Part shown: one piece after another, positions 1-64,000 of the stretch
Numbering within the stretch: the first letter of the stretch is position 1
Layout: each line of letters opens with the position of its first letter
NCBI RefSeq assembly: GCF_001027925.1
Contig: NZ_LECT01000010.1
Location: 1-64,000, forward strand
Origin: Rhodopirellula islandica
GTDB taxonomy: Bacteria > Planctomycetota > Planctomycetia > Pirellulales > Pirellulaceae
Length of the DNA: 64,000 nt
Direction of reading: 5' to 3'
The notes under the pieces: generated by a model
What the model saw: only the letters and a program-made list of their open reading frames with translations
What the model was told of the DNA's origin: nothing
Databases searched by the model: none
Made by a program: the position numbers and the translations under genes

Positions 1-309
1 TCACCCGGATCTCGCTGAACGCTCGCTCCGACCTCTCCCCCAACTTCGTCGGGGGAGAGGTAACAGGCAAGAAACTGTCCACGAAAACGCTCCACAAAAC
101 CAAACTTGTCGCGGTCCAGGCTAACGCCAAAACGGCTCACATGGTTGTGCTCGATCGTTCTTGGCGAGCTGCTTTGTCGGGTCGGCAGTAGCCATTCGGT
201 ATTGGATCTGTTTTGGCAAACGCCACTGTCCTGACGGACAACCGGGGCTAACGCCCAAACGGCTCACAGGGTTGTGATTGATCGTTTCTGCCGAGTTGCT
301 TGGGCCGAA
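1..309. repeat. Intergenic repeats: palindrome plus degenerate copies of a ~130-bp element
   Basis: No gene is seen here. Positions 32-60 form a palindrome with 10-bp arms (CCTCTCCCCC and GGGGGAGAGG). Positions 178-303 are a decayed copy, in reverse orientation, of the element that is intact at 29780-29910: they share the CAACCGGGGCTAACGCCC core, an AAACGGCTCACA block and remnants of both ends. Positions 121-181 are a second partial copy of its right half. The copy stops 7 bases before the stop codon of the DUF1552 gene. Confidence 0.7.
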
Positions 310-1716
310 TCACGCGAGCAATTCTGGGAAGTTGCCGGTGGCTCCTGCGAAGCGATCGGTTTCCATTCCCAGTTGCTGCAACATCGTGACAAAGACGCGT
401 GTTAGCGGTTGGTCTTCTTGCTTGATTTCTTTCGTGTACGGCTCGGGGCCGCCTCGCCAAGCACCGCTGATCGGATCGGCTCCGGCATAGTTCAGATACC
501 GCCCGTGTTGGAACCCCAGGTTGCGACCTCCGGCGAGGACCAGCGGGTAATTGCGTGACAGGTGAAAGGCGCTCGACGCGGACCCGAACAAGAGCAACGA
601 GTTGTCAAGCATGGATCCGGTGCCGGCTGGTTCGGGAGTTTCTTTCAGTCGGGTTGTGAACCGGGCAAACTCTTCATTGAGGAATCGGCAGTACTTCCCC
701 AGGTTTTTCCAGCCACCGGGGTTCTTCGTGTCGTGTGTCAACTTGTGTGCGAGATTGAACCCAACCGCCCGCGCCAATCGATCGCTGACCCCCGCGCCGT
801 TCTCACGTCCGATCTGATAGGTCGCGACGCGAGTCGAATCGGTTTTGAAGGCGAGATAGATCATGTCCAACATGGTCTGCACGTACATTCTCGGCGAATC
901 AGGCGAGATATCCGCTTCGATTTTTGCGCGGTCAACGGTGGGCAGTGGTCGATTGACCCACTCCTTTGCTTTCCGAACGCGAATCTCTGCTTCACGTACC
1001 GAGTCCAGGTACTCGTCAAAGCGAAGCTTGTCATTGGACGACAGCATTCCACGCAGATCGCTTGCGTCTTCCAGCATTTCATCCAAAGCACTTTCATTCT
1101 TCGCCAACCGGCGAGCCGCGTCAGCGTTGCTTTTGACGAATAGCATGTCAAAGATGCGTTTCGGGCTTTGCTCCGCGGGAATCGCTCGACCAGTCCGACT
1201 GAATGAAAGAGTCTGAGCAGCTCGCGGCGTTCCGATTCCACCATCGGTCGACATCACAAGGGATGAAAAACGCGTTTGGTCTCCGATGTACTCGGCGTAA
1301 ACCTGATCCAGAGAAATGGAGTTCTGGTACGCTCCCTCGCGGCGAATCTTCGCGGCAGTGAGGAATTGATCGGCATTGCGATGACCATGAACCTTGCGGG
1401 CTTCCGGGTGTGAAAACCCTGAGAGCACGGTCAGGTCGTCACGCAGCGGCTCGAAGACGTCGGTGCACTTGGTGAAAGTGAACTCCGTTCCTCCGCCATG
1501 CGGAAACCACGACCAGTCTTGGTAAGCGGGGTCTTCCCGCAGCGGCATCGGGACACCGTCGGGGAAATAGATGCAGGCGAGGCGTTTGGGATTCGTCTTG
1601 CCGTCTGAGTTCGCTGCCAAACGAGGCATGCTGGAACTCAACAGCGGGAGTGCCAACGCGGTCCCGGATCCTCGAAGGAACCGGCGACGATCAAGTTGAT
1701 TGAGATTCAATGTCAT
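310..1716 (-). CDS. DUF1552 domain protein, Tat-exported
   Basis: A 468-residue protein of the DUF1552 family, common in planctomycetes and of unknown biochemical function. The chosen ATG gives an N-terminus with a twin-arginine motif (DRRRFLRG, about residues 9-16) followed by a hydrophobic stretch ending near LAAN, so Tat export is likely. An upstream in-frame start would add 40 residues that overlap the neighbouring gene and hide the signal. It lies downstream of the DUF1592 cytochrome-type gene on the same strand, with 83 bases between them. This pairing is typical: the haem protein and its DUF1552 partner are thought to act together at the cell envelope. The molecular role is inferred only. 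Confidence 0.93.
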   Translation of the reverse strand: MTLNLNQLDRRRFLRGSGTALALPLLSSSMPRLAANSDGKTNPKRLACIYFPDGVPMPLREDPAYQDWSWFPHGGGTEFTFTKCTDVFEPLRDDLTVLSGFSHPEARKVHGHRNADQFLTAAKIRREGAYQNSISLDQVYAEYIGDQTRFSSLVMSTDGGIGTPRAAQTLSFSRTGRAIPAEQSPKRIFDMLFVKSNADAARRLAKNESALDEMLEDASDLRGMLSSNDKLRFDEYLDSVREAEIRVRKAKEWVNRPLPTVDRAKIEADISPDSPRMYVQTMLDMIYLAFKTDSTRVATYQIGRENGAGVSDRLARAVGFNLAHKLTHDTKNPGGWKNLGKYCRFLNEEFARFTTRLKETPEPAGTGSMLDNSLLLFGSASSAFHLSRNYPLVLAGGRNLGFQHGRYLNYAGADPISGAWRGGPEPYTKEIKQEDQPLTRVFVTMLQQLGMETDRFAGATGNFPELLA

Positions 1717-1799
1717 CTGTCGTACTCCCTCGACGAATCGAAACGGAACGCAGTGAACCCTTCGCAGGATCCAATGCCCATCATCATTGTAACGCTTGA

Positions 1800-4532
1800 C
1801 TATTTGGTTTGGAAAAGCTCGCTCGTCACCAAACACATCACCATCGTTTTGAGCCCATCACCGGATTCACGCACTCGCCCGGCAATTTGCCTGATTTCAG
1901 CCCGGTCGCCAAAATCCAGTTGTCGGCCCAAAGCGAACGACGCCATTTTCTCAACCGTTGCCTTAACAAATTGATCTTGGCGTTTCTGAAGGAGGTGTTG
2001 TTTAAGCCCCTGCATCCCATCGAGGCGATCCTCGTTGGGTAGGTCGCTTGTGGCATCAACGACCTTCCCGTTGATTTGATCACGCCAGCGTCCCAGGGCG
2101 TCGTAGTTCTCAAAGGCGATTCCCCACGGATCAATTTTTTGATGACACGACATGCACGCGGCTTGATTGCGATGGTCTTCAATCCGTTCTTTCAGAGTCA
2201 TCTTTGCGATTTTGGGATCGGTGAGATCGATCTCCGGAACGGCTGGCGGAGGAGGCGGTGGCGGGTCATTGAGAAGATTCGTCAACAGCCAAACGCCACG
2301 CTTCACGGGGTGGGAATCTTCGCCATCGGAATTCATCGTGAGCAAACCGGCCTGGGTCAGCAGGCCGCCGCGATTTCGTCCAGCGGGCAAGTTCACGCGA
2401 CAGAAATGATTGCCTTCGATTCCGGGGATTCCATAGTGCTTGCCAAGACGCTCGTTGACGACCAGGTAATCCGAGTCGATCAAATCCAGCACGCTTGAGT
2501 CTCGACGGAGCATGTCAGCAAACAGCTCGATGGGTTCCCGCTTCATCGATTCCAACAGTGCCAGATCCAGACCATCGTCACCTCGGGTGGGGTTCAGGTA
2601 TTCCAGCGGCTGCATTCTCAGCCACTGCCCGACGAAGTGCTTGGCAAAACGTGCGGCTCGTGGATCGGCCAACATTCGTTCGGCCTGCCGACGCAGAACG
2701 TCGTGATCAGTGAGCTGGCCTGCCGAAGCGAGTTGCAGCAACGTTTCGTCGGGCAGGCTACACCAAAAAAAGAGCGATAGGCGAGTCGCCACTTCGTTTT
2801 GAGACAGTTGATCCGTCTGCGGATCTTGCGATGCATCCTGTTCACCAGGTAGCACATACAGGAACTTTGGCGAGGTGAGGATCGTTGCGAGAACCTCCAC
2901 GATTGCTTCCTGAAAATCGTCGCTGCTGGACCGCAAGCGTTGGAACAAGTGCAGCTTGCGATCGATGTCACGCGTGGTGGGTGTTCGCCGCCAGGCACGC
3001 GACATGAAATCTGAAATGATCTCTCGCGCGTAGGTGGATTCGTCGTGCGAATTCTCGCTTTCAATGAACACGCTGCGATGGGACCGAGGTGGCCACTCAT
3101 CGTAAACGGGTGCGACAATTTCCACGTGGTCGATCAGAATCGCGTCGCTCCCTGTCTCCCGTCCGTCCTGCCTGACGGTGCTGTTCGTGAACCGAATGTA
3201 TTCCGACGGGTTCGGTTGAGCCCCGAGTTTAAACTCGCCGCGATAGGTGTTGCGGTGCTCAATCTCACTGAGGGGAATATCCCATTGGTAGATTTCCGGT
3301 TCCCCGAAGGGAGCTTTGATTGAAACATCCTGTTGACTCAACCGCTTGATCGATCGCCCTTGGTCGGTCGCTTGAAAGCCGAAGTGGAGCTGTAAGCTTG
3401 GAACTCGCTGGCCTGCATCCTCGGCGCGCGACGCTCGAATACGAACACGCATCGTCCCTTCGTCGGGCAACCGGTCACCAAGTTCAACGGTGAGTGCTTG
3501 GCGGCTCCCTGGCTGCACAACCGCGAAATGGGAACCAGGCTCTGGCATCGGCCTGTAGGTGTCGCTGTGCTTGAACGCATAAATTGCTTTGCGGTAGCTC
3601 CATTTGACCTCGGCTCTCAGTCCTGTCGAAAGATCCAGGTAATGTGACCTGTCCGCAGGAGACTGGAACTTCTCATTCAGACGTTCGATCTGCTCGGCCA
3701 ATTTGTCTGGCATGTCCTCGAACTTCTTCTTGATCGATTCGACATCGCGGTCCAGTCGCTTCGTTTCTCTTTCAAAGGCTTCCTTCATCGGGATCGCCCA
3801 ATGGATCTCTGGCGGTCGATCCCCTCGGACCGTGACTCGACGCAAGGCCTCCAGAGCAAGCTGGTGATAGGTCTCCACCTGCTTGACAGACATGTGCAGC
3901 GACTCGGCATTGTTTTCAAAGGCGTCGTCCTCACTGGCTTCCGCCGGGAGATCGCCCGCGAATGTCCAGGGCACACCCAGCAAGTCTTGAAGTGCGTGGT
4001 TGTACTCGTAACGTGTCAGCCGTCGAAACGAAGAGTGGTTGCCGCTGGCCCGACGCAGTTGTTCGGCCGTTTGAATCTCAGTGGAAAGCCAATCCACCAT
4101 TAGCGTTCGCTGCGAGTCGGTGAGTTCACTGGATTCCGGTGGCGGCATCTCCCCCTTGCTGAGCGCGGAGTACACCTCCAGCCACCAAGCGATGTCTTCG
4201 CCGTCGACCAAGTCGGGGTCAAGTTGGTCCGCTCGAAAGTTGCCTTCGACGCTGTCCCCACTGTGGCAATCAAAACACGCCTGCTCCATAAGAGGCTTGA
4301 TCGATTTCTCATAGCGTTGCAGGCTCGGTCGAGGGTTGGTGTTGCCTGCATCCGAAGTTCGTTCGATGGCACCGACTTCGTTTTCACCGCGTGCTTTTTC
4401 GTTCAACAGAACCTGCGAGCAGGCAGGCCGCTGCGCAACAAGGTTCAGCGTCAAAAGCACAATCACGCCAAGACACCAGGATCCTGGCCAGTGCTCTGCG
4501 AAGGATGGAGCGGCAAATCGATGTGGGAGCAT
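1800..4532 (-). CDS. DUF1592-family planctomycete cytochrome c-type protein
   Basis: A 910-residue secreted protein. After an N-terminal hydrophobic segment (about residues 20-33) comes a planctomycete cytochrome c segment with one haem motif (CFDCH, near residue 86), then regions matching DUF1587 (FRRLTRYEYNHALQDLLG), a beta-rich middle, DUF1592 (RLSLFFWCSLPDE), DUF1588 (GGLLTQ...SHPVKRG, followed by a run of seven prolines) and DUF1585. A second haem-type motif (CMSCH) lies in the C-terminal part. This domain order is standard for large planctomycete-specific proteins, which are probably periplasmic redox or polymer-processing proteins with an unknown substrate. It is probably cotranscribed with the DUF1552 gene that follows. 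Confidence 0.94.
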   Translation of the reverse strand: MLPHRFAAPSFAEHWPGSWCLGVIVLLTLNLVAQRPACSQVLLNEKARGENEVGAIERTSDAGNTNPRPSLQRYEKSIKPLMEQACFDCHSGDSVEGNFRADQLDPDLVDGEDIAWWLEVYSALSKGEMPPPESSELTDSQRTLMVDWLSTEIQTAEQLRRASGNHSSFRRLTRYEYNHALQDLLGVPWTFAGDLPAEASEDDAFENNAESLHMSVKQVETYHQLALEALRRVTVRGDRPPEIHWAIPMKEAFERETKRLDRDVESIKKKFEDMPDKLAEQIERLNEKFQSPADRSHYLDLSTGLRAEVKWSYRKAIYAFKHSDTYRPMPEPGSHFAVVQPGSRQALTVELGDRLPDEGTMRVRIRASRAEDAGQRVPSLQLHFGFQATDQGRSIKRLSQQDVSIKAPFGEPEIYQWDIPLSEIEHRNTYRGEFKLGAQPNPSEYIRFTNSTVRQDGRETGSDAILIDHVEIVAPVYDEWPPRSHRSVFIESENSHDESTYAREIISDFMSRAWRRTPTTRDIDRKLHLFQRLRSSSDDFQEAIVEVLATILTSPKFLYVLPGEQDASQDPQTDQLSQNEVATRLSLFFWCSLPDETLLQLASAGQLTDHDVLRRQAERMLADPRAARFAKHFVGQWLRMQPLEYLNPTRGDDGLDLALLESMKREPIELFADMLRRDSSVLDLIDSDYLVVNERLGKHYGIPGIEGNHFCRVNLPAGRNRGGLLTQAGLLTMNSDGEDSHPVKRGVWLLTNLLNDPPPPPPPAVPEIDLTDPKIAKMTLKERIEDHRNQAACMSCHQKIDPWGIAFENYDALGRWRDQINGKVVDATSDLPNEDRLDGMQGLKQHLLQKRQDQFVKATVEKMASFALGRQLDFGDRAEIRQIAGRVRESGDGLKTMVMCLVTSELFQTK

Positions 4533-4792
4533 GGTCGCTAGGGGAGGGAGCAGCGGCTACTTCGGGGGATCCCTCACTGTACCAAACCCAACTGACTCAC
4601 GCCAAACAGATTCGCTTCTAGGGGTTCGGCCCCCTTTCAAATGCTTCCGGTCGTCGGCATGAACACAAAGGATGTTCGGCAGCTCGGCGAACGCTCCTGG
4701 TCCACCATTTCACCGTTGAATCAACGCCCCTTTGAATCAACCTCCCAAGTGCGCCGGAACCTGTTTGTGATCACAACGGGAATCCCATGCCG
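4533..4792. other. Intergenic stretch without recognised gene
   Basis: This stretch separates the DUF1592 gene start from the composite repeat that begins at 4793. It should hold the promoter of the DUF1592/DUF1552 pair, but I cannot identify clear promoter boxes. Short open frames on both strands show no protein-like features. Confidence 0.5.
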
Positions 4793-5039
4793 CATCCCGC
4801 CGTGGCCGAGTGCCACGGCGGGATGCGGAGTGTTTGGGGGTGTGCTCGTTTTCCGGTGGTGCGCTGCGTTGCAGCGACCACCGGCTACCGTCTGACATCC
4901 CACCCGGGATAAAAAAAGACAGAAGCCGGAAGAAAACTTGCATCCCTAATGGCAGCGCCAACACCAACCATTTCGCAGTCCAGGCGAACGCCCAAACGGC
5001 TCGCATGGTTCTGCCGGATCAATCCTGACGACCTACTCA
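4793..5039. repeat. ~250-bp composite palindromic element, copy 1
   Basis: Clearly homologous along its length to 48622-48872. It starts with a perfect-looking palindrome (CATCCCGCCGTGGCC...GGCGGGATG), then a second one (CCGGTGG...CCACCGG), then ATCCCACCCGGGAT. The last ~65 bases are the half-element with AACGCCCAAACGGCTCGCATGG that is shared with the ~130-bp family. Its final bases (GACGACCTACTCA) correspond to the terminal inverted repeat of that family, and the TCA is the reverse complement of the sulfatase stop codon. Short minus-strand frames are partly conserved between the two copies in more than one frame, which points to DNA-level homology rather than coding. Confidence 0.8.
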
Positions 5040-6842
5040 GTCGACATGCTTGACGACCACGTAGTAGGCCCCCAGCTCACCTTCTTCGATCTCGAAAATC
5101 GGGGCGAGTCGGTACGAACCCTGCTTGAGTTCCGTGACAAAGCTGACTTCTTCGGCGTCTTCCGCCACTGGTTGACGATCAAGATCTTGATCGTCGATCC
5201 GGAGGACCGCGTGGGTCGCGCCGATCGCGTTGCCAGGCACATTGCGAAAGGCTCGCGCTGGGCCGGGCACATTTTCGCCAGCCGGAAGAGCGGCGTTGAT
5301 CGCGACTCCAGATTCAGCCGGCCAGCGACGAAGCGACACCTGATATTTCCCGTCTTGGACGACTTTCACGGCCCAGTGCCCCAAGTGTTTCAGCTTGTCT
5401 CCTTGGGGCGTTTTGCGATCGGCCTCGCGGATCGATCCCTGATGCCAGGGAGGGTAGACCTCCTGGATCCAGTCGTGGGCAGTCAAGCTCACGACCGGGT
5501 GTTCAGGGTGCCCGAGAAAGATCTCGGTTGTTTGTGCGAAGGTCGGTTTCAGTTCGGCCCACCATTGTTCGTAGAACTCTCGCATCTCAGCGACGATCTC
5601 TGGATGCTTGTCGGCAATGTTGTGCTTCTGTCCGGGGTCGGAAGCAACGTTGTACAGTTCCTTCCGATTGACCAGACGATACTTGCCCGTCATCACCGAC
5701 GAACCACGCCACTTGATCGGGTCGCGGACGCGCTGCGAATCGCTGATCACAAAGCGTTTGGGCCATTCCACTTGCTTGGTTGGGTCAAGCAAAGCGGCAA
5801 GCGAAACACCATCGAACTTCACTCCCTCTGGCTTCTTCACTCCCGTCATCTCAAGCAGCGTCGGGACAACATCCACCGCGTGCGTCAATTCAGCGACGTC
5901 ATGTTGTTTCGTCAGGCCCCCATCCGGCCAATGCACAAAGAACGGGACGCGGTGCCCGCCTTCGTAAGGACTTCCTTTGCCAGCTTTCATGCCAGCGTTG
6001 TAGACTTTCGCGCCGCTGGCGGTTCCGTTGTCGGTGGTGAAAATAAAAATGGTGTTGTCTTCCACCCCGAGGTCTTTGAGCAATTGCCGAGTCTTGCCAA
6101 CGTTGTCATCGATGTTGGTAATCATCCCATAGAAAGCAGCGATGTTCTCGGATTGCCCGTCGTACATCTCCAGATACTTTGGCGGGCAGTGCAGCGGTTT
6201 GTGCGGTGCGTTGGTCGAGATGTAGGCAAGAAACGGCAGCTCTTGTTTCGCACACTTGCTGATAAACCCATTGGCTTGCTCGAAAAAGACGTCCGTGCAG
6301 AAGCCTTTCGCGGGAACGATTTCACCGTTGTGAAAATAGGAACCGTCAAAGTAGGCGTTGTCCCAAAGGTCGGGTGTTTGGCCGATCCCGCCTCCACCGT
6401 GTCGATAGACCTCGGTGAAGCCACGATCTTCGGGACGATACGGGTAGTTGTCACCCAGGTGCCACTTGCCAAACATCCCCGTTTCGTAACCAGAGTCGGC
6501 GAACATTTGCCCCACGGTGACTTCGTTCTCACGCAGCATCGATCGGCCCATGATCGTGTGCCAGACACCAGTGCGATTGGTCCAGTGTCCGGTCAGAAAC
6601 GAACATCGGGTGGGCGAACAAGTCGGCGCGACATGGTAGTCGCTCAGTCCGGAGCTTTCTGACGCCAGACGATCGATGTTGGGAGTCTTGATGATCGGAT
6701 TTCCTGTGCAGCCAAGGTCGCCGTAGCCCTGATCGTCGGAAATGACAATGACCACATTGGGAGATTCAGCGGCGGCGGAGAGGGCGTTCGCTGCGATCAC
6801 CATCGCGAGGAAGGCGAGGCAGGCGGAATGGATCTTTCTCAT
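5037..6842 (-). CDS. Secreted sulfatase, formylglycine type
   Basis: A 601-residue arylsulfatase-family protein (alkaline phosphatase superfamily). It has a signal peptide (about residues 1-26) and then the N-terminal metal motif SDDQGYGD. The CxPxR signature is C75-S-P-T-R, where C75 would be converted to formylglycine by a sulfatase-modifying enzyme. GKWHLG, TTDNG and the following GMKAGKGSPYEGG are further conserved active-site elements. The C-terminal ~200 residues form an extra beta-rich region often seen in planctomycete sulfatases. Likely role: hydrolysis of sulfate esters on algal polysaccharides outside the cytoplasm. The substrate cannot be told from sequence. The gene stands alone, and its TGA stop lies in the end of a repeat element. 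Confidence 0.96.
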   Translation of the reverse strand: MRKIHSACLAFLAMVIAANALSAAAESPNVVIVISDDQGYGDLGCTGNPIIKTPNIDRLASESSGLSDYHVAPTCSPTRCSFLTGHWTNRTGVWHTIMGRSMLRENEVTVGQMFADSGYETGMFGKWHLGDNYPYRPEDRGFTEVYRHGGGGIGQTPDLWDNAYFDGSYFHNGEIVPAKGFCTDVFFEQANGFISKCAKQELPFLAYISTNAPHKPLHCPPKYLEMYDGQSENIAAFYGMITNIDDNVGKTRQLLKDLGVEDNTIFIFTTDNGTASGAKVYNAGMKAGKGSPYEGGHRVPFFVHWPDGGLTKQHDVAELTHAVDVVPTLLEMTGVKKPEGVKFDGVSLAALLDPTKQVEWPKRFVISDSQRVRDPIKWRGSSVMTGKYRLVNRKELYNVASDPGQKHNIADKHPEIVAEMREFYEQWWAELKPTFAQTTEIFLGHPEHPVVSLTAHDWIQEVYPPWHQGSIREADRKTPQGDKLKHLGHWAVKVVQDGKYQVSLRRWPAESGVAINAALPAGENVPGPARAFRNVPGNAIGATHAVLRIDDQDLDRQPVAEDAEEVSFVTELKQGSYRLAPIFEIEEGELGAYYVVVKHVD

Positions 6843-7217
6843 GAGTTGCTCGGTTTGGCTGGGGATTGCGTGTCAAACAGTGGGAGCAAGTTTATCCGAA
6901 GCAGGCCGGCAGGAGTCTTTCGGCATGGAACTGTTTTGCTAAGACGCTGTCGCTCCCACGTACAACCGGGGCGAACGCCCACCCAAGCCGAACACGACCA
7001 CCGGAATCGTTCTCTACCTTGCAAGACGCCGGAATCGCGATGGGGCAACGCTGTCGGTGGAGAGGGGCGGGGTGCACGGCGGGTCCAGCTCAGGATCCAT
7101 GAGTTTCAATCGGACAACGGTGGTGGTTGGCAGAGACGATCAAACAGGTTGCATGCCGAAAAAAACCGGAACCCCCGTCATCCGCGAATGACATGATTTA
7201 TCGCATTCCTACGACCG
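6843..7217. repeat. Intergenic region with a truncated ~130-bp element
   Basis: Positions 6899-6984 match the left and central part of the reverse-oriented 29780-29910 element (GAAGCAGGCCGGCAGGAGTC through ACAACCGGGGCGAACGCCCA). The right half is missing and replaced by unrelated sequence. The region also precedes the sulfatase start and so should carry its promoter, which I could not assign. Nothing else is recognised up to 7217. Confidence 0.65.
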
Positions 7218-7700
7218 TCAAAGATGTGCGAGTTCAAAGTAGGCGACCCTGGAACTTGGATCAACAATCAACAGGATTGGCTCAGCACCACCGCGGCCAA
7301 ACCGCAGTGCATCAGCGGGTATTCCAGACGAATCGTACCAAGAAGGGATTCCTTCCAAACGCATTGGCTCGTCACGTTGTGTCAGTGAAAGTCCGTGAGA
7401 CTTGACAATGGGTGTTAGGTCTTCAAAGTCTGAAAAACGAAATCGAAAGAAGTGAGAAAAATCGATGCCCTGCTGCGTGTAGTGCTGGATGCCCGTGAAT
7501 GGTGAAGGATCGCTATCAACGACGGTTTTGAACCACCGCTCCGCCTCATCCGGTGCAGATTCGCCGGACTCCATCGCAAGCATGACCCAAAGGCCCCCGC
7601 AGGCAAGCAGACCGACGGCCGCACCGCCGAAAATCGCGGCGATGCAGTACCCGACCCACTGGCGTTCGCGGTCAATTCGGTCTCGGTTGAACAACCTCAT
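7218..7700 (-). CDS. Small membrane-anchored protein of unknown function
   Basis: About 160 residues from the ATG at 7700. An upstream alternative start at 7748 would overlap the preceding gene by 32 bases, and without the overlap the gap is 16 bases. A single transmembrane segment follows a basic N-terminus (about residues 14-38, with AAIFGGAAVGLLACGG), leaving a ~120-residue domain outside or inside the membrane. No family is recognised. It directly follows the DUF1579 gene on the same strand, so the two are probably one transcript. That the ORF is real rests on this spacing and on normal amino-acid composition. Confidence 0.7.
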   Translation of the reverse strand: MRLFNRDRIDRERQWVGYCIAAIFGGAAVGLLACGGLWVMLAMESGESAPDEAERWFKTVVDSDPSPFTGIQHYTQQGIDFSHFFRFRFSDFEDLTPIVKSHGLSLTQRDEPMRLEGIPSWYDSSGIPADALRFGRGGAEPILLIVDPSSRVAYFELAHL

Positions 7701-7716
7701 GTCACCAAGTCGTTGA

Positions 7717-8280
7717 TCACTCGGATTCACTTCGCGTTGCGGTGCCACTCACAAACGTGACCCACGTTCCGTCTTCGGCGAGCATTCGAGATTGGATAGA
7801 GAGTTCCTTTTCGGATTTGAACTCATAGATGTCTTCAAACTTGGTTGCCGTTCCATCCGACATGAAATTGGGCCCCTCCGCTTCCAACGTCAAGATCTTG
7901 CCCGTGGAGTCGACTTGACCTTCATAGTGCCACATCATGGAGGTGACCGAGTCGATCCAAGTGCCCACGTACTTCTGTTTGGTTTCATCGAAGCCGATTG
8001 TTTGGATGCCATGCATTGGCGTTCCCGCGTAGTCGCCTTCCATGGTGTTGGTCAGCCAAAAACCGCCGAGCATGCGGGATGTCATTTTGCCTTCGGATTG
8101 AACTGGCGGTTGGTCGGGTCCCATGCTTGATTCCGACTTGGTCGTCCAGACGCCTGAAAATTGCTGCAGCCATTGGTGCTCTTGCGTCGGTTTGGGCATC
8201 GCCGGTTGCTCTTGCGCAGCCGCGTCTCCAATGAACCACCAAGCGAATGCCAGCGTCAGCAGCGGAAGTGATTTTTGCAT
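7717..8280 (-). CDS. DUF1579 (lipocalin-like) secreted protein
   Basis: A 187-residue protein with a signal peptide (MQKSLPLLTLAFAWW, cleaved near the AAAQEQ site). The body matches the DUF1579 family: HQWLQQFSGVW near the start, GGFWL, the GFDETKQKYVGTWID block and a repeated beta-strand pattern expected for a small beta-barrel. Family members are mostly annotated as hypothetical, and the biochemical role is unknown. The chosen start removes 15 basic residues from a longer frame and gives a standard signal peptide. It is first in a probable two-gene unit with the small membrane protein downstream. Confidence 0.88.
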   Translation of the reverse strand: MQKSLPLLTLAFAWWFIGDAAAQEQPAMPKPTQEHQWLQQFSGVWTTKSESSMGPDQPPVQSEGKMTSRMLGGFWLTNTMEGDYAGTPMHGIQTIGFDETKQKYVGTWIDSVTSMMWHYEGQVDSTGKILTLEAEGPNFMSDGTATKFEDIYEFKSEKELSIQSRMLAEDGTWVTFVSGTATRSESE

Positions 8281-8768
8281 GTTTCGGTTCCTGGTCCGTG
8301 AAAGGTTTCGATGGCTGCGTTTCATTCTGATCGAAAGCGATGGTCAGAATCGACAAAACGCAGGGAATTCTGAATGTGGCTGGCACCTTGCGGTAGTGCC
8401 GTTGGTCGGTTCCGTTCCAACCAAGCGTACAGCTCCTTCCGCTTTTTCGCGATCGGCGTGACGCGTTTGGGAAGGCGTTACAGCCCGATCGATGGATCGC
8501 ATTCCCGGTCATCGAGATCTGGCACGGACGACTTTCGTCGGGTCCACCTCAGCTGGAAGACAGCAACTTCCTCGGCCAGGAATGTCGCAACAGACTTTCG
8601 AGCGGAACCGTGGCGACCCCCGATCGATTCGGACGCGCACGAATCAGGGGGCCAGCCGAATCGGTTGGGTTCCAGTGCGGTTCTGGGCGATCAGGTGCCA
8701 GGCATCCGTTTTGTGGGTATGTTTCTATGGATCTGAAAATCGTTTCCCCATCTGATTCGCCTGACTTC
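8281..8768. other. Divergent intergenic region with an imperfect inverted repeat
   Basis: This lies between the DUF1579 gene (minus) and the MYG1-like gene (plus), so it should contain both promoters. An imperfect inverted repeat at about 8317-8362 has inner arms ATTCTGA/TCAGAAT and outer arms TGCGTTT/AAAACGCA around a 13-base centre. It could be an operator or an RNA hairpin upstream of the DUF1579 gene. No other structure is supported. Confidence 0.45.
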
Positions 8769-9644
8769 ATGACCATTCAGCTGATAGTGACTCACGCGGG
8801 CGGAGCCCACAAAGACGATTTCCTTGCCTGCAGCCTGCTGGCGCATTTGCATGGGGTTCCGATTCAGCGACGCGATCCAACCGAGGAAGACTTGGCCAAT
8901 CCAGCGGTCTGTGTCGTTGATGTCGGTGGGGTGCATGATCCGCAACAGAAGAACTTTGACCATCACCAGTTCCCCCGCGATGCCCCGCCACTTTGTGCCC
9001 TGTCGCTGGTGCTCCAGGACATCGGGCTCTACGAAGACGCCCTGTCCTTTTGTGCTTGGCTTCGTCCAGCGGAATGGCTGGACACGTTGGGGCCCAACGA
9101 AACAGCCAAGTTGATGGAGATTCCGCGTGCGGCGTTGGGATCGCTCAATTCGCCGCTCGACATGACGCTGCTGAATCGATTTGCGAGCCACACGGAACTT
9201 GATTCAGAAAGTCCTGTCTACCAAGTCATGTGCATGGTGGGGGAGGACATTGTCAACTACTTGCGGACATTGCGTGAACGGCTGGACTACTTGAAGGAGC
9301 ACGTTCAGTACTGGACGATTGAAACCGATGAGGAGCCGATCCAAGCCTTGTTCTTGGAACAAAGGGACGCGATTTCAGAGGACCCTTCGTTTGGAATATA
9401 CGCGTTCATCGAGAGCGAAGGAAAGGAAAATGAGATCCAGGCAACGGTCTCCCCGGATCGGCGAGGCGATGGGTACGGACTGTCGCGTTACAACGACAGT
9501 CAACGCTTGGATTTTTCGCAAATTGAATCGCACGAAGACGTTCGCTTTGCGCACAAGCGAGGCTTTGTCGCCAAGGTCTCCACGAAGGACCCGGCGCAGC
9601 TCAAGGAACTGTTGAAACTCGCCGTGGTCAGAGTGGTCAGCTGA
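8769..9644 (+). CDS. MYG1 (UPF0160) family protein, DHH-type phosphoesterase
   Basis: A 291-residue protein. The MYG1 family is related to DHH phosphoesterases, and eukaryotic MYG1 is a 3'-5' RNA exonuclease. Two metal-binding signatures are visible: THAGGAHKDDFLACSLL at residues ~6-22, corresponding to the THxGxxHxDE motif, and VDVGG(x)7-10NFDHHQ at about 48-65, the DHH-like motif. The start at 8769 (MTIQLIVTHAGG) places the first motif at the usual distance from the N-terminus; upstream frames add residues unlike the family. It stands alone in its orientation, and its stop is followed within 7 bases by the 216-bp tandem repeats. The bacterial role is unknown. Confidence 0.9.
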   Translation: MTIQLIVTHAGGAHKDDFLACSLLAHLHGVPIQRRDPTEEDLANPAVCVVDVGGVHDPQQKNFDHHQFPRDAPPLCALSLVLQDIGLYEDALSFCAWLRPAEWLDTLGPNETAKLMEIPRAALGSLNSPLDMTLLNRFASHTELDSESPVYQVMCMVGEDIVNYLRTLRERLDYLKEHVQYWTIETDEEPIQALFLEQRDAISEDPSFGIYAFIESEGKENEIQATVSPDRRGDGYGLSRYNDSQRLDFSQIESHEDVRFAHKRGFVAKVSTKDPAQLKELLKLAVVRVVS

Positions 9645-9650
9645 AAGTGT

Positions 9651-10134
9651 GATGCCCCCTCACCCTAACCCTCTCCCCCATGAAGCATGTGGGAGAGGGG
9701 ACAAGAGCAACGCCTCCTGTCACCCTTTCAGGGCTTTGGTGCTGCTCGCGATTTCGAATCCACGGGCTCGCGCCCGTGGCGACAACCTGCCGTCCCGTTG
9801 GGACTGAGATAGCCACGAAGTGGCGACAGGTTGTAGCCGTCGGCGTGAGCCGAAGGAAATCGTTGTGATGCCCCCTGACCCTCGCCCTCTCCCCCATGAA
9901 GCATGTGGGAGAGGGGACAAGAGCGACGCCTCCTGTCACCCTTTCAGGGCTTTGGTGTTGCTCGCGATTTCGAATCCACGGGCTCGCGCCCGTGGCGACA
10001 ACCTGCCGTCCCGTTGGGACTGAGATAGCCACGAAGTGGCGACAGGTTGTAGCCGTCGGCGTGAGCCGAAGGAAATCGTTGTGATGCCCCCTCACCCTCG
10101 CCCTCGCCCCAATGAAGCATGTGGGAGAGGGGAC
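9651..10134. repeat. Tandem 216-bp repeats, two and a quarter copies
   Basis: Two nearly identical units (9651-9866 and 9867-10082) and a partial third (10083-10134) start with GATGCCCCCTCACCCT. Each contains a palindrome (CTCTCCCCCATG...CATGTGGGAGAG), a CACGGGCTCGCGCCCGTGG palindrome, GTCCCGTTGGGAC, AGCCACGAAGTGGCGACAGG and CCGTCGGCGTGAGCCGAAGG. The last three are also modules of the cassettes flanking the transposase at 17-18.5 kb. The array lies between two convergent genes. Open frames of 62 and 230 residues across it are repeat artefacts. Confidence 0.92.
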
Positions 10135-10150
10135 CTGCGCTTTCTCGGCT

Positions 10151-12811
10151 TCATTCCTTGTTCGCGTCGTCCTTGTTCGAGGGTGCGTCGTTGAGGCCCT
10201 CCGAATCAGCCGCTTCCTGTTTTCGGAACGCTTCGAACTCGTCTCGCATCTTTTCGGTCTCCTTGCGGAGTTCGGCGAGTGACTTTCGCAATTCGACGAC
10301 CTCGGCCGGGGCGGCGGGCGCTGTCTCATTCAGGCTCTTGATCGCTCGATCGGCAGACTGTTTGATGCGGTCATTGGACGAACCAGCGTAGGAATCCAAG
10401 ATCGCACTGGCACGTCGATCCCCTAGCGATCCCAACGCTCCGATCATGGCGGCTTGAACCGTGGTCTTGGGATGGTCCAGTTGCGACACGAGGTAGTCAA
10501 AGCACTCCGCTTCCATTTCAGTGCCCTTGCTGAGTTTCGCCAGGGTGCTGACGGCGCGAGACATCCCGCGTGAATTCATGTCGCCACCACGTGCCTGCAT
10601 CATTTCCAGCAGCGGAGCCGCGTAATACGGATCGTTCTGGCGGCCCATTGCACTGATGGCGGCCAACGCCAATTCGTCTTGGAACGACTCGACGTTCAGT
10701 AGCTCGACCAACTTCGCTTGGGTCGTTTCGCCATGGAACTTTGCGAGGGCTGCGACCGCAGAGGCTTGGATCGCCGGGTTGGTTTCTGTTTCCAAAACCA
10801 ACATCGCGGTTTCCAGCGTGCCGGGTTCAAAGGGCCGCAGCATGGCACCGACCACTTCCGAGCGAACGCGAGCATCGCTTTGATCTTTCCAGCTTGCTCG
10901 GAGAACCTCGTAGGCTTCGTCCGATTCATGGTCGGCCAACGCTTTCGCAGCCGCGATGCGAACTCCAAAGAACGCGTCTTCGTTCAGCCGCTTCGACAGC
11001 AGTTCGACCGAGGCCTTGGTCTTCCGCTTGGCCAGGGAAGCGACAGCCAGCAAACGTCCCATCATGTCGTCTTCGCGTTCGACCTGCGCGGCGATCAATT
11101 CATTGGATTTGTCGAACTCCACCTCCGCGAGCACGGTGTACTCCGGATCAAAGCGAACGATCGATGGCTGGGCAGGCAAGGCGACGTAGAAGTCTTCCTC
11201 CTCTTCCTGAACCAGAATTTCATGGTCGATGACTTGGTCGCCAACCACGAACCGCAGCTTGGTCGGGAATTGGTACAGCAACACATCGTCGCTGATCGGC
11301 TGGGTTTGACGAATCGTGACTTTCGCCAGTTTCTGCTGGGGCGTCCAGCGATAGGTGATTTTCAGGTCGGGGTGTCGAGGGTGATAGATCCACTGGTCGA
11401 AAAATCGATCCATCGGGCGACCGGATTGTTCCTCGATGACTTGCCGAAGATCATCCGACACGACGCTGGTCAGCCCATGCTTTTCCAAGTAGGTGCGGAT
11501 GCACTGACGATACAGGTCTTCGCCGAGCTGGCTCCGCAACATGTGCAGCACCCAAGCACCCTTGGGGTAGGCCCGGTAATCAAACTGCTGCATCGGGTCG
11601 GTGTATTCCTTGTAGACAATCGGCTTGGTGTCCTTGTCGTTCGTCAAGATCCGACCGGTCGCATCGTTGTGCAAGCGATACAACATCGCGTCACGACCGA
11701 ACTTGTGGCCTTCGTAGAGGTGCGTGTAGTAGGTTGCGAAGCCTTCGTTCAACCACAGATGGCTCCAATCCTTGCACGTCACGTAATCGCCAAACCACTG
11801 GTGGGCCATTTCGTGTGCGTCGAGGGAACGTGTCGACCGGATGTTTTCCGTCGCCTTGGAAAAGATGGTGCCGTCGGTCAGCGTCGTCATCGTCGTGTTT
11901 TCCATGCCTCCCGCGGTGAAGTCCGCGATGGTCACTTGATCGTATTTGACCCAAGGGAAAGGCATGCCGATCTCTTCTTCAAAGAACGCCATGATGTCAG
12001 GGGTGTCCACGAAACTGTTCGGGGCGTGTTCGGCCAAAGTGGGTTGGGTGTAGAAACCCAAGGGGACATTGCGATGTTGTTTTTCAAACTTGGTCAGATG
12101 CCCGGCGACCAAGCACATGAGGTAGTTGACATGCGGTTTCTCTTGCAGCCATCGAACCGCCTTCAACCCCGACGCATCGATTTGTTCGCCCATCCGTTTG
12201 CCATTGCTGAGCACGGTCATGTCGGCTGGAACGTGGCAGATGATTTCCGTTGACGATCGCTCGTTGGGGTAATCAAAACACGGGAACCAATGCCGGGCTT
12301 CGTGGGCTTCCCCCTGGGTCCAAATGTGAGCGTCCGACTCCGGATAGCCCATGTCAGCGGTCCGGAAATAAAGCCCCGCATTGGGCTGGGCGGAGTAATC
12401 GATCTCAACGCGAAACTCTTTGCCAACCGGCAACGGCGTTTCAAAAGCGATCTGCAGGCTATCGCGTGTGGAAACAAAGTCAGCCACCGTGCCGCCGTCA
12501 CATCGAACTTCTTTGATCTGCAGGTCGATCGCATCCAACCGCAACACGGAGACAGGTTTGGCGATCGGTTTCGCTGTGATCGAGCTGGTCCCCGAGACCG
12601 TTTTGGCTTCCCAATCCGGCGTCACATCCAGTTTGATATGCAGCACGTCGACTTGTCGGACCGGTGCGTATTGGTACCGCCCCGTCAGCGTGAGCCCCAG
12701 CGGCAAACGAGCTTGTGCGTGAGCCTCGGCACAGTATCGGCAGATCACTTCTTCGGCATGGATCTGGCCAGCCCCGATCAGCAGCCCCAGAATAGTCAGC
12801 AGCGTTTTCAT
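10151..12811 (-). CDS. M1 family zinc aminopeptidase with HEAT-like tail
   Basis: An 886-residue protein with a signal peptide (residues 1-19). The M1 catalytic core has the exopeptidase motif GGMEN (301-305) and the zinc site HEMAHQWFGD with the second-shell glutamate NEGFATYY (H333, H337, E356). After a beta-domain, residues ~590-830 form helical repeats resembling HEAT repeats (for example DARVRSEVVGAML and KTTVQAAMIGALGSLGDRRA). The last ~60 residues are a charged coiled-coil. The expected activity is removal of N-terminal amino acids from peptides in the periplasm. The HEAT-like tail is an addition found in many planctomycete and myxobacterial members. The final ~13 residues are acidic and probably disordered. 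Confidence 0.95.
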   Translation of the reverse strand: MKTLLTILGLLIGAGQIHAEEVICRYCAEAHAQARLPLGLTLTGRYQYAPVRQVDVLHIKLDVTPDWEAKTVSGTSSITAKPIAKPVSVLRLDAIDLQIKEVRCDGGTVADFVSTRDSLQIAFETPLPVGKEFRVEIDYSAQPNAGLYFRTADMGYPESDAHIWTQGEAHEARHWFPCFDYPNERSSTEIICHVPADMTVLSNGKRMGEQIDASGLKAVRWLQEKPHVNYLMCLVAGHLTKFEKQHRNVPLGFYTQPTLAEHAPNSFVDTPDIMAFFEEEIGMPFPWVKYDQVTIADFTAGGMENTTMTTLTDGTIFSKATENIRSTRSLDAHEMAHQWFGDYVTCKDWSHLWLNEGFATYYTHLYEGHKFGRDAMLYRLHNDATGRILTNDKDTKPIVYKEYTDPMQQFDYRAYPKGAWVLHMLRSQLGEDLYRQCIRTYLEKHGLTSVVSDDLRQVIEEQSGRPMDRFFDQWIYHPRHPDLKITYRWTPQQKLAKVTIRQTQPISDDVLLYQFPTKLRFVVGDQVIDHEILVQEEEEDFYVALPAQPSIVRFDPEYTVLAEVEFDKSNELIAAQVEREDDMMGRLLAVASLAKRKTKASVELLSKRLNEDAFFGVRIAAAKALADHESDEAYEVLRASWKDQSDARVRSEVVGAMLRPFEPGTLETAMLVLETETNPAIQASAVAALAKFHGETTQAKLVELLNVESFQDELALAAISAMGRQNDPYYAAPLLEMMQARGGDMNSRGMSRAVSTLAKLSKGTEMEAECFDYLVSQLDHPKTTVQAAMIGALGSLGDRRASAILDSYAGSSNDRIKQSADRAIKSLNETAPAAPAEVVELRKSLAELRKETEKMRDEFEAFRKQEAADSEGLNDAPSNKDDANKE

Positions 12812-13496
12812 ATCGTGATTTCAGTGAGATCAAGAGAAAGAATGGCAGGTTGTGCTTCTAGAGTAACCAACGGCGAGCAGGGCTTCATCACTCACTCGCG
12901 TCAATCGGATGAGGCGAATCATCGCGATCGAGTCAGCACTAGGCACCGGATTCCCCCACGGTGGTGTCGCAAGAGGATTGATGACGTGATGCAGCCGAAG
13001 CTCGGGAAAACTCTTTCCAACCGGCGGAGGTAAACGGCGGTCCGATTCGGATGCTCCTCGTACCGGTATAGAAAAGAACCGCCAGTGCGGATGCAAGGCC
13101 TGGGGGTCTGTCAGGACTTGTTTTTAGGGTAGTGGACGAGGCCACGAGTCCTGAACTGGCGTCGAATCCAAGGACTCGTGGCCTCGTCCACTACGATCAA
13201 CCCTAACTTTTAGCTGTGACAGACCACGAGGGGGACTTGACAGGGTGGTTGAAGCAGATGCCCTTCCGAAGCGGGTAGTGCGGCTTTCAAACACCTTGCT
13301 TGTCACTTCTTGCGAATCCTGCCCGCCCAGGAGGTCGTGCAGTTTTATTTCACTTTCCTTTGGGAGGGTGAAATGCTGTCCATGCAACGCATAAGCCCCC
13401 CGCCTAAAAGCGGGCTCAAAGAACGGCGCGACCTCAACAGAGGAATGGATTCGTTGCCTCATCCACTACGAAATGCTGGCAACAGGCACACGTGAT
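12812..13496. other. Intergenic region with a large hairpin and repeat fragments
   Basis: No convincing gene. Positions 13129-13194 form a hairpin (annotated separately). Downstream sequence around 13440-13485 repeats part of that arm (CCTCATCCACTACGA). A 112-residue minus-strand frame (13124-13462) runs through the repeat and is not believed. The promoter of the M1 peptidase gene should lie near 12812-12900. Confidence 0.6.
13129..13194. repeat. Perfect inverted repeat, 24-bp arms
   Basis: Arms 13129-13152 (GTAGTGGACGAGGCCACGAG...) and 13171-13194 are exact reverse complements, separated by an 18-base loop. Beyond the arms, TTAGGG on the left pairs with CCCTAA on the right after a 6-base asymmetry. 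Either strand could fold into a very stable hairpin. It could be a mobile-element remnant or a bidirectional transcription end for the convergent region. No T-run follows, so a classic terminator is not supported. Confidence 0.9.
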
Positions 13497-14864
13497 CTAC
13501 TCCGACACCAACCAGGTTTCAATTGCCTGAAGAGCCGCTTCGGGTGTTCGGTGGGTCAGTGGGAAGCCACCGTAGAAGGCTTGCAGGTTGGCACCCGCTG
13601 CGAACAGTTCTTCCAGCTCACGGCGGCATTGATCGGCGTCGTCAAAGTAGATGCGATCACCAAGACGAAAGTAAGACTCGACCACGCCGAATCGGACGGG
13701 TTCCGTTTGGCTGGCTTGGCGGATTTGTTGGATGAGTTTTTGCAGGTTGAATTTGGCTCCGCCTTGGTTGTCCATCGTGAACCCAGGGGTTGAGTAGGGA
13801 TTCACGGCGGTCCAGATTGGCGGACGCGTTGTGCTGGCGGGTTTGACGGTCGCCAACGCGACGATGTGCGTGTAGACACGATCGGAAGGCAGGCCTCGTT
13901 CATGGCATGTCCGAGCCAATGTTTCCATGTAATCGTGAATCGCCAGGTAACACAGTTGACGAAATTTCTCGTCCCTCGAAATCCCTTCTTGCTTCGCAGC
14001 CTTCACCAAGCGTTCTTCGTCCCAGCCGCGCCAGTGCAAGGACGCGTTCCCAAGCTGCTTGCCGAGGAACGAGCGGTCCATTTCAATGCCCTTGGCAGAA
14101 CGCGGGGCCTCCGCTCGCACCACGCCGTTTTCGCGATCGATCAGATGCTGCAAGAGTGGATCGCTGAAGTCAGGGAGATGGGCTTCCCAAGCAACATTGA
14201 TGCCGGCGAAAAGATGCTCTCGGTTCTCGCTTCGCCATCGTTTCAACCGAGCGACCAACGGCGAAAGCACGCCTTCGTCCAGTTGCGATGAAGCGAAGTC
14301 TGCCAACGCTGGTGAACCGAAAGCGGGAATCGCCGGAGCGGGTGAGCACCATGGCCCCCAGTTGAACCAAGGACGCGGGATGCGATCGGGTAGCTCGTCG
14401 CCCACCGGAAAACGATCCCACTCGCGCATCTCAGGATGTTGCCAAAAGAGAGCGGCGGGCTGGTCCCCTGCTGGCAACGTGTCGTCTGCTCCCCATCCAT
14501 AACAGGAATCGAGATGCAAGAAGACGGGGATGCCGGTGCGTTCCGCAAGATCCAGTGCCTGTTCAACGTCTTTTCGAATCACATCGGAGGAGCGTGAAAG
14601 GATGCGAAGTTGCTGGACACCATAAGCCACCATCCGTTTCGAGGAGGCTGGCATCGGGTCGAATCGACGTGCCATCGAGCGAACATTGGCCTCGACATCT
14701 CGACCGGGGCCTTGGTCCGGCCCACCGCCTTCCAGAACGATGTACTGGATGTCAGCGGCCGACGATTCCGCCGCGTTCGAAACGGCACACGCTAGCAGCA
14801 ACACCCCAAGCGTTCGCGCCGCCAACCAGCTGGCGTTCCCAATCCAATTCGTTATTTCATGCAT
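13497..14864 (-). CDS. Secreted TIM-barrel-like protein of unknown function
   Basis: A 455-residue protein with a signal peptide (about residues 1-37, hydrophobic [16 protein letters not shown]). I do not recognise a named family. The pattern of strand-end motifs ([41 protein letters not shown]) resembles a clan GH-A (beta/alpha)8 glycosidase. The glutamates in AWEAH and VVES sit roughly where acid/base and nucleophile would be expected, but this is inference. It has many aromatic residues in the first half (WFNWGPW), as in carbohydrate-binding enzymes. No operon partner is evident: the M1 peptidase gene is 685 bases further downstream and the next gene upstream is 331 bases away. Confidence 0.85.
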
Positions 14865-15195
14865 GCCCCAATGCTAGTCAGAGGCGATCACCCGTGGTAG
14901 TCAGCCACAGGCAGTCCCTGGACTGATGAAGATGAAATCAACCAGGCGGTTTGGGCGGTTTCCGACGAATGGTATTGATACGGCGTTTGTCGCTATTGAA
15001 AAAGTTAAAGTGCAAATTGACAATTGTAAAATGCCGGAATGCCGGAATGCCGGAATGCGAGGATGAAATCGCATCAATTTGCATTTTTCAATTGTCAATT
15101 TAACTTTTTCAATGAGTTGCATTCGGTTCGCACACTTACCATCCTGCCAACATTTTTATCAGCCCAGGCAGTCCCCCTGAGGTCAAAGATGATCG
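14865..15195. other. Intergenic region containing an AT-rich hairpin
   Basis: Apart from the inverted repeat at 14995-15113, nothing is recognised. The region lies downstream of the DUF1080 gene stop and upstream of the TIM-barrel gene start, so it should include a promoter for the latter. Confidence 0.5.
14995..15113. repeat. AT-rich inverted repeat with a 3x 8-bp repeat in the loop
   Basis: The outer arms ATTGAAAAAGTTAAA (14995-15009) and TTTAACTTTTTCAAT (15099-15113) are exact complements. Inner arms continue with AAATTGACAATTG / CAATTGTCAATTT after a 5-base bulge (GTGCA) on the left. The loop contains ATGCCGGA three times in a row (15031-15054). Base composition differs strongly from the GC-rich surroundings, as expected for a miniature mobile element or its relic. 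Confidence 0.85.
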
Positions 15196-15960
15196 TCACT
15201 TCGTCTTCGTGTCTGTTTTTTCGACCAGCCAGATGTTTCGGAATTTCACTTTGGAACCATGTTCCTGCAGCACGATCGGCGAGGTTGGTTCCTCGGGGAA
15301 AGCGGCGTACTTGTTGCGACGCAGCGACAATTTGAAGTCATCGTGAATCAACTTTCCATTGAGCCGCACGGTGACACGCGCGGCACCGTTTTCCGTCATG
15401 AAGCCGTTCTTGCCGATCTCGGCGGCTTGGTATTCCAGGTCCACCGTTTGCCACTCGCCGGGGCCGAGTGCAGCGTTCACGTCAGGGGCCCGGATTTGAT
15501 AGATCGCGCCGCAGTCACCCAGGCCGGGGCGTTCTTTGTCGGCGCTGTGGAGGACTTGCAGCTCGTACAACGGGCCGAAGAAGATTCCGCTGTTCCCGCT
15601 GCCTTTCTCGGGCAATTGAAACTCCAGGTGCAATCGATAGTCGCCGAACGTTTGCTTCGTGCAAAGAAACTGCTTGCGTCGCTTGCCATCCAATTCAAAC
15701 GCGATTTCCATCGCATCGCTGTCCACCATTTTCCATTGCACTTCCTGTTGATCGTCTTTGGGATTGATCCATTGCCAAGAGAACGGTTTCCAGGCATCAA
15801 ACCCCGAACCGTCGAACAGCACGACGGCGCCCGCAGGTGGTTCTTGTCCCAGTGTTGATGTGGAGGTGCTGTCCGAGGAAACCGCCGATCCAGTTGCGGC
15901 CATGAGGATACCGCTCAACAGAAACAAACGAACAAACATGCTTCTTGAAATCATCTTCAT
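15196..15960 (-). CDS. DUF1080 (3-keto-disaccharide hydrolase-like) secreted protein
   Basis: A 254-residue protein with a signal peptide. The DUF1080 domain (jelly-roll, concanavalin-like) starts with VVLFDGSGFDAWKP and contains the typical GNSGIFFGP block and a C-terminal IVLQEHGSKVKFRNIWL segment. Some DUF1080 proteins hydrolyse 3-keto-glycosides; others are uncharacterised. The ATG at 15960 is preferred because CAAGGAC lies just upstream and the resulting signal peptide (MKMISRSMFVRLFLLSGIL) is well formed; a longer frame starts 17 codons earlier. It follows the beta-propeller gene by 51 bases on the same strand, so the two probably form an operon for extracytoplasmic sugar handling. Confidence 0.92.
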   Translation of the reverse strand: MKMISRSMFVRLFLLSGILMAATGSAVSSDSTSTSTLGQEPPAGAVVLFDGSGFDAWKPFSWQWINPKDDQQEVQWKMVDSDAMEIAFELDGKRRKQFLCTKQTFGDYRLHLEFQLPEKGSGNSGIFFGPLYELQVLHSADKERPGLGDCGAIYQIRAPDVNAALGPGEWQTVDLEYQAAEIGKNGFMTENGAARVTVRLNGKLIHDDFKLSLRRNKYAAFPEEPTSPIVLQEHGSKVKFRNIWLVEKTDTKTK

Positions 15961-16011
15961 GTCCTTGAGAGGTGTGATCTCTACGGTCAACGTTTCATTG
16001 GCAAACCTCAC

Positions 16012-16962
16012 TCATTTGAGGATGGGGCCGGCGATTTTTTCCCCGTTGGTGGTGAGAAGCTGGAAGTGGTGGACGCCGACCTTTTGGCCGTCGCGGTAGG
16101 TCCACACGACTTGTTTGTCTCGTGTCACTTCCATGAGTTTGGGTGCGTCCACGTCGGCTCGGCCGCCCGCGTAGCTGGTGATGACGACGTTCCCATTGGG
16201 TAAGACTTGGGCCCCGCAGGGGTCCTGCAACCATGCACCGGGAAGGTCTTCGTTGGTCAACGTCCAGATGACTTTGCCACTGGCGTCGAAGTCAACGACT
16301 CGGTTCCCGTTCGTGCAGCAGACCAGGGTTTTGCCGTCACCGTGACGGATCGCGGTGAAAGGCCACGAGTGAATCTTGTGCTCGGAATCGCCAGGCACGG
16401 TCGTGTCCAGTTTGCCGAGAAGCTTGCCCTTGTCGTCGTAGTGAAAGACGGCGAAGTCCAAGAGGTGAGGCACCAGGTAGGTTCCATCGGAAAGCTTGCG
16501 AGCCATCCGAGTCTGCATGTGATGGTTCTTCTTCTGGCAGGCCAGCGGGAACTCCAAAATCACTTCGCCGGTGGAGCTGAGTTCCAGCAACCGGGGCTGG
16601 TCGCCTGCTTCCGTGATCACAAACGTGCCATCCTCGGTTGGATGAGCGCTGTTGACCTCGCTCTGGGTGCCTTTCCAGATCAGGGTTTCTTTCCCGTCAG
16701 GAGCGATGCGGACGACTGCCCCACCTCGGTGACGTTTGGATTTGTTCAACGTCAAAATGATCGTGCCATCGTCGAGCACATAACCATCGCGTGAAGCGGA
16801 TGGGTACGTCCAACTTGCCTTGCCGTCGGCGCCCATCAGGTAGGTCTTTTGACCGCAAGCAAGGAAGCTGTGGGTGATGTCCTGAGCCTTGGCAGCGTTG
16901 CCAGCGACGGAGCAACCGAGCACGCAGCACAGGAGTGCGATCAATCGATGGGGATGGTTCAT
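16012..16962 (-). CDS. Secreted PQQ-like beta-propeller protein
   Basis: A 316-residue protein with a signal peptide (residues 1-26, ending near GNAAKA). The remainder is built of WD/PQQ-like repeats, each with a turn such as GADGKASWTYP, APDGKETLIW, SSTGEVILEF and DASGKVIWTL, as expected for a beta-propeller. No catalytic residues can be assigned. Related proteins in planctomycetes are annotated as beta-propeller domain proteins and occur beside sugar-acting enzymes. It is first of a two-gene unit with the DUF1080 gene. Confidence 0.88.
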   Translation of the reverse strand: MNHPHRLIALLCCVLGCSVAGNAAKAQDITHSFLACGQKTYLMGADGKASWTYPSASRDGYVLDDGTIILTLNKSKRHRGGAVVRIAPDGKETLIWKGTQSEVNSAHPTEDGTFVITEAGDQPRLLELSSTGEVILEFPLACQKKNHHMQTRMARKLSDGTYLVPHLLDFAVFHYDDKGKLLGKLDTTVPGDSEHKIHSWPFTAIRHGDGKTLVCCTNGNRVVDFDASGKVIWTLTNEDLPGAWLQDPCGAQVLPNGNVVITSYAGGRADVDAPKLMEVTRDKQVVWTYRDGQKVGVHHFQLLTTNGEKIAGPILK

Positions 16963-17139
16963 GTGGGTTCAATCGAGGGAGAGGGTTTGGCGGGAGGACG
17001 CTTCCGAGAACAGCGGCAGGCGAAGGAACAGGTCGCGATCGTCCCCTGCAGGCCAGTCAAACGCCAAGCATCGAAAGCCCACCAGTCTATCCCAGACAAA
17101 CGCCCCAAGTGGCTCTCAAACCAAATTCTCGCGGAGGAG
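16963..17139. other. Upstream region of the propeller/DUF1080 operon
   Basis: This interval precedes the propeller gene on the minus strand and should carry its promoter. No motif or gene is recognised before the palindromic cassettes begin near 17140. Confidence 0.4.
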
Positions 17140-17700
17140 CGTTTCATCGTGTTGTCCCGTTGGGACTGGGCGTGCAAGCACCAGCCACGAAGTGGCGACC
17201 GGTTGCCCGAGCGCGCACCAGCCACGAAGTGGTGACAGGATGTAGCCATTGGCGTGAGCCAATGGATATCGCGACAAGCGATATGGCGAAGTCCCGAAGG
17301 GACGGCAGGTCGTACCATCCTGTCGTCCCGTTGGGACTTGGCGCGGTGCGTGGGGGCCTTGGGTCCACGAGCTGACGCTCGTGGCTACATCCTGTCGTCC
17401 CGTTGGGACTGGACGTGCGAGCACCAGCCACGAAGTGGCGACAGGATGTAGCCATTGGCGTGAGCCAATGGATATCGCGACAAGCGATATGGCGAAGTCC
17501 CGAAGGGACGGCAGGTCGTGCCATCCTGTCGTCCCGTTGGGACTTGGCGCGGTGCGTGGGGGCCTTGGGTCCACGAGCTGACGCTCGTGGCTACAACCTG
17601 TCGTCCCGTTGGGACTGAGGAAGGACGCGCCGTGGCGACGTGTTGCACGAGCGAGCGCGCACCAGCCACGACGTGGCGATAGGATGGAGGCATCGGCCTC
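17140..17700. repeat. REP-like palindrome cassettes, left of the transposase
   Basis: Two ~206-bp cassettes occur in tandem (TGTAGCCATTGGCG begins at 17241 and 17447). Each is a string of short palindromes: CCACGAAGTGG, CCATTGGCGTGAGCCAATGG, ATATCGCGACAAGCGATAT, TCCCGAAGGGA, GTCCCGTTGGGAC and CCACGAGCTGACGCTCGTGG. The CCACGA(A/C)GTGG and GTCCCGTTGGGAC units also appear outside the full cassettes, up to about 17670. These look like REP/BIME-type substrates of the adjacent transposase. Long open frames crossing this region in several phases are artefacts. Confidence 0.92.
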
Positions 17701-17737
17701 AGCCCGTGGATCCCCCTGTCAGACAAGAAGGTTGGTC

Positions 17738-18202
17738 ATGTCGACGTTCACGAATCTGTTGTTCCATCTGATCTACAGCACGAAGTATCGCAAGCCTGCG
17801 ATTCGGTCCGAATGGCAGGATGAACTGCATGGGTACATGGGCGGGATTGTCCGGGACCAGAAAGGGACGTTGCTGAGGATTGGCGGCGTCGACGATCACA
17901 TTCACATGCTCGCGAAATTGAGCCCCACCATCGCCATCTCGGACGTGTTGCGCACGATCAAATCGAATTCGTCGAAATGGATCAACGAGCGATCGGACGT
18001 CCACCGAAAATTTGAATGGCAATCCGGGTACGCCGCGTTTTCCGTCAGTGAATCTCAAGCCCCAGCCGTCGCCGACTACATCGCGAATCAGGCGGACCAT
18101 CATCGCAAGAAAACGTTCGAAGACGAGTTCCTCTCGATCTTGAAGCGGCACCGCATCGAATACGACCCACGGTATGTTTTCGAACGCGAAATCATCGCGT
18201 GA
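17738..18202 (+). CDS. tnpA: IS200/IS605-type (REP-associated) tyrosine transposase
   Basis: A 154-residue single-domain Y1 transposase. It has the HUH motif as HIH (DDHIHML, near residue 50) and a likely catalytic tyrosine in WQSGYAAFS. LLFHLIYSTKYR at the N-terminus and the C-terminal LKRHRIEYDPRYVFE are typical of the Y1_Tnp family. Family enzymes cut and join single-stranded DNA at hairpins. The start at 17738 has AGAAGG 6 bases upstream, while a longer frame begins inside the repeats. No companion TnpB is present. Repeat cassettes on both sides, made of palindromes, match the arrangement of RAYT (REP-associated) transposases. Confidence 0.93.
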   Translation: MSTFTNLLFHLIYSTKYRKPAIRSEWQDELHGYMGGIVRDQKGTLLRIGGVDDHIHMLAKLSPTIAISDVLRTIKSNSSKWINERSDVHRKFEWQSGYAAFSVSESQAPAVADYIANQADHHRKKTFEDEFLSILKRHRIEYDPRYVFEREIIA

Positions 18203-18207
18203 TCTGT

Positions 18208-18480
18208 TCGCCGGCCCAGCCACGACGTGGCGACAGGTTGTCGCCATTGGCGCGAGCCAATGGATATTGGGCGAAGCGAGATGGCAGAGTCCCGAAGGGA
18301 CGGCAGGTCGTACCATCCTGTCGCCCCGTTGGGGCTTGGCGCGGTGGGTGGGGGTCCTTGGGTCCACGAGCTGACGCTCGTGGCTACAGCCTGTCGTCCC
18401 GTTGGGACTGAGGGAGGACGCGACGTGGCGACGTGTTGCCCGAGCGGGCACCAGCCACGACGTGGCCGCGGATTGTGGCA
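18208..18480. repeat. REP-like palindrome cassette, right of the transposase
   Basis: A third copy of the ~206-bp cassette in the same orientation as the two on the left, with diverged variants: CCACGACGTGG for CCACGAAGTGG, CCATTGGCGCGAGCCAATGG, GCCCCGTTGGGGC for GTCCCGTTGGGAC, followed by an unchanged GTCCCGTTGGGAC. The paired changes keep both arms complementary (for example GTCCCG/GGGAC to GCCCCG/GGGGC), which suggests selection for the hairpin rather than for the sequence. Confidence 0.9.
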
Positions 18481-18555
18481 TTGGCGTGGTTGCGGTGGGT
18501 GTGGCACACTGGGCATTGTGCACACCACCCTCGGATGATCGGAGAACCACGCGTC

Positions 18556-19503
18556 ATGATGAATCCCGTCGACCTCATTGGTGACATTCACGGGCATGCC
18601 ACGGAGTTGAAGCGACTGTTGATTTCGATGGGATACGAACGGGCTGGGCTTGGGTTTCGACATCCGGATCGAAAGGTTGTTTTTCTGGGGGACTTCGTCG
18701 ATCGAGGACCGGAGATCGCTGAGGTAATCACGATCGCCCGGGCAATGGTGGACGCGGGCGATGCGTTCGCCGTGATGGGCAATCATGAGTACAACGCGAT
18801 CGCGTTTCATACCTCGTTGCCCAACAAACCCAACCAGTGGTTTCGCGAACACTCCGACCAAAACCGGAAGCAACATCAGGCGACGTTGGACCAGTTATCG
18901 CCCGGCGAATTGAAGGATGCGATCGCTTGGTTTCAAACGCTTCCCGTGACATTGGAACGGGATGGGTTCCGAGTGGTCCATGCGGCTTGGCGGGACCAGC
19001 CAATCTCGGTGATCGACCGGGCTCTGCAATCACGGGGGCGTTTCACCCCAGAGTTCCTGGCCGAATCAGAGCGGCCGGGCAGCGAACTGCATGCGGCGAT
19101 CGAGGAGGTGTTGAAGGGACCGGAACTGAAACTGCCGGCCGGGCACAAGATCGTGGACAAGGCTGGTCACTCGCGGGACACGGTGCGGGTGAAGTGGTAC
19201 GAACCGCCGAACGGGAGAACTTACCGGGACTATCACTTTGGGTCCGATGACGTGCCGGATCTGGCGATTGACCCTGTGCTGCTAACAGGCATGACGGGCT
19301 ACCCAGCGGAAGCCCCACCCGTGTTTGTGGGACACTACTGGCTGACGGGCACGCCATTGCCACTGGCCGGGAATGTGGCCTGCACGGATTACAGCGTCGC
19401 CAAAGGAGGCAAACTGGTCGCGTATCAGTGGGATGGCGAACCAACACTGTCAGCGGATAAGTTTCAGTGGACTGAAAATGGTTGTGATGCCCCCTCACCT
19501 TAA
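18556..19503 (+). CDS. Metallophosphoesterase (Ser/Thr phosphatase / Ap4A hydrolase type)
   Basis: A 315-residue calcineurin-like phosphoesterase. The metal-binding blocks are all present near the N-terminus: GDIHGHATEL, GDFVDRGPE and GNHEYNA, with later histidines in VVHAAW and VFVGHYW. Possible substrates are phosphoproteins or dinucleoside polyphosphates; sequence alone does not decide. Two adjacent ATGs (18556 and 18559) are possible starts. The last six codons (CDAPSP then TAA) lie inside a dispersed repeat (GATGCCCCCTCACC, from 19486), also found at 9651, so the C-terminus seems to have been replaced by repeat sequence. It is followed closely by the Nudix-like gene. Confidence 0.93.
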   Translation: MMNPVDLIGDIHGHATELKRLLISMGYERAGLGFRHPDRKVVFLGDFVDRGPEIAEVITIARAMVDAGDAFAVMGNHEYNAIAFHTSLPNKPNQWFREHSDQNRKQHQATLDQLSPGELKDAIAWFQTLPVTLERDGFRVVHAAWRDQPISVIDRALQSRGRFTPEFLAESERPGSELHAAIEEVLKGPELKLPAGHKIVDKAGHSRDTVRVKWYEPPNGRTYRDYHFGSDDVPDLAIDPVLLTGMTGYPAEAPPVFVGHYWLTGTPLPLAGNVACTDYSVAKGGKLVAYQWDGEPTLSADKFQWTENGCDAPSP

Positions 19504-19542
19504 CTCTCTCCCACTCTCCACTCGGGAGAGGAAACCAAAGGC

Positions 19543-20085
19543 TTGCAGACGCTGATGCTGGACTGGATCAAGGTGGCCGGGAAGCTGGCATATGACCGAC
19601 CGACTCGCGAACGATTGCTGGGCTATCGGCCGGTTGTGATTTGCTTGATCCAATCGCTCGAGCGGGAGGCGTTCTTGTTCGTCCAGCCGGCCGCCAGTCG
19701 CGAGGCTTGGATGCCACCGCAAGAAGGGATTGAACCCAATGGTTCGGTGGAACGAGCCACGTCGCAGTGCTTGGACGTTGAACTGGGGATCAGCCGGAAA
19801 CAAATGCATTTTCGTCGCTCCGTTTGGCTGGGGCGAAAGGCGATCCCGGAACGACAAGGCAGCCGCGATGTGGAGTTTTCGATTCGGCCGATGCAGGGCA
19901 AGGCTTACTACGGATCGCTCTGCAAGGTCGCCGAAGACACGCCGATCACCTGCAACCCGGCGGAGGTGTCGGCGTTTGAATGGATGACGTTGGACCAAGT
20001 TCGCAATCGGTTGTCATCCAATTCGGATCGCAAAGCGGAACTGTTGCGTGTGCTCTTTGACAAGCTCGCTCGAATAGAGCTGTGA
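19543..20085 (+). CDS. Nudix-fold protein with degenerate Nudix box
   Basis: About 180 residues from a TTG start, or 176 from the ATG at 19555. GGGAGAGG lies ~10 bases before the TTG and favours it, though that sequence is part of the repeat. The region PQEGIEPNGSVERATSQCLDVELG aligns with the Nudix box GX5EX7REUXEEXGU, but the REUXEE core reads QCLDVE, so metal-binding glutamates are partly lost. A substrate-type or binding-only role is therefore possible. The sequence VSAFEWMTLDQV near the end is typical of Nudix proteins. It may be cotranscribed with the metallophosphoesterase 39 bases upstream. Confidence 0.78.
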   Translation: MQTLMLDWIKVAGKLAYDRPTRERLLGYRPVVICLIQSLEREAFLFVQPAASREAWMPPQEGIEPNGSVERATSQCLDVELGISRKQMHFRRSVWLGRKAIPERQGSRDVEFSIRPMQGKAYYGSLCKVAEDTPITCNPAEVSAFEWMTLDQVRNRLSSNSDRKAELLRVLFDKLARIEL

Positions 20086-20205
20086 AGAGGTGGACCGTCC
20101 GGAAATCCGCTGACACACAGCATCGATCAACGGCACGACCTCAACAACCGAAGGAGAGTGAGGGCGATTGAAAACGGTGATTGGACCATGGCAAGTTGAC
20201 AAAGC

Positions 20206-21312
20206 TTAATTCATCCGCCGACGAAACAGCCATCCGGCGGAGGTCAGCGTGACGGCCGCGATCAGGGCCATCGGCCAGAACTGATCGATCAACAAATGGA
20301 ATGGAGTGCCTTCGAGGAACGTGCCCCGCACCACCACCATGAAGTAACGCAGCGGGTCGAGGTAGGTCAACGTTTGCACCAACGGTGGCATGTTCGCAAT
20401 CGGGGTTGAGAATCCCGAGAGGATGATCGCAGGAACAAGAAACAAGAACGCGCCCAGCAAGGCTTGTTGTTGGGTCACAGCCAGCGAGGAGATCATCAGG
20501 CCGATGCCGATCACGGCCAGCACAAACAGCACGACGCCGCAGTAGAGCGTCAACAGGCTGCCGTGAAAGGGAACTTCGAACCACAGGATGGTTGCCACGA
20601 TGATCACGGTGGCTTCGGCGATGCCGATGATGAATCCCGGTGTCGCTTTGCCAACCAGAATTTCCCAGGGGCGATAGGGCGTGACCAACAACTGGTCGAA
20701 CGTGCCTTGCTCTCGCTCGCGTGCCACCGAGAGGGCGGTGACCAGCAACGTGACAACCAGCGTCAACAACCCCACGATGCCCGGCACAATGAACCAGCGA
20801 CTTTGTAGATTCGGGTTGTACCACGAGCGCACTTCCAGTTTGGCGGGTGCGCCGCTGAATCCGTGCTCAGTCGCCCAAGCCGCGTTGAACCGCTGGACGA
20901 TCTGCCGAGCGTACCCCAGCGTGATCAGGGCCGTGTTGGAATCACGCCCGTCGAGAATGATTTGGATGGTGCCCTGGCCATCTCGGTGAATGTCGCGACT
21001 GAAGGTGCGTCCGATGTGCAACACCACCAACGCTTGGCGGCTATCGACCAACGGAGCGATCTGGCGATCTTCCGTGATCGTGGCCACTCGCCGAAAGTTG
21101 CCGGAACCTTCAAATCGGGCCACCAATTCGCGTGATGCCTCCCCGGAACTCTCGTTGTAAACCGCCAGTGGCACGTCGGTCACATCGAACGTTGCCGCAT
21201 ACCCGAACACCAACAACTGAATGATCGGTGGGGCGATGATCACGAACCGACTGCGGGGATCCTTCAGCAGAGCCAGGAACTCCTTTTGAATCAATGCGAT
21301 CAGGTGGAACAT
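20206..21312 (-). CDS. ABC-2 type exporter permease (second of two)
   Basis: A 368-residue permease of the YbhR/YbhS type. One N-terminal transmembrane helix (after MFHLIALIQKEFLALLKDPRSR), a ~140-residue periplasmic domain, then five helices, with the ABC-2 signature region AREREQGTFDQLLVTPYRPWEILVGK between them. The ATG at 21312 is chosen because it gives the family's normal N-terminus; a longer frame adds 64 unrelated residues. It is the last gene of an operon with a HlyD adaptor, a double ATPase, a glycosidase and a paralogous permease, 11 bases after the previous gene. The likely function is drug, lipid or polymer export across the inner membrane. Confidence 0.94.
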   Translation of the reverse strand: MFHLIALIQKEFLALLKDPRSRFVIIAPPIIQLLVFGYAATFDVTDVPLAVYNESSGEASRELVARFEGSGNFRRVATITEDRQIAPLVDSRQALVVLHIGRTFSRDIHRDGQGTIQIILDGRDSNTALITLGYARQIVQRFNAAWATEHGFSGAPAKLEVRSWYNPNLQSRWFIVPGIVGLLTLVVTLLVTALSVAREREQGTFDQLLVTPYRPWEILVGKATPGFIIGIAEATVIIVATILWFEVPFHGSLLTLYCGVVLFVLAVIGIGLMISSLAVTQQQALLGAFLFLVPAIILSGFSTPIANMPPLVQTLTYLDPLRYFMVVVRGTFLEGTPFHLLIDQFWPMALIAAVTLTSAGWLFRRRMN

Positions 21313-21323
21313 GGGCAAGCCTG

Positions 21324-22457
21324 CTAGTGGAGTCGCTTGGGAGAGAGCTTGACCGTCAGACCGAGAAAGACGATTGCCATGATTGCCAGCGCGGCCGAAT
21401 TGGGCAGGATGACGCTCCAAACGTCGCCAGCCAGAAAGGTCGTCTTCAAAAGAGTGACGTAGTAGCGGGCTGGGATCAGGTGCGTCAGCCACTGGATCGG
21501 CCAAGGCATGCTGCCAATGTCAAAGATGAACCCCGACAAAATGAAGGCGGGCAAAAACGTGGTCAGGATCGCGACTTGCCCCGCCACAAACTGGACTCGC
21601 GTCACCGTCGAAATGAACAGTCCCATACCGAGAGCGGTCAACAAGAACAGCGTGGAAGTCATCAGCAAAACCCACAGGGAACCACGCAGCGGCACGTCGA
21701 ACAGCCACACTCCCATCGCGACCGAGAGCGTCAGCCCGCCCATCCCGAGCACGAAGTACGGCAGAATCTTTCCGAGCAGCACTTCCAGCATGGAGACCGG
21801 CGTCACCATCATGGCTTCCATCGTGCCGCGTTCCCATTCTCTGGCCATCAACATCGCGGTCAGCAAGGAACCGATCAGCGTCATCACCAGAGCGATGACA
21901 CCGGGGACGAGGTAGTTTCGGCTGCGGACATTGGCGTTGAACCAAATCCGTTGCTGCAACGCGACCGGTTCCACCAACGTTGCCCCTTGCGACGTCACGC
22001 GGTGTTCCAGCCATTTGCCGTGCACGGCGGTGACATACCCCTCAACGATTCGAGCGGTGTTCGCATCGACACCGTTGACCGCCAGTTGCATGGTGGCCCC
22101 GCCAGGCCGTCGCAACTTCGAAGAAAAGTCTTCACGCAGATGCAAGATCGCGTCGACACGGCGTTCCATCATCGCTTGCCGCGCCGCGGGCATCCCATGG
22201 AGATAAACCGGGCTGAAGTACAGAGAGTGCTCCAACTCGGCGCAGAAGCTGGTCGTGTCCGGCGTCGTTCGCTCAATCACCAACGCGATCGGCACATGTT
22301 CTGCATCCAGCGAAACGCCGTAGCCAAACATCAGCAACAAGATCACCGGCAGCACAAACGCGATCGCCAGGGAACTGGGATCTCGCCAGACCTGCAAAAA
22401 CTCTTTCCGAACGAGCCCCCGCAGTCGCATCCACGATCCGCCACGTCGAGTTGCCAT
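21324..22457 (-). CDS. ABC-2 type exporter permease (first of two)
   Basis: A 377-residue paralogue of the next gene with the same layout: LRGLVRKEFLQVWRDPSSLA at the N-terminus, a periplasmic domain, then helices with the conserved AREWERGTMEAMMVTPVSMLEVLLGK segment. The two permeases should form a heterodimer served by the double ATPase encoded upstream. An ATG at 22457 is preferred to a TTG two codons earlier. A gap of 424 bases with repeat sequence separates it from the glycosidase gene, so the permease pair may have its own promoter. Confidence 0.94.
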   Translation of the reverse strand: MATRRGGSWMRLRGLVRKEFLQVWRDPSSLAIAFVLPVILLLMFGYGVSLDAEHVPIALVIERTTPDTTSFCAELEHSLYFSPVYLHGMPAARQAMMERRVDAILHLREDFSSKLRRPGGATMQLAVNGVDANTARIVEGYVTAVHGKWLEHRVTSQGATLVEPVALQQRIWFNANVRSRNYLVPGVIALVMTLIGSLLTAMLMAREWERGTMEAMMVTPVSMLEVLLGKILPYFVLGMGGLTLSVAMGVWLFDVPLRGSLWVLLMTSTLFLLTALGMGLFISTVTRVQFVAGQVAILTTFLPAFILSGFIFDIGSMPWPIQWLTHLIPARYYVTLLKTTFLAGDVWSVILPNSAALAIMAIVFLGLTVKLSPKRLH

Positions 22458-22881
22458 GGTCAAGCCTCACCGTGGGGAATGTGGGATGACGTGGCGAACC
22501 ACACATCTTCACCCTCCTGGCAGGAGGGTCCGGCGGTTTTGAAGTGCTGTGCCAGGAACGTCTTGAGAACCCCACCCGCGGCGCGGGAGGGGTCGGAAAG
22601 CGAGCGTTCAGCGAGATTTCCGGGGGAGGGCAATCCACACCGCTTCCCATGCTCGGCCCCCTCCCTCGCGTACGCCTGAACGGCGTCGCTCGACCTCCCC
22701 CAAAACTTCGTTTCGGGAGAGGTTCTCAAATGCTGAAACCCGCTAAAACGCGGCCTCGATGAACGGCACGACCTGCATGCGACAGCGTCTGGCCGCTTCG
22801 GGCTGAGGAGTGCAAATTCGCGAGACGCTAAAAATGGCTGAGCGAGAACGCAGCACGTCCTCGTTGCACGAAGGGTTTCAG
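22458..22881. other. Repeat-bearing gap inside the exporter operon
   Basis: No gene recognised. A palindrome-like stretch near 22693-22721 (CCTCCCCCAAAACTTCG...GGGAGAGG) belongs to the same kind of repeat as 32-60. The CCTCCTGGCAGGAGG palindrome is at about 22513-22527. The gap interrupts an otherwise compact exporter operon and suggests repeat insertion between its two halves. Confidence 0.55.
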
Positions 22882-24153
22882 TCATGATTTGCCCGCTCTG
22901 AATAGAGGCGTGCCTTCCAGGGCGTGATGACCGATGACGGCACCCGCGGCACTCCAGCCCTGGTGACGCGTTCCTCCAGCGGTGAACCGTTGACCGTGCA
23001 CATATTCGGGAAAACTCCACGGATCGCCATCCATTTCCAAGGCATTGGCTCGATGGATTCCCAGCAGATACCTCCGTGCCTCGTCCTGCTTGCCTCGGGC
23101 CGCCAGGTCGGCCACATAAAACCCCGTGACCATGGGCCAGAGACCACCGTTGTGATACTCGTGCGGTTGATTCTTGAACGTGTATGAGAAACTCATCTGC
23201 AAATCACGCCAGTCCTCATCCACCGGCTGGATCACGGGATAAAAAGCGGGCATCACTGACATGTCATCGGGAACGACGCCTTCATCGATGAGGAACGCAT
23301 CCACGCGGGCACGCTGCTGATCGTCGGCCACGTCCAGCAACGAAACGAGCACGTTGGCCAAGGAGTCAAACCGGTAACCGTATCCCTGCGGTGAAAAAAA
23401 CGACATCCAGTGGTGATTAGCACAGTGATCGCAGGCTGCGGCCTTGCCTTTGCGGTAGAGCACTTCGTGGTACACATCATCGGGAAGCTCGTTCCCATCG
23501 TCGAACCAATAGTTGTCACGAATCACATGTTTGAGGTGAGTCGTTTTTTCTTCCAAGACGTGATCCGACGATTCATGCAAATGACGATGGACCGCACACA
23601 GGTCTTGCTGGGCTTGCAAGTAAAGCAGTTGATCGTAGAGCACATAGCCGTGGTGAATGTACTCGTCCGCCCAATCGCCGGTCTGAGGCACGTACAACAG
23701 CCCACGGTTATTGAATTCCCAGGCACCGAGGAGGAATCGCACGCGTTCCATGACCGGCAGCATGTCGTTGAGGAAGTCGTCATCGCCAGTGGCGTGCCAG
23801 TATTGGCAACAACCGATGAGGAACCACAGGTCCGCATCCACCCGCCCCGTTGTACCGCCATAGCTGACACGACCTGCCGCGGTGTCCACGTTGCTCGGAA
23901 TCTCACCTTGCGGCCCCTGGTGGTGAGCCAAGGTCACCAACGTGTGGCGCAAAGTGCCCACCAACTCACGGTCCCCCGTCATCAAGGCGGCAAGCCCCAT
24001 GATCACTCCGTCCCGCGCCCACACTCGACGGTAATTGTCACGCAGCGAGGGACTGGCCAGAAACCCATCTTCGCTGCTGCACTCGCGCAACAACGCGATC
24101 GCGCGGTCGTAACCGTCACTGAGAAGTGCTTCGTTCGTCTGTTGCTCGTTCAT
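22882..24153 (-). CDS. Six-hairpin glycosidase-like protein (GDE_C / neutral invertase-like)
   Basis: A 423-residue protein without a signal peptide, so probably cytoplasmic. Motifs of (alpha/alpha)6 glycosidases are visible: RVWARDG (43-49), GRVDADLWFL, TGDWADEY (158-165, with a likely catalytic aspartate) and HEYHNGGLWP (331-340). The best guess is the glycogen-debranching C-terminal or GH100-like group, acting on an alpha-glucoside, sucrose-like or glycosylglycerate substrate; the exact activity is uncertain. Its ATG overlaps the ABC ATPase stop by four bases (ATGA), so it is translationally coupled to the exporter genes, an unusual position for such an enzyme. Confidence 0.88.
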   Translation of the reverse strand: MNEQQTNEALLSDGYDRAIALLRECSSEDGFLASPSLRDNYRRVWARDGVIMGLAALMTGDRELVGTLRHTLVTLAHHQGPQGEIPSNVDTAAGRVSYGGTTGRVDADLWFLIGCCQYWHATGDDDFLNDMLPVMERVRFLLGAWEFNNRGLLYVPQTGDWADEYIHHGYVLYDQLLYLQAQQDLCAVHRHLHESSDHVLEEKTTHLKHVIRDNYWFDDGNELPDDVYHEVLYRKGKAAACDHCANHHWMSFFSPQGYGYRFDSLANVLVSLLDVADDQQRARVDAFLIDEGVVPDDMSVMPAFYPVIQPVDEDWRDLQMSFSYTFKNQPHEYHNGGLWPMVTGFYVADLAARGKQDEARRYLLGIHRANALEMDGDPWSFPEYVHGQRFTAGGTRHQGWSAAGAVIGHHALEGTPLFRAGKS

Positions 24154-25991
24154 GATCGTGATCCTGCTGCGGCGGTTCCAAGTGAAATCTCGCTCATTGG
24201 AGATTCAATCAACTGAATGAAGGCCTCTTCCATGGTCGGATTGGGATTGGACTGGTTCGCTGATTGATGTTTGATTTCGGCGGGAGTGCCCAGTGCTAGG
24301 ATTTCGCCCGACATCATGATGGCCATGCGGTCGCAGTACTCGGCTTCTTCCATGAAGTGCGTCGTGACCAACACCGTGACACCGGATGCGGCCAGCGAAT
24401 TGATGCGATGCCAAAACTCTCGCCGGGTCAGCGGATCAACGCCGGACGTTGGCTCATCCAGAAACAGAATCTCGGGTTCATGCATCAACGCACAAGCCAA
24501 CGACAAGCGTTGCTTGTAGCCCAGTGGCAGGCCGCCGCTGTTGTCGTCCGCGATCGCCTGCAGCTCAAACTCATGCGTGGCCCATTCCATTCGTTCCCGT
24601 CGACGACTGCCACGCAATCCGTAAGCACTGCTGAAGAATCGCAGGTTGTCAGCGACACTGAGCGTGCCATACAGCGAAAACTTTTGAGACATGTAGCCGA
24701 TCTTGGCACGAGCGGTCGCGGCGGCTTTGCGAACGTCGACCCCTGCGACTTGCAAGGTTCCGCCCGTGGCAGGGAGCAAGCCACAAAGCATCCGGAACAA
24801 CGTCGTCTTGCCGGCACCATTGGCGCCCAGCAAGCCAAAGACTTCGCCGGGCGCGACATCAAACGTCACTCGCTTGACCGCATAGAAATCGCCGAACTGA
24901 CGCTCGACTTCCTGAACCTTGATCAGCGGCTCAGGGACATTCGCCTTCGACTTCTCTCCGGATGGGTCGAGTAAAATGAGGGGAGGCCTCTTTGATGGAA
25001 CCTCGACTGCCGAGGAACGTTCGCGGCGTTCATGAAGCATCGCGATGAAACCGTCTTCAAATCGTGGCGGCACCGCGGTGATGGATGCATTGGGATCATT
25101 GGGAAACCACTTTTCGACGGACGCATCCACGTTGCCTTCCACAATCAAGCGGACGGAGTCACCTTGGATCACCGCGTCGGTCACGCCTGCTTGGCCAGCC
25201 AACTGCTCTTGGACGTCACGGTTTTTGCGACCTGGGATTTGCACTTGAAAGGCACGCCCGGTCAAAGGCTCGCTGAACTGAGTGGGCGGTCCCTGTCCCA
25301 GCAGTTGCCCTTCGTCCAGCATGATCACTTCGTCACAACGTTCGGCTTCATCCAAGTAGGCCGTGCTGAGCAGCACCGTGGTGCCCTCTTCACGCACGAA
25401 GCGTTCGACGATCGTCCAAAGTTCTCGCCGTGAGACAGGATCGACGCCGACGGTGGGTTCATCCAACAAGAGCAGTTGCGGTGGATGAATCAACGTGCAG
25501 GCCAAACCGAGTTTTTGCTTCATGCCGCCGGACAATTTCCCCGCCAGTCGGTTGGTGAACGGGGCCAGACCGGTCATGTGCATCAACTCGGTGAATCGCG
25601 TCGGTCGAACGTCGAGCGGAACCCCTTGAAGATCGGCGTACAGATCCAAGTTTTCCTGGACCGTTAAATCCTCGTACAGACCGAACCGCTGTGGCATGTA
25701 GCCCACCGTGGCTTGGACCTGCAATGATTGCCGGGCAGCATCGAGTCCCAGCACGGTGACCGTTCCACGATCCGCCTGCAGAATCCCGGTGGCCAGTCGC
25801 ATCACTGTGGTTTTGCCGGCACCATCGGGCCCAATCAGTCCGGTGATCTTTCCTGTGGCGACACTGAACTGCAAATCACGCAGCGCTGTGACGGTCCGCT
25901 TTCCCGCCTGGAAGTTCTTTGTCACATCGTTCAAATGCAAGGCGACTTCGCCGCGGTTGGGCGACGAAACAACGAGTCCTTCGCTGCTCAT
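24150..25991 (-). CDS. Double ABC ATPase of an exporter (YbhF-type)
   Basis: A 613-residue protein of two fused nucleotide-binding domains. Domain 1 has Walker A GPDGAGKT (54-61), signature LSGGMKQ and Walker B LLLLDEPTVGVDP. Domain 2, after a ~100-residue linker, has GANGAGKT, a variant signature SGGLPLGYKQRLSLA and LFLDEPTSGVDP. Such fusions pair with two ABC-2 permeases and a HlyD adaptor, as in E. coli YbhGFSR. It overlaps both neighbours by four bases (ATGA): the HlyD gene upstream and the glycosidase downstream. The canonical LSGGQ of domain 2 is altered, so the two sites may not be equivalent. Confidence 0.95.
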   Translation of the reverse strand: MSSEGLVVSSPNRGEVALHLNDVTKNFQAGKRTVTALRDLQFSVATGKITGLIGPDGAGKTTVMRLATGILQADRGTVTVLGLDAARQSLQVQATVGYMPQRFGLYEDLTVQENLDLYADLQGVPLDVRPTRFTELMHMTGLAPFTNRLAGKLSGGMKQKLGLACTLIHPPQLLLLDEPTVGVDPVSRRELWTIVERFVREEGTTVLLSTAYLDEAERCDEVIMLDEGQLLGQGPPTQFSEPLTGRAFQVQIPGRKNRDVQEQLAGQAGVTDAVIQGDSVRLIVEGNVDASVEKWFPNDPNASITAVPPRFEDGFIAMLHERRERSSAVEVPSKRPPLILLDPSGEKSKANVPEPLIKVQEVERQFGDFYAVKRVTFDVAPGEVFGLLGANGAGKTTLFRMLCGLLPATGGTLQVAGVDVRKAAATARAKIGYMSQKFSLYGTLSVADNLRFFSSAYGLRGSRRRERMEWATHEFELQAIADDNSGGLPLGYKQRLSLACALMHEPEILFLDEPTSGVDPLTRREFWHRINSLAASGVTVLVTTHFMEEAEYCDRMAIMMSGEILALGTPAEIKHQSANQSNPNPTMEEAFIQLIESPMSEISLGTAAAGSRS

Positions 25992-27070
25992 GGTCGCGTC
26001 ACAATGCTCGTGCCATCGGGCTCCACTTCGTTGGCTTCGTCGACCGTTTGGTTGAGCGGGATCTTGACCGTCGCAGGCATCCCCAGCCGCAATTCATTGT
26101 CGGGATTTTTGACGAAGACACGAACTTGATAGACCAACTTGGTCCGCAGTTCACTCGTTTCGACGGGCTTGGGGGTGAACTCGGCTGACGGTGAGATGAA
26201 CCCGATCCATCCCGGGTAACCTTTGTCTGGAAAGCTGTCCGTGACAACGGTGGCGGTCATGCCTTCGGCAATCTTGCCCAGGTCGGACTCCGATACATAG
26301 GCTCGCACCCAAAGGGGATCGTTGAGTGCCATCGTGAAGACCGGTTTCAGCGGTGATGCCATGTCGCCCACTTCCAGGATTCGGGTCTGGATAACACCGA
26401 CAGACGGCGCGTATAGCGACGCATCATCCAAATCATGTTCTGCCTGTGCCAGTTCCGCTTCATAGCGTTTGAGCGTCGCCTTGGCTTCGGCGATGTCCTC
26501 CTCTCGAGGACCAGCGAGGACCAAGTCCGCCACCGCTTGCAGCGATCGGATGCTGGCTTGGATCGAATTGTATTCCGCCAGGGCATCGTCGACTTCTTGT
26601 TGCGAGGCCGCGTTGGATTTCAGAAGTTTGCGAAGCCGTGCGATGGTGCGTTCTTTGTCGACCGCGGTTGCCTGGGCTTCCTCGACATCCGCAAGCGCCT
26701 TGGCAATTTCTTCCTTTCGCGACCCCGCTTCGAGTCGGGCGACGACCTGCTTCTGCGCGTCGACGATGGCCTGGGCGCGAGCAACGACATGCTCCAGTCG
26801 CTCGGTGTTCAACTTGGCCAGCAACTGACCGGTGGTGACACGGTCGCCCTCTTCGACCTTCAGTTCCGCGATTCGCTCGCTCCCGTTGATTGCCAACTCC
26901 ACTTGGCGAACTTCAACGTTGCCGTACAGAACGAGTTCGCTGGTCCCCTGATGATCCTGCCCAGAACGCCAGTACCAATAGCCTGCTGCAATGCCACTGA
27001 GCACACCGGCGAAGAGGATGGAACGAATGAGTTTTGGCATGTTCTTGGGTCCCAGATTACGAGTCGTCAT
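25988..27070 (-). CDS. HlyD-family membrane fusion protein (YbhG-type)
   Basis: About 360 residues from the ATG at 27070. Alternative ATGs at 27079 and 27040 are equally possible, since no clear ribosome-binding site marks one. One N-terminal membrane span (LIRSILFAGVLSGIAAGYWYW), then a lipoyl/barrel-sandwich half (ELAINGSERIAELKVEEGDRVTTGQLLAKL), a long helical hairpin (~95-240), the second lipoyl half (ASLYAPSVGVIQTRILEVGDM) and a beta-barrel. It would link the exporter to an outer-membrane channel or act in the periplasm. It is the first gene of the exporter operon. Confidence 0.93.
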   Translation of the reverse strand: MTTRNLGPKNMPKLIRSILFAGVLSGIAAGYWYWRSGQDHQGTSELVLYGNVEVRQVELAINGSERIAELKVEEGDRVTTGQLLAKLNTERLEHVVARAQAIVDAQKQVVARLEAGSRKEEIAKALADVEEAQATAVDKERTIARLRKLLKSNAASQQEVDDALAEYNSIQASIRSLQAVADLVLAGPREEDIAEAKATLKRYEAELAQAEHDLDDASLYAPSVGVIQTRILEVGDMASPLKPVFTMALNDPLWVRAYVSESDLGKIAEGMTATVVTDSFPDKGYPGWIGFISPSAEFTPKPVETSELRTKLVYQVRVFVKNPDNELRLGMPATVKIPLNQTVDEANEVEPDGTSIVTRP

Positions 27071-27448
27071 CGGAACCATGAAGCTCGATGGAAAGGCACT
27101 CGAGGTCGGATTGGCGTTTGCCCCACCTCTTTTCGAGTTCCGCAATCTTTATACCGGGACCTGGGCTCAGCGGCCAAACAAGCGGCGATGAACCTCTCAT
27201 CCGCTCCCATCCCCCGTAAAACGTGTGCCCAATCGCGCACCAAGCTTGGTTGCCAATCGCGGACGCCGTGTCGGTCAAAAAGTCGATGAGCGCGCGGTCA
27301 GTGTGTCCATTCCGCACACAGACGGTTCGCGTTTGTCTTCCATGCTCCCGTCCTGGTCTCGCGAATCGCTCCCGTCCTGCGTCCGCTATCGGAGCATCCC
27401 TTGACTCAGCGAAATCTTTCGCTTTCAGACGACGCGTTTGGATTTCAG
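27071..27448. other. Divergent promoter region, exporter operon / BlaI gene
   Basis: The two transcription units diverge here. It is an obvious place for the BlaI-type repressor to act, but I see no convincing TACA/TGTA-type dyad. Nothing else is recognised. Confidence 0.4.
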
Positions 27449-27841
27449 ATGGCCCGCTCTTCCAGTGCTACCCCTACCGCTGTTGAACTGCAAATTTTGC
27501 GGGTGCTGTGGGAACACGGTGCCTGCGGTGTGGGTGTGATTCACGAGCACCTGTCTCGTGAACGAGGCACCAACTACTCGACCACCATGAAAATGTTGTC
27601 GGTCATGTTGGGCAAAGGCCTGGTCAAGCGAGACGAAACGCAACGTCCCCATTTGTATCGAGCGGCTTGGAGCCGCGAGCGAATGGGCAAGGGCTTGCTA
27701 AAAGATTTGGCGACCAAGGTGTTTGAAGGATCCGTGTCGAGCTTGGTTCTCAACGCACTTTCGAACAGCAAGGCAAGGCAAAGCGACATCGAAGAGATCC
27801 GTCAGATCCTCACTGAAATGGAGAATCGCAGCGATGAATAG
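27449..27841 (+). CDS. BlaI/MecI/CopY-family transcriptional repressor
   Basis: A 130-residue winged-helix repressor. TAVELQILRVLWEHGACGVGVIHEHL is the N-terminal helix region, and NYSTTMKMLSVMLGKGLV is the recognition helix region typical of the Penicillinase_R family. The C-terminal half is the dimerisation helix set, but no clear proteolysis site was identified. The ATG at 27449 is chosen over a TTG 16 codons upstream. The family normally works with a BlaR1-type M56 metalloprotease that cleaves the repressor upon signal. Here that partner overlaps by 8 bases and is broken, so the repressor may be constitutive or serve another sensor. Confidence 0.93.
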   Translation: MARSSSATPTAVELQILRVLWEHGACGVGVIHEHLSRERGTNYSTTMKMLSVMLGKGLVKRDETQRPHLYRAAWSRERMGKGLLKDLATKVFEGSVSSLVLNALSNSKARQSDIEEIRQILTEMENRSDE

Positions 27842-28303
27842 TTGGATGGAATCCACTTGGGCAACACAACTGGGATGGGTGTTGCTCAACAGCGTTTGGC
27901 AATTTGCATTGATCGCGATCGGCATTGCCGCCATTCGTTCTTTACTGCCAGACTCAGCCAAGCGACGTCATCGTTTGGCGTGCTTGGGAAAGCTGGCGAT
28001 GGGGCTGTGTCCGTTGGCAACATGGCACACCCTGTCGAGGTCCATCGACTCTGCGACCATGATGAGCAACCTGCCAGTCCGGTTGAGTTCGAGTCAAGCT
28101 GGCATCTGCGGGTGTTGGTGCCCGGTTGGCTCGCTGGGATGGCGATGTTTTCTATTCGACCGATCTTGGGTTGGTGGTCGCAGAGAAAACTATTGAGCGA
28201 TGCAACGAGCGATATCCCAGATCATTTGGCTGAATCGATTGAGCGAGCATTGAACCGAGTCGGTCTTCAACGCGCCGTGCAGTTGCCGGATGGGCTGGCA
28301 TGA
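27834..28303 (+). pseudogene. Truncated, frameshifted BlaR1/M56 peptidase remnant
   Basis: The ATG at 27834 overlaps the repressor stop by 8 bases, the usual blaI-blaR coupling. Frame 1 encodes a membrane-helix start (GWVLLNSVWQFALIAIGIAAIRSLLPDSAKRRHRL, shown in part) that resembles M56 proteins. From roughly 28075-28100 the M56-like sequence continues only in another frame (VPGWLAGMAMFSIRPILGWWSQRKL, then DIPDHLAE...VGLQRAV), which means a single-base loss or equivalent. That frame ends at 28303. The HEXXH protease site and the sensor domain, expected further on, are absent, so the gene cannot make a working BlaR. Confidence 0.82.
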
Positions 28304-28493
28304 TGATTGATCCGGTTGGCGGCGTTGCCGACCTTTCACCACATGATGACACATCGTTCCGATTCAGCCTGTTGATTGAGTCAGCCGGAACGCGATCGCA
28401 TCCGGTTCGTCTCCGGCAACCGTGGACCAATGCCCACCGGCTGAACGCTGCATCTGCGAAACGAATTCACTCAACCGGCTGGATGGCGACGGG

Positions 28494-29615
28494 TTACTGC
28501 GAGAGTGGAGCAAACTCGAGTTCGCCGTCGACGTCCGCATCGCTGGTCGGGCCGGCGTGATTGCCTTGGGCGTCTTGCGTGTTGAGGTAGTCGCTCAGGT
28601 TGGCGTCTTGGTCCGCCGGAATGTTGTCCGGCTCCACGAGACCTCCCACTTGTGACCTCTCGTTTGCCAATCGCATCCAGCCGACACTGCCGGGAGGAAT
28701 CATGGCGTCGTGAACCATGGCCATGGGTTTGGCGGTGACGTACTCGGGGTTGCGGCAGGCACGGTTGCATCCGGAACAACGTTCGCACGGACGGCTGCCT
28801 CGCCAAAACATCAGCTCATCCAAACAGCTTCGCGACGCGACGAAAACGCGATCACCGGGTTGGATCTGATAGTTCGTCGCCGTGTTTCCCATTTGAACGA
28901 TTTCGCGGTAACAAACCGGCAAGGTGACGCGGCATTCACAGGGATCGGTTGGCCGAGCCAACAGGATTTGGCACGGATTGGCGCTGGACGTCAAACCGCC
29001 CGCTGACACGATCGCATCGAGCACGGTTTCTGAGCCGGACAGCGGATACGCCCCCGGGGCGTTGACTTCACCCAGCACATAAAAGCGATCGACTGGTTCG
29101 AGAAGCCGAACGTTGACTGCGATGGCGTCGCAATCCTCGGGCATCGGTTCTGACCGGTTCGATTCCGAACCTTGTTCGCTGGCTGCTTGTTCGCTACGTA
29201 ATTGTTGGCAGTCGGATTCCTGCTGACGAATCTGGTGAGCGATCTGTTGCTCGATGAGTGATTCCGCCTGCTCGAGATCGCGGCCGGCCACGATGACGCG
29301 TCCGTAAGGCCCCAAGTCCAAGGTTCCGTCCGCCAAGACGACTTGGTCGGCCGGCAATCGCAGGTCGCGTTCCAGATTGATGGGCTCGATCAACAGAGCA
29401 TCCCCCGGCTGCAAGGCTCGCGGTGGCAAGACTTGCTTGGCATTCTCTCGAGCGATTCCGCCAGGGATTCGAGAGGCATTGAGCACCTCCTTTGCTTCGC
29501 TGGTGAGCGTCGCGCCGGACGGATACAGCGATAGCCCCAGCGTGCTGCAACCGGTGCTGGCCATTGCGAGCAAGCAACCAAGCGTGAACAGAATCTGATG
29601 ACCAGAACAACTCAT
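28494..29615 (-). CDS. Polysaccharide export (Wza-like, SLBB) outer-membrane lipoprotein
   Basis: A 373-residue lipoprotein; the signal ends in the lipobox STGC (C23). A poly-export domain (LQPGDALLIEPIN...LPADQVVLADGTLDLGPYGRV) is followed by an SLBB-type region (FYVLGEVNAPGAYPLSGSETVLDAIVSAGGL). AAGAGGT lies 8 bases before the ATG. Members form the outer-membrane channel for capsule or exopolysaccharide. The tail is unusual: a cysteine cluster (RPCERCSGCNRACRNPEY) and a long acidic low-complexity end. No other capsule genes lie beside it, so its partner system is elsewhere. Confidence 0.92.
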   Translation of the reverse strand: MSCSGHQILFTLGCLLAMASTGCSTLGLSLYPSGATLTSEAKEVLNASRIPGGIARENAKQVLPPRALQPGDALLIEPINLERDLRLPADQVVLADGTLDLGPYGRVIVAGRDLEQAESLIEQQIAHQIRQQESDCQQLRSEQAASEQGSESNRSEPMPEDCDAIAVNVRLLEPVDRFYVLGEVNAPGAYPLSGSETVLDAIVSAGGLTSSANPCQILLARPTDPCECRVTLPVCYREIVQMGNTATNYQIQPGDRVFVASRSCLDELMFWRGSRPCERCSGCNRACRNPEYVTAKPMAMVHDAMIPPGSVGWMRLANERSQVGGLVEPDNIPADQDANLSDYLNTQDAQGNHAGPTSDADVDGELEFAPLSQ

Positions 29616-29779
29616 CCTATTACCTCTTGCCGTGGAATCCTTTCCCTACGAACAATCGGCTCAAAGAACAGAACTGGCGTGACTGATTCACGAAGACCGT
29701 GGTGATCATCACAACCCGCAAACCTCGCCGCGGTTCAACGTTCACGCGAATCAATCAGCGTTTTCGAACGCAAGCAGAC
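29616..29779. other. Upstream region of the polysaccharide-export gene
   Basis: A short intergenic region between the element at 29780 and the export lipoprotein start. It contains that gene's ribosome-binding site (AAGAGGT on the minus strand) and presumably its promoter. Confidence 0.4.
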
Positions 29780-29910
29780 TTAAGCAGGTCGGCAGGAATG
29801 ATCGGGTAGAACCATGTGAGCCGTTTGGGCGTTAGCCCCGGTTGGACGTGGAAGCAACCACGCTTGCCAAGACATTTCAAATGCCGAAAGACTCCTGCCG
29901 ACCTGCTTAA
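29780..29910. mobile_element. ~131-bp miniature element with 18-bp terminal inverted repeats
   Basis: TTAAGCAGGTCGGCAGGA (29780-29797) is repeated exactly in inverse orientation at 29893-29910, with TTAA at both outer ends. The interior includes GTGAGCCGTTTGGGCGTTAG and CCCCGGTTGGACGTGG. Related copies: 48369-48486 (same orientation), 178-303 and truncated 6899-6984 (reverse), plus right-half fragments at 121-181, ~4975-5039 and ~48806-48872. It encodes nothing. Its right-hand TTA (29907-29909) is the TAA stop of the AsmA-like gene on the minus strand. A MITE origin is inferred from size, terminal repeats and copy number. Confidence 0.88.
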
Positions 29911-32900
29911 AATCCGCCGTCTACGCCATCGACGGCGCCGGCGGTGATTCCCGTCAGAATCAATCGTTGGCCTTCGCGAAGAAGGAATCGAGCCGTTTCT
30001 TCGCGGAATGTTTCGACAGGACGCAGTCGCACGATCGGATTTTGAGTGGATCCCATCACGGCCACGACCAGCGTCCGGTCGCGAAGCAATTCCGAGACGC
30101 TGAGGATCGCGGAAGTGGGAAGAAGCGAGCGAAGAGCGTACTCTTGTGCCAATTGGGTAAAGTTTGCTGCGATGTCGCGATAGTCACCCGTCGCAATCAA
30201 CGCGTTCAAATCCAATCGCCCGCTCCGCAAGTAAACCTTGCCATCCGCTTGCACGAGCGCGTTGTCCGACCCCAGCCAGAACTCATCCAGCACGACGACT
30301 CCTTGGCCAAGGATGCCTTTGGCTTCGCCCACATCGAACGACTGGTTGGCCAGCGAGATCGGTCCAAGGAAACGCGAGGCAGCAAGCAACCCTGGCACCG
30401 CCGCACCGCGAGTGTCGCCCAGCTTGAAATCAAAGCGTCCGGACAAATCATCGATGGATTGAATGGATTTCCCACGCAGTGAAATCTCGCCAGAAATTTC
30501 ACCGCTGGCCAGTGAACTGGATCGACCAAGCTGATCCGTCAACCGAACGATGTCCATTCGCCGGGTCTTCCAGTGGCTGGTCAGGTCGACACCGCCAGAG
30601 CGGCCCGACGAAAGTAGCAAACCGCCTTCCAATTGCCCTCCTCCAACGCGGGAACGCACCGAGGGAAAGTCGACGCTCCATTTGGATGATGGAAAATCCG
30701 CGGTCGCAACGATCGAACTGTGAGCGTTGCCAGCGGGAAGGCCGTAGATGTCCAGGTCTCGTCCATCGACGTTACCTCGCACCCGCATCGACTCGGTGTG
30801 TCCGGTGACGGTCGTCTTGCCAGACACTCGTCCAGCAAAGCTGTTCGCGGTCTCGCCAATGAACCACAGTCCGCGTTTCAAATCCACGCGGGATGCCACC
30901 AATCGCGTGTCGAATCGCGGGTGAATCCGTCCGTCGCCATCAACTAAATAAACCAGTCCATGCAGGCTGACGGAACCGTCCGCGTAGTCGCCTCTGAGAG
31001 ACTGAATCCGGAGCACGTCGTTTTCAATTCGGCCAGCCAATCGAAGTTTTCTTGAAAGCGGCTGAGCACGATACTTGAGCTGCGACAGCTCGAGATCGAT
31101 CGTGGTGTCCGGAATCGTTGTGTCTGGAATCACAGTGCCTGGTATCACTCTGCCAAGTCCGCTTGGTGATGCGAAGTTGACCGAGACATTGCCGGTTGCC
31201 TTTCCGGTCAGCCCCATCTTTCGACGTGCCAACAAATCAACCAACGCGTCCAACGACACTCCATCAAACTTCAGTTGTGACGCTTGGAGTCGTGCGGGCA
31301 AATCATTCCACTGATCCGAAGCAACCAGTTGTGCGGTGGAGTTGCCTTGGACGGTTCCGCCGAAGAGGTCGCCGTTCAAATCGAACTGGAATTCACCTTG
31401 GTTGGCGGAAACGTTCGCGGTCAAATCACCGATCGAAGCATCGCCCAGCATGATGGACGAAGCAATCAACTCCGCCGACCCGCGATGCGCAACCGGATCG
31501 GTGAGTTGCTTCAAAGGGACTTTCCAATCGATCACGCCGGACAGCGTCGATGCGATTTTGAGTTCAATGGAGTCTGAAACAGGAAGTCGTAGCTCAGGTC
31601 GAATGTCGCGAAAATTGAGATCCACGACGAGGTCTTCTTGGTCGCGGCGAGGCACGGTTGCTTGGCCGGAGACTTGACCGCCGAACAAGGTGGCGGTCAG
31701 CGATGTCAATTCAAAAGCGGTCTCAGTGAATTGATATTCGGACTCGACACGATGCACCTTGAAGCGTGCGGGGAGATCGGAACTTTGCCGCCGCGGAGTG
31801 AGAGCAAAGTTGGTTGGCGTGAAGCGAACATCGTGTTCGAATGAGCCGAGATCGACTCCTGCCACTTCGATCGATGGAGACGCCAGTGAACCAGCGATGT
31901 TCCATTGCAGTTGTTCCGCCCGGTCGCTCAGTTCGCCTGTCCCTTGGATTCGAAAATCAAGTTTGCCCTGAACGAGTCCTTCTTGTTCGGATGCTTCAGA
32001 GGCGGCGATCCATTCGGACACCTGCCCGATCGGAAGGTCGTCCGCGGCCACCTCAAAGGAGAACGGTCCATTGCCGGTCAGCGGAAGATCCGCTTGGCCG
32101 ATCATCCGAACGGCGGAGGGATTGGACGTCGGTGTTGTTTGTAGATCGATCTTGTCGGCTCGCAGACGACCGTCTCGCATGACCACTTTGCCGACCTTCA
32201 AATCCGCCGGCGGCAATCCACCAAGTTCCAGGGCGTCGGCTTGAAGGGTTCCCTCCAAGTCGTAGCTGGCGATGTCGTCGATACGGTGGATGGGAGCTCG
32301 AAACTGCACGACTCCGGAGAGCTCACCATCCTTCGGGAGCATTGGCTCGTAGGACGGGAACAAAGAAGCGACAAGTTTTGTGATGGGGGCGAGCGAGATG
32401 TCGTCCACCTTCAACTTTGCGGACACGTCACCTTGGGGGACCAATTCAAGTGATCCGCTTCCTGTGAACTCGCCTTTCGTTGGATCGTTGGAAGTCTCGC
32501 TTGATTCGACGGTCGAGCCGGTCAATGAACTCAGCGTCGCAACGCCATCGCGATAGCTGACCGTGGTTCGCAGATCGAGAAATCCGAAACGGTCGACGAC
32601 CAAGCGTGAACTGCTCAGTGTTCCATCGAAACGGTAGGCGGCCCCGTCGGTGAGGGAGGTCCATGGAACGCCGACATCAAACTGCACCGTCACGTTGCCT
32701 TCCAACGGGATGCCAAGATCGATCCCGATGGATTTCAGTCGCTCGGACAGTTTGGCGACATCGATCTCACGAAACTCCCATCGGCTTTCCCAATAGCGAT
32801 CCGCGGGGGCCGCGTTTTCTTGACGTGCAGGTGGCTGACGTGCAGGTGGCTGGACTGCGGGGGGTTGCTGGGCTGAAAGTTGTGCGGCAAAGGCAAGCGA

Positions 32901-32969
32901 CGAAAACACCGTGACGACGCCAATGACGATGCACGTGCGCAATCGTCCGGCCGAACTTAGGCGGCACAT
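29907..32969 (-). CDS. Large AsmA/TamB-like envelope protein
   Basis: About 1020 residues from the ATG at 32969. A GTG 11 codons earlier is possible, but the ATG gives a compact signal peptide (LRTCIVIGVVTVFSSLAFAAQLSAQQ in its long frame). A proline/glutamine-rich linker (QPPAVQPPARQPPARQ) follows. The rest is a succession of beta-strand repeats alternating LxVxxIxL-type strands with short turns, as in AsmA-like proteins that bridge the periplasm for lipid transport. Near the C-terminus, ILSVSELLRDRTLVVAVMGSTQNPIVRLRP matches the AsmA-like C-terminal region. It is a single-gene unit; the 3' end is defined by the element at 29780-29910. Confidence 0.88.
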   Translation of the reverse strand: MCRLSSAGRLRTCIVIGVVTVFSSLAFAAQLSAQQPPAVQPPARQPPARQENAAPADRYWESRWEFREIDVAKLSERLKSIGIDLGIPLEGNVTVQFDVGVPWTSLTDGAAYRFDGTLSSSRLVVDRFGFLDLRTTVSYRDGVATLSSLTGSTVESSETSNDPTKGEFTGSGSLELVPQGDVSAKLKVDDISLAPITKLVASLFPSYEPMLPKDGELSGVVQFRAPIHRIDDIASYDLEGTLQADALELGGLPPADLKVGKVVMRDGRLRADKIDLQTTPTSNPSAVRMIGQADLPLTGNGPFSFEVAADDLPIGQVSEWIAASEASEQEGLVQGKLDFRIQGTGELSDRAEQLQWNIAGSLASPSIEVAGVDLGSFEHDVRFTPTNFALTPRRQSSDLPARFKVHRVESEYQFTETAFELTSLTATLFGGQVSGQATVPRRDQEDLVVDLNFRDIRPELRLPVSDSIELKIASTLSGVIDWKVPLKQLTDPVAHRGSAELIASSIMLGDASIGDLTANVSANQGEFQFDLNGDLFGGTVQGNSTAQLVASDQWNDLPARLQASQLKFDGVSLDALVDLLARRKMGLTGKATGNVSVNFASPSGLGRVIPGTVIPDTTIPDTTIDLELSQLKYRAQPLSRKLRLAGRIENDVLRIQSLRGDYADGSVSLHGLVYLVDGDGRIHPRFDTRLVASRVDLKRGLWFIGETANSFAGRVSGKTTVTGHTESMRVRGNVDGRDLDIYGLPAGNAHSSIVATADFPSSKWSVDFPSVRSRVGGGQLEGGLLLSSGRSGGVDLTSHWKTRRMDIVRLTDQLGRSSSLASGEISGEISLRGKSIQSIDDLSGRFDFKLGDTRGAAVPGLLAASRFLGPISLANQSFDVGEAKGILGQGVVVLDEFWLGSDNALVQADGKVYLRSGRLDLNALIATGDYRDIAANFTQLAQEYALRSLLPTSAILSVSELLRDRTLVVAVMGSTQNPIVRLRPVETFREETARFLLREGQRLILTGITAGAVDGVDGGF

Positions 32970-33002
32970 GGCGGGCGGCGGATCGAGGCGATTCCCGGAC
33001 AC

Positions 33003-33466
33003 TTTGGCTCCATCTTTCGTAGTTCATGCCATTTTGAACCGCAGCCTACAAAAAGTTCGCCGCCGGATGCCAACGGAATCTGGCGGATTCGAGCGGATCT
33101 GAGACGCCAGCATCTGCCGCGATTGGATGCCGTCCAGTCCGCCTGCCACGGGGCAAATCATGGGCCCAACGGTGCTTTCCGGACAGGCATTTCTCATGCA
33201 TTGCTGTCCGAGAAGTGTAGAAACCTGGCCAATGTTGCGGGGTTCCACTCAATGTCCGAGCGGCATCGTTCGGCCCAAGTCGGGATCACCGACGGCTGAT
33301 GGACGCCGTTTGGATGCGGCAAAGGGCAGTTTTGTATCGATCCAAACATCGCTTCACCAACCGGCCGCCGACTTCCCTAAACTTTCTGTCGTGGCCCGAT
33401 GGGCTCGCGGTGCAACGAAGCCCCCGTGATTTCTTTTCGAACAGTCTTTTCCCAGGATTCCTACCG
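33003..33466. other. Divergent promoter region without recognised gene
   Basis: The region between the AsmA-like gene (minus) and the PQQ-like gene (plus). Short frames on both strands were considered and show no domain-like sequence. It must contain promoters for both genes, which I could not place. Confidence 0.45.
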
Positions 33467-35038
33467 ATGACCGGTTTTCAACGTTACTTGGTCGTTCTTT
33501 TGTCGCTCGTGTTGTGCGACTCCATTGTCGATGCCGAAGACTGGAGTCGCTTTCGCGGACCGAACGGATCGGGAGTCGCAACCAGCAGTGAACCGGTTCC
33601 GGTTCGCTGGAGCCCAACGCAGAACGTGCAGTGGAAGGTGGCTCTTCCCGGAGCAGGCGTCTCCAGCCCCATCGTGGTCGGCGATCGAGTCTTTGTGACC
33701 TGCTACTCCGGTTACGGGCTCGATCGAGCCAATCCTGGCGACATCACTGATCTGAAACGACATCTCGTTTGCATCGACGCCAAGTCAGGCGAAATGATTT
33801 GGGAGAAATCGATCGATGCGGTTCAGCCCGAGGATCCTTACACGGGTGCAGGCGTGCCTTCGCACGGTTACGCCTCTCACTCACCGGTGTCGGATGGTGA
33901 AAACGTGTACGTGTTCTTTGGAAAGACCGGTGCGTTCGCGTTTGATTTCGATGGCAACCAATTGTGGCACACCCCACTGGGAACCGAATCCGATCCGCAC
34001 CGTTGGGGTTCTGCGTCCAGTCCTATTCTGCACGACGACAAAGTCATCGTGACCGCGTCTTCAGAAAGCCAAGCGCTCGTGGCCCTCGACAAAACGACAG
34101 GCAAACAACTTTGGCGTCAGGAAGCCAAGGGCTTGGATAATTTGTGGGGCACACCGGCGCTCGCGAAAACGGAAAGCGATGAGCTGGAACTGGTCGTGGG
34201 AGTCCCTGGCGAGATTTGGGGAATCAACCCTGACAACGGCAAACTTCGCTGGTTCGCTCAGGCGGGTGAATCGGACCAAGCCAACACCAGCGCGATCGTG
34301 GACAAGGGCGTTGTGATTGTCGTGGGCGGTCGAGGCAGCGGATCGATGGCGGTTCAACCGGGAGGCCAAGGGGACGTGACCGATTCCCATGTGGTGTGGA
34401 CCGGTTCCGACGCAGGCCGATTCGCGACGCCGGTTGCATACAATGGCTATGTTTATTCGGTCGCGAGCGACGTGCTCTCCCGCACGAACACAGAGACCGG
34501 CGAAATGGAAGATCGAGTTCGCTTGTCAGGTGGAAGCCGCAGTTCAAGCGGTGGACGCGGAGGCTCGGACTACGCGTCGCCGATCGTGGCGGACGGGAAG
34601 TTCTATTACGTCAAAGGCAACGGCGACATGTTTGTGGTTGATGTGCAGGATGAACTGAAGCAACTCGCGGTCAATCGCACCACGACCGAGACAGAGTCAT
34701 TCAGCGGGTCACCCGCGCTGAGCAACGGCAAGTTGTTCGTCCGATCGAACAAGCATCTGTACTGCGTCGTTGCCGGTCCCTTCGATGAATCGGCCGATCC
34801 GGCCCCCGCCACCGAAGCAGCCGACTCCAATGAGACCGCACAGCGCGGCGATCGAGGCCGTGGTGGCCCAGAAGGACGTGGCGGTCCCGGAGGTTTTGGA
34901 CGCGGCGGATTCGGCAACCGAGGTGGTGGCGGTGATCGTGGCCGAGGCGGCGGACGCGGAGGCCCCGGCGGTCAACGCGAAGACAGCCGTCCCGATCGCC
35001 CTCAGCGACCGCCGTTGGAAGAAGCCACCAACCACTAA
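33467..35038 (+). CDS. Secreted PQQ-like beta-propeller with Gly/Arg-rich tail
   Basis: A 523-residue protein with a signal peptide (MTGFQRYLVVLLSLVLCDSIVDA). The body is a PQQ-binding-like propeller typical of planctomycetes: WSRFRGPNGSGVA, then repeats such as CIDAKSGEMIWEK, AFDFDGNQLWHT and ALDKTTGKQLWRQ. These proteins resemble quinoprotein dehydrogenase propellers but usually lack the catalytic set. The last ~65 residues are extraordinarily rich in Gly, Arg and Asp (repeats of GGRGG/RGRGG type, from about residue 462), a disordered tail like RGG motifs of RNA-binding proteins, which is odd on an exported protein. The start at 33467 is chosen for the signal peptide. Confidence 0.92.
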   Translation: MTGFQRYLVVLLSLVLCDSIVDAEDWSRFRGPNGSGVATSSEPVPVRWSPTQNVQWKVALPGAGVSSPIVVGDRVFVTCYSGYGLDRANPGDITDLKRHLVCIDAKSGEMIWEKSIDAVQPEDPYTGAGVPSHGYASHSPVSDGENVYVFFGKTGAFAFDFDGNQLWHTPLGTESDPHRWGSASSPILHDDKVIVTASSESQALVALDKTTGKQLWRQEAKGLDNLWGTPALAKTESDELELVVGVPGEIWGINPDNGKLRWFAQAGESDQANTSAIVDKGVVIVVGGRGSGSMAVQPGGQGDVTDSHVVWTGSDAGRFATPVAYNGYVYSVASDVLSRTNTETGEMEDRVRLSGGSRSSSGGRGGSDYASPIVADGKFYYVKGNGDMFVVDVQDELKQLAVNRTTTETESFSGSPALSNGKLFVRSNKHLYCVVAGPFDESADPAPATEAADSNETAQRGDRGRGGPEGRGGPGGFGRGGFGNRGGGGDRGRGGGRGGPGGQREDSRPDRPQRPPLEEATNH

Positions 35039-35216
35039 ACCGTCCCTGGGCGGTGCCCAGGGCTATGATGTTCATGGCCTTGGGCCAATCAAACCAATCG
35101 ACAAAACGCAACTCGGTCGGCCCAGCGGCATCACGGCGTGATCCCTCGCTGGGCACCCACCCAGTGATCGTGAAGTGGTGTGTTTTGAACTTGACTCGTA
35201 ACCAGGAACCCAATCG

Positions 35217-36107
35217 ATGAAACGCAAGACAGCCAACCAATTCGACCAACGTCTCCTCGATCTTTATGACGATTTCGCCCACGGGCGACTGACTCGGCGT
35301 GACTACATGAAGGGATTGGCCGCATTCGCGGTTGGCGGCGTCACGGTCGAAGCACTCGAAGAAAGCCTTTCGCCGAACTACGCCTGGGCCGAGCAAGTTC
35401 CCGCCACGGACCCGCGAATCAAAGCGGAAACGATCACGTATGACTCGCCTCAAGGCGGCGGGCAGATCAGTGGTCTGCTGGCCCGTCCGGCGACCGGCAA
35501 CAAGTTCCCAAGTGTCTTGGTGATTCACGAGAACCGGGGACTCAATCCGTACATCGCCGATGTCACGCGTCGCTTGGCTGTTGCAGGTTTTCTGGCCTTT
35601 GCTCCGGATGCTCTGTCACCGCTGGGCGGCTACCCCGGCAACGACGACGATGGACGTGCGATGCAGGCTCGCCGCGACCGTGGCGAGATGACGGAAGACT
35701 TCATTGCCGCGGCCAAGCTGCTCGACACGCACAAGCTTTCGACAGGGAAAGTTGGTGCGGTTGGGTTCTGTTTTGGGGGAGGCGTGGTCAATCAACTGGC
35801 CGTCCGCTTGCCCGACGTGCTCGACGCTGGGGTGCCGTTCTACGGCAGCCAACCGGACGCCGCCGACGTGGCCAAGATCAAGACGCCGTTGTCGATTCAA
35901 AACGCGGAGCTTGACCGCCGCATCATGGCCGGCGCAGAAGCTTTCAACGAAGCCCTGGCAGCCAACGAGGTGCCTCACGAGTCACACGTTTACCCCGGCG
36001 TCAATCATGGTTTTCACAACGACACGACCCCACGCTACGACGAAGCCGCCGCCGAACTGGCTTGGAAACGAACGCTGGCATGGTTCAACCAACATCTGAA
36101 GGCGTGA
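35217..36107 (+). CDS. Dienelactone hydrolase-family protein
   Basis: A 296-residue alpha/beta hydrolase. The dienelactone hydrolase nucleophile motif GFCFGGG (Cys in the elbow), the conserved VIHENRG segment and the C-terminal NHGFHND histidine region are present. The N-terminal ~60 residues hold a Tat-like sequence ([18 protein letters not shown]) with the RR motif at about residues 26-27, similar to the YghX/DLH group that is exported. CAGGAA lies just upstream of the start. The gene follows the PQQ-like propeller by 178 bases on the same strand; a shared transcript is possible but not shown. Confidence 0.93.
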
Positions 36108-36402
36108 TGGCACAAGAAGTGAGTCGTTTGGGCGTCGGTCCGACGACAAGGCGTCAGCCACCTTCCGAATCCCCGTACGACGGTCTTCCAAGACCGTCGA
36201 CCACCACGACATCACAATCCGAACGCGTCAGCGAGGGACCACACGGCATCCCCCCACGACGGCCCCGTCCGGGGCGACCATTTGTTTCTCGGCATTGGTC
36301 TCGGGGCTTCCGCCCCGAGCTAAGTGCGACGGCCCCTCCGGGGCGAGGGCGTGGAACCAAGCTCGCCTGTGTGGCTTGCTTGAAGCGTCGCCATCAGCGC
36401 AC
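36108..36402. repeat. GC-rich palindromes of the CTCGGGGCTTCCGCCCCGAG family
   Basis: Convergent region after the dienelactone hydrolase gene. It contains ACGGTCTTCCAAGACCGT, GGCCCCGTCCGGGGC, CTCGGGGCTTCCGCCCCGAG (36300-36319) and GGCCCCTCCGGGGC, each self-complementary. The same palindromes recur at 39470-39790, 42273-42330 and 48282-48330. No coding potential is seen. Confidence 0.85.
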
Positions 36403-36444
36403 AAAAAAAACGACTCCGGAAAGCCTGGCTTTCCGAAGTCGTTT
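36403..36444 (-). terminator. Rho-independent terminator of the haem-binding protein gene
   Basis: Read on the minus strand, an 18-bp stem (AAACGACTTCGGAAAGCC / GGCTTTCCGGAGTCGTTT, one mismatch) with a very short loop is followed directly by a run of eight T residues. It starts 57 bases after the stop codon of the 36501-39116 gene. This is the clearest intrinsic terminator in the window. Confidence 0.88.
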
Positions 36445-36500
36445 GGGGTGCTCGTCGTTCGCAGAATTGTTGTGCTCAGTGCGGTTCGTTCGAGGACGAA

Positions 36501-39116
36501 TTATCGCGAGGCAACTGGTTGCGTGTAGATCGCGTGCTTGGCGTTGCCACCGGCTCGCAAGTAAGCCACCAAGTCAGCGATCTCTTCGGCCGTCAGGGTG
36601 TCCAACAAACCGTTGGGCATCATGCTGACCTGGGATTCTCGCGTTTGGATGACGCTTTCGCGGTCCACTTGAGCCAACGACGATGGGTCCAACATGTTGG
36701 TCATCACGTTCAAGACCTGGCCGTGCATGTTGATCACGCGGCCGGTGATGATGTCGCCGTCTTCGGTCAAGAACTGAGTGGAGCCATACTGATCGCTGAT
36801 GACTTTGCTGGGTTCGATGATCGAAACCAACATGTCATGCGGGCTGTACTTGCCACCGGCACTGGTCAAATCAGGACCGAGGATGCCGCCCTGCAGCCCC
36901 ATGCGGTGACACTTGTAGCAGGTCGCGGCTGCGAACATGGCTTTGCCGTTCGCAAAGTCAGGACGATGACTCTCATCGCTGACGACATCGACCAGATCCT
37001 CGACCTTCCATTCCTTGACGAATTCACGAGGTGGCCCGGCGGGAGCCTCGTCCGTTTGCTTTGGCTTCGCAAGCACTTCGACGAGTGATTTTTTGTCCGC
37101 ATCGGACAAGCCATCGACCGTGACCTTTTTGATGTTGTCCAAGAAACCGCCGAACGACATGCCACCTCGAGCGGTTGCCATTTCATTGAACCACGCCAAG
37201 TACTGGCGACGCAGATCCATGTTCCAGCCTTCTTTGGCCGCTCGCAACGCCATCGCGTAGTGAATCTGGCTCTCTTGGCTGGGCGAATCTTCCAGAGCAG
37301 CCACAACGGCGGCGGTCGAACCGGGCACGTTGAGGTAAATCGCCATGATTGCCAATTCGCGGTCCAGCGAATCGACGCCCGAGGGGAACTGACCTTGGAT
37401 CTTGCCGATCAACACGTCGCGTTGAGCCGCATCGAAGTCACCCAACCGCATCGCGACCAAACCAGCCGCACGCAGGAAGTCGATCTTTTGACTGGCGGTG
37501 AGCGTCTCGAGGTCAATCGAAGCCAACGCTTTGACCGCATCGGCTTGATCGGCTTTGTCACCGGTGCGAGCCAAAGCGACGACGCCGAGAATCTTGGCTT
37601 CACTGTCAGTCTGGCTCAGCACGGTTGCTTTCCAAGCCGCAGGCGAACGGTGTTCCAAAGCAATCCGAGCGGCGAAACGAATCGCACGGTCGTCGTGGCT
37701 CAGGTTTTCGATTGCCAACTGGATCGCGTCCTCTGCACTGACGGGAAGATCTTCGTCATCCACGTGCAGTGCTTCGATGCTTTGACGCAGTTCACGAAGC
37801 TGCTTGGCTTCGTCTGACAAAGCAATGACCTCTTCCGCTGCGTTGGCAGCGGCGATGTCACCGGTGTACTTGATCCGGTACAGACCACTTTGCGTGCCTC
37901 GTCCGCCAATCGCAAAGTACAACGCGCCGTCGGGGTGAATCACCAAATCGGTCACGGGCAGGGGAGCAGCGGTGGCGAAGGTTTCGTAGGTGCCGCTGTA
38001 GCTGGATCCGTCTTCGGTCAAATGAACCGCGTGGATGTTGCCGTAGCTCCAATCGGAAATGAACAGAGCGTTTTCGTACTTCTTTGGGAACTTGGCTCCG
38101 TAACCGAACACGATGCCGGTTGGCGAACCAGGGCCAATATCCACGGCGGATCCGAACGAGTCCGGGTAGTAGGCAGGCCATTTGCCGGTGCCGTTTCGCC
38201 ATCCGAATTCGGAACCGCTGATCACGTGATTGATTCGTGTGGGACGGTACCAAGGTGTGCCGACGTCCCATTCCATGTCGGCGTCGTATGTGAACAGCTC
38301 GCCTTGACGGTTCAGGGCGATGTCATAGGGGTTTCGGAAACCGGTCGCGATCAATTCCACTTCGCTGCCATCCGGGTTCAGCGAGCAGATGAATCCACCG
38401 GGTGCCATCCGGTTGGCGTTGTGACCGCGAGCATCGGGCATGCGACCGAGCAGGTGATCCTCTTCCCAAACCTTGGGCACTCGCGAGTGAGCGATTTTTT
38501 CAGGCAGGTTGGTGTTGTTGCCTGCGACCATGACGATGCGTTTGCCATCGGGCGTCACGAGCAACGCGTGCGGGCCATGCTCACTGCCGCCATTGAGCGG
38601 AATGATGTGTTCCTTTTTGTCGTACTGATCGTCGCCATCGGTGTCGGTCAAACGCCACAGTCCACAGGGCTGGTCCCGAGCGTTGACGTTGGCGTAGAGC
38701 GAACCGAAAGCGCACAGCAACCCTTGGGCACCGACGAAATCGATCTCGAGTTTTTCGACCTTGGCTTCGCCCGAGCTCATGTCGATCCGGAACAGCCCGC
38801 CGGATTGGTCGCAGGCAATCAATCGGCCTTTGGGATCAACGGTCAGGCTGACCCACGAGCCTTCTGAGTCCGCGGCGACTTCGTGCAGCAATTCCACTTC
38901 GAAGCCTTCGGGGACTTTGAATTGCTCGGGGGGAGTGACGCCCAAACCGGCGGCCGAAACGGTTGAAAGTGAAAGTTGGCCCAATCCGAGCACGCCACAC
39001 AGGGCGCCCAGCTGGACGATGGACGACGTGACCGAGCGAAGAAGCCGGGGCAACGAGTTTCCCGCGTGCGTGCTCGCAAAACCGCGGGCTGACGTGGAAG
39101 AACGGAGGGATTTCAT
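36501..39116 (-). CDS. PVC-type haem-binding CxxCH protein (membrane-bound dehydrogenase-like)
   Basis: An 871-residue exported protein. The N-terminal hydrophobic segment (about residues 30-55) is followed by a six-bladed propeller resembling sorbosone/glucose dehydrogenases (PDGKRIVMVAGNNTN, NPYDIALNRQGELF, GGRGTQSGLYRI). A central helical region has HEAT-like repeats, and the C-terminal cytochrome domain has one haem motif (CYKCH). This matches the planctomycete/verrucomicrobial families described by TIGR02604 and TIGR02603. Function unknown; probably periplasmic electron transfer coupled to sugar oxidation. It is a single gene closed by a strong intrinsic terminator. Confidence 0.95.
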   Translation of the reverse strand: MKSLRSSTSARGFASTHAGNSLPRLLRSVTSSIVQLGALCGVLGLGQLSLSTVSAAGLGVTPPEQFKVPEGFEVELLHEVAADSEGSWVSLTVDPKGRLIACDQSGGLFRIDMSSGEAKVEKLEIDFVGAQGLLCAFGSLYANVNARDQPCGLWRLTDTDGDDQYDKKEHIIPLNGGSEHGPHALLVTPDGKRIVMVAGNNTNLPEKIAHSRVPKVWEEDHLLGRMPDARGHNANRMAPGGFICSLNPDGSEVELIATGFRNPYDIALNRQGELFTYDADMEWDVGTPWYRPTRINHVISGSEFGWRNGTGKWPAYYPDSFGSAVDIGPGSPTGIVFGYGAKFPKKYENALFISDWSYGNIHAVHLTEDGSSYSGTYETFATAAPLPVTDLVIHPDGALYFAIGGRGTQSGLYRIKYTGDIAAANAAEEVIALSDEAKQLRELRQSIEALHVDDEDLPVSAEDAIQLAIENLSHDDRAIRFAARIALEHRSPAAWKATVLSQTDSEAKILGVVALARTGDKADQADAVKALASIDLETLTASQKIDFLRAAGLVAMRLGDFDAAQRDVLIGKIQGQFPSGVDSLDRELAIMAIYLNVPGSTAAVVAALEDSPSQESQIHYAMALRAAKEGWNMDLRRQYLAWFNEMATARGGMSFGGFLDNIKKVTVDGLSDADKKSLVEVLAKPKQTDEAPAGPPREFVKEWKVEDLVDVVSDESHRPDFANGKAMFAAATCYKCHRMGLQGGILGPDLTSAGGKYSPHDMLVSIIEPSKVISDQYGSTQFLTEDGDIITGRVINMHGQVLNVMTNMLDPSSLAQVDRESVIQTRESQVSMMPNGLLDTLTAEEIADLVAYLRAGGNAKHAIYTQPVASR

Positions 39117-39440
39117 GGGCGAAACATCTGCCGGGGGGAAGGGGGAGGGTGGGCGCGGTCACAGACCGCTTCCGCGAGCCGCCGCTCTCCAAGACCGCTC
39201 GCTGGGGAACGCTCGTTGGCAGGCTGCTCGCGAAAGTCCATATATTAACCGGCAGCCAACGGTATCGCCAACCAACACGCCAAAGATCTTCCCCGCCCCG
39301 GATGGGCCGGCGTGGAGGATGCGGTTTGTCCTCGCTTGCGTGTCGGGTTGTTGCTGGGGCGACGGTCTTGCAAGACCACCGTACGGGGGGATGCGGGATT
39401 GAGAGAGGAAATTGACAATTGGAAATTGGAAAATCTGAGC
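39117..39440. other. Intergenic region upstream of the haem protein gene
   Basis: Expected promoter region of the PVC haem protein. Some repeat scraps occur (GGTCTTGCAAGACC near 39362-39375; an AT-rich GAAATTGACAATTGGAAATTGG near 39410-39430 that recalls the arms of the hairpin at 14995-15113). No gene is seen. Confidence 0.5.
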
Positions 39441-39860
39441 GGATCTGGAAGGTGGGTGGCACCTTACGGATGCACTGCAATCCTCGCCCCGGATGGGGCC
39501 GGCGCTCTTAGCTCGGGGTGGAAGCCCCGAGACTGGTGCCAGAAATCAAACGGTCGCCCCGGATGGGGCCGGCGTGGAGTTGGGGGCGTCCCTCGCTCAC
39601 GCGTCGGGTTGTGATTGGCGGATGCAGAAGGATCTGGAAGGTGGGTGGCACCTTTACGGCTTTACGGCTTCGCTGCATCCTCGCCCCGGATGGGGCCGGC
39701 GTTCTTAGCTCGGGGTGGAAGCCCCGAGACTGGTGCCGGAATACAAACGGTCGCCCCGGATGGGGCCGGCGTGGAGTTGGGGGCGTCCCTCGCTCACGCG
39801 TCGGGTTGTGATTGGCGGATGCAGAAGGTGGGTGGCACCTTACGGCTTTACGGCTGCCTT
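39441..39860. repeat. Tandem ~190-bp GC-rich repeats
   Basis: Unit 1 runs 39441-39629, unit 2 39630-39825, and a short partial third follows to about 39860. Both start with GGATCTGGAAGGTGGGTGGC and contain CGCCCCGGATGGGGCCGGCG twice, CTCGGGGTGGAAGCCCCGAG once and TCCCTCGCTCACGCGTCGGG. Overlapping open frames of around 100 residues in different phases are repeat artefacts. Confidence 0.9.
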
Positions 39861-40024
39861 ACGGCTGCACCCGGGCAAGACGCCAGCACGTGTCCCAGCG
39901 AAGTGCCCCGAACAGGGGTTCACCTCCGGGTTTGGGCTCGACACGCCGACCGGTGGCTTGATACAGGCCATCTGGAGCGTGGTTTTTGCCACGCGTTCTC
40001 ATTTGTTTGGTGTTGGTGTCTGCC
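39861..40024. other. Upstream region of the coiled-coil protein gene
   Basis: Short non-repetitive sequence before the coiled-coil gene. No promoter or ribosome-binding site stands out. Confidence 0.35.
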
Positions 40025-42256
40025 ATGAATACTTGGATCGGTATCCCATTTCTGTCCGCCTTTATGTTTGTCATGGGAGGCATTCTGGTTGGGCATTTGC
40101 TCTGGTATCGCGACCGCAGTCGCGACGTGAACGCCATCAAAGATGCAGAGAAAAAGTACGCGAAAGCCAAAGCGGTGGCTCGCAGTCGCAAGCATCACTT
40201 CCTGGGCCTGCAAGGCGACGTCGATTCGCTGCAATCCAGCCGTGACGAGCTGCAGGCCGAAAACGATCAACTGCGTCAATGGTTGAAAGACCAAAAGCAA
40301 TTGACCCAGGGTGCCGAAACCGAACTGGGGCATCTGCGAGCCGAACACAGCCGCTTTGAGTTGGCCACCCAAGACGCCGAAAAAGCTCGCGATGCGGTCC
40401 ACGAATCGCTGCAACAAGCCGAGCAAGAAATCGAGTCGCTGCGTTCTGCTCTGGCAGACAACGAAACTCGATTCGAAGAATCGGCTGCCAAGATGCGTGA
40501 GCTCGCCGAAACCGCCAATGCCACCGGCGACGAGTTGGCCAACCGTGAGAAGCAACAGGAATTCCTGAAGCAAGCCAACGAGCAACTGAAAACGCAAAAC
40601 GAAGAACTGCAAAGTCAGATTGAAGTGACCCGCGGCGAAGTCTTTGCGGCCAACGAAGCACTCAGCTCGCTGCAGCAACAACAAACCACGTTGCAATCCG
40701 AACAACAGCACACCCACAGCCAGTTCCAGCAAATCCAAGCGGACCTGATCGCAGCCAATGAAGAAATCGATTCGCTGACCCAAGCCAACGAATCGCTGAT
40801 TCAACGCATCGAAGAATCGATCACCCAACGCGACGCCGCGATTCTGCAACGCGATCAATTTGCAGCGGAACGCGAAAACGTTGCCAACGATTACGACGAA
40901 ACCGGACTGCGATTCGCCGAACTGCAAACTGAATACGAACACCTTCGATCCCAACACGAAGCTGCGATCCAGGCGGCAACTCGTCACGAAGCAACCGTTC
41001 AAACGGTCCGCGAAGAATTGGAAGCTCGCACCGAAGAGGTCAGCGAACTCAAAACGGCTCGCACCCAACTGCAATCCACGCTTCAAGAACACGAACTGAA
41101 ATTGCAAGCGTTGCAAGGCGAACGCGAAGAACTGGCGGAAGAACTCGACGAGCGAACGCTTCGCATTCAAGAGGCAATTGACGGCCGCGTGATCGCCGAA
41201 ACGGCGTTGTCCGAGCTCGAAAAACGACTGGACCTGACCTTTGAAGACCTGAATTCCAAACTGGAAGACACGGCCTCGCAACTCGCCAGCACCGAAACCA
41301 GTCTGACCGAAACTCAGTCGCGGTTGACGTCCACCGAGGCCAAACTTTCCACCACCGAATCGGAACTGAAACAAACCCAAACGGAATTGGGTTCTGTTCA
41401 AGCCAATTGGAGCGACAGTCAATCTCTGCTGGCGGAATCGGAATCCAAGCTTTCGTCGGCCCATCAAAAGCTGACCGCTGCCGAATCGCAACTCGAGCAA
41501 ACCCAAGCCGAATTGACGACGACGACATCGCGATTGGAAACCACCGAATCGTCACTGGCGGCTGCCATCGTTCAACGCGATCGACACGAGACAACGCTGC
41601 AGGAAATTCACGCTTCGACGGAACAACTGCGAAATGAAGCCAAGCAGCTCGAAGCTACCATCGAGTCCAAGGACAAAGCGATCGAGCAACTGCGAACGGA
41701 CCTGCAAGAACAGCAAAGTGCTGTGACGCGTCACCGGGCGGAAATTGAACGTCTGGAATCCGTGCGTCCCGAGTTTGAAAAACTGAAGCAAACCGTAGCG
41801 GAACGCACCCACGAAACCACACGTTTGAATCAACAGTTCAAACAGCAGCAGCAACGCGAAACGCAGTTGCAAAAGGAAGTCGACGAACGCAACCAACAGG
41901 TGCAATCGCTGCGTCGTTCCCAAGAACAATTCGAAGCTCGGATCAATGAGCAAACCTCGCTGGTGCAACGCTTGACGCAAGAACTGAAGTCCACCAAGGA
42001 CTCACTGCAAACCGCTCGCCAGCACGAACCCCGTGTGGCGACCATGCAGGCTCAGGTCACCGATTTGACCGCGGAACTCAAACGGGTTTCCGGCGAACTC
42101 GACCAAAGCCTCGATGCCAACGCCGAAATGCAAGAACGCATGCGAGTGCTCGAAGGCAAGTTGCACGAGAGTGCGGCGATCATGCGAGACCTCCGTCGCA
42201 AACGGGCTCACGTTCCTGTCTTGGATTCGAACGAAAACCAACGCCGCGCCGCCTAG
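40025..42256 (+). CDS. Membrane-anchored long coiled-coil protein
   Basis: A 743-residue protein. The ATG at 40025 begins a single N-terminal transmembrane segment (WIGIPFLSAFMFVMGGILVGHLLWYRD, broken here after about residue 27) followed by basic residues, then ~700 residues of near-continuous heptad coiled coil rich in Glu, Gln, Leu and Thr. An internal run (TETQSRLTSTEAKL, TTESELKQTQTELG and similar) is almost a tandem repeat. No SMC-type ATPase motifs or other domains are seen. The length suggests a rod that could span ~100 nm from the membrane. The role is unknown: structural, tethering or scaffolding functions are possible. It stands alone. Confidence 0.9.
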   Translation: MNTWIGIPFLSAFMFVMGGILVGHLLWYRDRSRDVNAIKDAEKKYAKAKAVARSRKHHFLGLQGDVDSLQSSRDELQAENDQLRQWLKDQKQLTQGAETELGHLRAEHSRFELATQDAEKARDAVHESLQQAEQEIESLRSALADNETRFEESAAKMRELAETANATGDELANREKQQEFLKQANEQLKTQNEELQSQIEVTRGEVFAANEALSSLQQQQTTLQSEQQHTHSQFQQIQADLIAANEEIDSLTQANESLIQRIEESITQRDAAILQRDQFAAERENVANDYDETGLRFAELQTEYEHLRSQHEAAIQAATRHEATVQTVREELEARTEEVSELKTARTQLQSTLQEHELKLQALQGEREELAEELDERTLRIQEAIDGRVIAETALSELEKRLDLTFEDLNSKLEDTASQLASTETSLTETQSRLTSTEAKLSTTESELKQTQTELGSVQANWSDSQSLLAESESKLSSAHQKLTAAESQLEQTQAELTTTTSRLETTESSLAAAIVQRDRHETTLQEIHASTEQLRNEAKQLEATIESKDKAIEQLRTDLQEQQSAVTRHRAEIERLESVRPEFEKLKQTVAERTHETTRLNQQFKQQQQRETQLQKEVDERNQQVQSLRRSQEQFEARINEQTSLVQRLTQELKSTKDSLQTARQHEPRVATMQAQVTDLTAELKRVSGELDQSLDANAEMQERMRVLEGKLHESAAIMRDLRRKRAHVPVLDSNENQRRAA

Positions 42257-42629
42257 CGTTGCAGGAATCCGTCTCGGGGCTTCCGCCCCGAGCGATGGAA
42301 GCCGGCCCCTTCCGGGGCGAAGATCATGAGCCGCACCTGTCGCATTTCGTTCCTCGCTCACCGGCCTGTTGATCGAATCCCAACCCGAAGCGTGAGCGAG
42401 GGATCGCGTGCCATTGCAACGAGCCTGTGGGTCCCTCGCTCACGCATCGGGTTGTGAACTCGAGCAAATCAACCAGCCGTCACGGTTGGTCGATTTGGCT
42501 GTAGGTTGGCCACTCTTGGCCGACATCCGCAACTCTGACGGGCAAGAGTGCTCATCCCACATGCGTTGAAACGTCGTTGACGACTCAATCGACAAGCCGG
42601 TCAGCGAGGCACCAACGCACCCTCCATGA
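42257..42629. repeat. Repeat-rich convergent intergenic region
   Basis: It contains CTCGGGGCTTCCGCCCCGAG (42273-42292), GGCCCCTTCCGGGGC and further short repeats such as CGTGAGCGAGGGA / TCCCTCGCTCACG and GGCCACTCTTGGCC. The first palindrome begins 17 bases after the stop of the coiled-coil gene. No gene is seen. Confidence 0.8.
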
Positions 42630-44180
42630 TCACATCAGCATTTCTTCGCGAATTTTGGTGAGGTAGGCCAGCATGGGACGTGGGCGGCCTTTGGCGTCGA
42701 TCACGCCCGCGTGCGGGGTCAGGTGAGCGTGTTGGTCTGACCATCCATCCCACACCACCGCGTGAACGATTTGCTTGGATAGCAACGTTTGGATCAGTGG
42801 CTGCACAAATTCAAATTGAGCTTTGGCCCAGGCATCGGGGTCATCACTGATGTCTGGCGACAGCGGACGCGTTTGGATGGGCAATCGTGCTGACGCGTCT
42901 TTGCCGGGTGCACCGGCCACCGACAGCTGCACCATCAGGGGAGCATTCAGTGTCGCCCAGCGGTCAATGATTTGGCCGAACTCGACCGCCGATCGTGGAT
43001 GCGTGTCACCTTCTTCGAAACCGAATCGGAAATTCAAGCCGATTCCGGCCAGCCCCAAGCCACTTCGTAGCAGAGCGTCGGCGAAATGCAGCGGGCTGAT
43101 TCCCTGCTCATCCCGAGCCAGGTATTCGCCGCAGGGCTGATCCAACGACATCAACACGGGCGTGTTGGGATCGCAGCGGCGGATGGTTTGCAGGATCCCG
43201 ATGGAGAACCGCATGACTTGTTCGTCATCGAACCCCAGCGGGCCGGCCACGTTCAACCCCGAGGCGGCGTTCCAAAGGTTCACGCGACCGCGAAAATGCT
43301 CGACCGTTTTTTCGACAAAGCTGATCGTCGTCGACATCAGTTTGTCAAAGTCATCGTCCAACAGCGTCAACCAATCCGGGAGCAACCCTTTGCGGTAATC
43401 AATCACGGGGCCACCGATCACACGCAGTCCCATTTGAGAACACGCCGTCAGGGCTTCGTCGACGGGTTCGTAATTGGGACGCCCGGAATCCGTTTCGATC
43501 TCGCCCCAATTGATCCGAACCGCGGCGGCATTGAACGCACGCGTGATCGTGGTTTGTTCATCGATCGAATTGCCCGCGCGACCCGACTGGATGTCGGGCG
43601 TGACTTCGGTGGCGGGCAGTGGCGGCAAGACTCCGACGGCCAACATCGTGCACAACCGGTTTTCACGACTGCGCCGATACGCGACGGACTGACTCGCGAA
43701 CAAATCGCCGAGTTCATTCGACGCCAGCTCCAACGCCTCAATGGCCTCCATCGCCGCTTCGACGCACGAGGGGCTTTCGGGGGCACACTGGCTGGCATCC
43801 AAGAACCGCTTGGTGCCTCGTGTCAGCAAATCGTCGAAGCGATCGCTGAGCACCAACCCGCCGCGCTGCCACACATCGGCTTGCACTCGCACGCGGTAGC
43901 AGCTTCCTCGCGCCAATTCGACAAACAGTCGGTGGGGGTTGGCCAGGCAACGCAGGCTGCAGGTGCTGAGTTGGCGGTAGCCGATCGAGGGAATCGGGCA
44001 AGTCAGGAACAGTTTGGCGGACGTGTCGACACCACGGGTCAGGGTGAAGCGTCCGTTGGAATAAACGTTCCGAGACTGCCACGGCACACCTTCGATGCCG
44101 CACAGATACGCATCTTCCCAACGAGTCGATTCAAAGAACTCGTTCGCTGCGTCAGGGACATCAAAATGCATTTGCCCCAT
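42630..44180 (-). CDS. GH10-like xylanase-fold protein lacking catalytic glutamates
   Basis: About 516 residues from ATG 44180; a longer frame adds 48 unlikely residues. An N-terminal beta-rich domain (~200 residues) is followed by a region matching the GH10 endo-xylanase barrel: AFNAAAVRINWGEIE, RVIGGPVIDYRKGLLPDWL, VNLWNAASGLN, LGLAGIGLNFRF, AVVWDGWSDQHAH. In true GH10 enzymes the acid/base glutamate follows WDVVN and the nucleophile sits in a TELD-type strand. Here the corresponding sites read WNAAS and MVQLS, so neither glutamate is present. No signal peptide is evident. It may be a carbohydrate-binding pseudoenzyme. Confidence 0.85.
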   Translation of the reverse strand: MGQMHFDVPDAANEFFESTRWEDAYLCGIEGVPWQSRNVYSNGRFTLTRGVDTSAKLFLTCPIPSIGYRQLSTCSLRCLANPHRLFVELARGSCYRVRVQADVWQRGGLVLSDRFDDLLTRGTKRFLDASQCAPESPSCVEAAMEAIEALELASNELGDLFASQSVAYRRSRENRLCTMLAVGVLPPLPATEVTPDIQSGRAGNSIDEQTTITRAFNAAAVRINWGEIETDSGRPNYEPVDEALTACSQMGLRVIGGPVIDYRKGLLPDWLTLLDDDFDKLMSTTISFVEKTVEHFRGRVNLWNAASGLNVAGPLGFDDEQVMRFSIGILQTIRRCDPNTPVLMSLDQPCGEYLARDEQGISPLHFADALLRSGLGLAGIGLNFRFGFEEGDTHPRSAVEFGQIIDRWATLNAPLMVQLSVAGAPGKDASARLPIQTRPLSPDISDDPDAWAKAQFEFVQPLIQTLLSKQIVHAVVWDGWSDQHAHLTPHAGVIDAKGRPRPMLAYLTKIREEMLM

Positions 44181-44750
44181 GGCAACCAGCGATTCAAAGA
44201 CCGAACAAAATTTTATCGGGAAACGTCCGAAACGTCGCTCAGGACCATCCTGGCAACTGAGACGGTGTGACATTCCCGTGTCGCCACACCATCCTTCAGT
44301 CCCGACGCTCGTTCGAGTGATCAAAGACGCAAAATTTCAAGCGTCTGTGACAATCGAAGGACCGTCCGCGAATCCTTGCGAGCGAGAATCCAAACCAAGT
44401 GTCTGGCCCAAGTCTCGTTCTCAAGGAAATCCCGCACACACTGTGTGAACAACCACCTTTTTCCAACTCGACGGAAACAACCGAGTCGATCTCAAAAGGG
44501 GGCCGGGTGGGATGGATTGGCACGCGACCCGAGCCACTCCGCCGGCTTTCGCCTTGCGCAATCATGGTAGTCGGTTCGTCCGGCCGCTGCGAGATGGCTG
44601 GTTCCGAGCACAAGAGCGTCCGACGGGGGACGAATCACCCGTTGGGCCCCGCCAGGAAAGGTCCTCACTCTGCACCATCGCTTTCAATCGCTATCGCGTG
44701 TACCCTGTTTCGCTCGTTTTTTGAATTGCACCTTCTGAGAAGCAACACGC
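44181..44750. other. Divergent intergenic region, GH10-like / SNF2 genes
   Basis: 570 bases between the divergent GH10-like and helicase genes. No gene, palindrome or promoter was securely identified; small frames in both directions lack domain-like features. GAGAAG 12 bases before 44751 could serve as a ribosome-binding site for the helicase gene. Confidence 0.45.
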
Positions 44751-47700
44751 ATGGACTGGATCGCGGAAGACCAACTCGGATCGCTCGGATTGCTGATGGG
44801 CGAGGCGGTGGAGCGTCTCGTCGATTCACACGATCAGGGTTTCGATTCCCGTGCAGCCATGCTGACGGTGAAGACTCCCACCCTGACCCAGGGCGACAAC
44901 GGCGTTCGCTTTGATTTCCAGGTGGTAGGCAATCGAGAAAAGCAACAAACCGTTGCTCTCGAGATCGTTCCCCAAGTCGACGAGGACGATCCGGGAGGGG
45001 TCGGGGAATTGACCAGCGAGTGCCAATGCGGATGCGTGGCGTTCCTGCGAGACCAATCGTGCCCGCACACGTTGGCCGCGGCCTGGTGGTTGCAAGAACA
45101 AATCGCTCGGCGAAGCGGCAACGGCCAACTGATCGAATTCCTCGGTGGCCTGAAAGCCGATGCGGTCGCAGCCGGCAAGCAGTTCGTCGATGAACTGTTG
45201 CGACGAGCCAAAAATTCGCGGCCCCCATTGGCCGAAGACGCCGAGCCGACCCGATTGCAGTGGCGGGTTCGCGTCAACATGGCATCGCAAACGGCTCCGC
45301 TGACGATCACGCCGTTCGAACAGAAACAACGCAAAGGCGGCAAGGGTTGGACCAAGGGCCGCGAGGTCCGTAGCTTCGACCTGCTCGATCAGAACCTGCT
45401 GACCGATCCTCTGGACAGCAAAATCGCGTCGTTGACGTCGGTGCCCACCCACGGCGTTCACGATGACAACTACGCCATCTTCGAAGCCCTGCGGATGCTG
45501 GCAGGCCACGAGAACGTCGCGTGGGACGATCAAAACGCGTTGCCGGTGGAAATCTTCTGCAGCCAACTGCTGTTGACGCTGCAGCCGGTCGAAGTCGAAA
45601 AGTCCAACAAACCCAAAGCATCCAAGAGCCAATCGGACAGCGAAGCCCCGGCGAAGAAAACGCCTGCCAAAAAAGCAAAGAAGCGCTCGGGCAAATCGGC
45701 CAACGAACTGCTGGACAACGTGACCACCACGCTGACCATGCCAGAATCCGAACCGGAGCCCGTCCGCAGCGTTGCCCCGACTGACACCATGATCGTTGAC
45801 GACCTGATCGCGGACGATGAAAAGGTCGAGGTTCAGTTTCAACCACGATTGTCGGTCGACGGAATCGACATCGATGTGCAGAAATGCGAAACCGTGGTCG
45901 GCGGATTGAGCCCGGTGGAACCGGCGATCATTTTGGCCGATGCCGAGGACGACCGAATCGTGCTGTGCACGCTGGCGGACCCGGCTGCGATTGGAATCAT
46001 TCAGTTCTTGCTTCGCGGTGACTACCGCGACACGTTGCTCGATCACGCCACGGCATCGCGTTTGGCGCTGGCCGCAGGTTCGATCGATTCGCTGATCCGA
46101 GTGGAATTGCCTCCGCAACTGGCTGGCCCCATTGTGCCGGCACCGTGTGAGTTGGTGCTGCAAATGCGTCCTCGTCCCGGTGCGGGATTGAAGGTTTCAC
46201 TGCGGGTGCACGAATCCCGACTGCGTGATTCGTTGGTGCCCGGGGACGCTCCCGAGTTGGTGCCGTGCTTGGCCGAAACCGGTCCGATCCGTCTGCAACG
46301 CGACTTGAAAGCCGAACTCGAAACCGCTGAAAAAACGATCCAACGTTTTGGGCTCAACCGACTGTCTCACGAGAGCACGATGGAGTGGGTCGCCCTGACC
46401 GATCACGCCGCCTTGGATTTGCTAGGTCGTTTGCACGATGCTGGCGATGAAGCCCCACGGATTGTTTGGCCCGAAGGCGAAACGTTCCGCGTGCGTGGCG
46501 AGATCACGCCGAAATCGTTGCGAATCAAAATCGATGACTCGCCGGATTGGTTCGGCATGACCGGCACCGTGACCGTCGACGGTGTCGACGTGCCGCTGCA
46601 AGATTTGTTGACTGCCGTCCGCGAAGATCGGCAACTCGTTCGAGTTGGCGATCGCCGATTTGCAAAAATCAGCGAAGCGTTCCGCAAGCGTCTGACGCAG
46701 TTGGGCGACACGCTGGTCAGCGAAAAGGGGCAACTGCGTTTGGCGGGTGCCGCCGTGCCGTTGGCTCGAGACGTGCTGGGCGACGACGTGACGCTGGAAA
46801 CGACCGCAACCTGGCACCAAGCGATTGAACGACTTGATTCGCTTCAGGATTGGGCACCCGATCGCCCCGAAGGCTTGGACGCCACCCTGCGTGATTATCA
46901 GTTGGATGGTTACCGGTGGCTCGCTCGCCTGAGTCGCTGGGGAGTCGGCGGCGTCCTGGCCGACGACATGGGTCTGGGGAAAACGGTCCAGACGCTGGGC
47001 ATCTTGGTGGAACGTGGCCCCACGGGTCCCGCGTTGGTCGTGGCACCGACCAGTGTCGGTGAAAACTGGGTGCGAGAAGCCGAGAAGTTCACGCCCGCGT
47101 TGACCGGCAAACTCTACCGTGATTGCGACCGCGACGAAGTCATCAAAACCTCAGGGCCCAACGACCTGTTGATCGTCAGCTATCAACTGCTGCAACGCGA
47201 TGCAAAACGATTTGCTTCGCGTGCTTGGCACACGCTGGTGCTCGACGAAGCTCAGTTCATCAAGAATTCGCAGACCAAGACATCCCAAGCGATCCGAACG
47301 CTCCAAGCCGATTGGCGTCTGGGACTGTCCGGCACGCCGCTGGAAAATCACCTGGGCGAATTGTGGAGTCTGTTCCGGACACTGAGCCCCGGGTTGCTCG
47401 GTTCTTGGCAACGATTCCGAAGTCGTTTCGCGGAACCGATCGAGCGCCACAACGACGCGGATCGCCGCGAATCGCTCGCTCGCTTGGTGCGTCCGTTTGT
47501 GCTGCGTCGAACCAAAGACAAGGTGCTGAAAGAATTGCCACCGCGCACCGAGATCACGCTTCGTGCGGAATTGTCCGCTCCCGAACGCAAACTCTACGAA
47601 GACGCTCGCTTGGCTGCTCTGGCGGAACTCACCGCCGGTGGTGGTGCTCCATCGCACGAAGGTCGACGCCGTATTCAGACGCTGTCGTGGCTGACCCGAC

Positions 47701-48272
47701 TGCGCCAACTCGCCTGTCACCCCTCCCTGGTTGAACCCAGCTGGAAGGGCACTTCGTCCAAGCTGCAACTGTTCTTGTCGCTGGTGGAAGAACTTCGTGA
47801 AGGCGATCACCGGGCACTCGTGTTCAGCCAATTCGTCAAACACCTCAGTGTCGTGCGAGCAGCCCTGGACGAACGTGGGATCTCCTACCAGTACCTCGAC
47901 GGGGCCACGCCATCACACGAACGGCAACGCCGCGTCGATGCGTTCCAAAATGGCGAAGGCGATCTGTTCTTGATCTCGCTGAAAGCCGGTGGAACGGGCC
48001 TGAACTTGACCGCCGCGGATTACGTGTTGCACCTCGACCCATGGTGGAACCCTGCGGTGGAAGACCAAGCGACTGACCGGGCTCACCGCATCGGACAAGA
48101 ACGCGCGGTCACCGTCTATCGCTTGGTCGCCGAGCGAACGATCGAGGAACAAATCCTTCAGCTCCACGCCGACAAACGCGAATTGGTGGCGGGCATTTTG
48201 GATGGCACCGATGCGGCTGCGAAATTGCAAACCCAGGATTTGATCGATCTGATCAAAGCCGAAATGAGCTGA
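44751..48272 (+). CDS. SWIM zinc-finger SNF2 helicase
   Basis: A 1173-residue protein. A SWIM finger lies near the N-terminus (CQC at 91-93 or CGC at 93-95, then CPH at 104-106). A Lys/Ala-rich linker (KTPAKKAKKRSGK, about 300-325) resembles histone H1-like tails. A beta-rich middle domain precedes the SNF2 ATPase: motif I ADDMGLGKTVQ (~740), motif II LDEAQ (~830, DEAQ rather than DEAH), LSGTPLENHLGELW, and the C-terminal helicase lobe with LISLKAGGTGLNLTAADYVLHLDPWWNP and TDRAHRIGQ. Bacterial SWIM-SNF2 proteins are DNA translocases of unclear role, often linked to stress or transcription recycling. Single gene. Confidence 0.95.
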   Translation: MDWIAEDQLGSLGLLMGEAVERLVDSHDQGFDSRAAMLTVKTPTLTQGDNGVRFDFQVVGNREKQQTVALEIVPQVDEDDPGGVGELTSECQCGCVAFLRDQSCPHTLAAAWWLQEQIARRSGNGQLIEFLGGLKADAVAAGKQFVDELLRRAKNSRPPLAEDAEPTRLQWRVRVNMASQTAPLTITPFEQKQRKGGKGWTKGREVRSFDLLDQNLLTDPLDSKIASLTSVPTHGVHDDNYAIFEALRMLAGHENVAWDDQNALPVEIFCSQLLLTLQPVEVEKSNKPKASKSQSDSEAPAKKTPAKKAKKRSGKSANELLDNVTTTLTMPESEPEPVRSVAPTDTMIVDDLIADDEKVEVQFQPRLSVDGIDIDVQKCETVVGGLSPVEPAIILADAEDDRIVLCTLADPAAIGIIQFLLRGDYRDTLLDHATASRLALAAGSIDSLIRVELPPQLAGPIVPAPCELVLQMRPRPGAGLKVSLRVHESRLRDSLVPGDAPELVPCLAETGPIRLQRDLKAELETAEKTIQRFGLNRLSHESTMEWVALTDHAALDLLGRLHDAGDEAPRIVWPEGETFRVRGEITPKSLRIKIDDSPDWFGMTGTVTVDGVDVPLQDLLTAVREDRQLVRVGDRRFAKISEAFRKRLTQLGDTLVSEKGQLRLAGAAVPLARDVLGDDVTLETTATWHQAIERLDSLQDWAPDRPEGLDATLRDYQLDGYRWLARLSRWGVGGVLADDMGLGKTVQTLGILVERGPTGPALVVAPTSVGENWVREAEKFTPALTGKLYRDCDRDEVIKTSGPNDLLIVSYQLLQRDAKRFASRAWHTLVLDEAQFIKNSQTKTSQAIRTLQADWRLGLSGTPLENHLGELWSLFRTLSPGLLGSWQRFRSRFAEPIERHNDADRRESLARLVRPFVLRRTKDKVLKELPPRTEITLRAELSAPERKLYEDARLAALAELTAGGGAPSHEGRRRIQTLSWLTRLRQLACHPSLVEPSWKGTSSKLQLFLSLVEELREGDHRALVFSQFVKHLSVVRAALDERGISYQYLDGATPSHERQRRVDAFQNGEGDLFLISLKAGGTGLNLTAADYVLHLDPWWNPAVEDQATDRAHRIGQERAVTVYRLVAERTIEEQILQLHADKRELVAGILDGTDAAAKLQTQDLIDLIKAEMS

Positions 48273-48368
48273 TCAAGGCGTGCTCGGGGCTTTCGCCCCG
48301 AGCGAACGGGGCGGCCCCATCCGGGACGATCGTGGACGGACACAATTCAAAGTCGGCCGGACCGAAGC
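48273..48368. repeat. GC-rich palindromes just after the SNF2 gene
   Basis: GCTCGGGGCTTTCGCCCCGAGC (48282-48303) starts 9 bases after the stop codon and forms a perfect hairpin; an imperfect GGCCCCATCCGGGAC follows. No T-run follows, so intrinsic termination is not certain. Confidence 0.8.
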
Positions 48369-48486
48369 GCCAAGCAGGTGTCATCGGGCATGTGAGCCGT
48401 TTGGGCGTTCGCCCCGGTTGGACGTGGGGGCAACAACGCTTCCCGAAACAGTCCCAATGACGAAAGACTCCTGCCGACCTGCTTAA
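48369..48486. mobile_element. ~118-bp miniature element, second near-complete copy
   Basis: Homologous to 29780-29910 in the same orientation: it shares TGAGCCGTTTGGGCGTT, GCCCCGGTTGGACGTGG and the right end TCCTGCCGACCTGCTTAA. The left end is degenerate (CCAAGCAGGTGTC). Confidence 0.85.
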
Positions 48487-48621
48487 CGCTGGGCTGCGAA
48501 ATGTTTGGTGTGATGGAACGCATTCGTGTGCGCAAGTTTTCATCCCGGTAGGGATTTCAGATGGTAGCCGTCGGTAAGCGATCGCGCCACCGACGGACCT
48601 GTAGCCCGCGCCGCCACTCTC
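48487..48621. other. Spacer between two repeat elements
   Basis: Short sequence linking the miniature element and the composite element. ATCCCGGTAGGGAT near 48541-48554 is self-complementary and resembles a module of the composite element. Confidence 0.4.
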
Positions 48622-48872
48622 CATCCCGCCGTGGCCGATGGCCACGGCGGGATGGAGAGTGTTTTTTGGGACGCTCGTTTTCCGGGGGTACGCTGCTACG
48701 CAGCAACTCCCGGCTACCATCTGACATCCCTACCGGGATGAAGAAAGACAGCAAGCCGGAAGAAAAATTGCATTCGCTATCCGAACGCCAACACCAAACA
48801 TTTCGCAGTCCAGGCAAACACCCAAACAGCTCACAAGGTGACCCCCAATCATTCCTGCGTACCTGCTTAGCG
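48622..48872. repeat. ~250-bp composite palindromic element, copy 2
   Basis: Homologous along its length to 4793-5039. It keeps the palindromes CATCCCGCCGTGGCC...GGCGGGATG and a CCGGGGG...CTCCCGG variant in which both arms changed together, and ATCCCTACCGGGAT. The right end carries the half-element ending ATTCCTGCGTACCTGCTTA. It ends ~28 bases before the isochorismatase-type gene stop. Confidence 0.8.
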
Positions 48873-48899
48873 GAGTTCCGGCAGCAATCGCCGTCTTTC

Positions 48900-49643
48900 T
48901 CAGCCGTCGGTCTTGGCGGGGATCAGATTCACGACCGTTTCGATGACTTCGCCGATCGTCATGACTCGCGCGTATCGGTCGCGAAGCGTGGCCAGCGTCG
49001 CGTTGTGCAGCTCCGGCGTCACGGTCGCACAGCAATCGTCGACCAGGGTCACGAGGTATCCCAAATCGCATGCGTCCCGAACGGTCGTTTCGACACATTC
49101 GTTGGTGTAGACACCGACCACAAACAGGGATTCGATGCCCATGTTCTTGAGCACGTAATGCAGGTTCGTGGAACTGAACACGCCACTGGCGGTTTTGTTG
49201 ATGACGATTTCGTCGCGTTCGGGCAACGGCGCAACTTCCGTCAAGAACTCGGCCTCATGCGAACCGGGGGCCGCCAACAGATCCAAGCGTTTGTGACCTT
49301 TGCCACGATCTCGTCCGTCCTGAGTGAGCGACTGAATGCGAGTGTGGATGACCTCGAGGTTGCGACGCCGAAACGCTTCTTGCAGCCGCCGCACGTTGGG
49401 CAACACCGTTTCACTCAGCCGATCGAAGTAGTACTTCTGGCTCTCGTCTGAAACGCCGTGGTTGTTTCCTTCGGCAAAGACACCGCACCCCGGAGCCGCG
49501 TCGAGATACTGCAAGTCGATGCACAGCAACGCCGTGTGCCGCCCCACCAAAAACTCGCCGTGGGCAGGGTTGTCGACAAATGATTCGTGGTAGATTTCGC
49601 GAAGTGGATCGGGGTGTTCTTCGTGCGGTGCAAATTCGTTCAT
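48900..49643 (-). CDS. Isochorismatase-family hydrolase
   Basis: A 247-residue cysteine hydrolase. The catalytic triad of the family is visible: D43 (LLCIDLQ), K150 (VINKTASGVF) and C183 (VYTNECVETT). Members include N-carbamoylsarcosine, ureidoacrylate and biuret amidohydrolases as well as nicotinamidase; the group is not decided by sequence alone. Last gene of the seven-gene operon, 36 bases after the M20 amidohydrolase gene. In the context of a carbamoyltransferase and an M20 carbamoylase, a role in releasing ammonia or CO2 from a carbamoyl or ureido group is likely but inferred. The N-terminal ~35 residues form an extension before the core. Confidence 0.93.
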   Translation of the reverse strand: MNEFAPHEEHPDPLREIYHESFVDNPAHGEFLVGRHTALLCIDLQYLDAAPGCGVFAEGNNHGVSDESQKYYFDRLSETVLPNVRRLQEAFRRRNLEVIHTRIQSLTQDGRDRGKGHKRLDLLAAPGSHEAEFLTEVAPLPERDEIVINKTASGVFSSTNLHYVLKNMGIESLFVVGVYTNECVETTVRDACDLGYLVTLVDDCCATVTPELHNATLATLRDRYARVMTIGEVIETVVNLIPAKTDG

Positions 49644-49679
49644 GGTGCGCTTTCAATGCGTTCAATCGGTGGTGCCGGA

Positions 49680-50921
49680 CTACTCGGCAGATGGCCCAGC
49701 CATTTCAGCGAGCGAGTGGAGCAGCACATTGGCTCCGGCCTCGATGTCCTGCCAGGCGGTCCATTCCGCGGGCGAGTGACTTTGCCCAGACTTGCTGGGG
49801 ACAAAGATCATCCCCACGGGAATCATTCTTCCCATGATTTGGGCGTCGTGGGCAGCCCCACTGGGCATGATTTCATACTCAAGTTGCAATTTCTCGGTCT
49901 GCTGCTGAATTGCCTTCACGATCGAAACGCCACACGTGACCGGACTGATCAAGCTCTTCTGTTCAAACTCGAACATCAAACTTCGCCGACGAGCGATTGC
50001 CGAGAGCGCCTTCCGAAATGCATCGGCCAGCTCCTCCAGCACCTCCATGGAGGTGTCACGCACGTCCAAGGCGAATTCCACCAAGCCGGGCACCGTGTTG
50101 GTGGCCCCAGGAAGAATCTGAGCTTTCCCGATCGTTGCCCGACTTCGGTCGCTGCCGTTCTCTTCCAAAATTCGTGGGATCTCATGCGCGAAATCGGCCA
50201 ACCCCATGAACGCATCGTGCCGCATGTCCATTGGCGTGGTTCCTGCGTGGTTGGCTTCGCCTTTGAGCCGCACGGACCAGGTGAACAGTCCCGTGATTTG
50301 GTCGACGACCCCCACGGATTTCTGCAGCCGATCCAGCACGGGCCCTTGCTCGATGTGCATTTCCAAGTAGCAGTGCAGGGCCTCTGGATCTCTCGCCGCA
50401 TCCAACGCCGCGACGGGGTCGTAACCATGGCGAGCCATTTCATCCTGCAACGGAACGCCATTCATGTCGGTCATCGTCGCGATCATTTCCGGGTTGATTT
50501 GGCCGCAGACAGATTGCGATCCGAACATCCCGCCGAAGCGACCTTCCTCGTCACTGAAAGCAATCAGTTCGATCGTGCGTTCGAGCTGGACACCGGATTC
50601 CTTCAAGCAACGCAGGCATTCCAAACCTGCGACCACGCCCAGCGTCCCATCCAATGCCCCGGCACAAGGAACGGTGTCGATATGAGACCCCACCAAGACT
50701 CGCGGCAAATCGGTTTTTCCAGCGAGGGTCGCCGAAATATTCGCGGCCCCATCCATCGCGTTTGGCAATCCCGCGGCCTGGATCCGGTCGATCAGCCAAC
50801 GTTTGCCCTCGATGTCGGCGTCCGTGAACGCCATCCGGTAGATGCCATGGTCTTCTGAATTCCGGCCGATCTGCGAGAGTTCCAGGATATCGGCTTTGAT
50901 CCGTTCCAGATTCACTTGCAT
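49680..50921 (-). CDS. M20-family carbamoylase / allantoate amidohydrolase-like
   Basis: A 413-residue metal-dependent amidohydrolase. Typical motifs of the AllC / N-carbamoyl-amino-acid hydrolase branch are present: GSHIDTVPCAGALDGTLG, AFSDEEGRFGG, LEMHIEQGPVLD and NHAGTTPMDMRHDA. The active site binds two metal ions and cleaves the N-carbamoyl group to ammonia and CO2. The ATG at 50921 is 5 bases after the asnB stop; a TTG three codons earlier would overlap it. It lies between an AsnB-type gene and an isochorismatase-type gene, so it probably acts on the same ureido compound that the carbamoyltransferase makes or uses. The substrate is unknown. Confidence 0.94.
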   Translation of the reverse strand: MQVNLERIKADILELSQIGRNSEDHGIYRMAFTDADIEGKRWLIDRIQAAGLPNAMDGAANISATLAGKTDLPRVLVGSHIDTVPCAGALDGTLGVVAGLECLRCLKESGVQLERTIELIAFSDEEGRFGGMFGSQSVCGQINPEMIATMTDMNGVPLQDEMARHGYDPVAALDAARDPEALHCYLEMHIEQGPVLDRLQKSVGVVDQITGLFTWSVRLKGEANHAGTTPMDMRHDAFMGLADFAHEIPRILEENGSDRSRATIGKAQILPGATNTVPGLVEFALDVRDTSMEVLEELADAFRKALSAIARRRSLMFEFEQKSLISPVTCGVSIVKAIQQQTEKLQLEYEIMPSGAAHDAQIMGRMIPVGMIFVPSKSGQSHSPAEWTAWQDIEAGANVLLHSLAEMAGPSAE

Positions 50922-50926
50922 GGCAA

Positions 50927-52846
50927 TCAATCCACTGCCGGCAAAGGCAGACCCTCAACGTACTGGCCTTGAAGCATGTGCAATTGCAAGACGTGATTCA
51001 TGACGATGTCATTGCGACGCGCGATCGTGCCATCGCTTTCTTTCCAGGCATCGTCGATGAACTGCATCAACTTGCCGTGCTCAAAGAAGCCCAACGAGGC
51101 GACGCGCGAAGGTGTCAGCCAATGATCAATCATCTCTTGCACGGCGGCGCGTTTCACCGGGTCGGTGTGAGCTGGCGGTGCCATGAAGGCAAACTTTTTG
51201 CGTTCGTACAGTTCCCGCGGCAACACATTGACCATCGCCTCGCGGAGCACCCATTTTTCAACCCCATTGCGGATGCGAATGTTCGGCGGAATCGTGGTGG
51301 CGTACTCCGCGACATGGTGATCCAGGAACGCCGGACGGGCTTCCATGCTGTTGGCCATGTCCATCCGGTCACCGCCCCAGGTCAGAATCTGACCTTCCAA
51401 CATCGTCTTGCTCCACGTGTACTGTGACACGTCCAAACGATGGCGACCGCGAACTTGAGCGGGATCGATGGCACGGGCGACTTCGCCGACCGGGTCGTAT
51501 TCCCGCAAGAGATCGGTGAGCGAGGACGACAGGATCGGCTCAAATCGTTTCAGCACCATCATCCAGGGTTGGATCCAAGACGGTGTGAACCCGCACAGGT
51601 CTTGCCAAGCACTGTGCTGCAGATCTTCTTCGGCCAAGATGGCACCGGCGAAGATGCCGCCTTCATCGTCGCGGCCCAGCCAATCTCGTTTGAAGAACGG
51701 GTAGCCACCGAACAGTTCATCGCTGCCTTCCCCGGTGATCACGGCTTTGTAATTGCAAGCTCGAACGCGGCGGCTCATGTGCCATTTTGCAACCGCCAAC
51801 GTGTTGTAGAAAGTTCGCTCGGCATGCCACGTGGCTCGTTCGAAAGCCGGGCCATAGAGTTCCTTTTCCGTGAGTCGCAGCAACTCTTGTTCGGCACCGG
51901 TGCTTTCCGCCATCCGTTTGGCGATGTTCGATTCGTCGTACTCATCACTGTCGAAGGCGATTGTGAAGGCTTTGACAGGCGACTGCTGCAGCGTGTTGGC
52001 CAGCCCCAAAATGGAACAACTGTCGATCCCGCCCGACAAATAACATCCAACGGGCACGTCCGCTTCCAAACGCGTCGCGACGGCGTCGATCAAGCGATCC
52101 TGAACACCTTGGATGAACGGTTCGGGATCCGCGTTCTCGTCATGCGATTCGGGGAATTCAAAATCCCACCAACGCTTCGTTTGCACCTCCAGTGAGTCAC
52201 CGTTTTTCTGGACCACCAGCATGTGCCCAGGCAGCAACGCTTCGACGCCTTCAAAGGCAGTGGATCCCGGCACCATGACCTGCATCATTTGGTGAACGGC
52301 GGCCTTGGGACACATCCGAGGTTCGATGTCAGGATGCTGCAGGATCGATTTGACCTCAGATCCCCAAACGATGCCGTTGTCATTGACCGCGTAATACAGC
52401 GGCTTCACACCAAATCGATCTCGAATCAGAACCAAACGTTCCTTGCGGTCATCGTAAAGCACCACAGCAAATTCGCCGCGAAGGTGATCGACCATGGCGA
52501 GATCGTGCTTCAGATACAGTGGCAGCGTGATCGCACTGTCGCTTTTTCCGTTGCACTTGTATTTCTCACAGGCCAGCGACGTTCGAATGCGTTTGTAATC
52601 GTACAGCTCGCCGTTGACCGTGACCGCGTAGTCACCATCGTCGGTTTCAATCGGCTGATGACCACACGCCAAACCAATGATCGACAATCGGGTGTGCCCC
52701 ATCGCCAGCCCGCGTTCCTGAAACAAACGGCTGCCGCGCTCGTCAGGACCGCGGTGGTCCAAAACCTCGAGCATCGGGTCAAGCGCAAAACGCAATTCGC
52801 GTTCGTTGGTACGGGATGGATTCCAAAATCCGGTGATGCCACACAT
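50927..52846 (-). CDS. asnB: Asparagine synthase-type glutamine amidotransferase
   Basis: A 639-residue AsnB-family protein. The start is set by the family: after removal of Met the N-terminal Cys of MCGITGFW is the glutaminase nucleophile; a longer frame would bury it. The glutaminase domain shows GHTRLSIIGLACGHQP and VTVNGELYD. The synthetase domain has the PP-loop SGGIDSCSI and GEGSDELFGGYPFF. The C-terminal region has MAPPAHTDP, unlike many true AsnB enzymes. It may amidate aspartate or another carboxylate. Position 58 bases after the carbamoyltransferase and directly before the carbamoylase argues for a specialised substrate. Whether it makes ordinary asparagine is undecided. Confidence 0.92.
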   Translation of the reverse strand: MCGITGFWNPSRTNERELRFALDPMLEVLDHRGPDERGSRLFQERGLAMGHTRLSIIGLACGHQPIETDDGDYAVTVNGELYDYKRIRTSLACEKYKCNGKSDSAITLPLYLKHDLAMVDHLRGEFAVVLYDDRKERLVLIRDRFGVKPLYYAVNDNGIVWGSEVKSILQHPDIEPRMCPKAAVHQMMQVMVPGSTAFEGVEALLPGHMLVVQKNGDSLEVQTKRWWDFEFPESHDENADPEPFIQGVQDRLIDAVATRLEADVPVGCYLSGGIDSCSILGLANTLQQSPVKAFTIAFDSDEYDESNIAKRMAESTGAEQELLRLTEKELYGPAFERATWHAERTFYNTLAVAKWHMSRRVRACNYKAVITGEGSDELFGGYPFFKRDWLGRDDEGGIFAGAILAEEDLQHSAWQDLCGFTPSWIQPWMMVLKRFEPILSSSLTDLLREYDPVGEVARAIDPAQVRGRHRLDVSQYTWSKTMLEGQILTWGGDRMDMANSMEARPAFLDHHVAEYATTIPPNIRIRNGVEKWVLREAMVNVLPRELYERKKFAFMAPPAHTDPVKRAAVQEMIDHWLTPSRVASLGFFEHGKLMQFIDDAWKESDGTIARRNDIVMNHVLQLHMLQGQYVEGLPLPAVD

Positions 52847-52904
52847 AAATGGTGTTGGTGATTCGTAGAGATGGATGAATAGAAAGAAGTGAACGACCGC
52901 GAAT

Positions 52905-53987
52905 TCAGATGCCGCTGATCCGATCGGTTCGATCCAAAACGGCCGCCAACAAAGCCTGCCGAACAAATACCGCGCCAGCCGCCTGGGCGAAGTAAAGATT
53001 GTGGTCGGTCTCGTCCAAGTCCTCGCTCAACTCAGCGTTGCGAGCGAGCGGGTGCATGATCACGGCACCGGGCTTGAAAGGACTGCTCGCATCCAAGCTG
53101 TATCGTGAGTCGAGATTGCGATAGCTGTCGCCCAAAAACGCGATCGAGTTCACATAGACGACATCCAATTCGGGCAGGACCTCTTGGACATCGTTGGTGA
53201 TTTCAATGGGAATGGGTGATTGCTCGATCGGTTCCGTCAAATCCAAACCGACCGGGTCGGCCATCTCGCTGATCAACGTGATCTTGCTGACCGCGCCCGC
53301 GAACATCAGCGACAATCGCAAGAAACTCTTCACCGCTCGCATCGATCCCGGCGTGCCGATGATTCCCAGGTGCACTCGTTTTTCCGGTGGGCAATGTTCG
53401 GAATGCAGTTCGGGTCGCCACTTCAGCAACGCATACCAATCGATCAACGCTTGAGTGGGATGGTGCCCCGAACCGTTGCCCGCGTTGATCAACGGCCTTT
53501 TCAAGTTCTTGCGAATCTCATCCAGGCTGTCCGTGTCCGGGTGACGCATGATGACCACGTCCCCGTAGGTGTTGAACATCTCCCCGATGTCCGCCAGGGA
53601 TTCTCCCTTGGCAATGCCAGTGACCTGACCATCGGGCACGGATAGAACTTTTCCATCCAGTCGCTGCACCGCGCTTTCAAACGACAACCGTGTTCGGGTG
53701 CTGGGTTCAAAGAACGCCGTGATGGCGATCTTGCCGTCCAGCGGTTTGTCCATTTCAACGTTGCGGGACTCCAAGAGAGCCGCCAACTGAGCAATCGCCA
53801 AAATGGTGCGTCGGTCAAACTGACGCGGGTTCAGAATCGATTGCCCCGCGAGCGACTTGAGCGTCTCGCGGTCAATAACCCCGTCGAACGCGTCCAGCAA
53901 CGACAGCGGCGACAATTTCTGTCCCTTGGAGTTGGTCGCCGTTGCACTCAGTGCTTCGGACACTTGTTGGTTAGAAAGTGAATTCAT
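52905..53987 (-). CDS. ATCase-family carbamoyltransferase with altered acceptor site
   Basis: A 360-residue transcarbamylase. Carbamoyl-phosphate motifs are intact: STRTR (96-100), the KGES loop (127-130), RHP (148-150), HPTQ (176-179). The acceptor side differs from aspartate transcarbamylase. Where E. coli PyrB has TRVQ (R229, Q231 hold aspartate), this protein reads NSIA (280-283). HPLPR is HPLAR (312-316), and NAGDG is NAGNG. A ~50-residue N-terminal extension is present. I infer that the amino acceptor is not aspartate, or that the enzyme runs toward carbamoyl phosphate. The operon holds no regulatory PyrI subunit and no other pyrimidine gene. It is translationally close (4-base gap) to the small membrane gene upstream. 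Confidence 0.9.
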   Translation of the reverse strand: MNSLSNQQVSEALSATATNSKGQKLSPLSLLDAFDGVIDRETLKSLAGQSILNPRQFDRRTILAIAQLAALLESRNVEMDKPLDGKIAITAFFEPSTRTRLSFESAVQRLDGKVLSVPDGQVTGIAKGESLADIGEMFNTYGDVVIMRHPDTDSLDEIRKNLKRPLINAGNGSGHHPTQALIDWYALLKWRPELHSEHCPPEKRVHLGIIGTPGSMRAVKSFLRLSLMFAGAVSKITLISEMADPVGLDLTEPIEQSPIPIEITNDVQEVLPELDVVYVNSIAFLGDSYRNLDSRYSLDASSPFKPGAVIMHPLARNAELSEDLDETDHNLYFAQAAGAVFVRQALLAAVLDRTDRISGI

Positions 53988-53991
53988 TGGA

Positions 53992-54123
53992 TTACCAGAT
54001 TTGCTTGTCTCGCAGGTCGATCCACAAAAATCCGATCAGCACCGCCACGCCGAGCACACAAAGCACCAGACTGCCAATCACTAGAAACTGAAAGAAGAAA
54101 ACCGAAAACATCAGCTCAGTCAT
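53992..54123 (-). CDS. 43-residue single-span membrane protein
   Basis: An ORF too short for most gene finders: start at 54123, stop at 53992. It overlaps the symporter stop by 8 bases and ends 4 bases before the carbamoyltransferase start. The sequence is one hydrophobic helix (LVIGSLVLCVLGVAVLIGFLW) preceded by an aromatic N-terminus (MTELMFSVFFFQF) and followed by a charged tail (IDLRDKQIW). Small proteins next to sodium:solute symporters are known to act as accessory subunits (for example the YhdT/PanF and YjcH/ActP pairs). No homologue is recognised. Its tight coupling makes it a good candidate for an unannotated subunit of the transporter. Confidence 0.75.
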   Translation of the reverse strand: MTELMFSVFFFQFLVIGSLVLCVLGVAVLIGFLWIDLRDKQIW

Positions 54124-55564
54124 CCGCCAGAGTATCGAATTCGAAGTTGTCTGGCCAAAAGAAGCAGCAGACGGCAAACGTGATCCCTGAAACCGCCGCC
54201 CCAATCAACGATGCCGTGAACCAACCGATTTGGAAATACGCCACCAAACCCAATGCACTCCCCAGGACCATCGAGGCACACGCCGCGATGGGACTGGCCG
54301 AACGAAAATACAACCCACACAACACCGGCCAAATGCAACTGCCAACCAACGGCCCGGCAAAGAACAGGACCGTCGCCAGCGACCCCACGTTCGGATACGC
54401 GGCCACCCAGGCGATCGCCCCCAACCCAATGATAGCAACGGCTGACCACCTGCGTTTGGAGGGATCGGAGGCATGTTTGTTTGTGACGCGTCGCTGAATC
54501 GGTTCGGCGATGTCATTGACGATCAAATCTGATGTCGCGGCCAGCAAACTATCGATGCTGGAAGCCAGCGAGCAAAAAACGACGACAAAAACGAGCAACG
54601 CACCGCCGGTCCCCAGCAAGGTTGCAGCAACCAATGGTCCCGCGGTGTCCGGTTCGCTGATTCCAATCCCCAGTGCGGGCGCGGCAAGACCCAGGAACCC
54701 TGCCACGATGGGGACGGGCAACCAGAGCACGCCGCCCAGTGCATAGGCCTTTGGACCGACACCTTCACGCATCGCAAACGCGCGACTCCACCACACGTTG
54801 CTGTGAAAAATTTCACCCAATCCAAACAGCAAGTTATTGAAAAGTGCCATCAACGCCGCCGGAAAGAACGCCGACAACAGCATCGGACGCTCGTTGCTGA
54901 GCTGTTCATGCACCTCTTGGATTTCGACCTGGGTCAAGACCGCAACCGCAACCACGACCAATCCAGCCAAGATGATCAGACTCTGAATGAAGTCGGTTCC
55001 GATCACCGCGTACATGCCACCGAACAAGGTGTACGCCACGCACACCAGCACAACGACGGACATCCCAACCTCGTAGGGAATGCCTGACAATACATTCAGA
55101 AGTTTCCCCCCCGCCATCGACATGGAAACCAACCAAGTCACCGCGTAGAACAACGAGATGATCAAGAACGGGACCGTGCCCAACCACCCATAGCGACGAC
55201 GCATGAATTCGACCGCCGTGTACCCCTTGGGCATCAATTTTCGAATGCGACCGCTCATCGGAGCGAAAGCGAACAACCCAAAGCTCGCGGTGGAATACGC
55301 CAACATCCCCCAAATCCCAAGCTGCAACGCGTACTGCGGCGCCAGCATCGTCGTGTTGGAAGTGATCCAGGTTGCGACCGCCGTCGCGGTTCCCATCGCC
55401 AGGCCCACGTTGCGACCGGCCACCGCGAAACCGTCGTACGACTTGGCTTGCCGGCCCCACCACCAACCCAGTGCAATCCACAACACGCCGAACATTGCCA
55501 GCAGGATGTATCCCGCTTCGGCACTGAGAATCGCTCCGCTTGCTGCCAACATCAGGCTATTCAT
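54116..55564 (-). CDS. Sodium:solute symporter (SSS family), possibly ureide/urea type
   Basis: A 482-residue polytopic membrane protein with about 13 predicted helices. The ATG at 55564 overlaps the preceding gene by four bases (ATGA); a longer frame adds 27 non-family residues. SSS family hallmarks: GWWWGRQAKSYDGFAVAGRNVG, ATAVATWITSNTTMLAPQYA and FGGMYAVIGTDFIQSLIIL. The ATWITSNTTMLAPQYALQLGIWGMLAY pattern (shown in pieces) resembles the region of Dur3 urea transporters. This similarity is by eye only. The operon partners are carbamoyl-handling enzymes, so import of a ureido compound, driven by sodium, is the working inference. Confidence 0.93.
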   Translation of the reverse strand: MNSLMLAASGAILSAEAGYILLAMFGVLWIALGWWWGRQAKSYDGFAVAGRNVGLAMGTATAVATWITSNTTMLAPQYALQLGIWGMLAYSTASFGLFAFAPMSGRIRKLMPKGYTAVEFMRRRYGWLGTVPFLIISLFYAVTWLVSMSMAGGKLLNVLSGIPYEVGMSVVVLVCVAYTLFGGMYAVIGTDFIQSLIILAGLVVVAVAVLTQVEIQEVHEQLSNERPMLLSAFFPAALMALFNNLLFGLGEIFHSNVWWSRAFAMREGVGPKAYALGGVLWLPVPIVAGFLGLAAPALGIGISEPDTAGPLVAATLLGTGGALLVFVVVFCSLASSIDSLLAATSDLIVNDIAEPIQRRVTNKHASDPSKRRWSAVAIIGLGAIAWVAAYPNVGSLATVLFFAGPLVGSCIWPVLCGLYFRSASPIAACASMVLGSALGLVAYFQIGWFTASLIGAAVSGITFAVCCFFWPDNFEFDTLADD

Positions 55565-56158
55565 GATCGGGTTCCTTGCACGATCACAACGACCACGGCC
55601 AAGAAAACAAGAGCGCCGATGACGAGCAGCACCATCGCCTGCCAAACCGGCCAGTGCAGAACCTGCACCGTTGCAGGCATTTCCGAGCGTGCAATCAATT
55701 CGCCTTCTGCATCCAACGCCTCGACGTGATAGCGATACATTCCATCGGGCAGCCCCGAGACAAACGCGATCGGCAGTGTCCCCTCATAGACGACACGCTG
55801 AGCGGAATCCGCCATCCCAACCGACGGCTCAAGCGTTCCCGAATCCTGGCCATCCAGTGAACCGGAACGGACCGTTGCGCCGTCGCTTGGATCCAGCTCA
55901 TAGACTCGAAAGGAACCCAGCGATTCGCTGGCATTCGTCACATCCCAAGTCAACTGGAAGTAACCTTCGCGAGCGACCAGGGGCTGTTCAAGAAGACTTG
56001 GTTGAAATGCGACCGAGATGGTGGAATCAAAACCATCCGACGGTTCTTGACCGGCAACAGGCGAGGCCTGAACCAGAAAAATCCACCCGATGACCGACAG
56101 AAAAGCGGTGAAAAACGGGCGGAAAAACGATCTGCCTCCAGGGCAACAGATAATTCAT
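55561..56158 (-). CDS. Membrane-anchored beta-rich protein, operon head; start unresolved
   Basis: The certain part (55561-55953) encodes ~130 residues: an Fn3-like beta-domain (GSFRVYELDP, DGMYRYHVEALDAEG) and a C-terminal membrane helix (WQAMVLLVIGALVFLAVVVV). The same frame stays open further upstream and encodes a likely signal peptide (RPFFTAFLSVIGWIFLVQA), but contains no standard start codon back to a TGA at 56155-56157. An ATG at 56158 lies in another frame and would reach this frame by one base change at the T5-CC run near 56122-56127, giving MNYLLPWRQIVF followed by RPFF. Either a frameshift, a sequence error or a rare start codon is involved. The stop overlaps the symporter start (ATGA). 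Confidence 0.62.
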
Positions 56159-56371
56159 TTCCGTCGGTGTGATGCGAGCAGTCCCAAATGCCTTGGCCGG
56201 TTCGCGTTGAGAACATTTCAAACGCAAAGCGTATCAGATGGCCTGTTTCGAAGAAACCGCCACCGTCCTCAAGGATCGCATCCACCCCAAAAAATTCATC
56301 TGTGTCCAACGCGAAATCGCACCCCAACGTCGAGCAAGAAAAGGCGTCTCGGACAAACTTGGTTGCTAGCT
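56159..56371. promoter_or_regulatory. Probable promoter region of the carbamoyl operon
   Basis: This is the only gap of more than 100 bases upstream of the seven-gene operon, so its promoter should lie here, unless the operon continues from the pilus genes. No clear -35/-10 boxes, operator dyad or terminator is visible. A 125-residue frame crossing it (55950-56327) is not believed because the neighbouring frame encodes the signal peptide. Confidence 0.4.
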
Positions 56372-56929
56372 TCAGGGCGACTGAAACATGCTGGCTTCCC
56401 AGATGAAGTTCCCATTCTTCAAACGCACTCTCGGTGGGATCACCGCCAAGACTTCCGCACCACCCACCGTGTCGCCTGCGGAGACAAACTGCGTTTCTTC
56501 GCCGAAACGAATGATGGCACGTGTTTTTCCCACGTCGGCGAATCCGAGCACGACGTATTCGGACGCCTTGGTCGGCTTCACAACCGTGGACGGTGCCGAT
56601 TGGTCGATGTGAAAGGGGTCCTTGCGATCAGGGAACGGCGGAACAAACCGAATCGCCTGGTTCCCCGGAACAGTCTTCAAGCCCTGGTCGCGAATCCCCA
56701 GATCCGACTTCGTTTTCTGGTCTTGCATCGCGACACGCCGAATCGTGTCGATCGACTCGGGATCGACTCCACACCCCGGCAGCACCACGATCTTCACGAA
56801 CAACAACACGAATGCGATTGCCCATTTCAAACGAGTCGAACGCGGCTTGACCGACTTTTTCGACATGGTTTTCTTGTTGGTCTGGCTTTCCTGGGAGATC
56901 GACTCCCGTGTCAAACGTTGCTCCGCCAT
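56372..56929 (-). CDS. PilP-like pilus assembly / type II secretion protein
   Basis: A 185-residue protein. The ATG at 56929 overlaps the secretin stop by one base (TGATG). From this start, residues 34-53 form a membrane helix. An internal ATG at 56866 would give a normal lipoprotein signal with lipobox LPGC, as in PilP, so both starts are plausible. The C-terminal part ([36 protein letters not shown], in pieces; then [18 protein letters not shown]) matches the beta-domain of PilP/GspC homology regions, which connects the inner-membrane complex with the secretin. Last gene of the pilus-type operon. Confidence 0.85.
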
Positions 56930-59235
56930 CACGGTTGCTCCAACGGATGAATGTGCACCGGTGGGTACATCGATGGTGTTCCCAGCATGTGGGTGGCCGA
57001 ATCACCGGCTCGCAATGGTTCATTGACGGTCGACTCTTCCAACATCATTCCATTGGAATGAAACATGACCGAATCGGAGGGCACGGCCTCGGAGGTCGCC
57101 GCCCCCGAAGGCACGGAGTCAAATTCGTACAGAGGCATCATTTGCCCAGGCACCACCGGAGCGGGATTCATCAATCCGGGATAGGCGAACTCCATCGGTG
57201 CAATGCCTTCCCCACCCAACATTTGAAGTTCGTTTGTGCCACCATTCAGACGCACTCGGGGATGGTGGTTGGGACAATTCAAATCGTAACATTCGGGAGA
57301 CTGCGGGCACACAGAAGCGTACGGGATCGAATCCAACTGACGAGTGGCGACGCACTGGGCTTGTCGTGACCGTTCGTTCCCATGGTCGTAGGGTGAAATG
57401 ATTTCGGGTTTCAAAAAGACGATCAGTTCGCTTTCTCGCACCTGGGTGTCGTGGCTGCGAAATAGTTTGCCGATGTATTTGAGATCCCTCAGGTAGGGCA
57501 CGCCGCTGACGTCTTCGATGATTCGTTTTTGCCGCAAACCACCCAACGTGAACATGTGGCCGTTGGCGACCCGCACGGTGGTTTCTGCGGTGCGACTGTC
57601 GATCACCGGGTTGTTTTCAATCTCGCCCACTTGGACGCTGTATTCGGGCTGAACCTTCAATTCGATCGTGTTGTCGTTGCTGATCCGCGGGGTCACCTTG
57701 AGGATGATCCCGGCGTCCTTGAATTCGACCTGGGCGAAGACGACATTGCTTCCTTCAGCAGGCTGAGCGGCGACAATCGGGATCTGCTGAACGATTTTGA
57801 TCGACGCTTCCCGGCGATCAATCGCGGTGATCGATGGATCGGCCAACAGCTTGGCTTCATCACTGCTGTCCAAAGCGCTGAGCAGGAAGCTGGTGTCAAA
57901 GTTGTCCGTCAAGGTTCGAATGCCCATCGTGGTGGCGCCACCGGAACCAAGCGTGCCAAAGGTCACCGCTTGCTCCACGTTGCCAGCAAAATCAGCGAGC
58001 GCCGATTCATCGGTGGTGTTCAACCGAAAACCGCGTCCCCAATTGACCCCCAGCATTTCGAGCTCTTCCAAACTGACGTCGTAGATCAACGCTGTGATTC
58101 GAACCTGAGCACGCGGCACATCCAGTTGCTTGAAGGCTTGCGATGCCAAGTCCAACTGCGCGCGATTGCCTTTGATCATGATGCGGTTCTCCGCTTCATA
58201 GACCGCCACGATCGTGCCTTCCCCGAGTGCCTCCTGAAGTGACTCACGCATCTCCGAGGCTTCGGTGAACTGAGGCGTCAAATAGATCAACTCCGTCGCC
58301 AGCGTGTCATAAACACTTGGTGCCCGCGCTCCTTGACGATCGGTGGAGGCCCCGCCGCCCGAGGTTTCGCCCCCGGTTCTGCTACGTGGCATCGCCGCTT
58401 CCGGTGACATCGCAGTCAACATTTCTTGCACGCGGTTGATGTTGGTCTTGTTGTCGACGACCAGCATCGCCCCCCGTCCAACCGCTTGGATTCGGCCGCG
58501 ATCGGACAACAGCAACTGCGCCGCGGAGATCGTGGCACTCATCTCGTTCTCATCCGCGGTTTGAAAACGCAATGTTCGTGACTCGAACTCCGGACTTCCT
58601 GTGCCCACTTCATCCAGCGGCAACACCACCAAACTGTTTCCCGCGGCGATGTAACCGTAGCCGGACGAGGTCAAAATCGCGGACAGCACGTCCCGCAGAG
58701 GAGCGTCCTTGAAGACTCCCGAGACATCGCCGGTCACCTTCTCACCGGCCACGATATTGATGTTCCAGAGATCCGAGAGCAGGAAAACCACTTCTTGCAG
58801 TGACGTTTTGCGAAACGTGATGCTGCCTCGCTGCAACAGAACTTCCTCAATCGCCAGGGGAGGCCCGGTCAACGAAACGGAACTTCGGGGTGTGAGTGTC
58901 TCGGCAACGCCGTCGGACTCAACACTGGATTCGGTGTCAGGCGAATCAGTGGAGGAGGTCGCCCCCAAAGCAGGACCTGCCATCGTACTTGTCGCCGTCG
59001 TCACGCTGGCTTCGACGTTGGTAGCAACCGTTGTCTCAGCCGCGGTCAACGTCGAACCGCTCCATGTCATCCCGAGCATCGTCAACGACACGCCGATGCC
59101 CAACGAGGCTGATTGAATCAATCCCACAAGCGCGCGTCGAGTTCTCACACAACGCAAGGTCATCGGACTCGCGAGCGAATCGCTCGGAGTTGAAATGACA
59201 GGTTCAGCTTGTGACGCGGAGCCTTCCTTGGCCAT
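56929..59235 (-). CDS. Secretin (PilQ/GspD-type outer-membrane channel)
   Basis: A 768-residue protein. An N-terminal hydrophobic segment (about 34-58) precedes an AMIN/STN-like region ([37 protein letters not shown] in pieces), N-domains, then the secretin channel domain ([64 protein letters not shown] in pieces) ending with [16 protein letters not shown]. Beyond this, ~150 residues are unlike the usual secretin S-domain: a cysteine cluster ([12 protein letters not shown]) and a Pro/Met/Ser-rich end. Operon partners are PilM/N-, PilO- and PilP-like proteins, so it is part of a type IV pilus or type II-like secretion machine. Confidence 0.93.
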
Positions 59236-59283
59236 GCGTTGATTCCTAATGGTGAAAATGGTGTGGGCCGACGTGGCGTCGGC

Positions 59284-59931
59284 TCACTTCAGCCGCATTC
59301 TTGTGCTGGTTGCGACCAGATCGTCTTCTTCGAGCACGGAACGCTGCAGGCCATACAACGAGATCCGCAGTTCCAAACCAATCCATTTGTCGTTTGAGCC
59401 TGCAGGCTCCAAGGCCAAACTCTCGACCGTCATCAACCACCGCTGGCGGTTGATTTTCTCCGTCACTTCCATCACCGCATCCAACGAGCCATCCGCGACC
59501 AAAGTCAACGAGTGCGAATGCAGCTCAAAGTCCGATTCCATGTCCATCTCTGGCAACCGTCGATTGTGCGGGTTGTCACCTCGACTGGCCCATCGACGCC
59601 GCTGCCCATCGTCAATTTCCAAACTACGCAACGTCGCGTTTCCCTGTCGAACGATACCGATCACGGTGTCGCGAACCTGTTGAATTCGGTCTGGCGTGGT
59701 GGAACGCTCCAACAGTTGCTGGCGTTCATCCGCCAGTGTCGTTTCGATTCGTTGCAACCGCACATCACGCGACTGCAGCGTGTCAAATTCTTCTTCCAGC
59801 TTTGACAGTTCACGCTGACCAGCACGAAGCTCCCTGTACTCATCGACCAGTGGCTTTCCGATCACTATCAATGCAAGGAAACTTCCAGCCGCGACGATCC
59901 CCCGGATTAGCCGGTCATTCGGTTTATTCAT
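59284..59931 (-). CDS. PilO-like inner-membrane protein
   Basis: A 215-residue protein with one N-terminal membrane helix (GIVAAGSFLALIVIGKPLV), a coiled-coil segment (RELRAGQRELSKLEEEFDTL), and a ferredoxin-like C-terminal domain, the layout of PilO/GspM. It overlaps the PilMN gene by 8 bases. It would form the periplasmic part of the alignment complex with the PilN half and the PilP-like protein. Sequence identity in this family is always low, so the call rests on topology, size and operon position. Confidence 0.85.
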   Translation of the reverse strand: MNKPNDRLIRGIVAAGSFLALIVIGKPLVDEYRELRAGQRELSKLEEEFDTLQSRDVRLQRIETTLADERQQLLERSTTPDRIQQVRDTVIGIVRQGNATLRSLEIDDGQRRRWASRGDNPHNRRLPEMDMESDFELHSHSLTLVADGSLDAVMEVTEKINRQRWLMTVESLALEPAGSNDKWIGLELRISLYGLQRSVLEEDDLVATSTRMRLK

Positions 59932-61540
59932 GGGATGCCCCTTGACCCAGATCCGTCGCGGAACGATCGGGACGCATCCCCAACCGAATCTGAAAATTCA
60001 AACCGTCATCGTCCGCGCTGGCGGTCGTCCCCAGCAACGCGACTTGGTCGATTTCAGGCACACGTCGGACGTAGCTGATCACGTCATAAATGTCGTTTTC
60101 CTGCGCCGTCCATCCTTCCAAATGAATTTGCCGATCGGAATCCAACACCATCGATCGCAAACGGGTTTGAGCGGGCAAGCACTGCGCCATTTGCGTGACC
60201 AGCTGCTCGACCTGTGGCGAGAACGTTTTGGATTCAATCGTTTGCAAATGCGTGACGATTTCCCGCATCTCACGCACGCCGGCCATTCGGACTTGGGTTT
60301 GCCGCATTTGCGTTTCGACAAACTCTCGTTTTTGCAGCTGCCGATCGGCGCGGGACCGCTCGTTGGCCACCATCGCAAACCCGAACAACAACAAACACGC
60401 GGCCGCCGCGACGGGCCAAGCGGTCCCCGTCATTCGTCGCAAAAACGATTTGCCACGATCCCGCCGGATCTCTTGCAGCAAATCAGGTTTGGGCATCTCG
60501 TGGTTGCTGATCAACGGCAACACCGCTGCCATCACAGCGACCGTGTCACTCGCCGCCAACGGTACGTCACAAGCGATTTTGTCATGGTCGTCATCGGAAA
60601 CGTTCTTGTACCGATCAATCTTCCATGACGCGGAACTCAAATCGATGGCGGACACGGAGAGCTTGGAATCATTCGCGAAGTGGCGGACAACAGGATTCAC
60701 TTTGTCGACGCCGCCCCCGACAAACAGTTGATCCAACTGGTGGTCAGACATCCCGCGATGACGCTGACAAAATCGCTGCAATCGCTCGAGGTGATGATCG
60801 ATCACATCCGCGAACTCACTGCCATCTCGGGTCGCTGCCGGACGATAGTCCAACAACAATCGTCCCTCGAATGAAATCCCCACTTCCCACGACTGACCAA
60901 ACGAATCGGCAATCAACACAGGTGCGTGTCGGTCCAACCCCAACCACCCCGTCAGTCGGGCCAAGCTGACCAACGAAGGTTCCAACCAAGCGATCTCGAC
61001 ATCGCACATTCGAAACACTTCGTACAGATTTTTCAGACGCACTCGGTTGCCCACCGCTGTCAGTGCGTGCTCCATCCCCGGACCGATTGTCTCGCGCGTG
61101 TGTCCCGTGACTTTCCCGCCCGGCCCCAACTGCAAATAGCGAGGGATGCGTCCCGCCAGGGCGGACAGATCGCGGTCCACATCTTCCACCGTCCCCACCG
61201 AAATTCGCGTGACGCAGAAGTCTCCGCTGAGCGAGATGGCCACTGGATCATCACCAATTTGATGGCGCTGTTTCAAAGTCGCCAGCGCTTCCGCCATTTC
61301 AGCCCAACGCCCACTGTTGATCCAACCTTTGGAATCGGAACAGCGGATTTGATCGACGATCATTTCGTCGGCGGGTTCGTTCAGTTGCATCGCCTCGGCC
61401 GAGTGACTGGCGATGCACAACATCAATCGATCGTCTTCGATTCGCAACGCGACACGTCGATCGCTCGACGGTCCGTTCGCCGATCGCCCCAAGGGCCACC
61501 GCCGAGCGCGTTCGTTCAATTTGGTTGCAGAGCGATTCAT
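59924..61540 (-). CDS. PilM-PilN fusion protein
   Basis: A 538-residue protein. The N-terminal ~340 residues have an actin-like PilM/GspL fold (RVALRIEDDRLMLCIAS at the start; VLIADSFGQSWEVGISFEGRLLLDYRP; LFVGGGVDKVNPVVRHF). A single membrane helix follows (AWPVAAAACLLLFGFAMVAN, about 373-392), then a coiled-coil and a ferredoxin-like domain of PilN type (IVTHLQTIESKTFSPQVEQLVTQM; LDSDRQIHLEGWT). In most bacteria PilM and PilN are separate; in type II secretion GspL joins an actin-like and a membrane part, so this protein resembles that layout. First gene of the operon. Confidence 0.86.
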   Translation of the reverse strand: MNRSATKLNERARRWPLGRSANGPSSDRRVALRIEDDRLMLCIASHSAEAMQLNEPADEMIVDQIRCSDSKGWINSGRWAEMAEALATLKQRHQIGDDPVAISLSGDFCVTRISVGTVEDVDRDLSALAGRIPRYLQLGPGGKVTGHTRETIGPGMEHALTAVGNRVRLKNLYEVFRMCDVEIAWLEPSLVSLARLTGWLGLDRHAPVLIADSFGQSWEVGISFEGRLLLDYRPAATRDGSEFADVIDHHLERLQRFCQRHRGMSDHQLDQLFVGGGVDKVNPVVRHFANDSKLSVSAIDLSSASWKIDRYKNVSDDDHDKIACDVPLAASDTVAVMAAVLPLISNHEMPKPDLLQEIRRDRGKSFLRRMTGTAWPVAAAACLLLFGFAMVANERSRADRQLQKREFVETQMRQTQVRMAGVREMREIVTHLQTIESKTFSPQVEQLVTQMAQCLPAQTRLRSMVLDSDRQIHLEGWTAQENDIYDVISYVRRVPEIDQVALLGTTASADDDGLNFQIRLGMRPDRSATDLGQGASHE

Positions 61541-61771
61541 ATGCTCGTGCCAACGGCATTCACGCCAGGAAGACTGAGCCTAAAACCGCACCAGGTGGAA
61601 AGATTCCACCTGCTTTCGGTTGACCGACCAGGTCTTGGCCGCATTACCGAACAGAACGGCAGCCTCGTGTTGGCAAAGTGTTACGATAACAACAGTCGAT
61701 TCAATTGCTTGGCTGGTAACATCCCTGCCTCCACCGGGCATCTCCATGATCTGAAATCGGACCATCTCCTC
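61541..61771. promoter_or_regulatory. Divergent promoter region, pilus operon / secreted helical protein
   Basis: The pilMN operon and the 61772 gene diverge from here, so both promoters should lie in these 231 bases. AGGTGGAAAGATTCCACCT (61590-61608) is a perfect inverted repeat with 9-base arms and a one-base centre: a good candidate operator between the two start sites. Confidence 0.6.
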
Positions 61772-63298
61772 ATGACTTCTTCTCTTCCCATCGGTTCGAA
61801 ATCGAGCGGCGACGCTGTGGTTTGCATGAACCAACCTTCGAACCGTCGTCGCCATCTTTTCGGACGACCGCAAACTCGCGTCGGTGTGCTGTTGATCGCC
61901 AGCTTGCTTTTCAGCTTGTTCGCTGCCCCCTCTGCCTCGGCCCAGAACGGATCGTTCCTGGAAAGCTTGTTCCGATCGATCGCCGAACAGAAGCTGCAAG
62001 AGGAAATGTCGAAACGCGAAGCGGATCGTGGAGGACGACCGACCGCCCCCGCACCTCGCCCGGCACCACGGCCCGGAGAATTCCCCGCCGGCCCCCTCGG
62101 CCCAGCCACGCCTGGAAACCGCCCCCCACCGTCTTCGAACCATCCCCGCGACGACCATCGCCACGATGGGCCGCAGACGATTCGCACGTCCTCCCGAGAG
62201 GTTCGACAGTTCGCCGAACAGTTGATTCAGATGGATCGTGAATTGGCGGAACTCAAGGAAGCCCTCCAAGCCTTGTCGCGACGTGACGCTGGCGTTCGTG
62301 CTTTGCTGCCGGAGACCTATCAGGTTCAAGCCCTCACGCGAACCGTGCTTCATCAATGCGATGGAGCCAACTCGCTCGCGCCACTGCATGATCCCTATCG
62401 CAGTTTGGACCAACGTTGGCGGGAACTTTCTTTCCAAGTTCGCTCGTTGCCGAATCGTTCCGATCAACTGCGAGCGATTGTTGCCAGTTGTGATCAAACC
62501 GGCCGCCAGTTGTCACGCCAAATGGGAATCGAAGCCCAATTTGATCGCCACGGTTTGCACGATCAAATGCTCATCGCCGCGACTTACATGCAAGCTCTGC
62601 TGGATGACGTCGAGACCGCTCGGGTGCCATCGGATCAGGCGCGCGACTTGGTGCACCGAGGCCGATTGCTTCGCGAAGTGATCCTGGAAGAAGCTGACCG
62701 GGCGGAGACGGTTCAGTACGACGTGATCGTCAGCCGCTTCACTGATTTCGTGGCTCGCTGGCAAGACTACGCCAATGAATTGGCCTCCCTTCGCGATCCG
62801 GTGCTGGACCGTCGTCTGGCTCGCATCGCTCAATGCGGCGACCAAACCTACGCTTTGTTGTGGATGCCACCGCCGTCTCGTCCGACGTTGCCTGGTGGTG
62901 GTTCACGGCAAGACGAACTGTCCCCTCGGACACGACAAGCTCTGCTGTCCGAAGCCGCGTCGCTAGAAGGATCCGCCGAGTACTTTCGAGCTGACTTGAA
63001 ACGCTACGCACGGTACCTGACGCCAGACTCTTACGAGCGAGAGGTTCTTCGGGGCACGGACCGACTTTACGAACTGGCCAAAAAGCTGCACGAGGACTTG
63101 GATCGCCGCCAGCCGTTGGATCGATTGCAACGCACCGTGTCCGAACTGGCAGAGACCTGGGAAGATCTGGCAAATGAGATCGGTCACATTGACTCGCATG
63201 GTCTGACCGGTCGCCGCGCCGATGCGATCCGACAGCGATTTGAGCAAATGCTGCCAATGGTCGGTTCCTTGTCCGCCGCTTTGCTGCCGACTCGCTAA
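61772..63298 (+). CDS. Secreted proline-rich/helical protein of unknown function
   Basis: A 508-residue protein from ATG 61772; an internal ATG at 61826 would shorten the N-terminus by 18 residues. Either start gives a signal peptide (RVGVLLIASLLFSLFAAPSASAQ). A low-complexity Pro/Arg/Gly region (about residues 90-125, APRPAPRPGEFP) is followed by a long, mostly alpha-helical domain with regularly spaced Leu and charged residues (RQFAEQLIQMDRELAELKEALQAL). No named domain is recognised. The large upstream extension of this frame, back to 60926, is antisense to the PilMN gene and is not part of the protein. Confidence 0.85.
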   Translation: MTSSLPIGSKSSGDAVVCMNQPSNRRRHLFGRPQTRVGVLLIASLLFSLFAAPSASAQNGSFLESLFRSIAEQKLQEEMSKREADRGGRPTAPAPRPAPRPGEFPAGPLGPATPGNRPPPSSNHPRDDHRHDGPQTIRTSSREVRQFAEQLIQMDRELAELKEALQALSRRDAGVRALLPETYQVQALTRTVLHQCDGANSLAPLHDPYRSLDQRWRELSFQVRSLPNRSDQLRAIVASCDQTGRQLSRQMGIEAQFDRHGLHDQMLIAATYMQALLDDVETARVPSDQARDLVHRGRLLREVILEEADRAETVQYDVIVSRFTDFVARWQDYANELASLRDPVLDRRLARIAQCGDQTYALLWMPPPSRPTLPGGGSRQDELSPRTRQALLSEAASLEGSAEYFRADLKRYARYLTPDSYEREVLRGTDRLYELAKKLHEDLDRRQPLDRLQRTVSELAETWEDLANEIGHIDSHGLTGRRADAIRQRFEQMLPMVGSLSAALLPTR

Positions 63299-63354
63299 TC
63301 GACGTTTGTGTTTTCCTGTTCTCATTCGCCTCCATTTCAGTCTGACTCGCGCCC

Positions 63355-64000
63355 ATGAGCCACCGTTCCGTTCGCTGCCCGCAGTGCAAAACCACCGCCA
63401 ACGTTCCCGCGTCGGTGGTGACCGCTCGCTGCCCCTCCTGCAGCCATGTGTTCAGCGTGGACTCAGCCCAAGTCGTGGAGGCACCGCAGACGACACCCGC
63501 GAAACCGAAGAAAAACAAGTCTTCCTCGGCGAGTGGTGACCTGAACGTGCCGCTTCTCGCGGGGGTACTGGGAGGCGTGTTGATGTTCGCAATGGTTGGC
63601 GTGTTGGCCGTGATGTTGACGTCGGATTCCGAATCGTCCGGTTCCTCCCCCCCCAGCGATTCCCAGGCATCGGATGCGGCACCGTCAGAGAGTGACCAAC
63701 CGGTCCTCGTCGTGCTCAGCGAAGCCGAACTCGCGGCGCTCCCGATCGCGAATGTTCCCGAAAGCAAACGCCGTTTGATTTACGATCAAATCCGAGCCTC
63801 GGCCCGGACGACGCTCGAGGCCCCGCTGCTGGTTCCTGACGGAAATCCTCTGCGAGCTTCCCTGGAAAAGAACCAACAAGCCATCCACGACAACTCGATG
63901 CGGCAGTTGGCCGCGTTGCACGATGTGCCACTGAACGACATGGCATTGATCACCGCCGAAGGCGATGCCAAAAACTGGGACCCCAGCCCACGCAGTCACG
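63355..64000 (+). CDS. Zinc-ribbon membrane protein, partial (runs off the window)
   Basis: 215 codons are visible with no stop before the window end. The N-terminus is a zinc ribbon with two CxxC pairs (CPQC at 8-11, CPSC at 26-29), similar to the MJ0042/zinc-ribbon domains common at planctomycete N-termini. A Pro/Lys-rich linker follows, then a membrane helix (LLAGVLGGVLMFAMVGVLAVML, about 66-87). The rest is a Ser/Pro-rich stretch and the start of a helical region. It is 56 bases after the preceding gene on the same strand, so cotranscription is likely. The function cannot be judged without the missing part. Confidence 0.85.
   Translation, partial: MSHRSVRCPQCKTTANVPASVVTARCPSCSHVFSVDSAQVVEAPQTTPAKPKKNKSSSASGDLNVPLLAGVLGGVLMFAMVGVLAVMLTSDSESSGSSPPSDSQASDAAPSESDQPVLVVLSEAELAALPIANVPESKRRLIYDQIRASARTTLEAPLLVPDGNPLRASLEKNQQAIHDNSMRQLAALHDVPLNDMALITAEGDAKNWDPSPRSH

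Follow-up and report, generated by a model that had tools for sequence, protein, structure and literature searches.

A seven-gene operon of Rhodopirellula islandica with a carbamoyltransferase distinct from PyrB and a possible role in a carbamoylated amino-acid osmolyte

What might a bacterium do with a carbamoyltransferase, an amidotransferase, two hydrolases and a symporter encoded side by side? In the window, the whole 64,000-nucleotide stretch of Rhodopirellula islandica DNA analysed here, seven genes lie tightly packed on the minus strand, spanning positions ∼48900–56158. A sequence-only reading had described them as joined by ATGA or 8-base overlaps or short gaps, and had placed each soluble enzyme in a family that handles carbamoyl, amide or ureido groups; the coordinates confirm the former, and Pfam agrees with the latter. 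The same reading put a beta-rich membrane protein first. This gene (BETA, 55561..56154) is present on the minus strand and encodes a signal-peptide-like N-terminus, an FnIII/Ig-like beta-sandwich and a C-terminal TM helix, but the ATG at 56158 is out of frame with its body. The BETA frame is open from 56154; because of the frame of ATG 56158, and because a stop interrupts that frame in the relative at locus L038, we left the BETA start without an assigned codon.

The stop of BETA and the start of an SSS-family sodium/solute symporter (54116..55564; Pfam SSF, E 2.8e-19) share an ATGA overlap at 55564–55561. The symporter gene overlaps by 8 bases (54123–54116) that of a 43-residue single-TM protein with a D...W tail (53992..54123), which ends 4 bases before an ATCase-like carbamoyltransferase (CT, 52905..53987; OTCace_N/OTCace). 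After 58 bases comes an AsnB-type glutamine-dependent amidotransferase with an N-terminal Cys (50927..52846; Asn_synthase and GATase), whose start is at 52846 (MCGITGFW) and not at TTG 52966. An M20 hydrolase of the N-carbamoyl-amino-acid type (49680..50930; Peptidase_M20) overlaps it by 4 bases if TTG 50930 is the start, the alternative being ATG 50921, and 36 bases further lies an isochorismatase-like cysteine hydrolase, a predicted amidase (ISO, 48900..49643; Isochorismatase). BETA and the 43-residue protein matched no Pfam family. In the AF2 model of BETA (pLDDT 84.4), the best fold-search E-values were ∼6e-4 to 1e-2, with TM-scores by query length of 0.31–0.46 among the 50 rows shown, and we take the FnIII/Ig-like match to indicate a probable fold type and not homology. 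Downstream, a consensus scan alone marks a terminator-like hairpin on the minus strand (48770..48788). Beyond it lies a 20-pair palindrome (48615–48661). A sigma-70 scan gave zero promoter matches, with 2.6 expected from shuffles.

Among the 14 Pirellulaceae loci with close CT relatives (L034–L047), 12 carry all seven genes in unchanged order, so the arrangement in this family is not due to chance. The last hydrolase is missing in the stretches fetched for L041 and L045, as is M20 in the former; L046 has a gap of ∼1.4 kb ahead of the last gene, and the symporter matches of L039 are split over two frames. A flanking secretin gene was seen only in the five closest loci (L034–L038), and five further loci (L033 and L048–L051) gave a distant ATCase-like match only, with no operon.

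Outside the genus, conservation narrows to a core of five genes, found again across Planctomycetota, Verrucomicrobiota, Bacteroidota and Myxococcota: the FnIII-like membrane protein, the symporter, a membrane protein of ∼40 residues, CT and AsnB. A wider survey of CT covered 80 loci out of 100 relatives. There tblastn matched the symporter in 79 and AsnB in 78, BETA homologues occur in 69, and a hydrophobic ORF with a D...W-type tail is found in 76 of the 77 examinable loci, with I, L or V before the Trp in 72 of these. By protein clustering, M20 is present in 47 of the 80 loci, ISO in 41 and both in 40, in varied orientation, which leaves seven with the M20 cluster and no ISO; tblastn counts were 51 and 42. 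Of 12 Bacteroidota loci flanked on both sides by 5 kb or more, eight lack M20 but retain CT and AsnB, and two of these eight contain a divergent carbamoylase-like ORF. M20 and the cysteine hydrolase are a detachable pair, which these eight loci lack.

Occurrence is patchy, with the unit in 5 of 288 genomes of the phylum of Pelagicoccus and in 1 of 395 and 1 of 282 genomes in two other sampled phyla, each single case being the centre genome itself. The named isolates that carry it are nearly all known as marine; at least two carriers, Chitinophaga japonensis and a Sphingobacterium, are not. Viral contigs, searched with patterns from a single sequence, yielded no CT relative. Plasmid records matched CT in 101 cases, all below 60% identity (29–37% in the 15 listed), and the sole full-length match among those listed, from Comamonas, has no operon-like neighbours.

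CT belongs to the ATCase/OTCase superfamily by its carbamoyl-phosphate site. The S-T-R-T motif, K84, R105, H134 and Q137, which we take to form that site, are kept together with R167 in 79–80 of 80 sequences at each position of the family alignment (79 relatives and the window's own CT). R229 and Q231, the residues that bind the aspartate side chain, are replaced by Ser and Ala in 79 of the 80, and P268 of PyrB is Ala in CT. Both R and Q are present in all 36 control ATCases readable at the two sites, which remained from 46 loci after 3 without a motif ORF, 3 of the CT family, 2 OTC-like and 2 gapped were dropped. CT scores below the ATCase cut-offs of NF002032 (171 versus 263 bits) and TIGR00670 (169 versus 237), whereas a separate PyrB elsewhere in the genome exceeds them at 361 and 287 bits; in all nine further genomes with CT we found at least one second ATC/OTC-like match. 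The failure of both models, the true PyrB elsewhere and the lost aspartate contacts together indicate that CT is not PyrB, and the separate PyrB rules out CT as the only one. The AF2 model of CT has a mean pLDDT of 67 from a shallow alignment and was set aside. CT is near enough to ATCase to be misread as PyrB, and the Ser/Ala signature would separate the two.

The sequence-only reading had made a conserved cluster and a separate canonical pyrB its own tests. Conservation held up in relatives, even outside planctomycetes, and the separate gene was found; hence neither outcome named against that reading, an unconserved cluster or CT as sole PyrB, occurred.

AsnB exceeds the general asparagine-synthase cut-off (TIGR01536, 394 versus 267 bits) and falls short of that for the NAGGN amidotransferase (TIGR03104, 258 versus 570 bits; its relative at L161 scores 283), so amidation of an alpha-carboxyl remains putative. 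Cys1 and the Asp of the SGGxDS PPi loop are each kept in 77 of 79 aligned sequences, the window's included. A sister relationship to the NAGGN amidotransferase was considered and rejected on identity only: four plasmid matches so annotated are 27–29% identical, versus 31–39% for the best other AsnB types. M20 exceeds the cut-offs of NF006771 (561 versus 399 bits) and the hydantoinase/carbamoylase model TIGR01879 (367 versus 204), matches structure 3n5f at E 4e-76, and lies below AllC (TIGR03176, 283 versus 598) and ErtE (NF058540, 362 versus 520). Its presumed metal and catalytic residues are kept in 48 of 48 aligned sequences, and an Asn and an Arg that we assume to bind carboxylate in 43 and 46. 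ISO is a member of the isochorismatase-like cysteine amidohydrolases, with an Asp/Lys/Cys triad in 42 of 42 aligned sequences; its 74 bits on the biuret amidohydrolase model (cut-off 370) show that it is not that equivalog.

The interpretation that we favour, at about even chances, is that the genes of the operon serve to build an uncharged N-carbamoyl-amino-acid amide as a compatible solute, to import it and to break it down for reuse. We infer the order of reactions, the amino acid, the transport substrate and the physiological role. With carbamoyl phosphate as donor, CT would carbamoylate the alpha-amino group of an amino acid whose side chain is neutral; AsnB, using ATP and nitrogen from glutamine, would then convert the alpha-carboxyl to an amide, removing the last charge. 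Leaked or environmental solute would be recovered by the Na+-coupled symporter together with its ∼40-residue partner, and the FnIII-like protein may take part. Once salinity drops or nitrogen becomes scarce, the cysteine hydrolase would strip the amide and M20 the carbamoyl group, yielding the amino acid, CO2 and ammonia. The sequence-only reading had offered synthesis and breakdown as alternatives. Synthesis fits better, because AsnB and CT occur together in nearly every relative and the hydrolases are often missing, but the layout suggests both, two synthetic steps being mirrored by two hydrolytic ones.

The neighbourhood of some loci is suggestive of a compatible-solute system. In six of the 80 loci (L083, L084, L088, L089, L094 and L101), betaine-synthesis genes (GSMT/SDMT) and a BCCT uptake transporter gene adjoin the operon, and L085 has only fragments of such genes. 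All but L101, a Phycisphaerales contig, are Pirellulaceae, and these GSMT-linked Pirellulaceae loci may reflect one event. Model scoring of the linked genes covered L089, where GSMT reaches 492 bits (cut-off 350) and SDMT 374, under its cut-off of 550. The OtsAB trehalose synthase lies near the operon in L116. Osmolyte genes are linked in a minority of loci and are absent from the window itself. GSMT is not a general partner: in 26 genomes other than those of the GSMT-linked loci it exceeded the cut-off in three, far from CT. Crude regular expressions applied to flanking ORFs of >150 aa revealed no glutamine synthetase, carbamoyl-phosphate synthase, carbamate kinase or MscS motifs. A MarR regulator is present in the fetched flanks of 18 of 80 loci; such a regulator is also described in NAGGN clusters (PMC8070244) and in ectoine clusters (PMC13342039).

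Data from a relative bear on this reading. Genome G004, which we take to be that of R. baltica SH1, carries the operon, and the NMR result for this species counts against an osmolyte. The solutes seen are glutamate, sucrose, trehalose and MGG, CGA (N-carbamoyl-glutamine 1-amide) is not among these, and the main text of that paper does not contain the word 'amide' (PMC3694870). Nor does the main text of a stress-transcriptome study of R. baltica contain 'carbamoyl', 'asparagine' or 'symporter' (PMC2754498). The reported osmolyte pool would suit a nitrogen- and carbamoyl-rich storage compound, or another dedicated N-carbamoyl metabolite that is no osmolyte, built by CT and AsnB through the same enzyme logic and remobilised by the hydrolase pair. 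We consider this unlikely; it leaves unexplained the linked betaine-synthesis, BCCT, MarR and L116 trehalose genes and the marine bias of named isolates.

Somewhat less probable is import of an external ureide and its degradation by the hydrolases for nitrogen, with CT running backwards to carbamoyl phosphate. Twelve of the 14 Pirellulaceae loci carry the symporter and both hydrolases, which agrees with this, and M20 also exceeds the cut-off of a subfamily model named for allantoate amidohydrolase. Against it, CT and AsnB persist in the eight Bacteroidota loci without M20, AsnB enzymes spend ATP to build amides, and osmolyte genes adjoin some loci. That the transferase would recover carbamoyl phosphate, as the sequence-only reading had suggested, is unsupported, since no carbamate kinase turned up in the flanks in the crude motif scan.

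We think it improbable that the product is a specialised metabolite, an antibiotic or signal, that bears a ureido-amide group. AsnB-type enzymes do occur in such pathways and the distribution is patchy, but inspection of ten loci by eye revealed no recurring scaffold synthase or exporter, and the conserved transporter is of the SSS type, a family of importers. That CT is simply the organism's ATCase amid unrelated neighbours has almost no chance of being right: its 47 PDB sequence matches with E <1e-10 are all ATCases or OTCases, but on sequence evidence this is already contradicted by the separate PyrB above the cut-offs that CT misses, the loss of R229 and Q231, and a core kept across phyla.

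If the osmolyte interpretation is true, the operon extends carbamoyltransferase specificity beyond aspartate and ornithine and supplies genes for an osmolyte chemistry known to us only as a 1991 compound, and the solute is to be expected in marine members of Planctomycetota, Verrucomicrobiota, Bacteroidota and Myxococcota. How does it compare with known systems? CT shares with PyrB the superfamily and the carbamoyl-phosphate site, and differs in failing the equivalog models and lacking R229, Q231 and P268. The YgeW operon likewise sets a carbamoyltransferase-family gene alongside an M20 hydrolase, but to our knowledge has no AsnB, and CT scores 26 bits on the model of this knotted carbamoyltransferase (cut-off 500).

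CGA, reportedly described in 1991, is the only N-carbamoyl-amino-acid amide solute that we know of. The solute of the operon is possibly this compound of the gammaproteobacterial genus Ectothiorhodospira, which is not represented in the 80 loci surveyed out of 100 CT relatives. The likeness lies in the carbamoyl and amide groups; CGA bears both groups that the operon enzymes would install and remove (PMC1224877, PMC7824335), and the open-access literature yielded no paper on its biosynthetic genes.

In the Pseudomonas operon for the osmolyte NAGGN (N-acetylglutaminylglutamine amide; PA3459–PA3461), an AsnB-family enzyme also caps an N-blocked glutamine product as an amide, and an aminopeptidase-type gene lies inside the operon beside a divergent MarR gene, PA3458 (PMC8070244). 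There the N-cap is acetyl, whereas here it would be carbamoyl, added by the ATCase-like CT; the operon described here further differs in its M20 carbamoylase type, cysteine hydrolase, symporter, microprotein and FnIII-like protein, and its AsnB fails the NAGGN model. Although their chemistry and enzymes are unrelated to those of the operon, the ectoine clusters of Planctomycetota likewise combine osmolyte synthesis with a sodium symporter of the SSS family (EctI) and a MarR regulator (EctR) (PMC13342039).

The seven packed minus-strand genes described in the sequence-only reading are indeed present in the window, running from ~56154 to 48900. In order, they encode BETA (55561-56154, putative start), an SSS symporter (54116-55564), a 43-residue membrane protein (53992-54123), an ATCase-like carbamoyltransferase (CT, 52905-53987), an AsnB-type protein (50927-52846), an M20 hydrolase (49680-50930) and an isochorismatase-like hydrolase (ISO, 48900-49643). 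Pfam agrees with all of these assignments except BETA and the 43-residue protein, which have no Pfam match. The ATG at 56158, proposed earlier as the start of the first gene, does not fit: its frame differs from that of the BETA body and contains a stop in the related locus L038. From a stop shortly upstream as far as TTG 55953, the BETA frame of the window has no usual start codon. Because the same upstream stop precedes BETA in five relatives (L034-L038), and an in-frame ATG is found in the sequence stretch compared for L035, L036 and L038 and not for L034 and L037, the odd BETA start is not a lone sequencing error. A consensus scan, the only basis for either feature, places two structures 3' of the operon: at 48770-48788 a hairpin resembling a terminator, and at 48615-48661 a palindrome of 20 pairs with a T-run after it on the plus strand, a possible terminator. 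An SNF2-family helicase (44751-48272, plus strand) and a secretin (56929-59235, minus strand) flank the operon and appear unrelated to it.

Within the genus, CT is found in 12 of 13 genomes, counting the window's own, at 81-100% identity, and in the same search in 15 of 60 genomes spread over four genera. Eighteen stretches were fetched, 14 with a close CT (L034-L047) and four (L048-L051) with a distant ATCase-like match only and no operon. The cluster is conserved in related genomes, as a shared pathway had implied, with the full set of seven in unchanged order in 12 of the 14 close-CT Pirellulaceae loci; within the fetched stretches L041 is without M20 and ISO and L045 without ISO, and L046 has a gap of ~1.4 kb ahead of ISO. 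The secretin gene adjoins the operon only in L034-L038 among the fetched loci. In L039 (5619-7042), the SSS match switches frame near residue 194, perhaps through a frameshift.

A scan of 392 genomes of the phylum returned one close CT relative besides the window's own genome (G084; 63% identity, 474 bits; next match, 154 bits). A scan of genome contigs yielded 100 relatives, and the best 80 (L082-L161) come from Pirellulaceae, Phycisphaerales, other Planctomycetota, Verrucomicrobiota, Bacteroidota and Myxococcota; this set shares several genomes with the other loci (L105, for example, is G084), and the counts are not additive. Elsewhere the gene is rare: it occurs in 5 of 288 genomes sampled from the Pelagicoccus phylum, two of them already known, and in 1 of 395 and 1 of 282 from the Flavilitoribacter and Paraliomyxa phyla, both being the centre genomes themselves. 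The named isolates carrying CT are, we believe, nearly all marine, Chitinophaga japonensis and a Sphingobacterium being exceptions.

The reading of CT as PyrB is rejected, since it scores below two ATCase models (171 and 169 bits; cut-offs 263 and 237), a separate ATCase is present and R229 and Q231 are replaced. The canonical PyrB that the earlier reading had asked after is encoded in the same genome, at 361 and 287 bits against those two models; the third such gene there encodes an OTCase (378 bits; cut-off 306). ATC/OTC-type matches number three in each of the 15 CT-bearing genomes. In other phyla, nine named genomes carry CT plus at least one second match, 23-37% identical and unscored against the models. 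When 79 relatives and the window's own sequence are aligned to E. coli PyrB, S52, T53, R54, T55, K84, R105, H134, Q137 and R167 are each retained in 79 or 80 of 80, and R229 is replaced by Ser, Q231 by Ala and P268 by Ala in 79 of 80 each. Control loci for other matches numbered 46 (L015-L032, L053-L080), 43 with an ORF containing the motif; after removal of three CT family members, two OTC-like sequences and two gapped at the sites, R229 and Q231 are retained in 36 of 36. In a FastTree phylogeny the family, including the three CT-type controls, forms one clade (stem 1.83 substitutions per site, support 0.893). In ATCase, R167 and R229/Q231 bind the aspartate carboxylates. Judged from these residues, the CT acceptor would be an alpha-amino acid with a neutral side chain.

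The core of the operon is BETA-SSS-microprotein-CT-AsnB because of the locus counts for these five genes. Among the best 80 of the 100 relatives, tblastn finds SSS in 79 loci and AsnB in 78, and BETA homologues cluster in 69. Of the 77 loci where SSS and CT were both found as clustered ORFs, 76 have between the two a hydrophobic ORF that ends in a D...W tail, and in 72 of these the Trp follows I, L or V; the window's single-TM microprotein of ~40 residues matches no Pfam or NCBIfam model. M20 clusters in 47 of the 80 loci and ISO in 41, 40 being common to both (51 and 42 by tblastn). Layout of this pair was counted where CT has 5 kb or more of flank on both sides, flanks being shorter in the remaining 31 of 79 loci with a clustered CT (L139 has no clustered CT ORF), and phyla were assigned from record titles. 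The pair is co-directional and downstream in 13 of 13 Pirellulales loci. Among 17 Verrucomicrobiota loci it is co-directional downstream in six, opposite upstream in seven, opposite downstream in one, M20 without ISO in one and absent from two; the 12 Bacteroidota loci comprise three co-directional downstream, one opposite downstream and eight absent. Three of four Myxococcota loci have M20 without ISO and one lacks both, and the two from other Planctomycetota show one opposite upstream pair and one M20 without ISO. In two of the eight pair-less Bacteroidota loci, CT and AsnB are separated by an ORF that weakly matches carbamoylases: in L117 (10773-13685) it is 970 residues long, resembles a carbamoylase over part of its length (127 bits; cut-off 399) and matches nothing in Pfam, and in L110 a similar match lies near 11947-13110. 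In G084 (L081), BETA, SSS, microprotein, CT and AsnB run in one direction and MarR, M20 and ISO in the other. The gene layout across loci, including these opposite strands, sets an anabolic/uptake module apart from a distinct catabolic one.

Residue counts for the remaining enzymes include the window's own sequence. AsnB keeps Cys1 and the PPi-loop Asp in 77 of 79 each; it passes the general model for asparagine synthase (394 bits; cut-off 267) and falls short of the one for the amidotransferase of the osmolyte N-acetylglutaminylglutamine amide (NAGGN; 258 bits, cut-off 570). M20 exceeds the hydantoinase/carbamoylase family model and a subfamily model named for allantoate amidohydrolase (561 bits; cut-off 399), its top PDB sequence match being N-carbamoyl-L-amino acid hydrolase 3n5f (E 4e-76). 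All 48 aligned M20 sequences have the full set of metal and catalytic residues, and most keep an Asn (43 of 48) and an Arg (46 of 48) that we take to be carboxylate ligands. The ISO Asp-Lys-Cys triad is kept in 42 of 42; ISO is distant kin of cysteine hydrolases, a biuret hydrolase among them. BETA is predicted to be a beta-sandwich with a C-terminal helix taken as transmembrane (pLDDT 84.4), with weak structural matches only, to FnIII/Ig-like folds.

In the pathway we propose, CT would install a carbamoyl group and AsnB an amide, giving an uncharged amino-acid derivative; ISO and then M20 would strip amide and carbamoyl in the reverse of installation order, and SSS with its small partner would import the solute. 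The sequence-only reading, either uptake and breakdown of a ureide or synthesis of a carbamoylated amino-acid derivative, is supported in part and extended into pairs of installing and removing enzymes. We put the chances evenly that the product is a compatible solute, a role that we infer together with the identity of the amino acid. N-carbamoyl-glutamine 1-amide (CGA), a solute of Ectothiorhodospira reported in 1991, is a tentative candidate, somewhat less likely than not; no paper on genes for CGA was found in the open-access literature, a scope outside which most subscription papers fall. The operon-carrying genome G004, a close relative, is presumably R. baltica SH1. Two reports on R. baltica count against the compatible-solute reading: the solute pool, which one gives as glutamate, sucrose, trehalose and MGG (PMC3694870), and the stress-transcriptome paper, where carbamoyl, asparagine and symporter are absent as words from the main text (PMC2754498).

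Osmolyte genes adjoin the operon in several other loci; in the window there is none among the scanned neighbours. The order in L089 is MarR, GSMT, SDMT (glycine-betaine synthesis), BCCT (uptake) and then BETA-SSS-CT-AsnB-M20-ISO, with GSMT at 492 bits (cut-off 350) and SDMT at 374 bits, under its cut-off of 550 (E 5e-112). By tblastn with the L089 proteins, GSMT, SDMT and BCCT also adjoin the operon in L083, L084, L088 and L094. The same search places them beside it, but on the opposite strand, in the Phycisphaerales contig L101, where the contig end cuts BCCT. Fragments of all three beside the operon in L085 (6212-6924) look like a decayed betaine gene set. GSMT is above cut-off in 3 of 26 other genomes, far from CT there; the linked loci lie outside those 26. 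L116 has the trehalose synthase OtsAB nearby (784 bits; cut-off 634). One MarR-type cluster, two members of which score above Pfam MarR, occurs in 18 of the 80 loci, with 11 copies opposite and eight parallel to CT. Among known systems, the NAGGN operon is described as under the control of a MarR regulator (PMC8070244), and ectoine clusters contain MarR regulators and can include SSS importers in Planctomycetota (PMC13342039).
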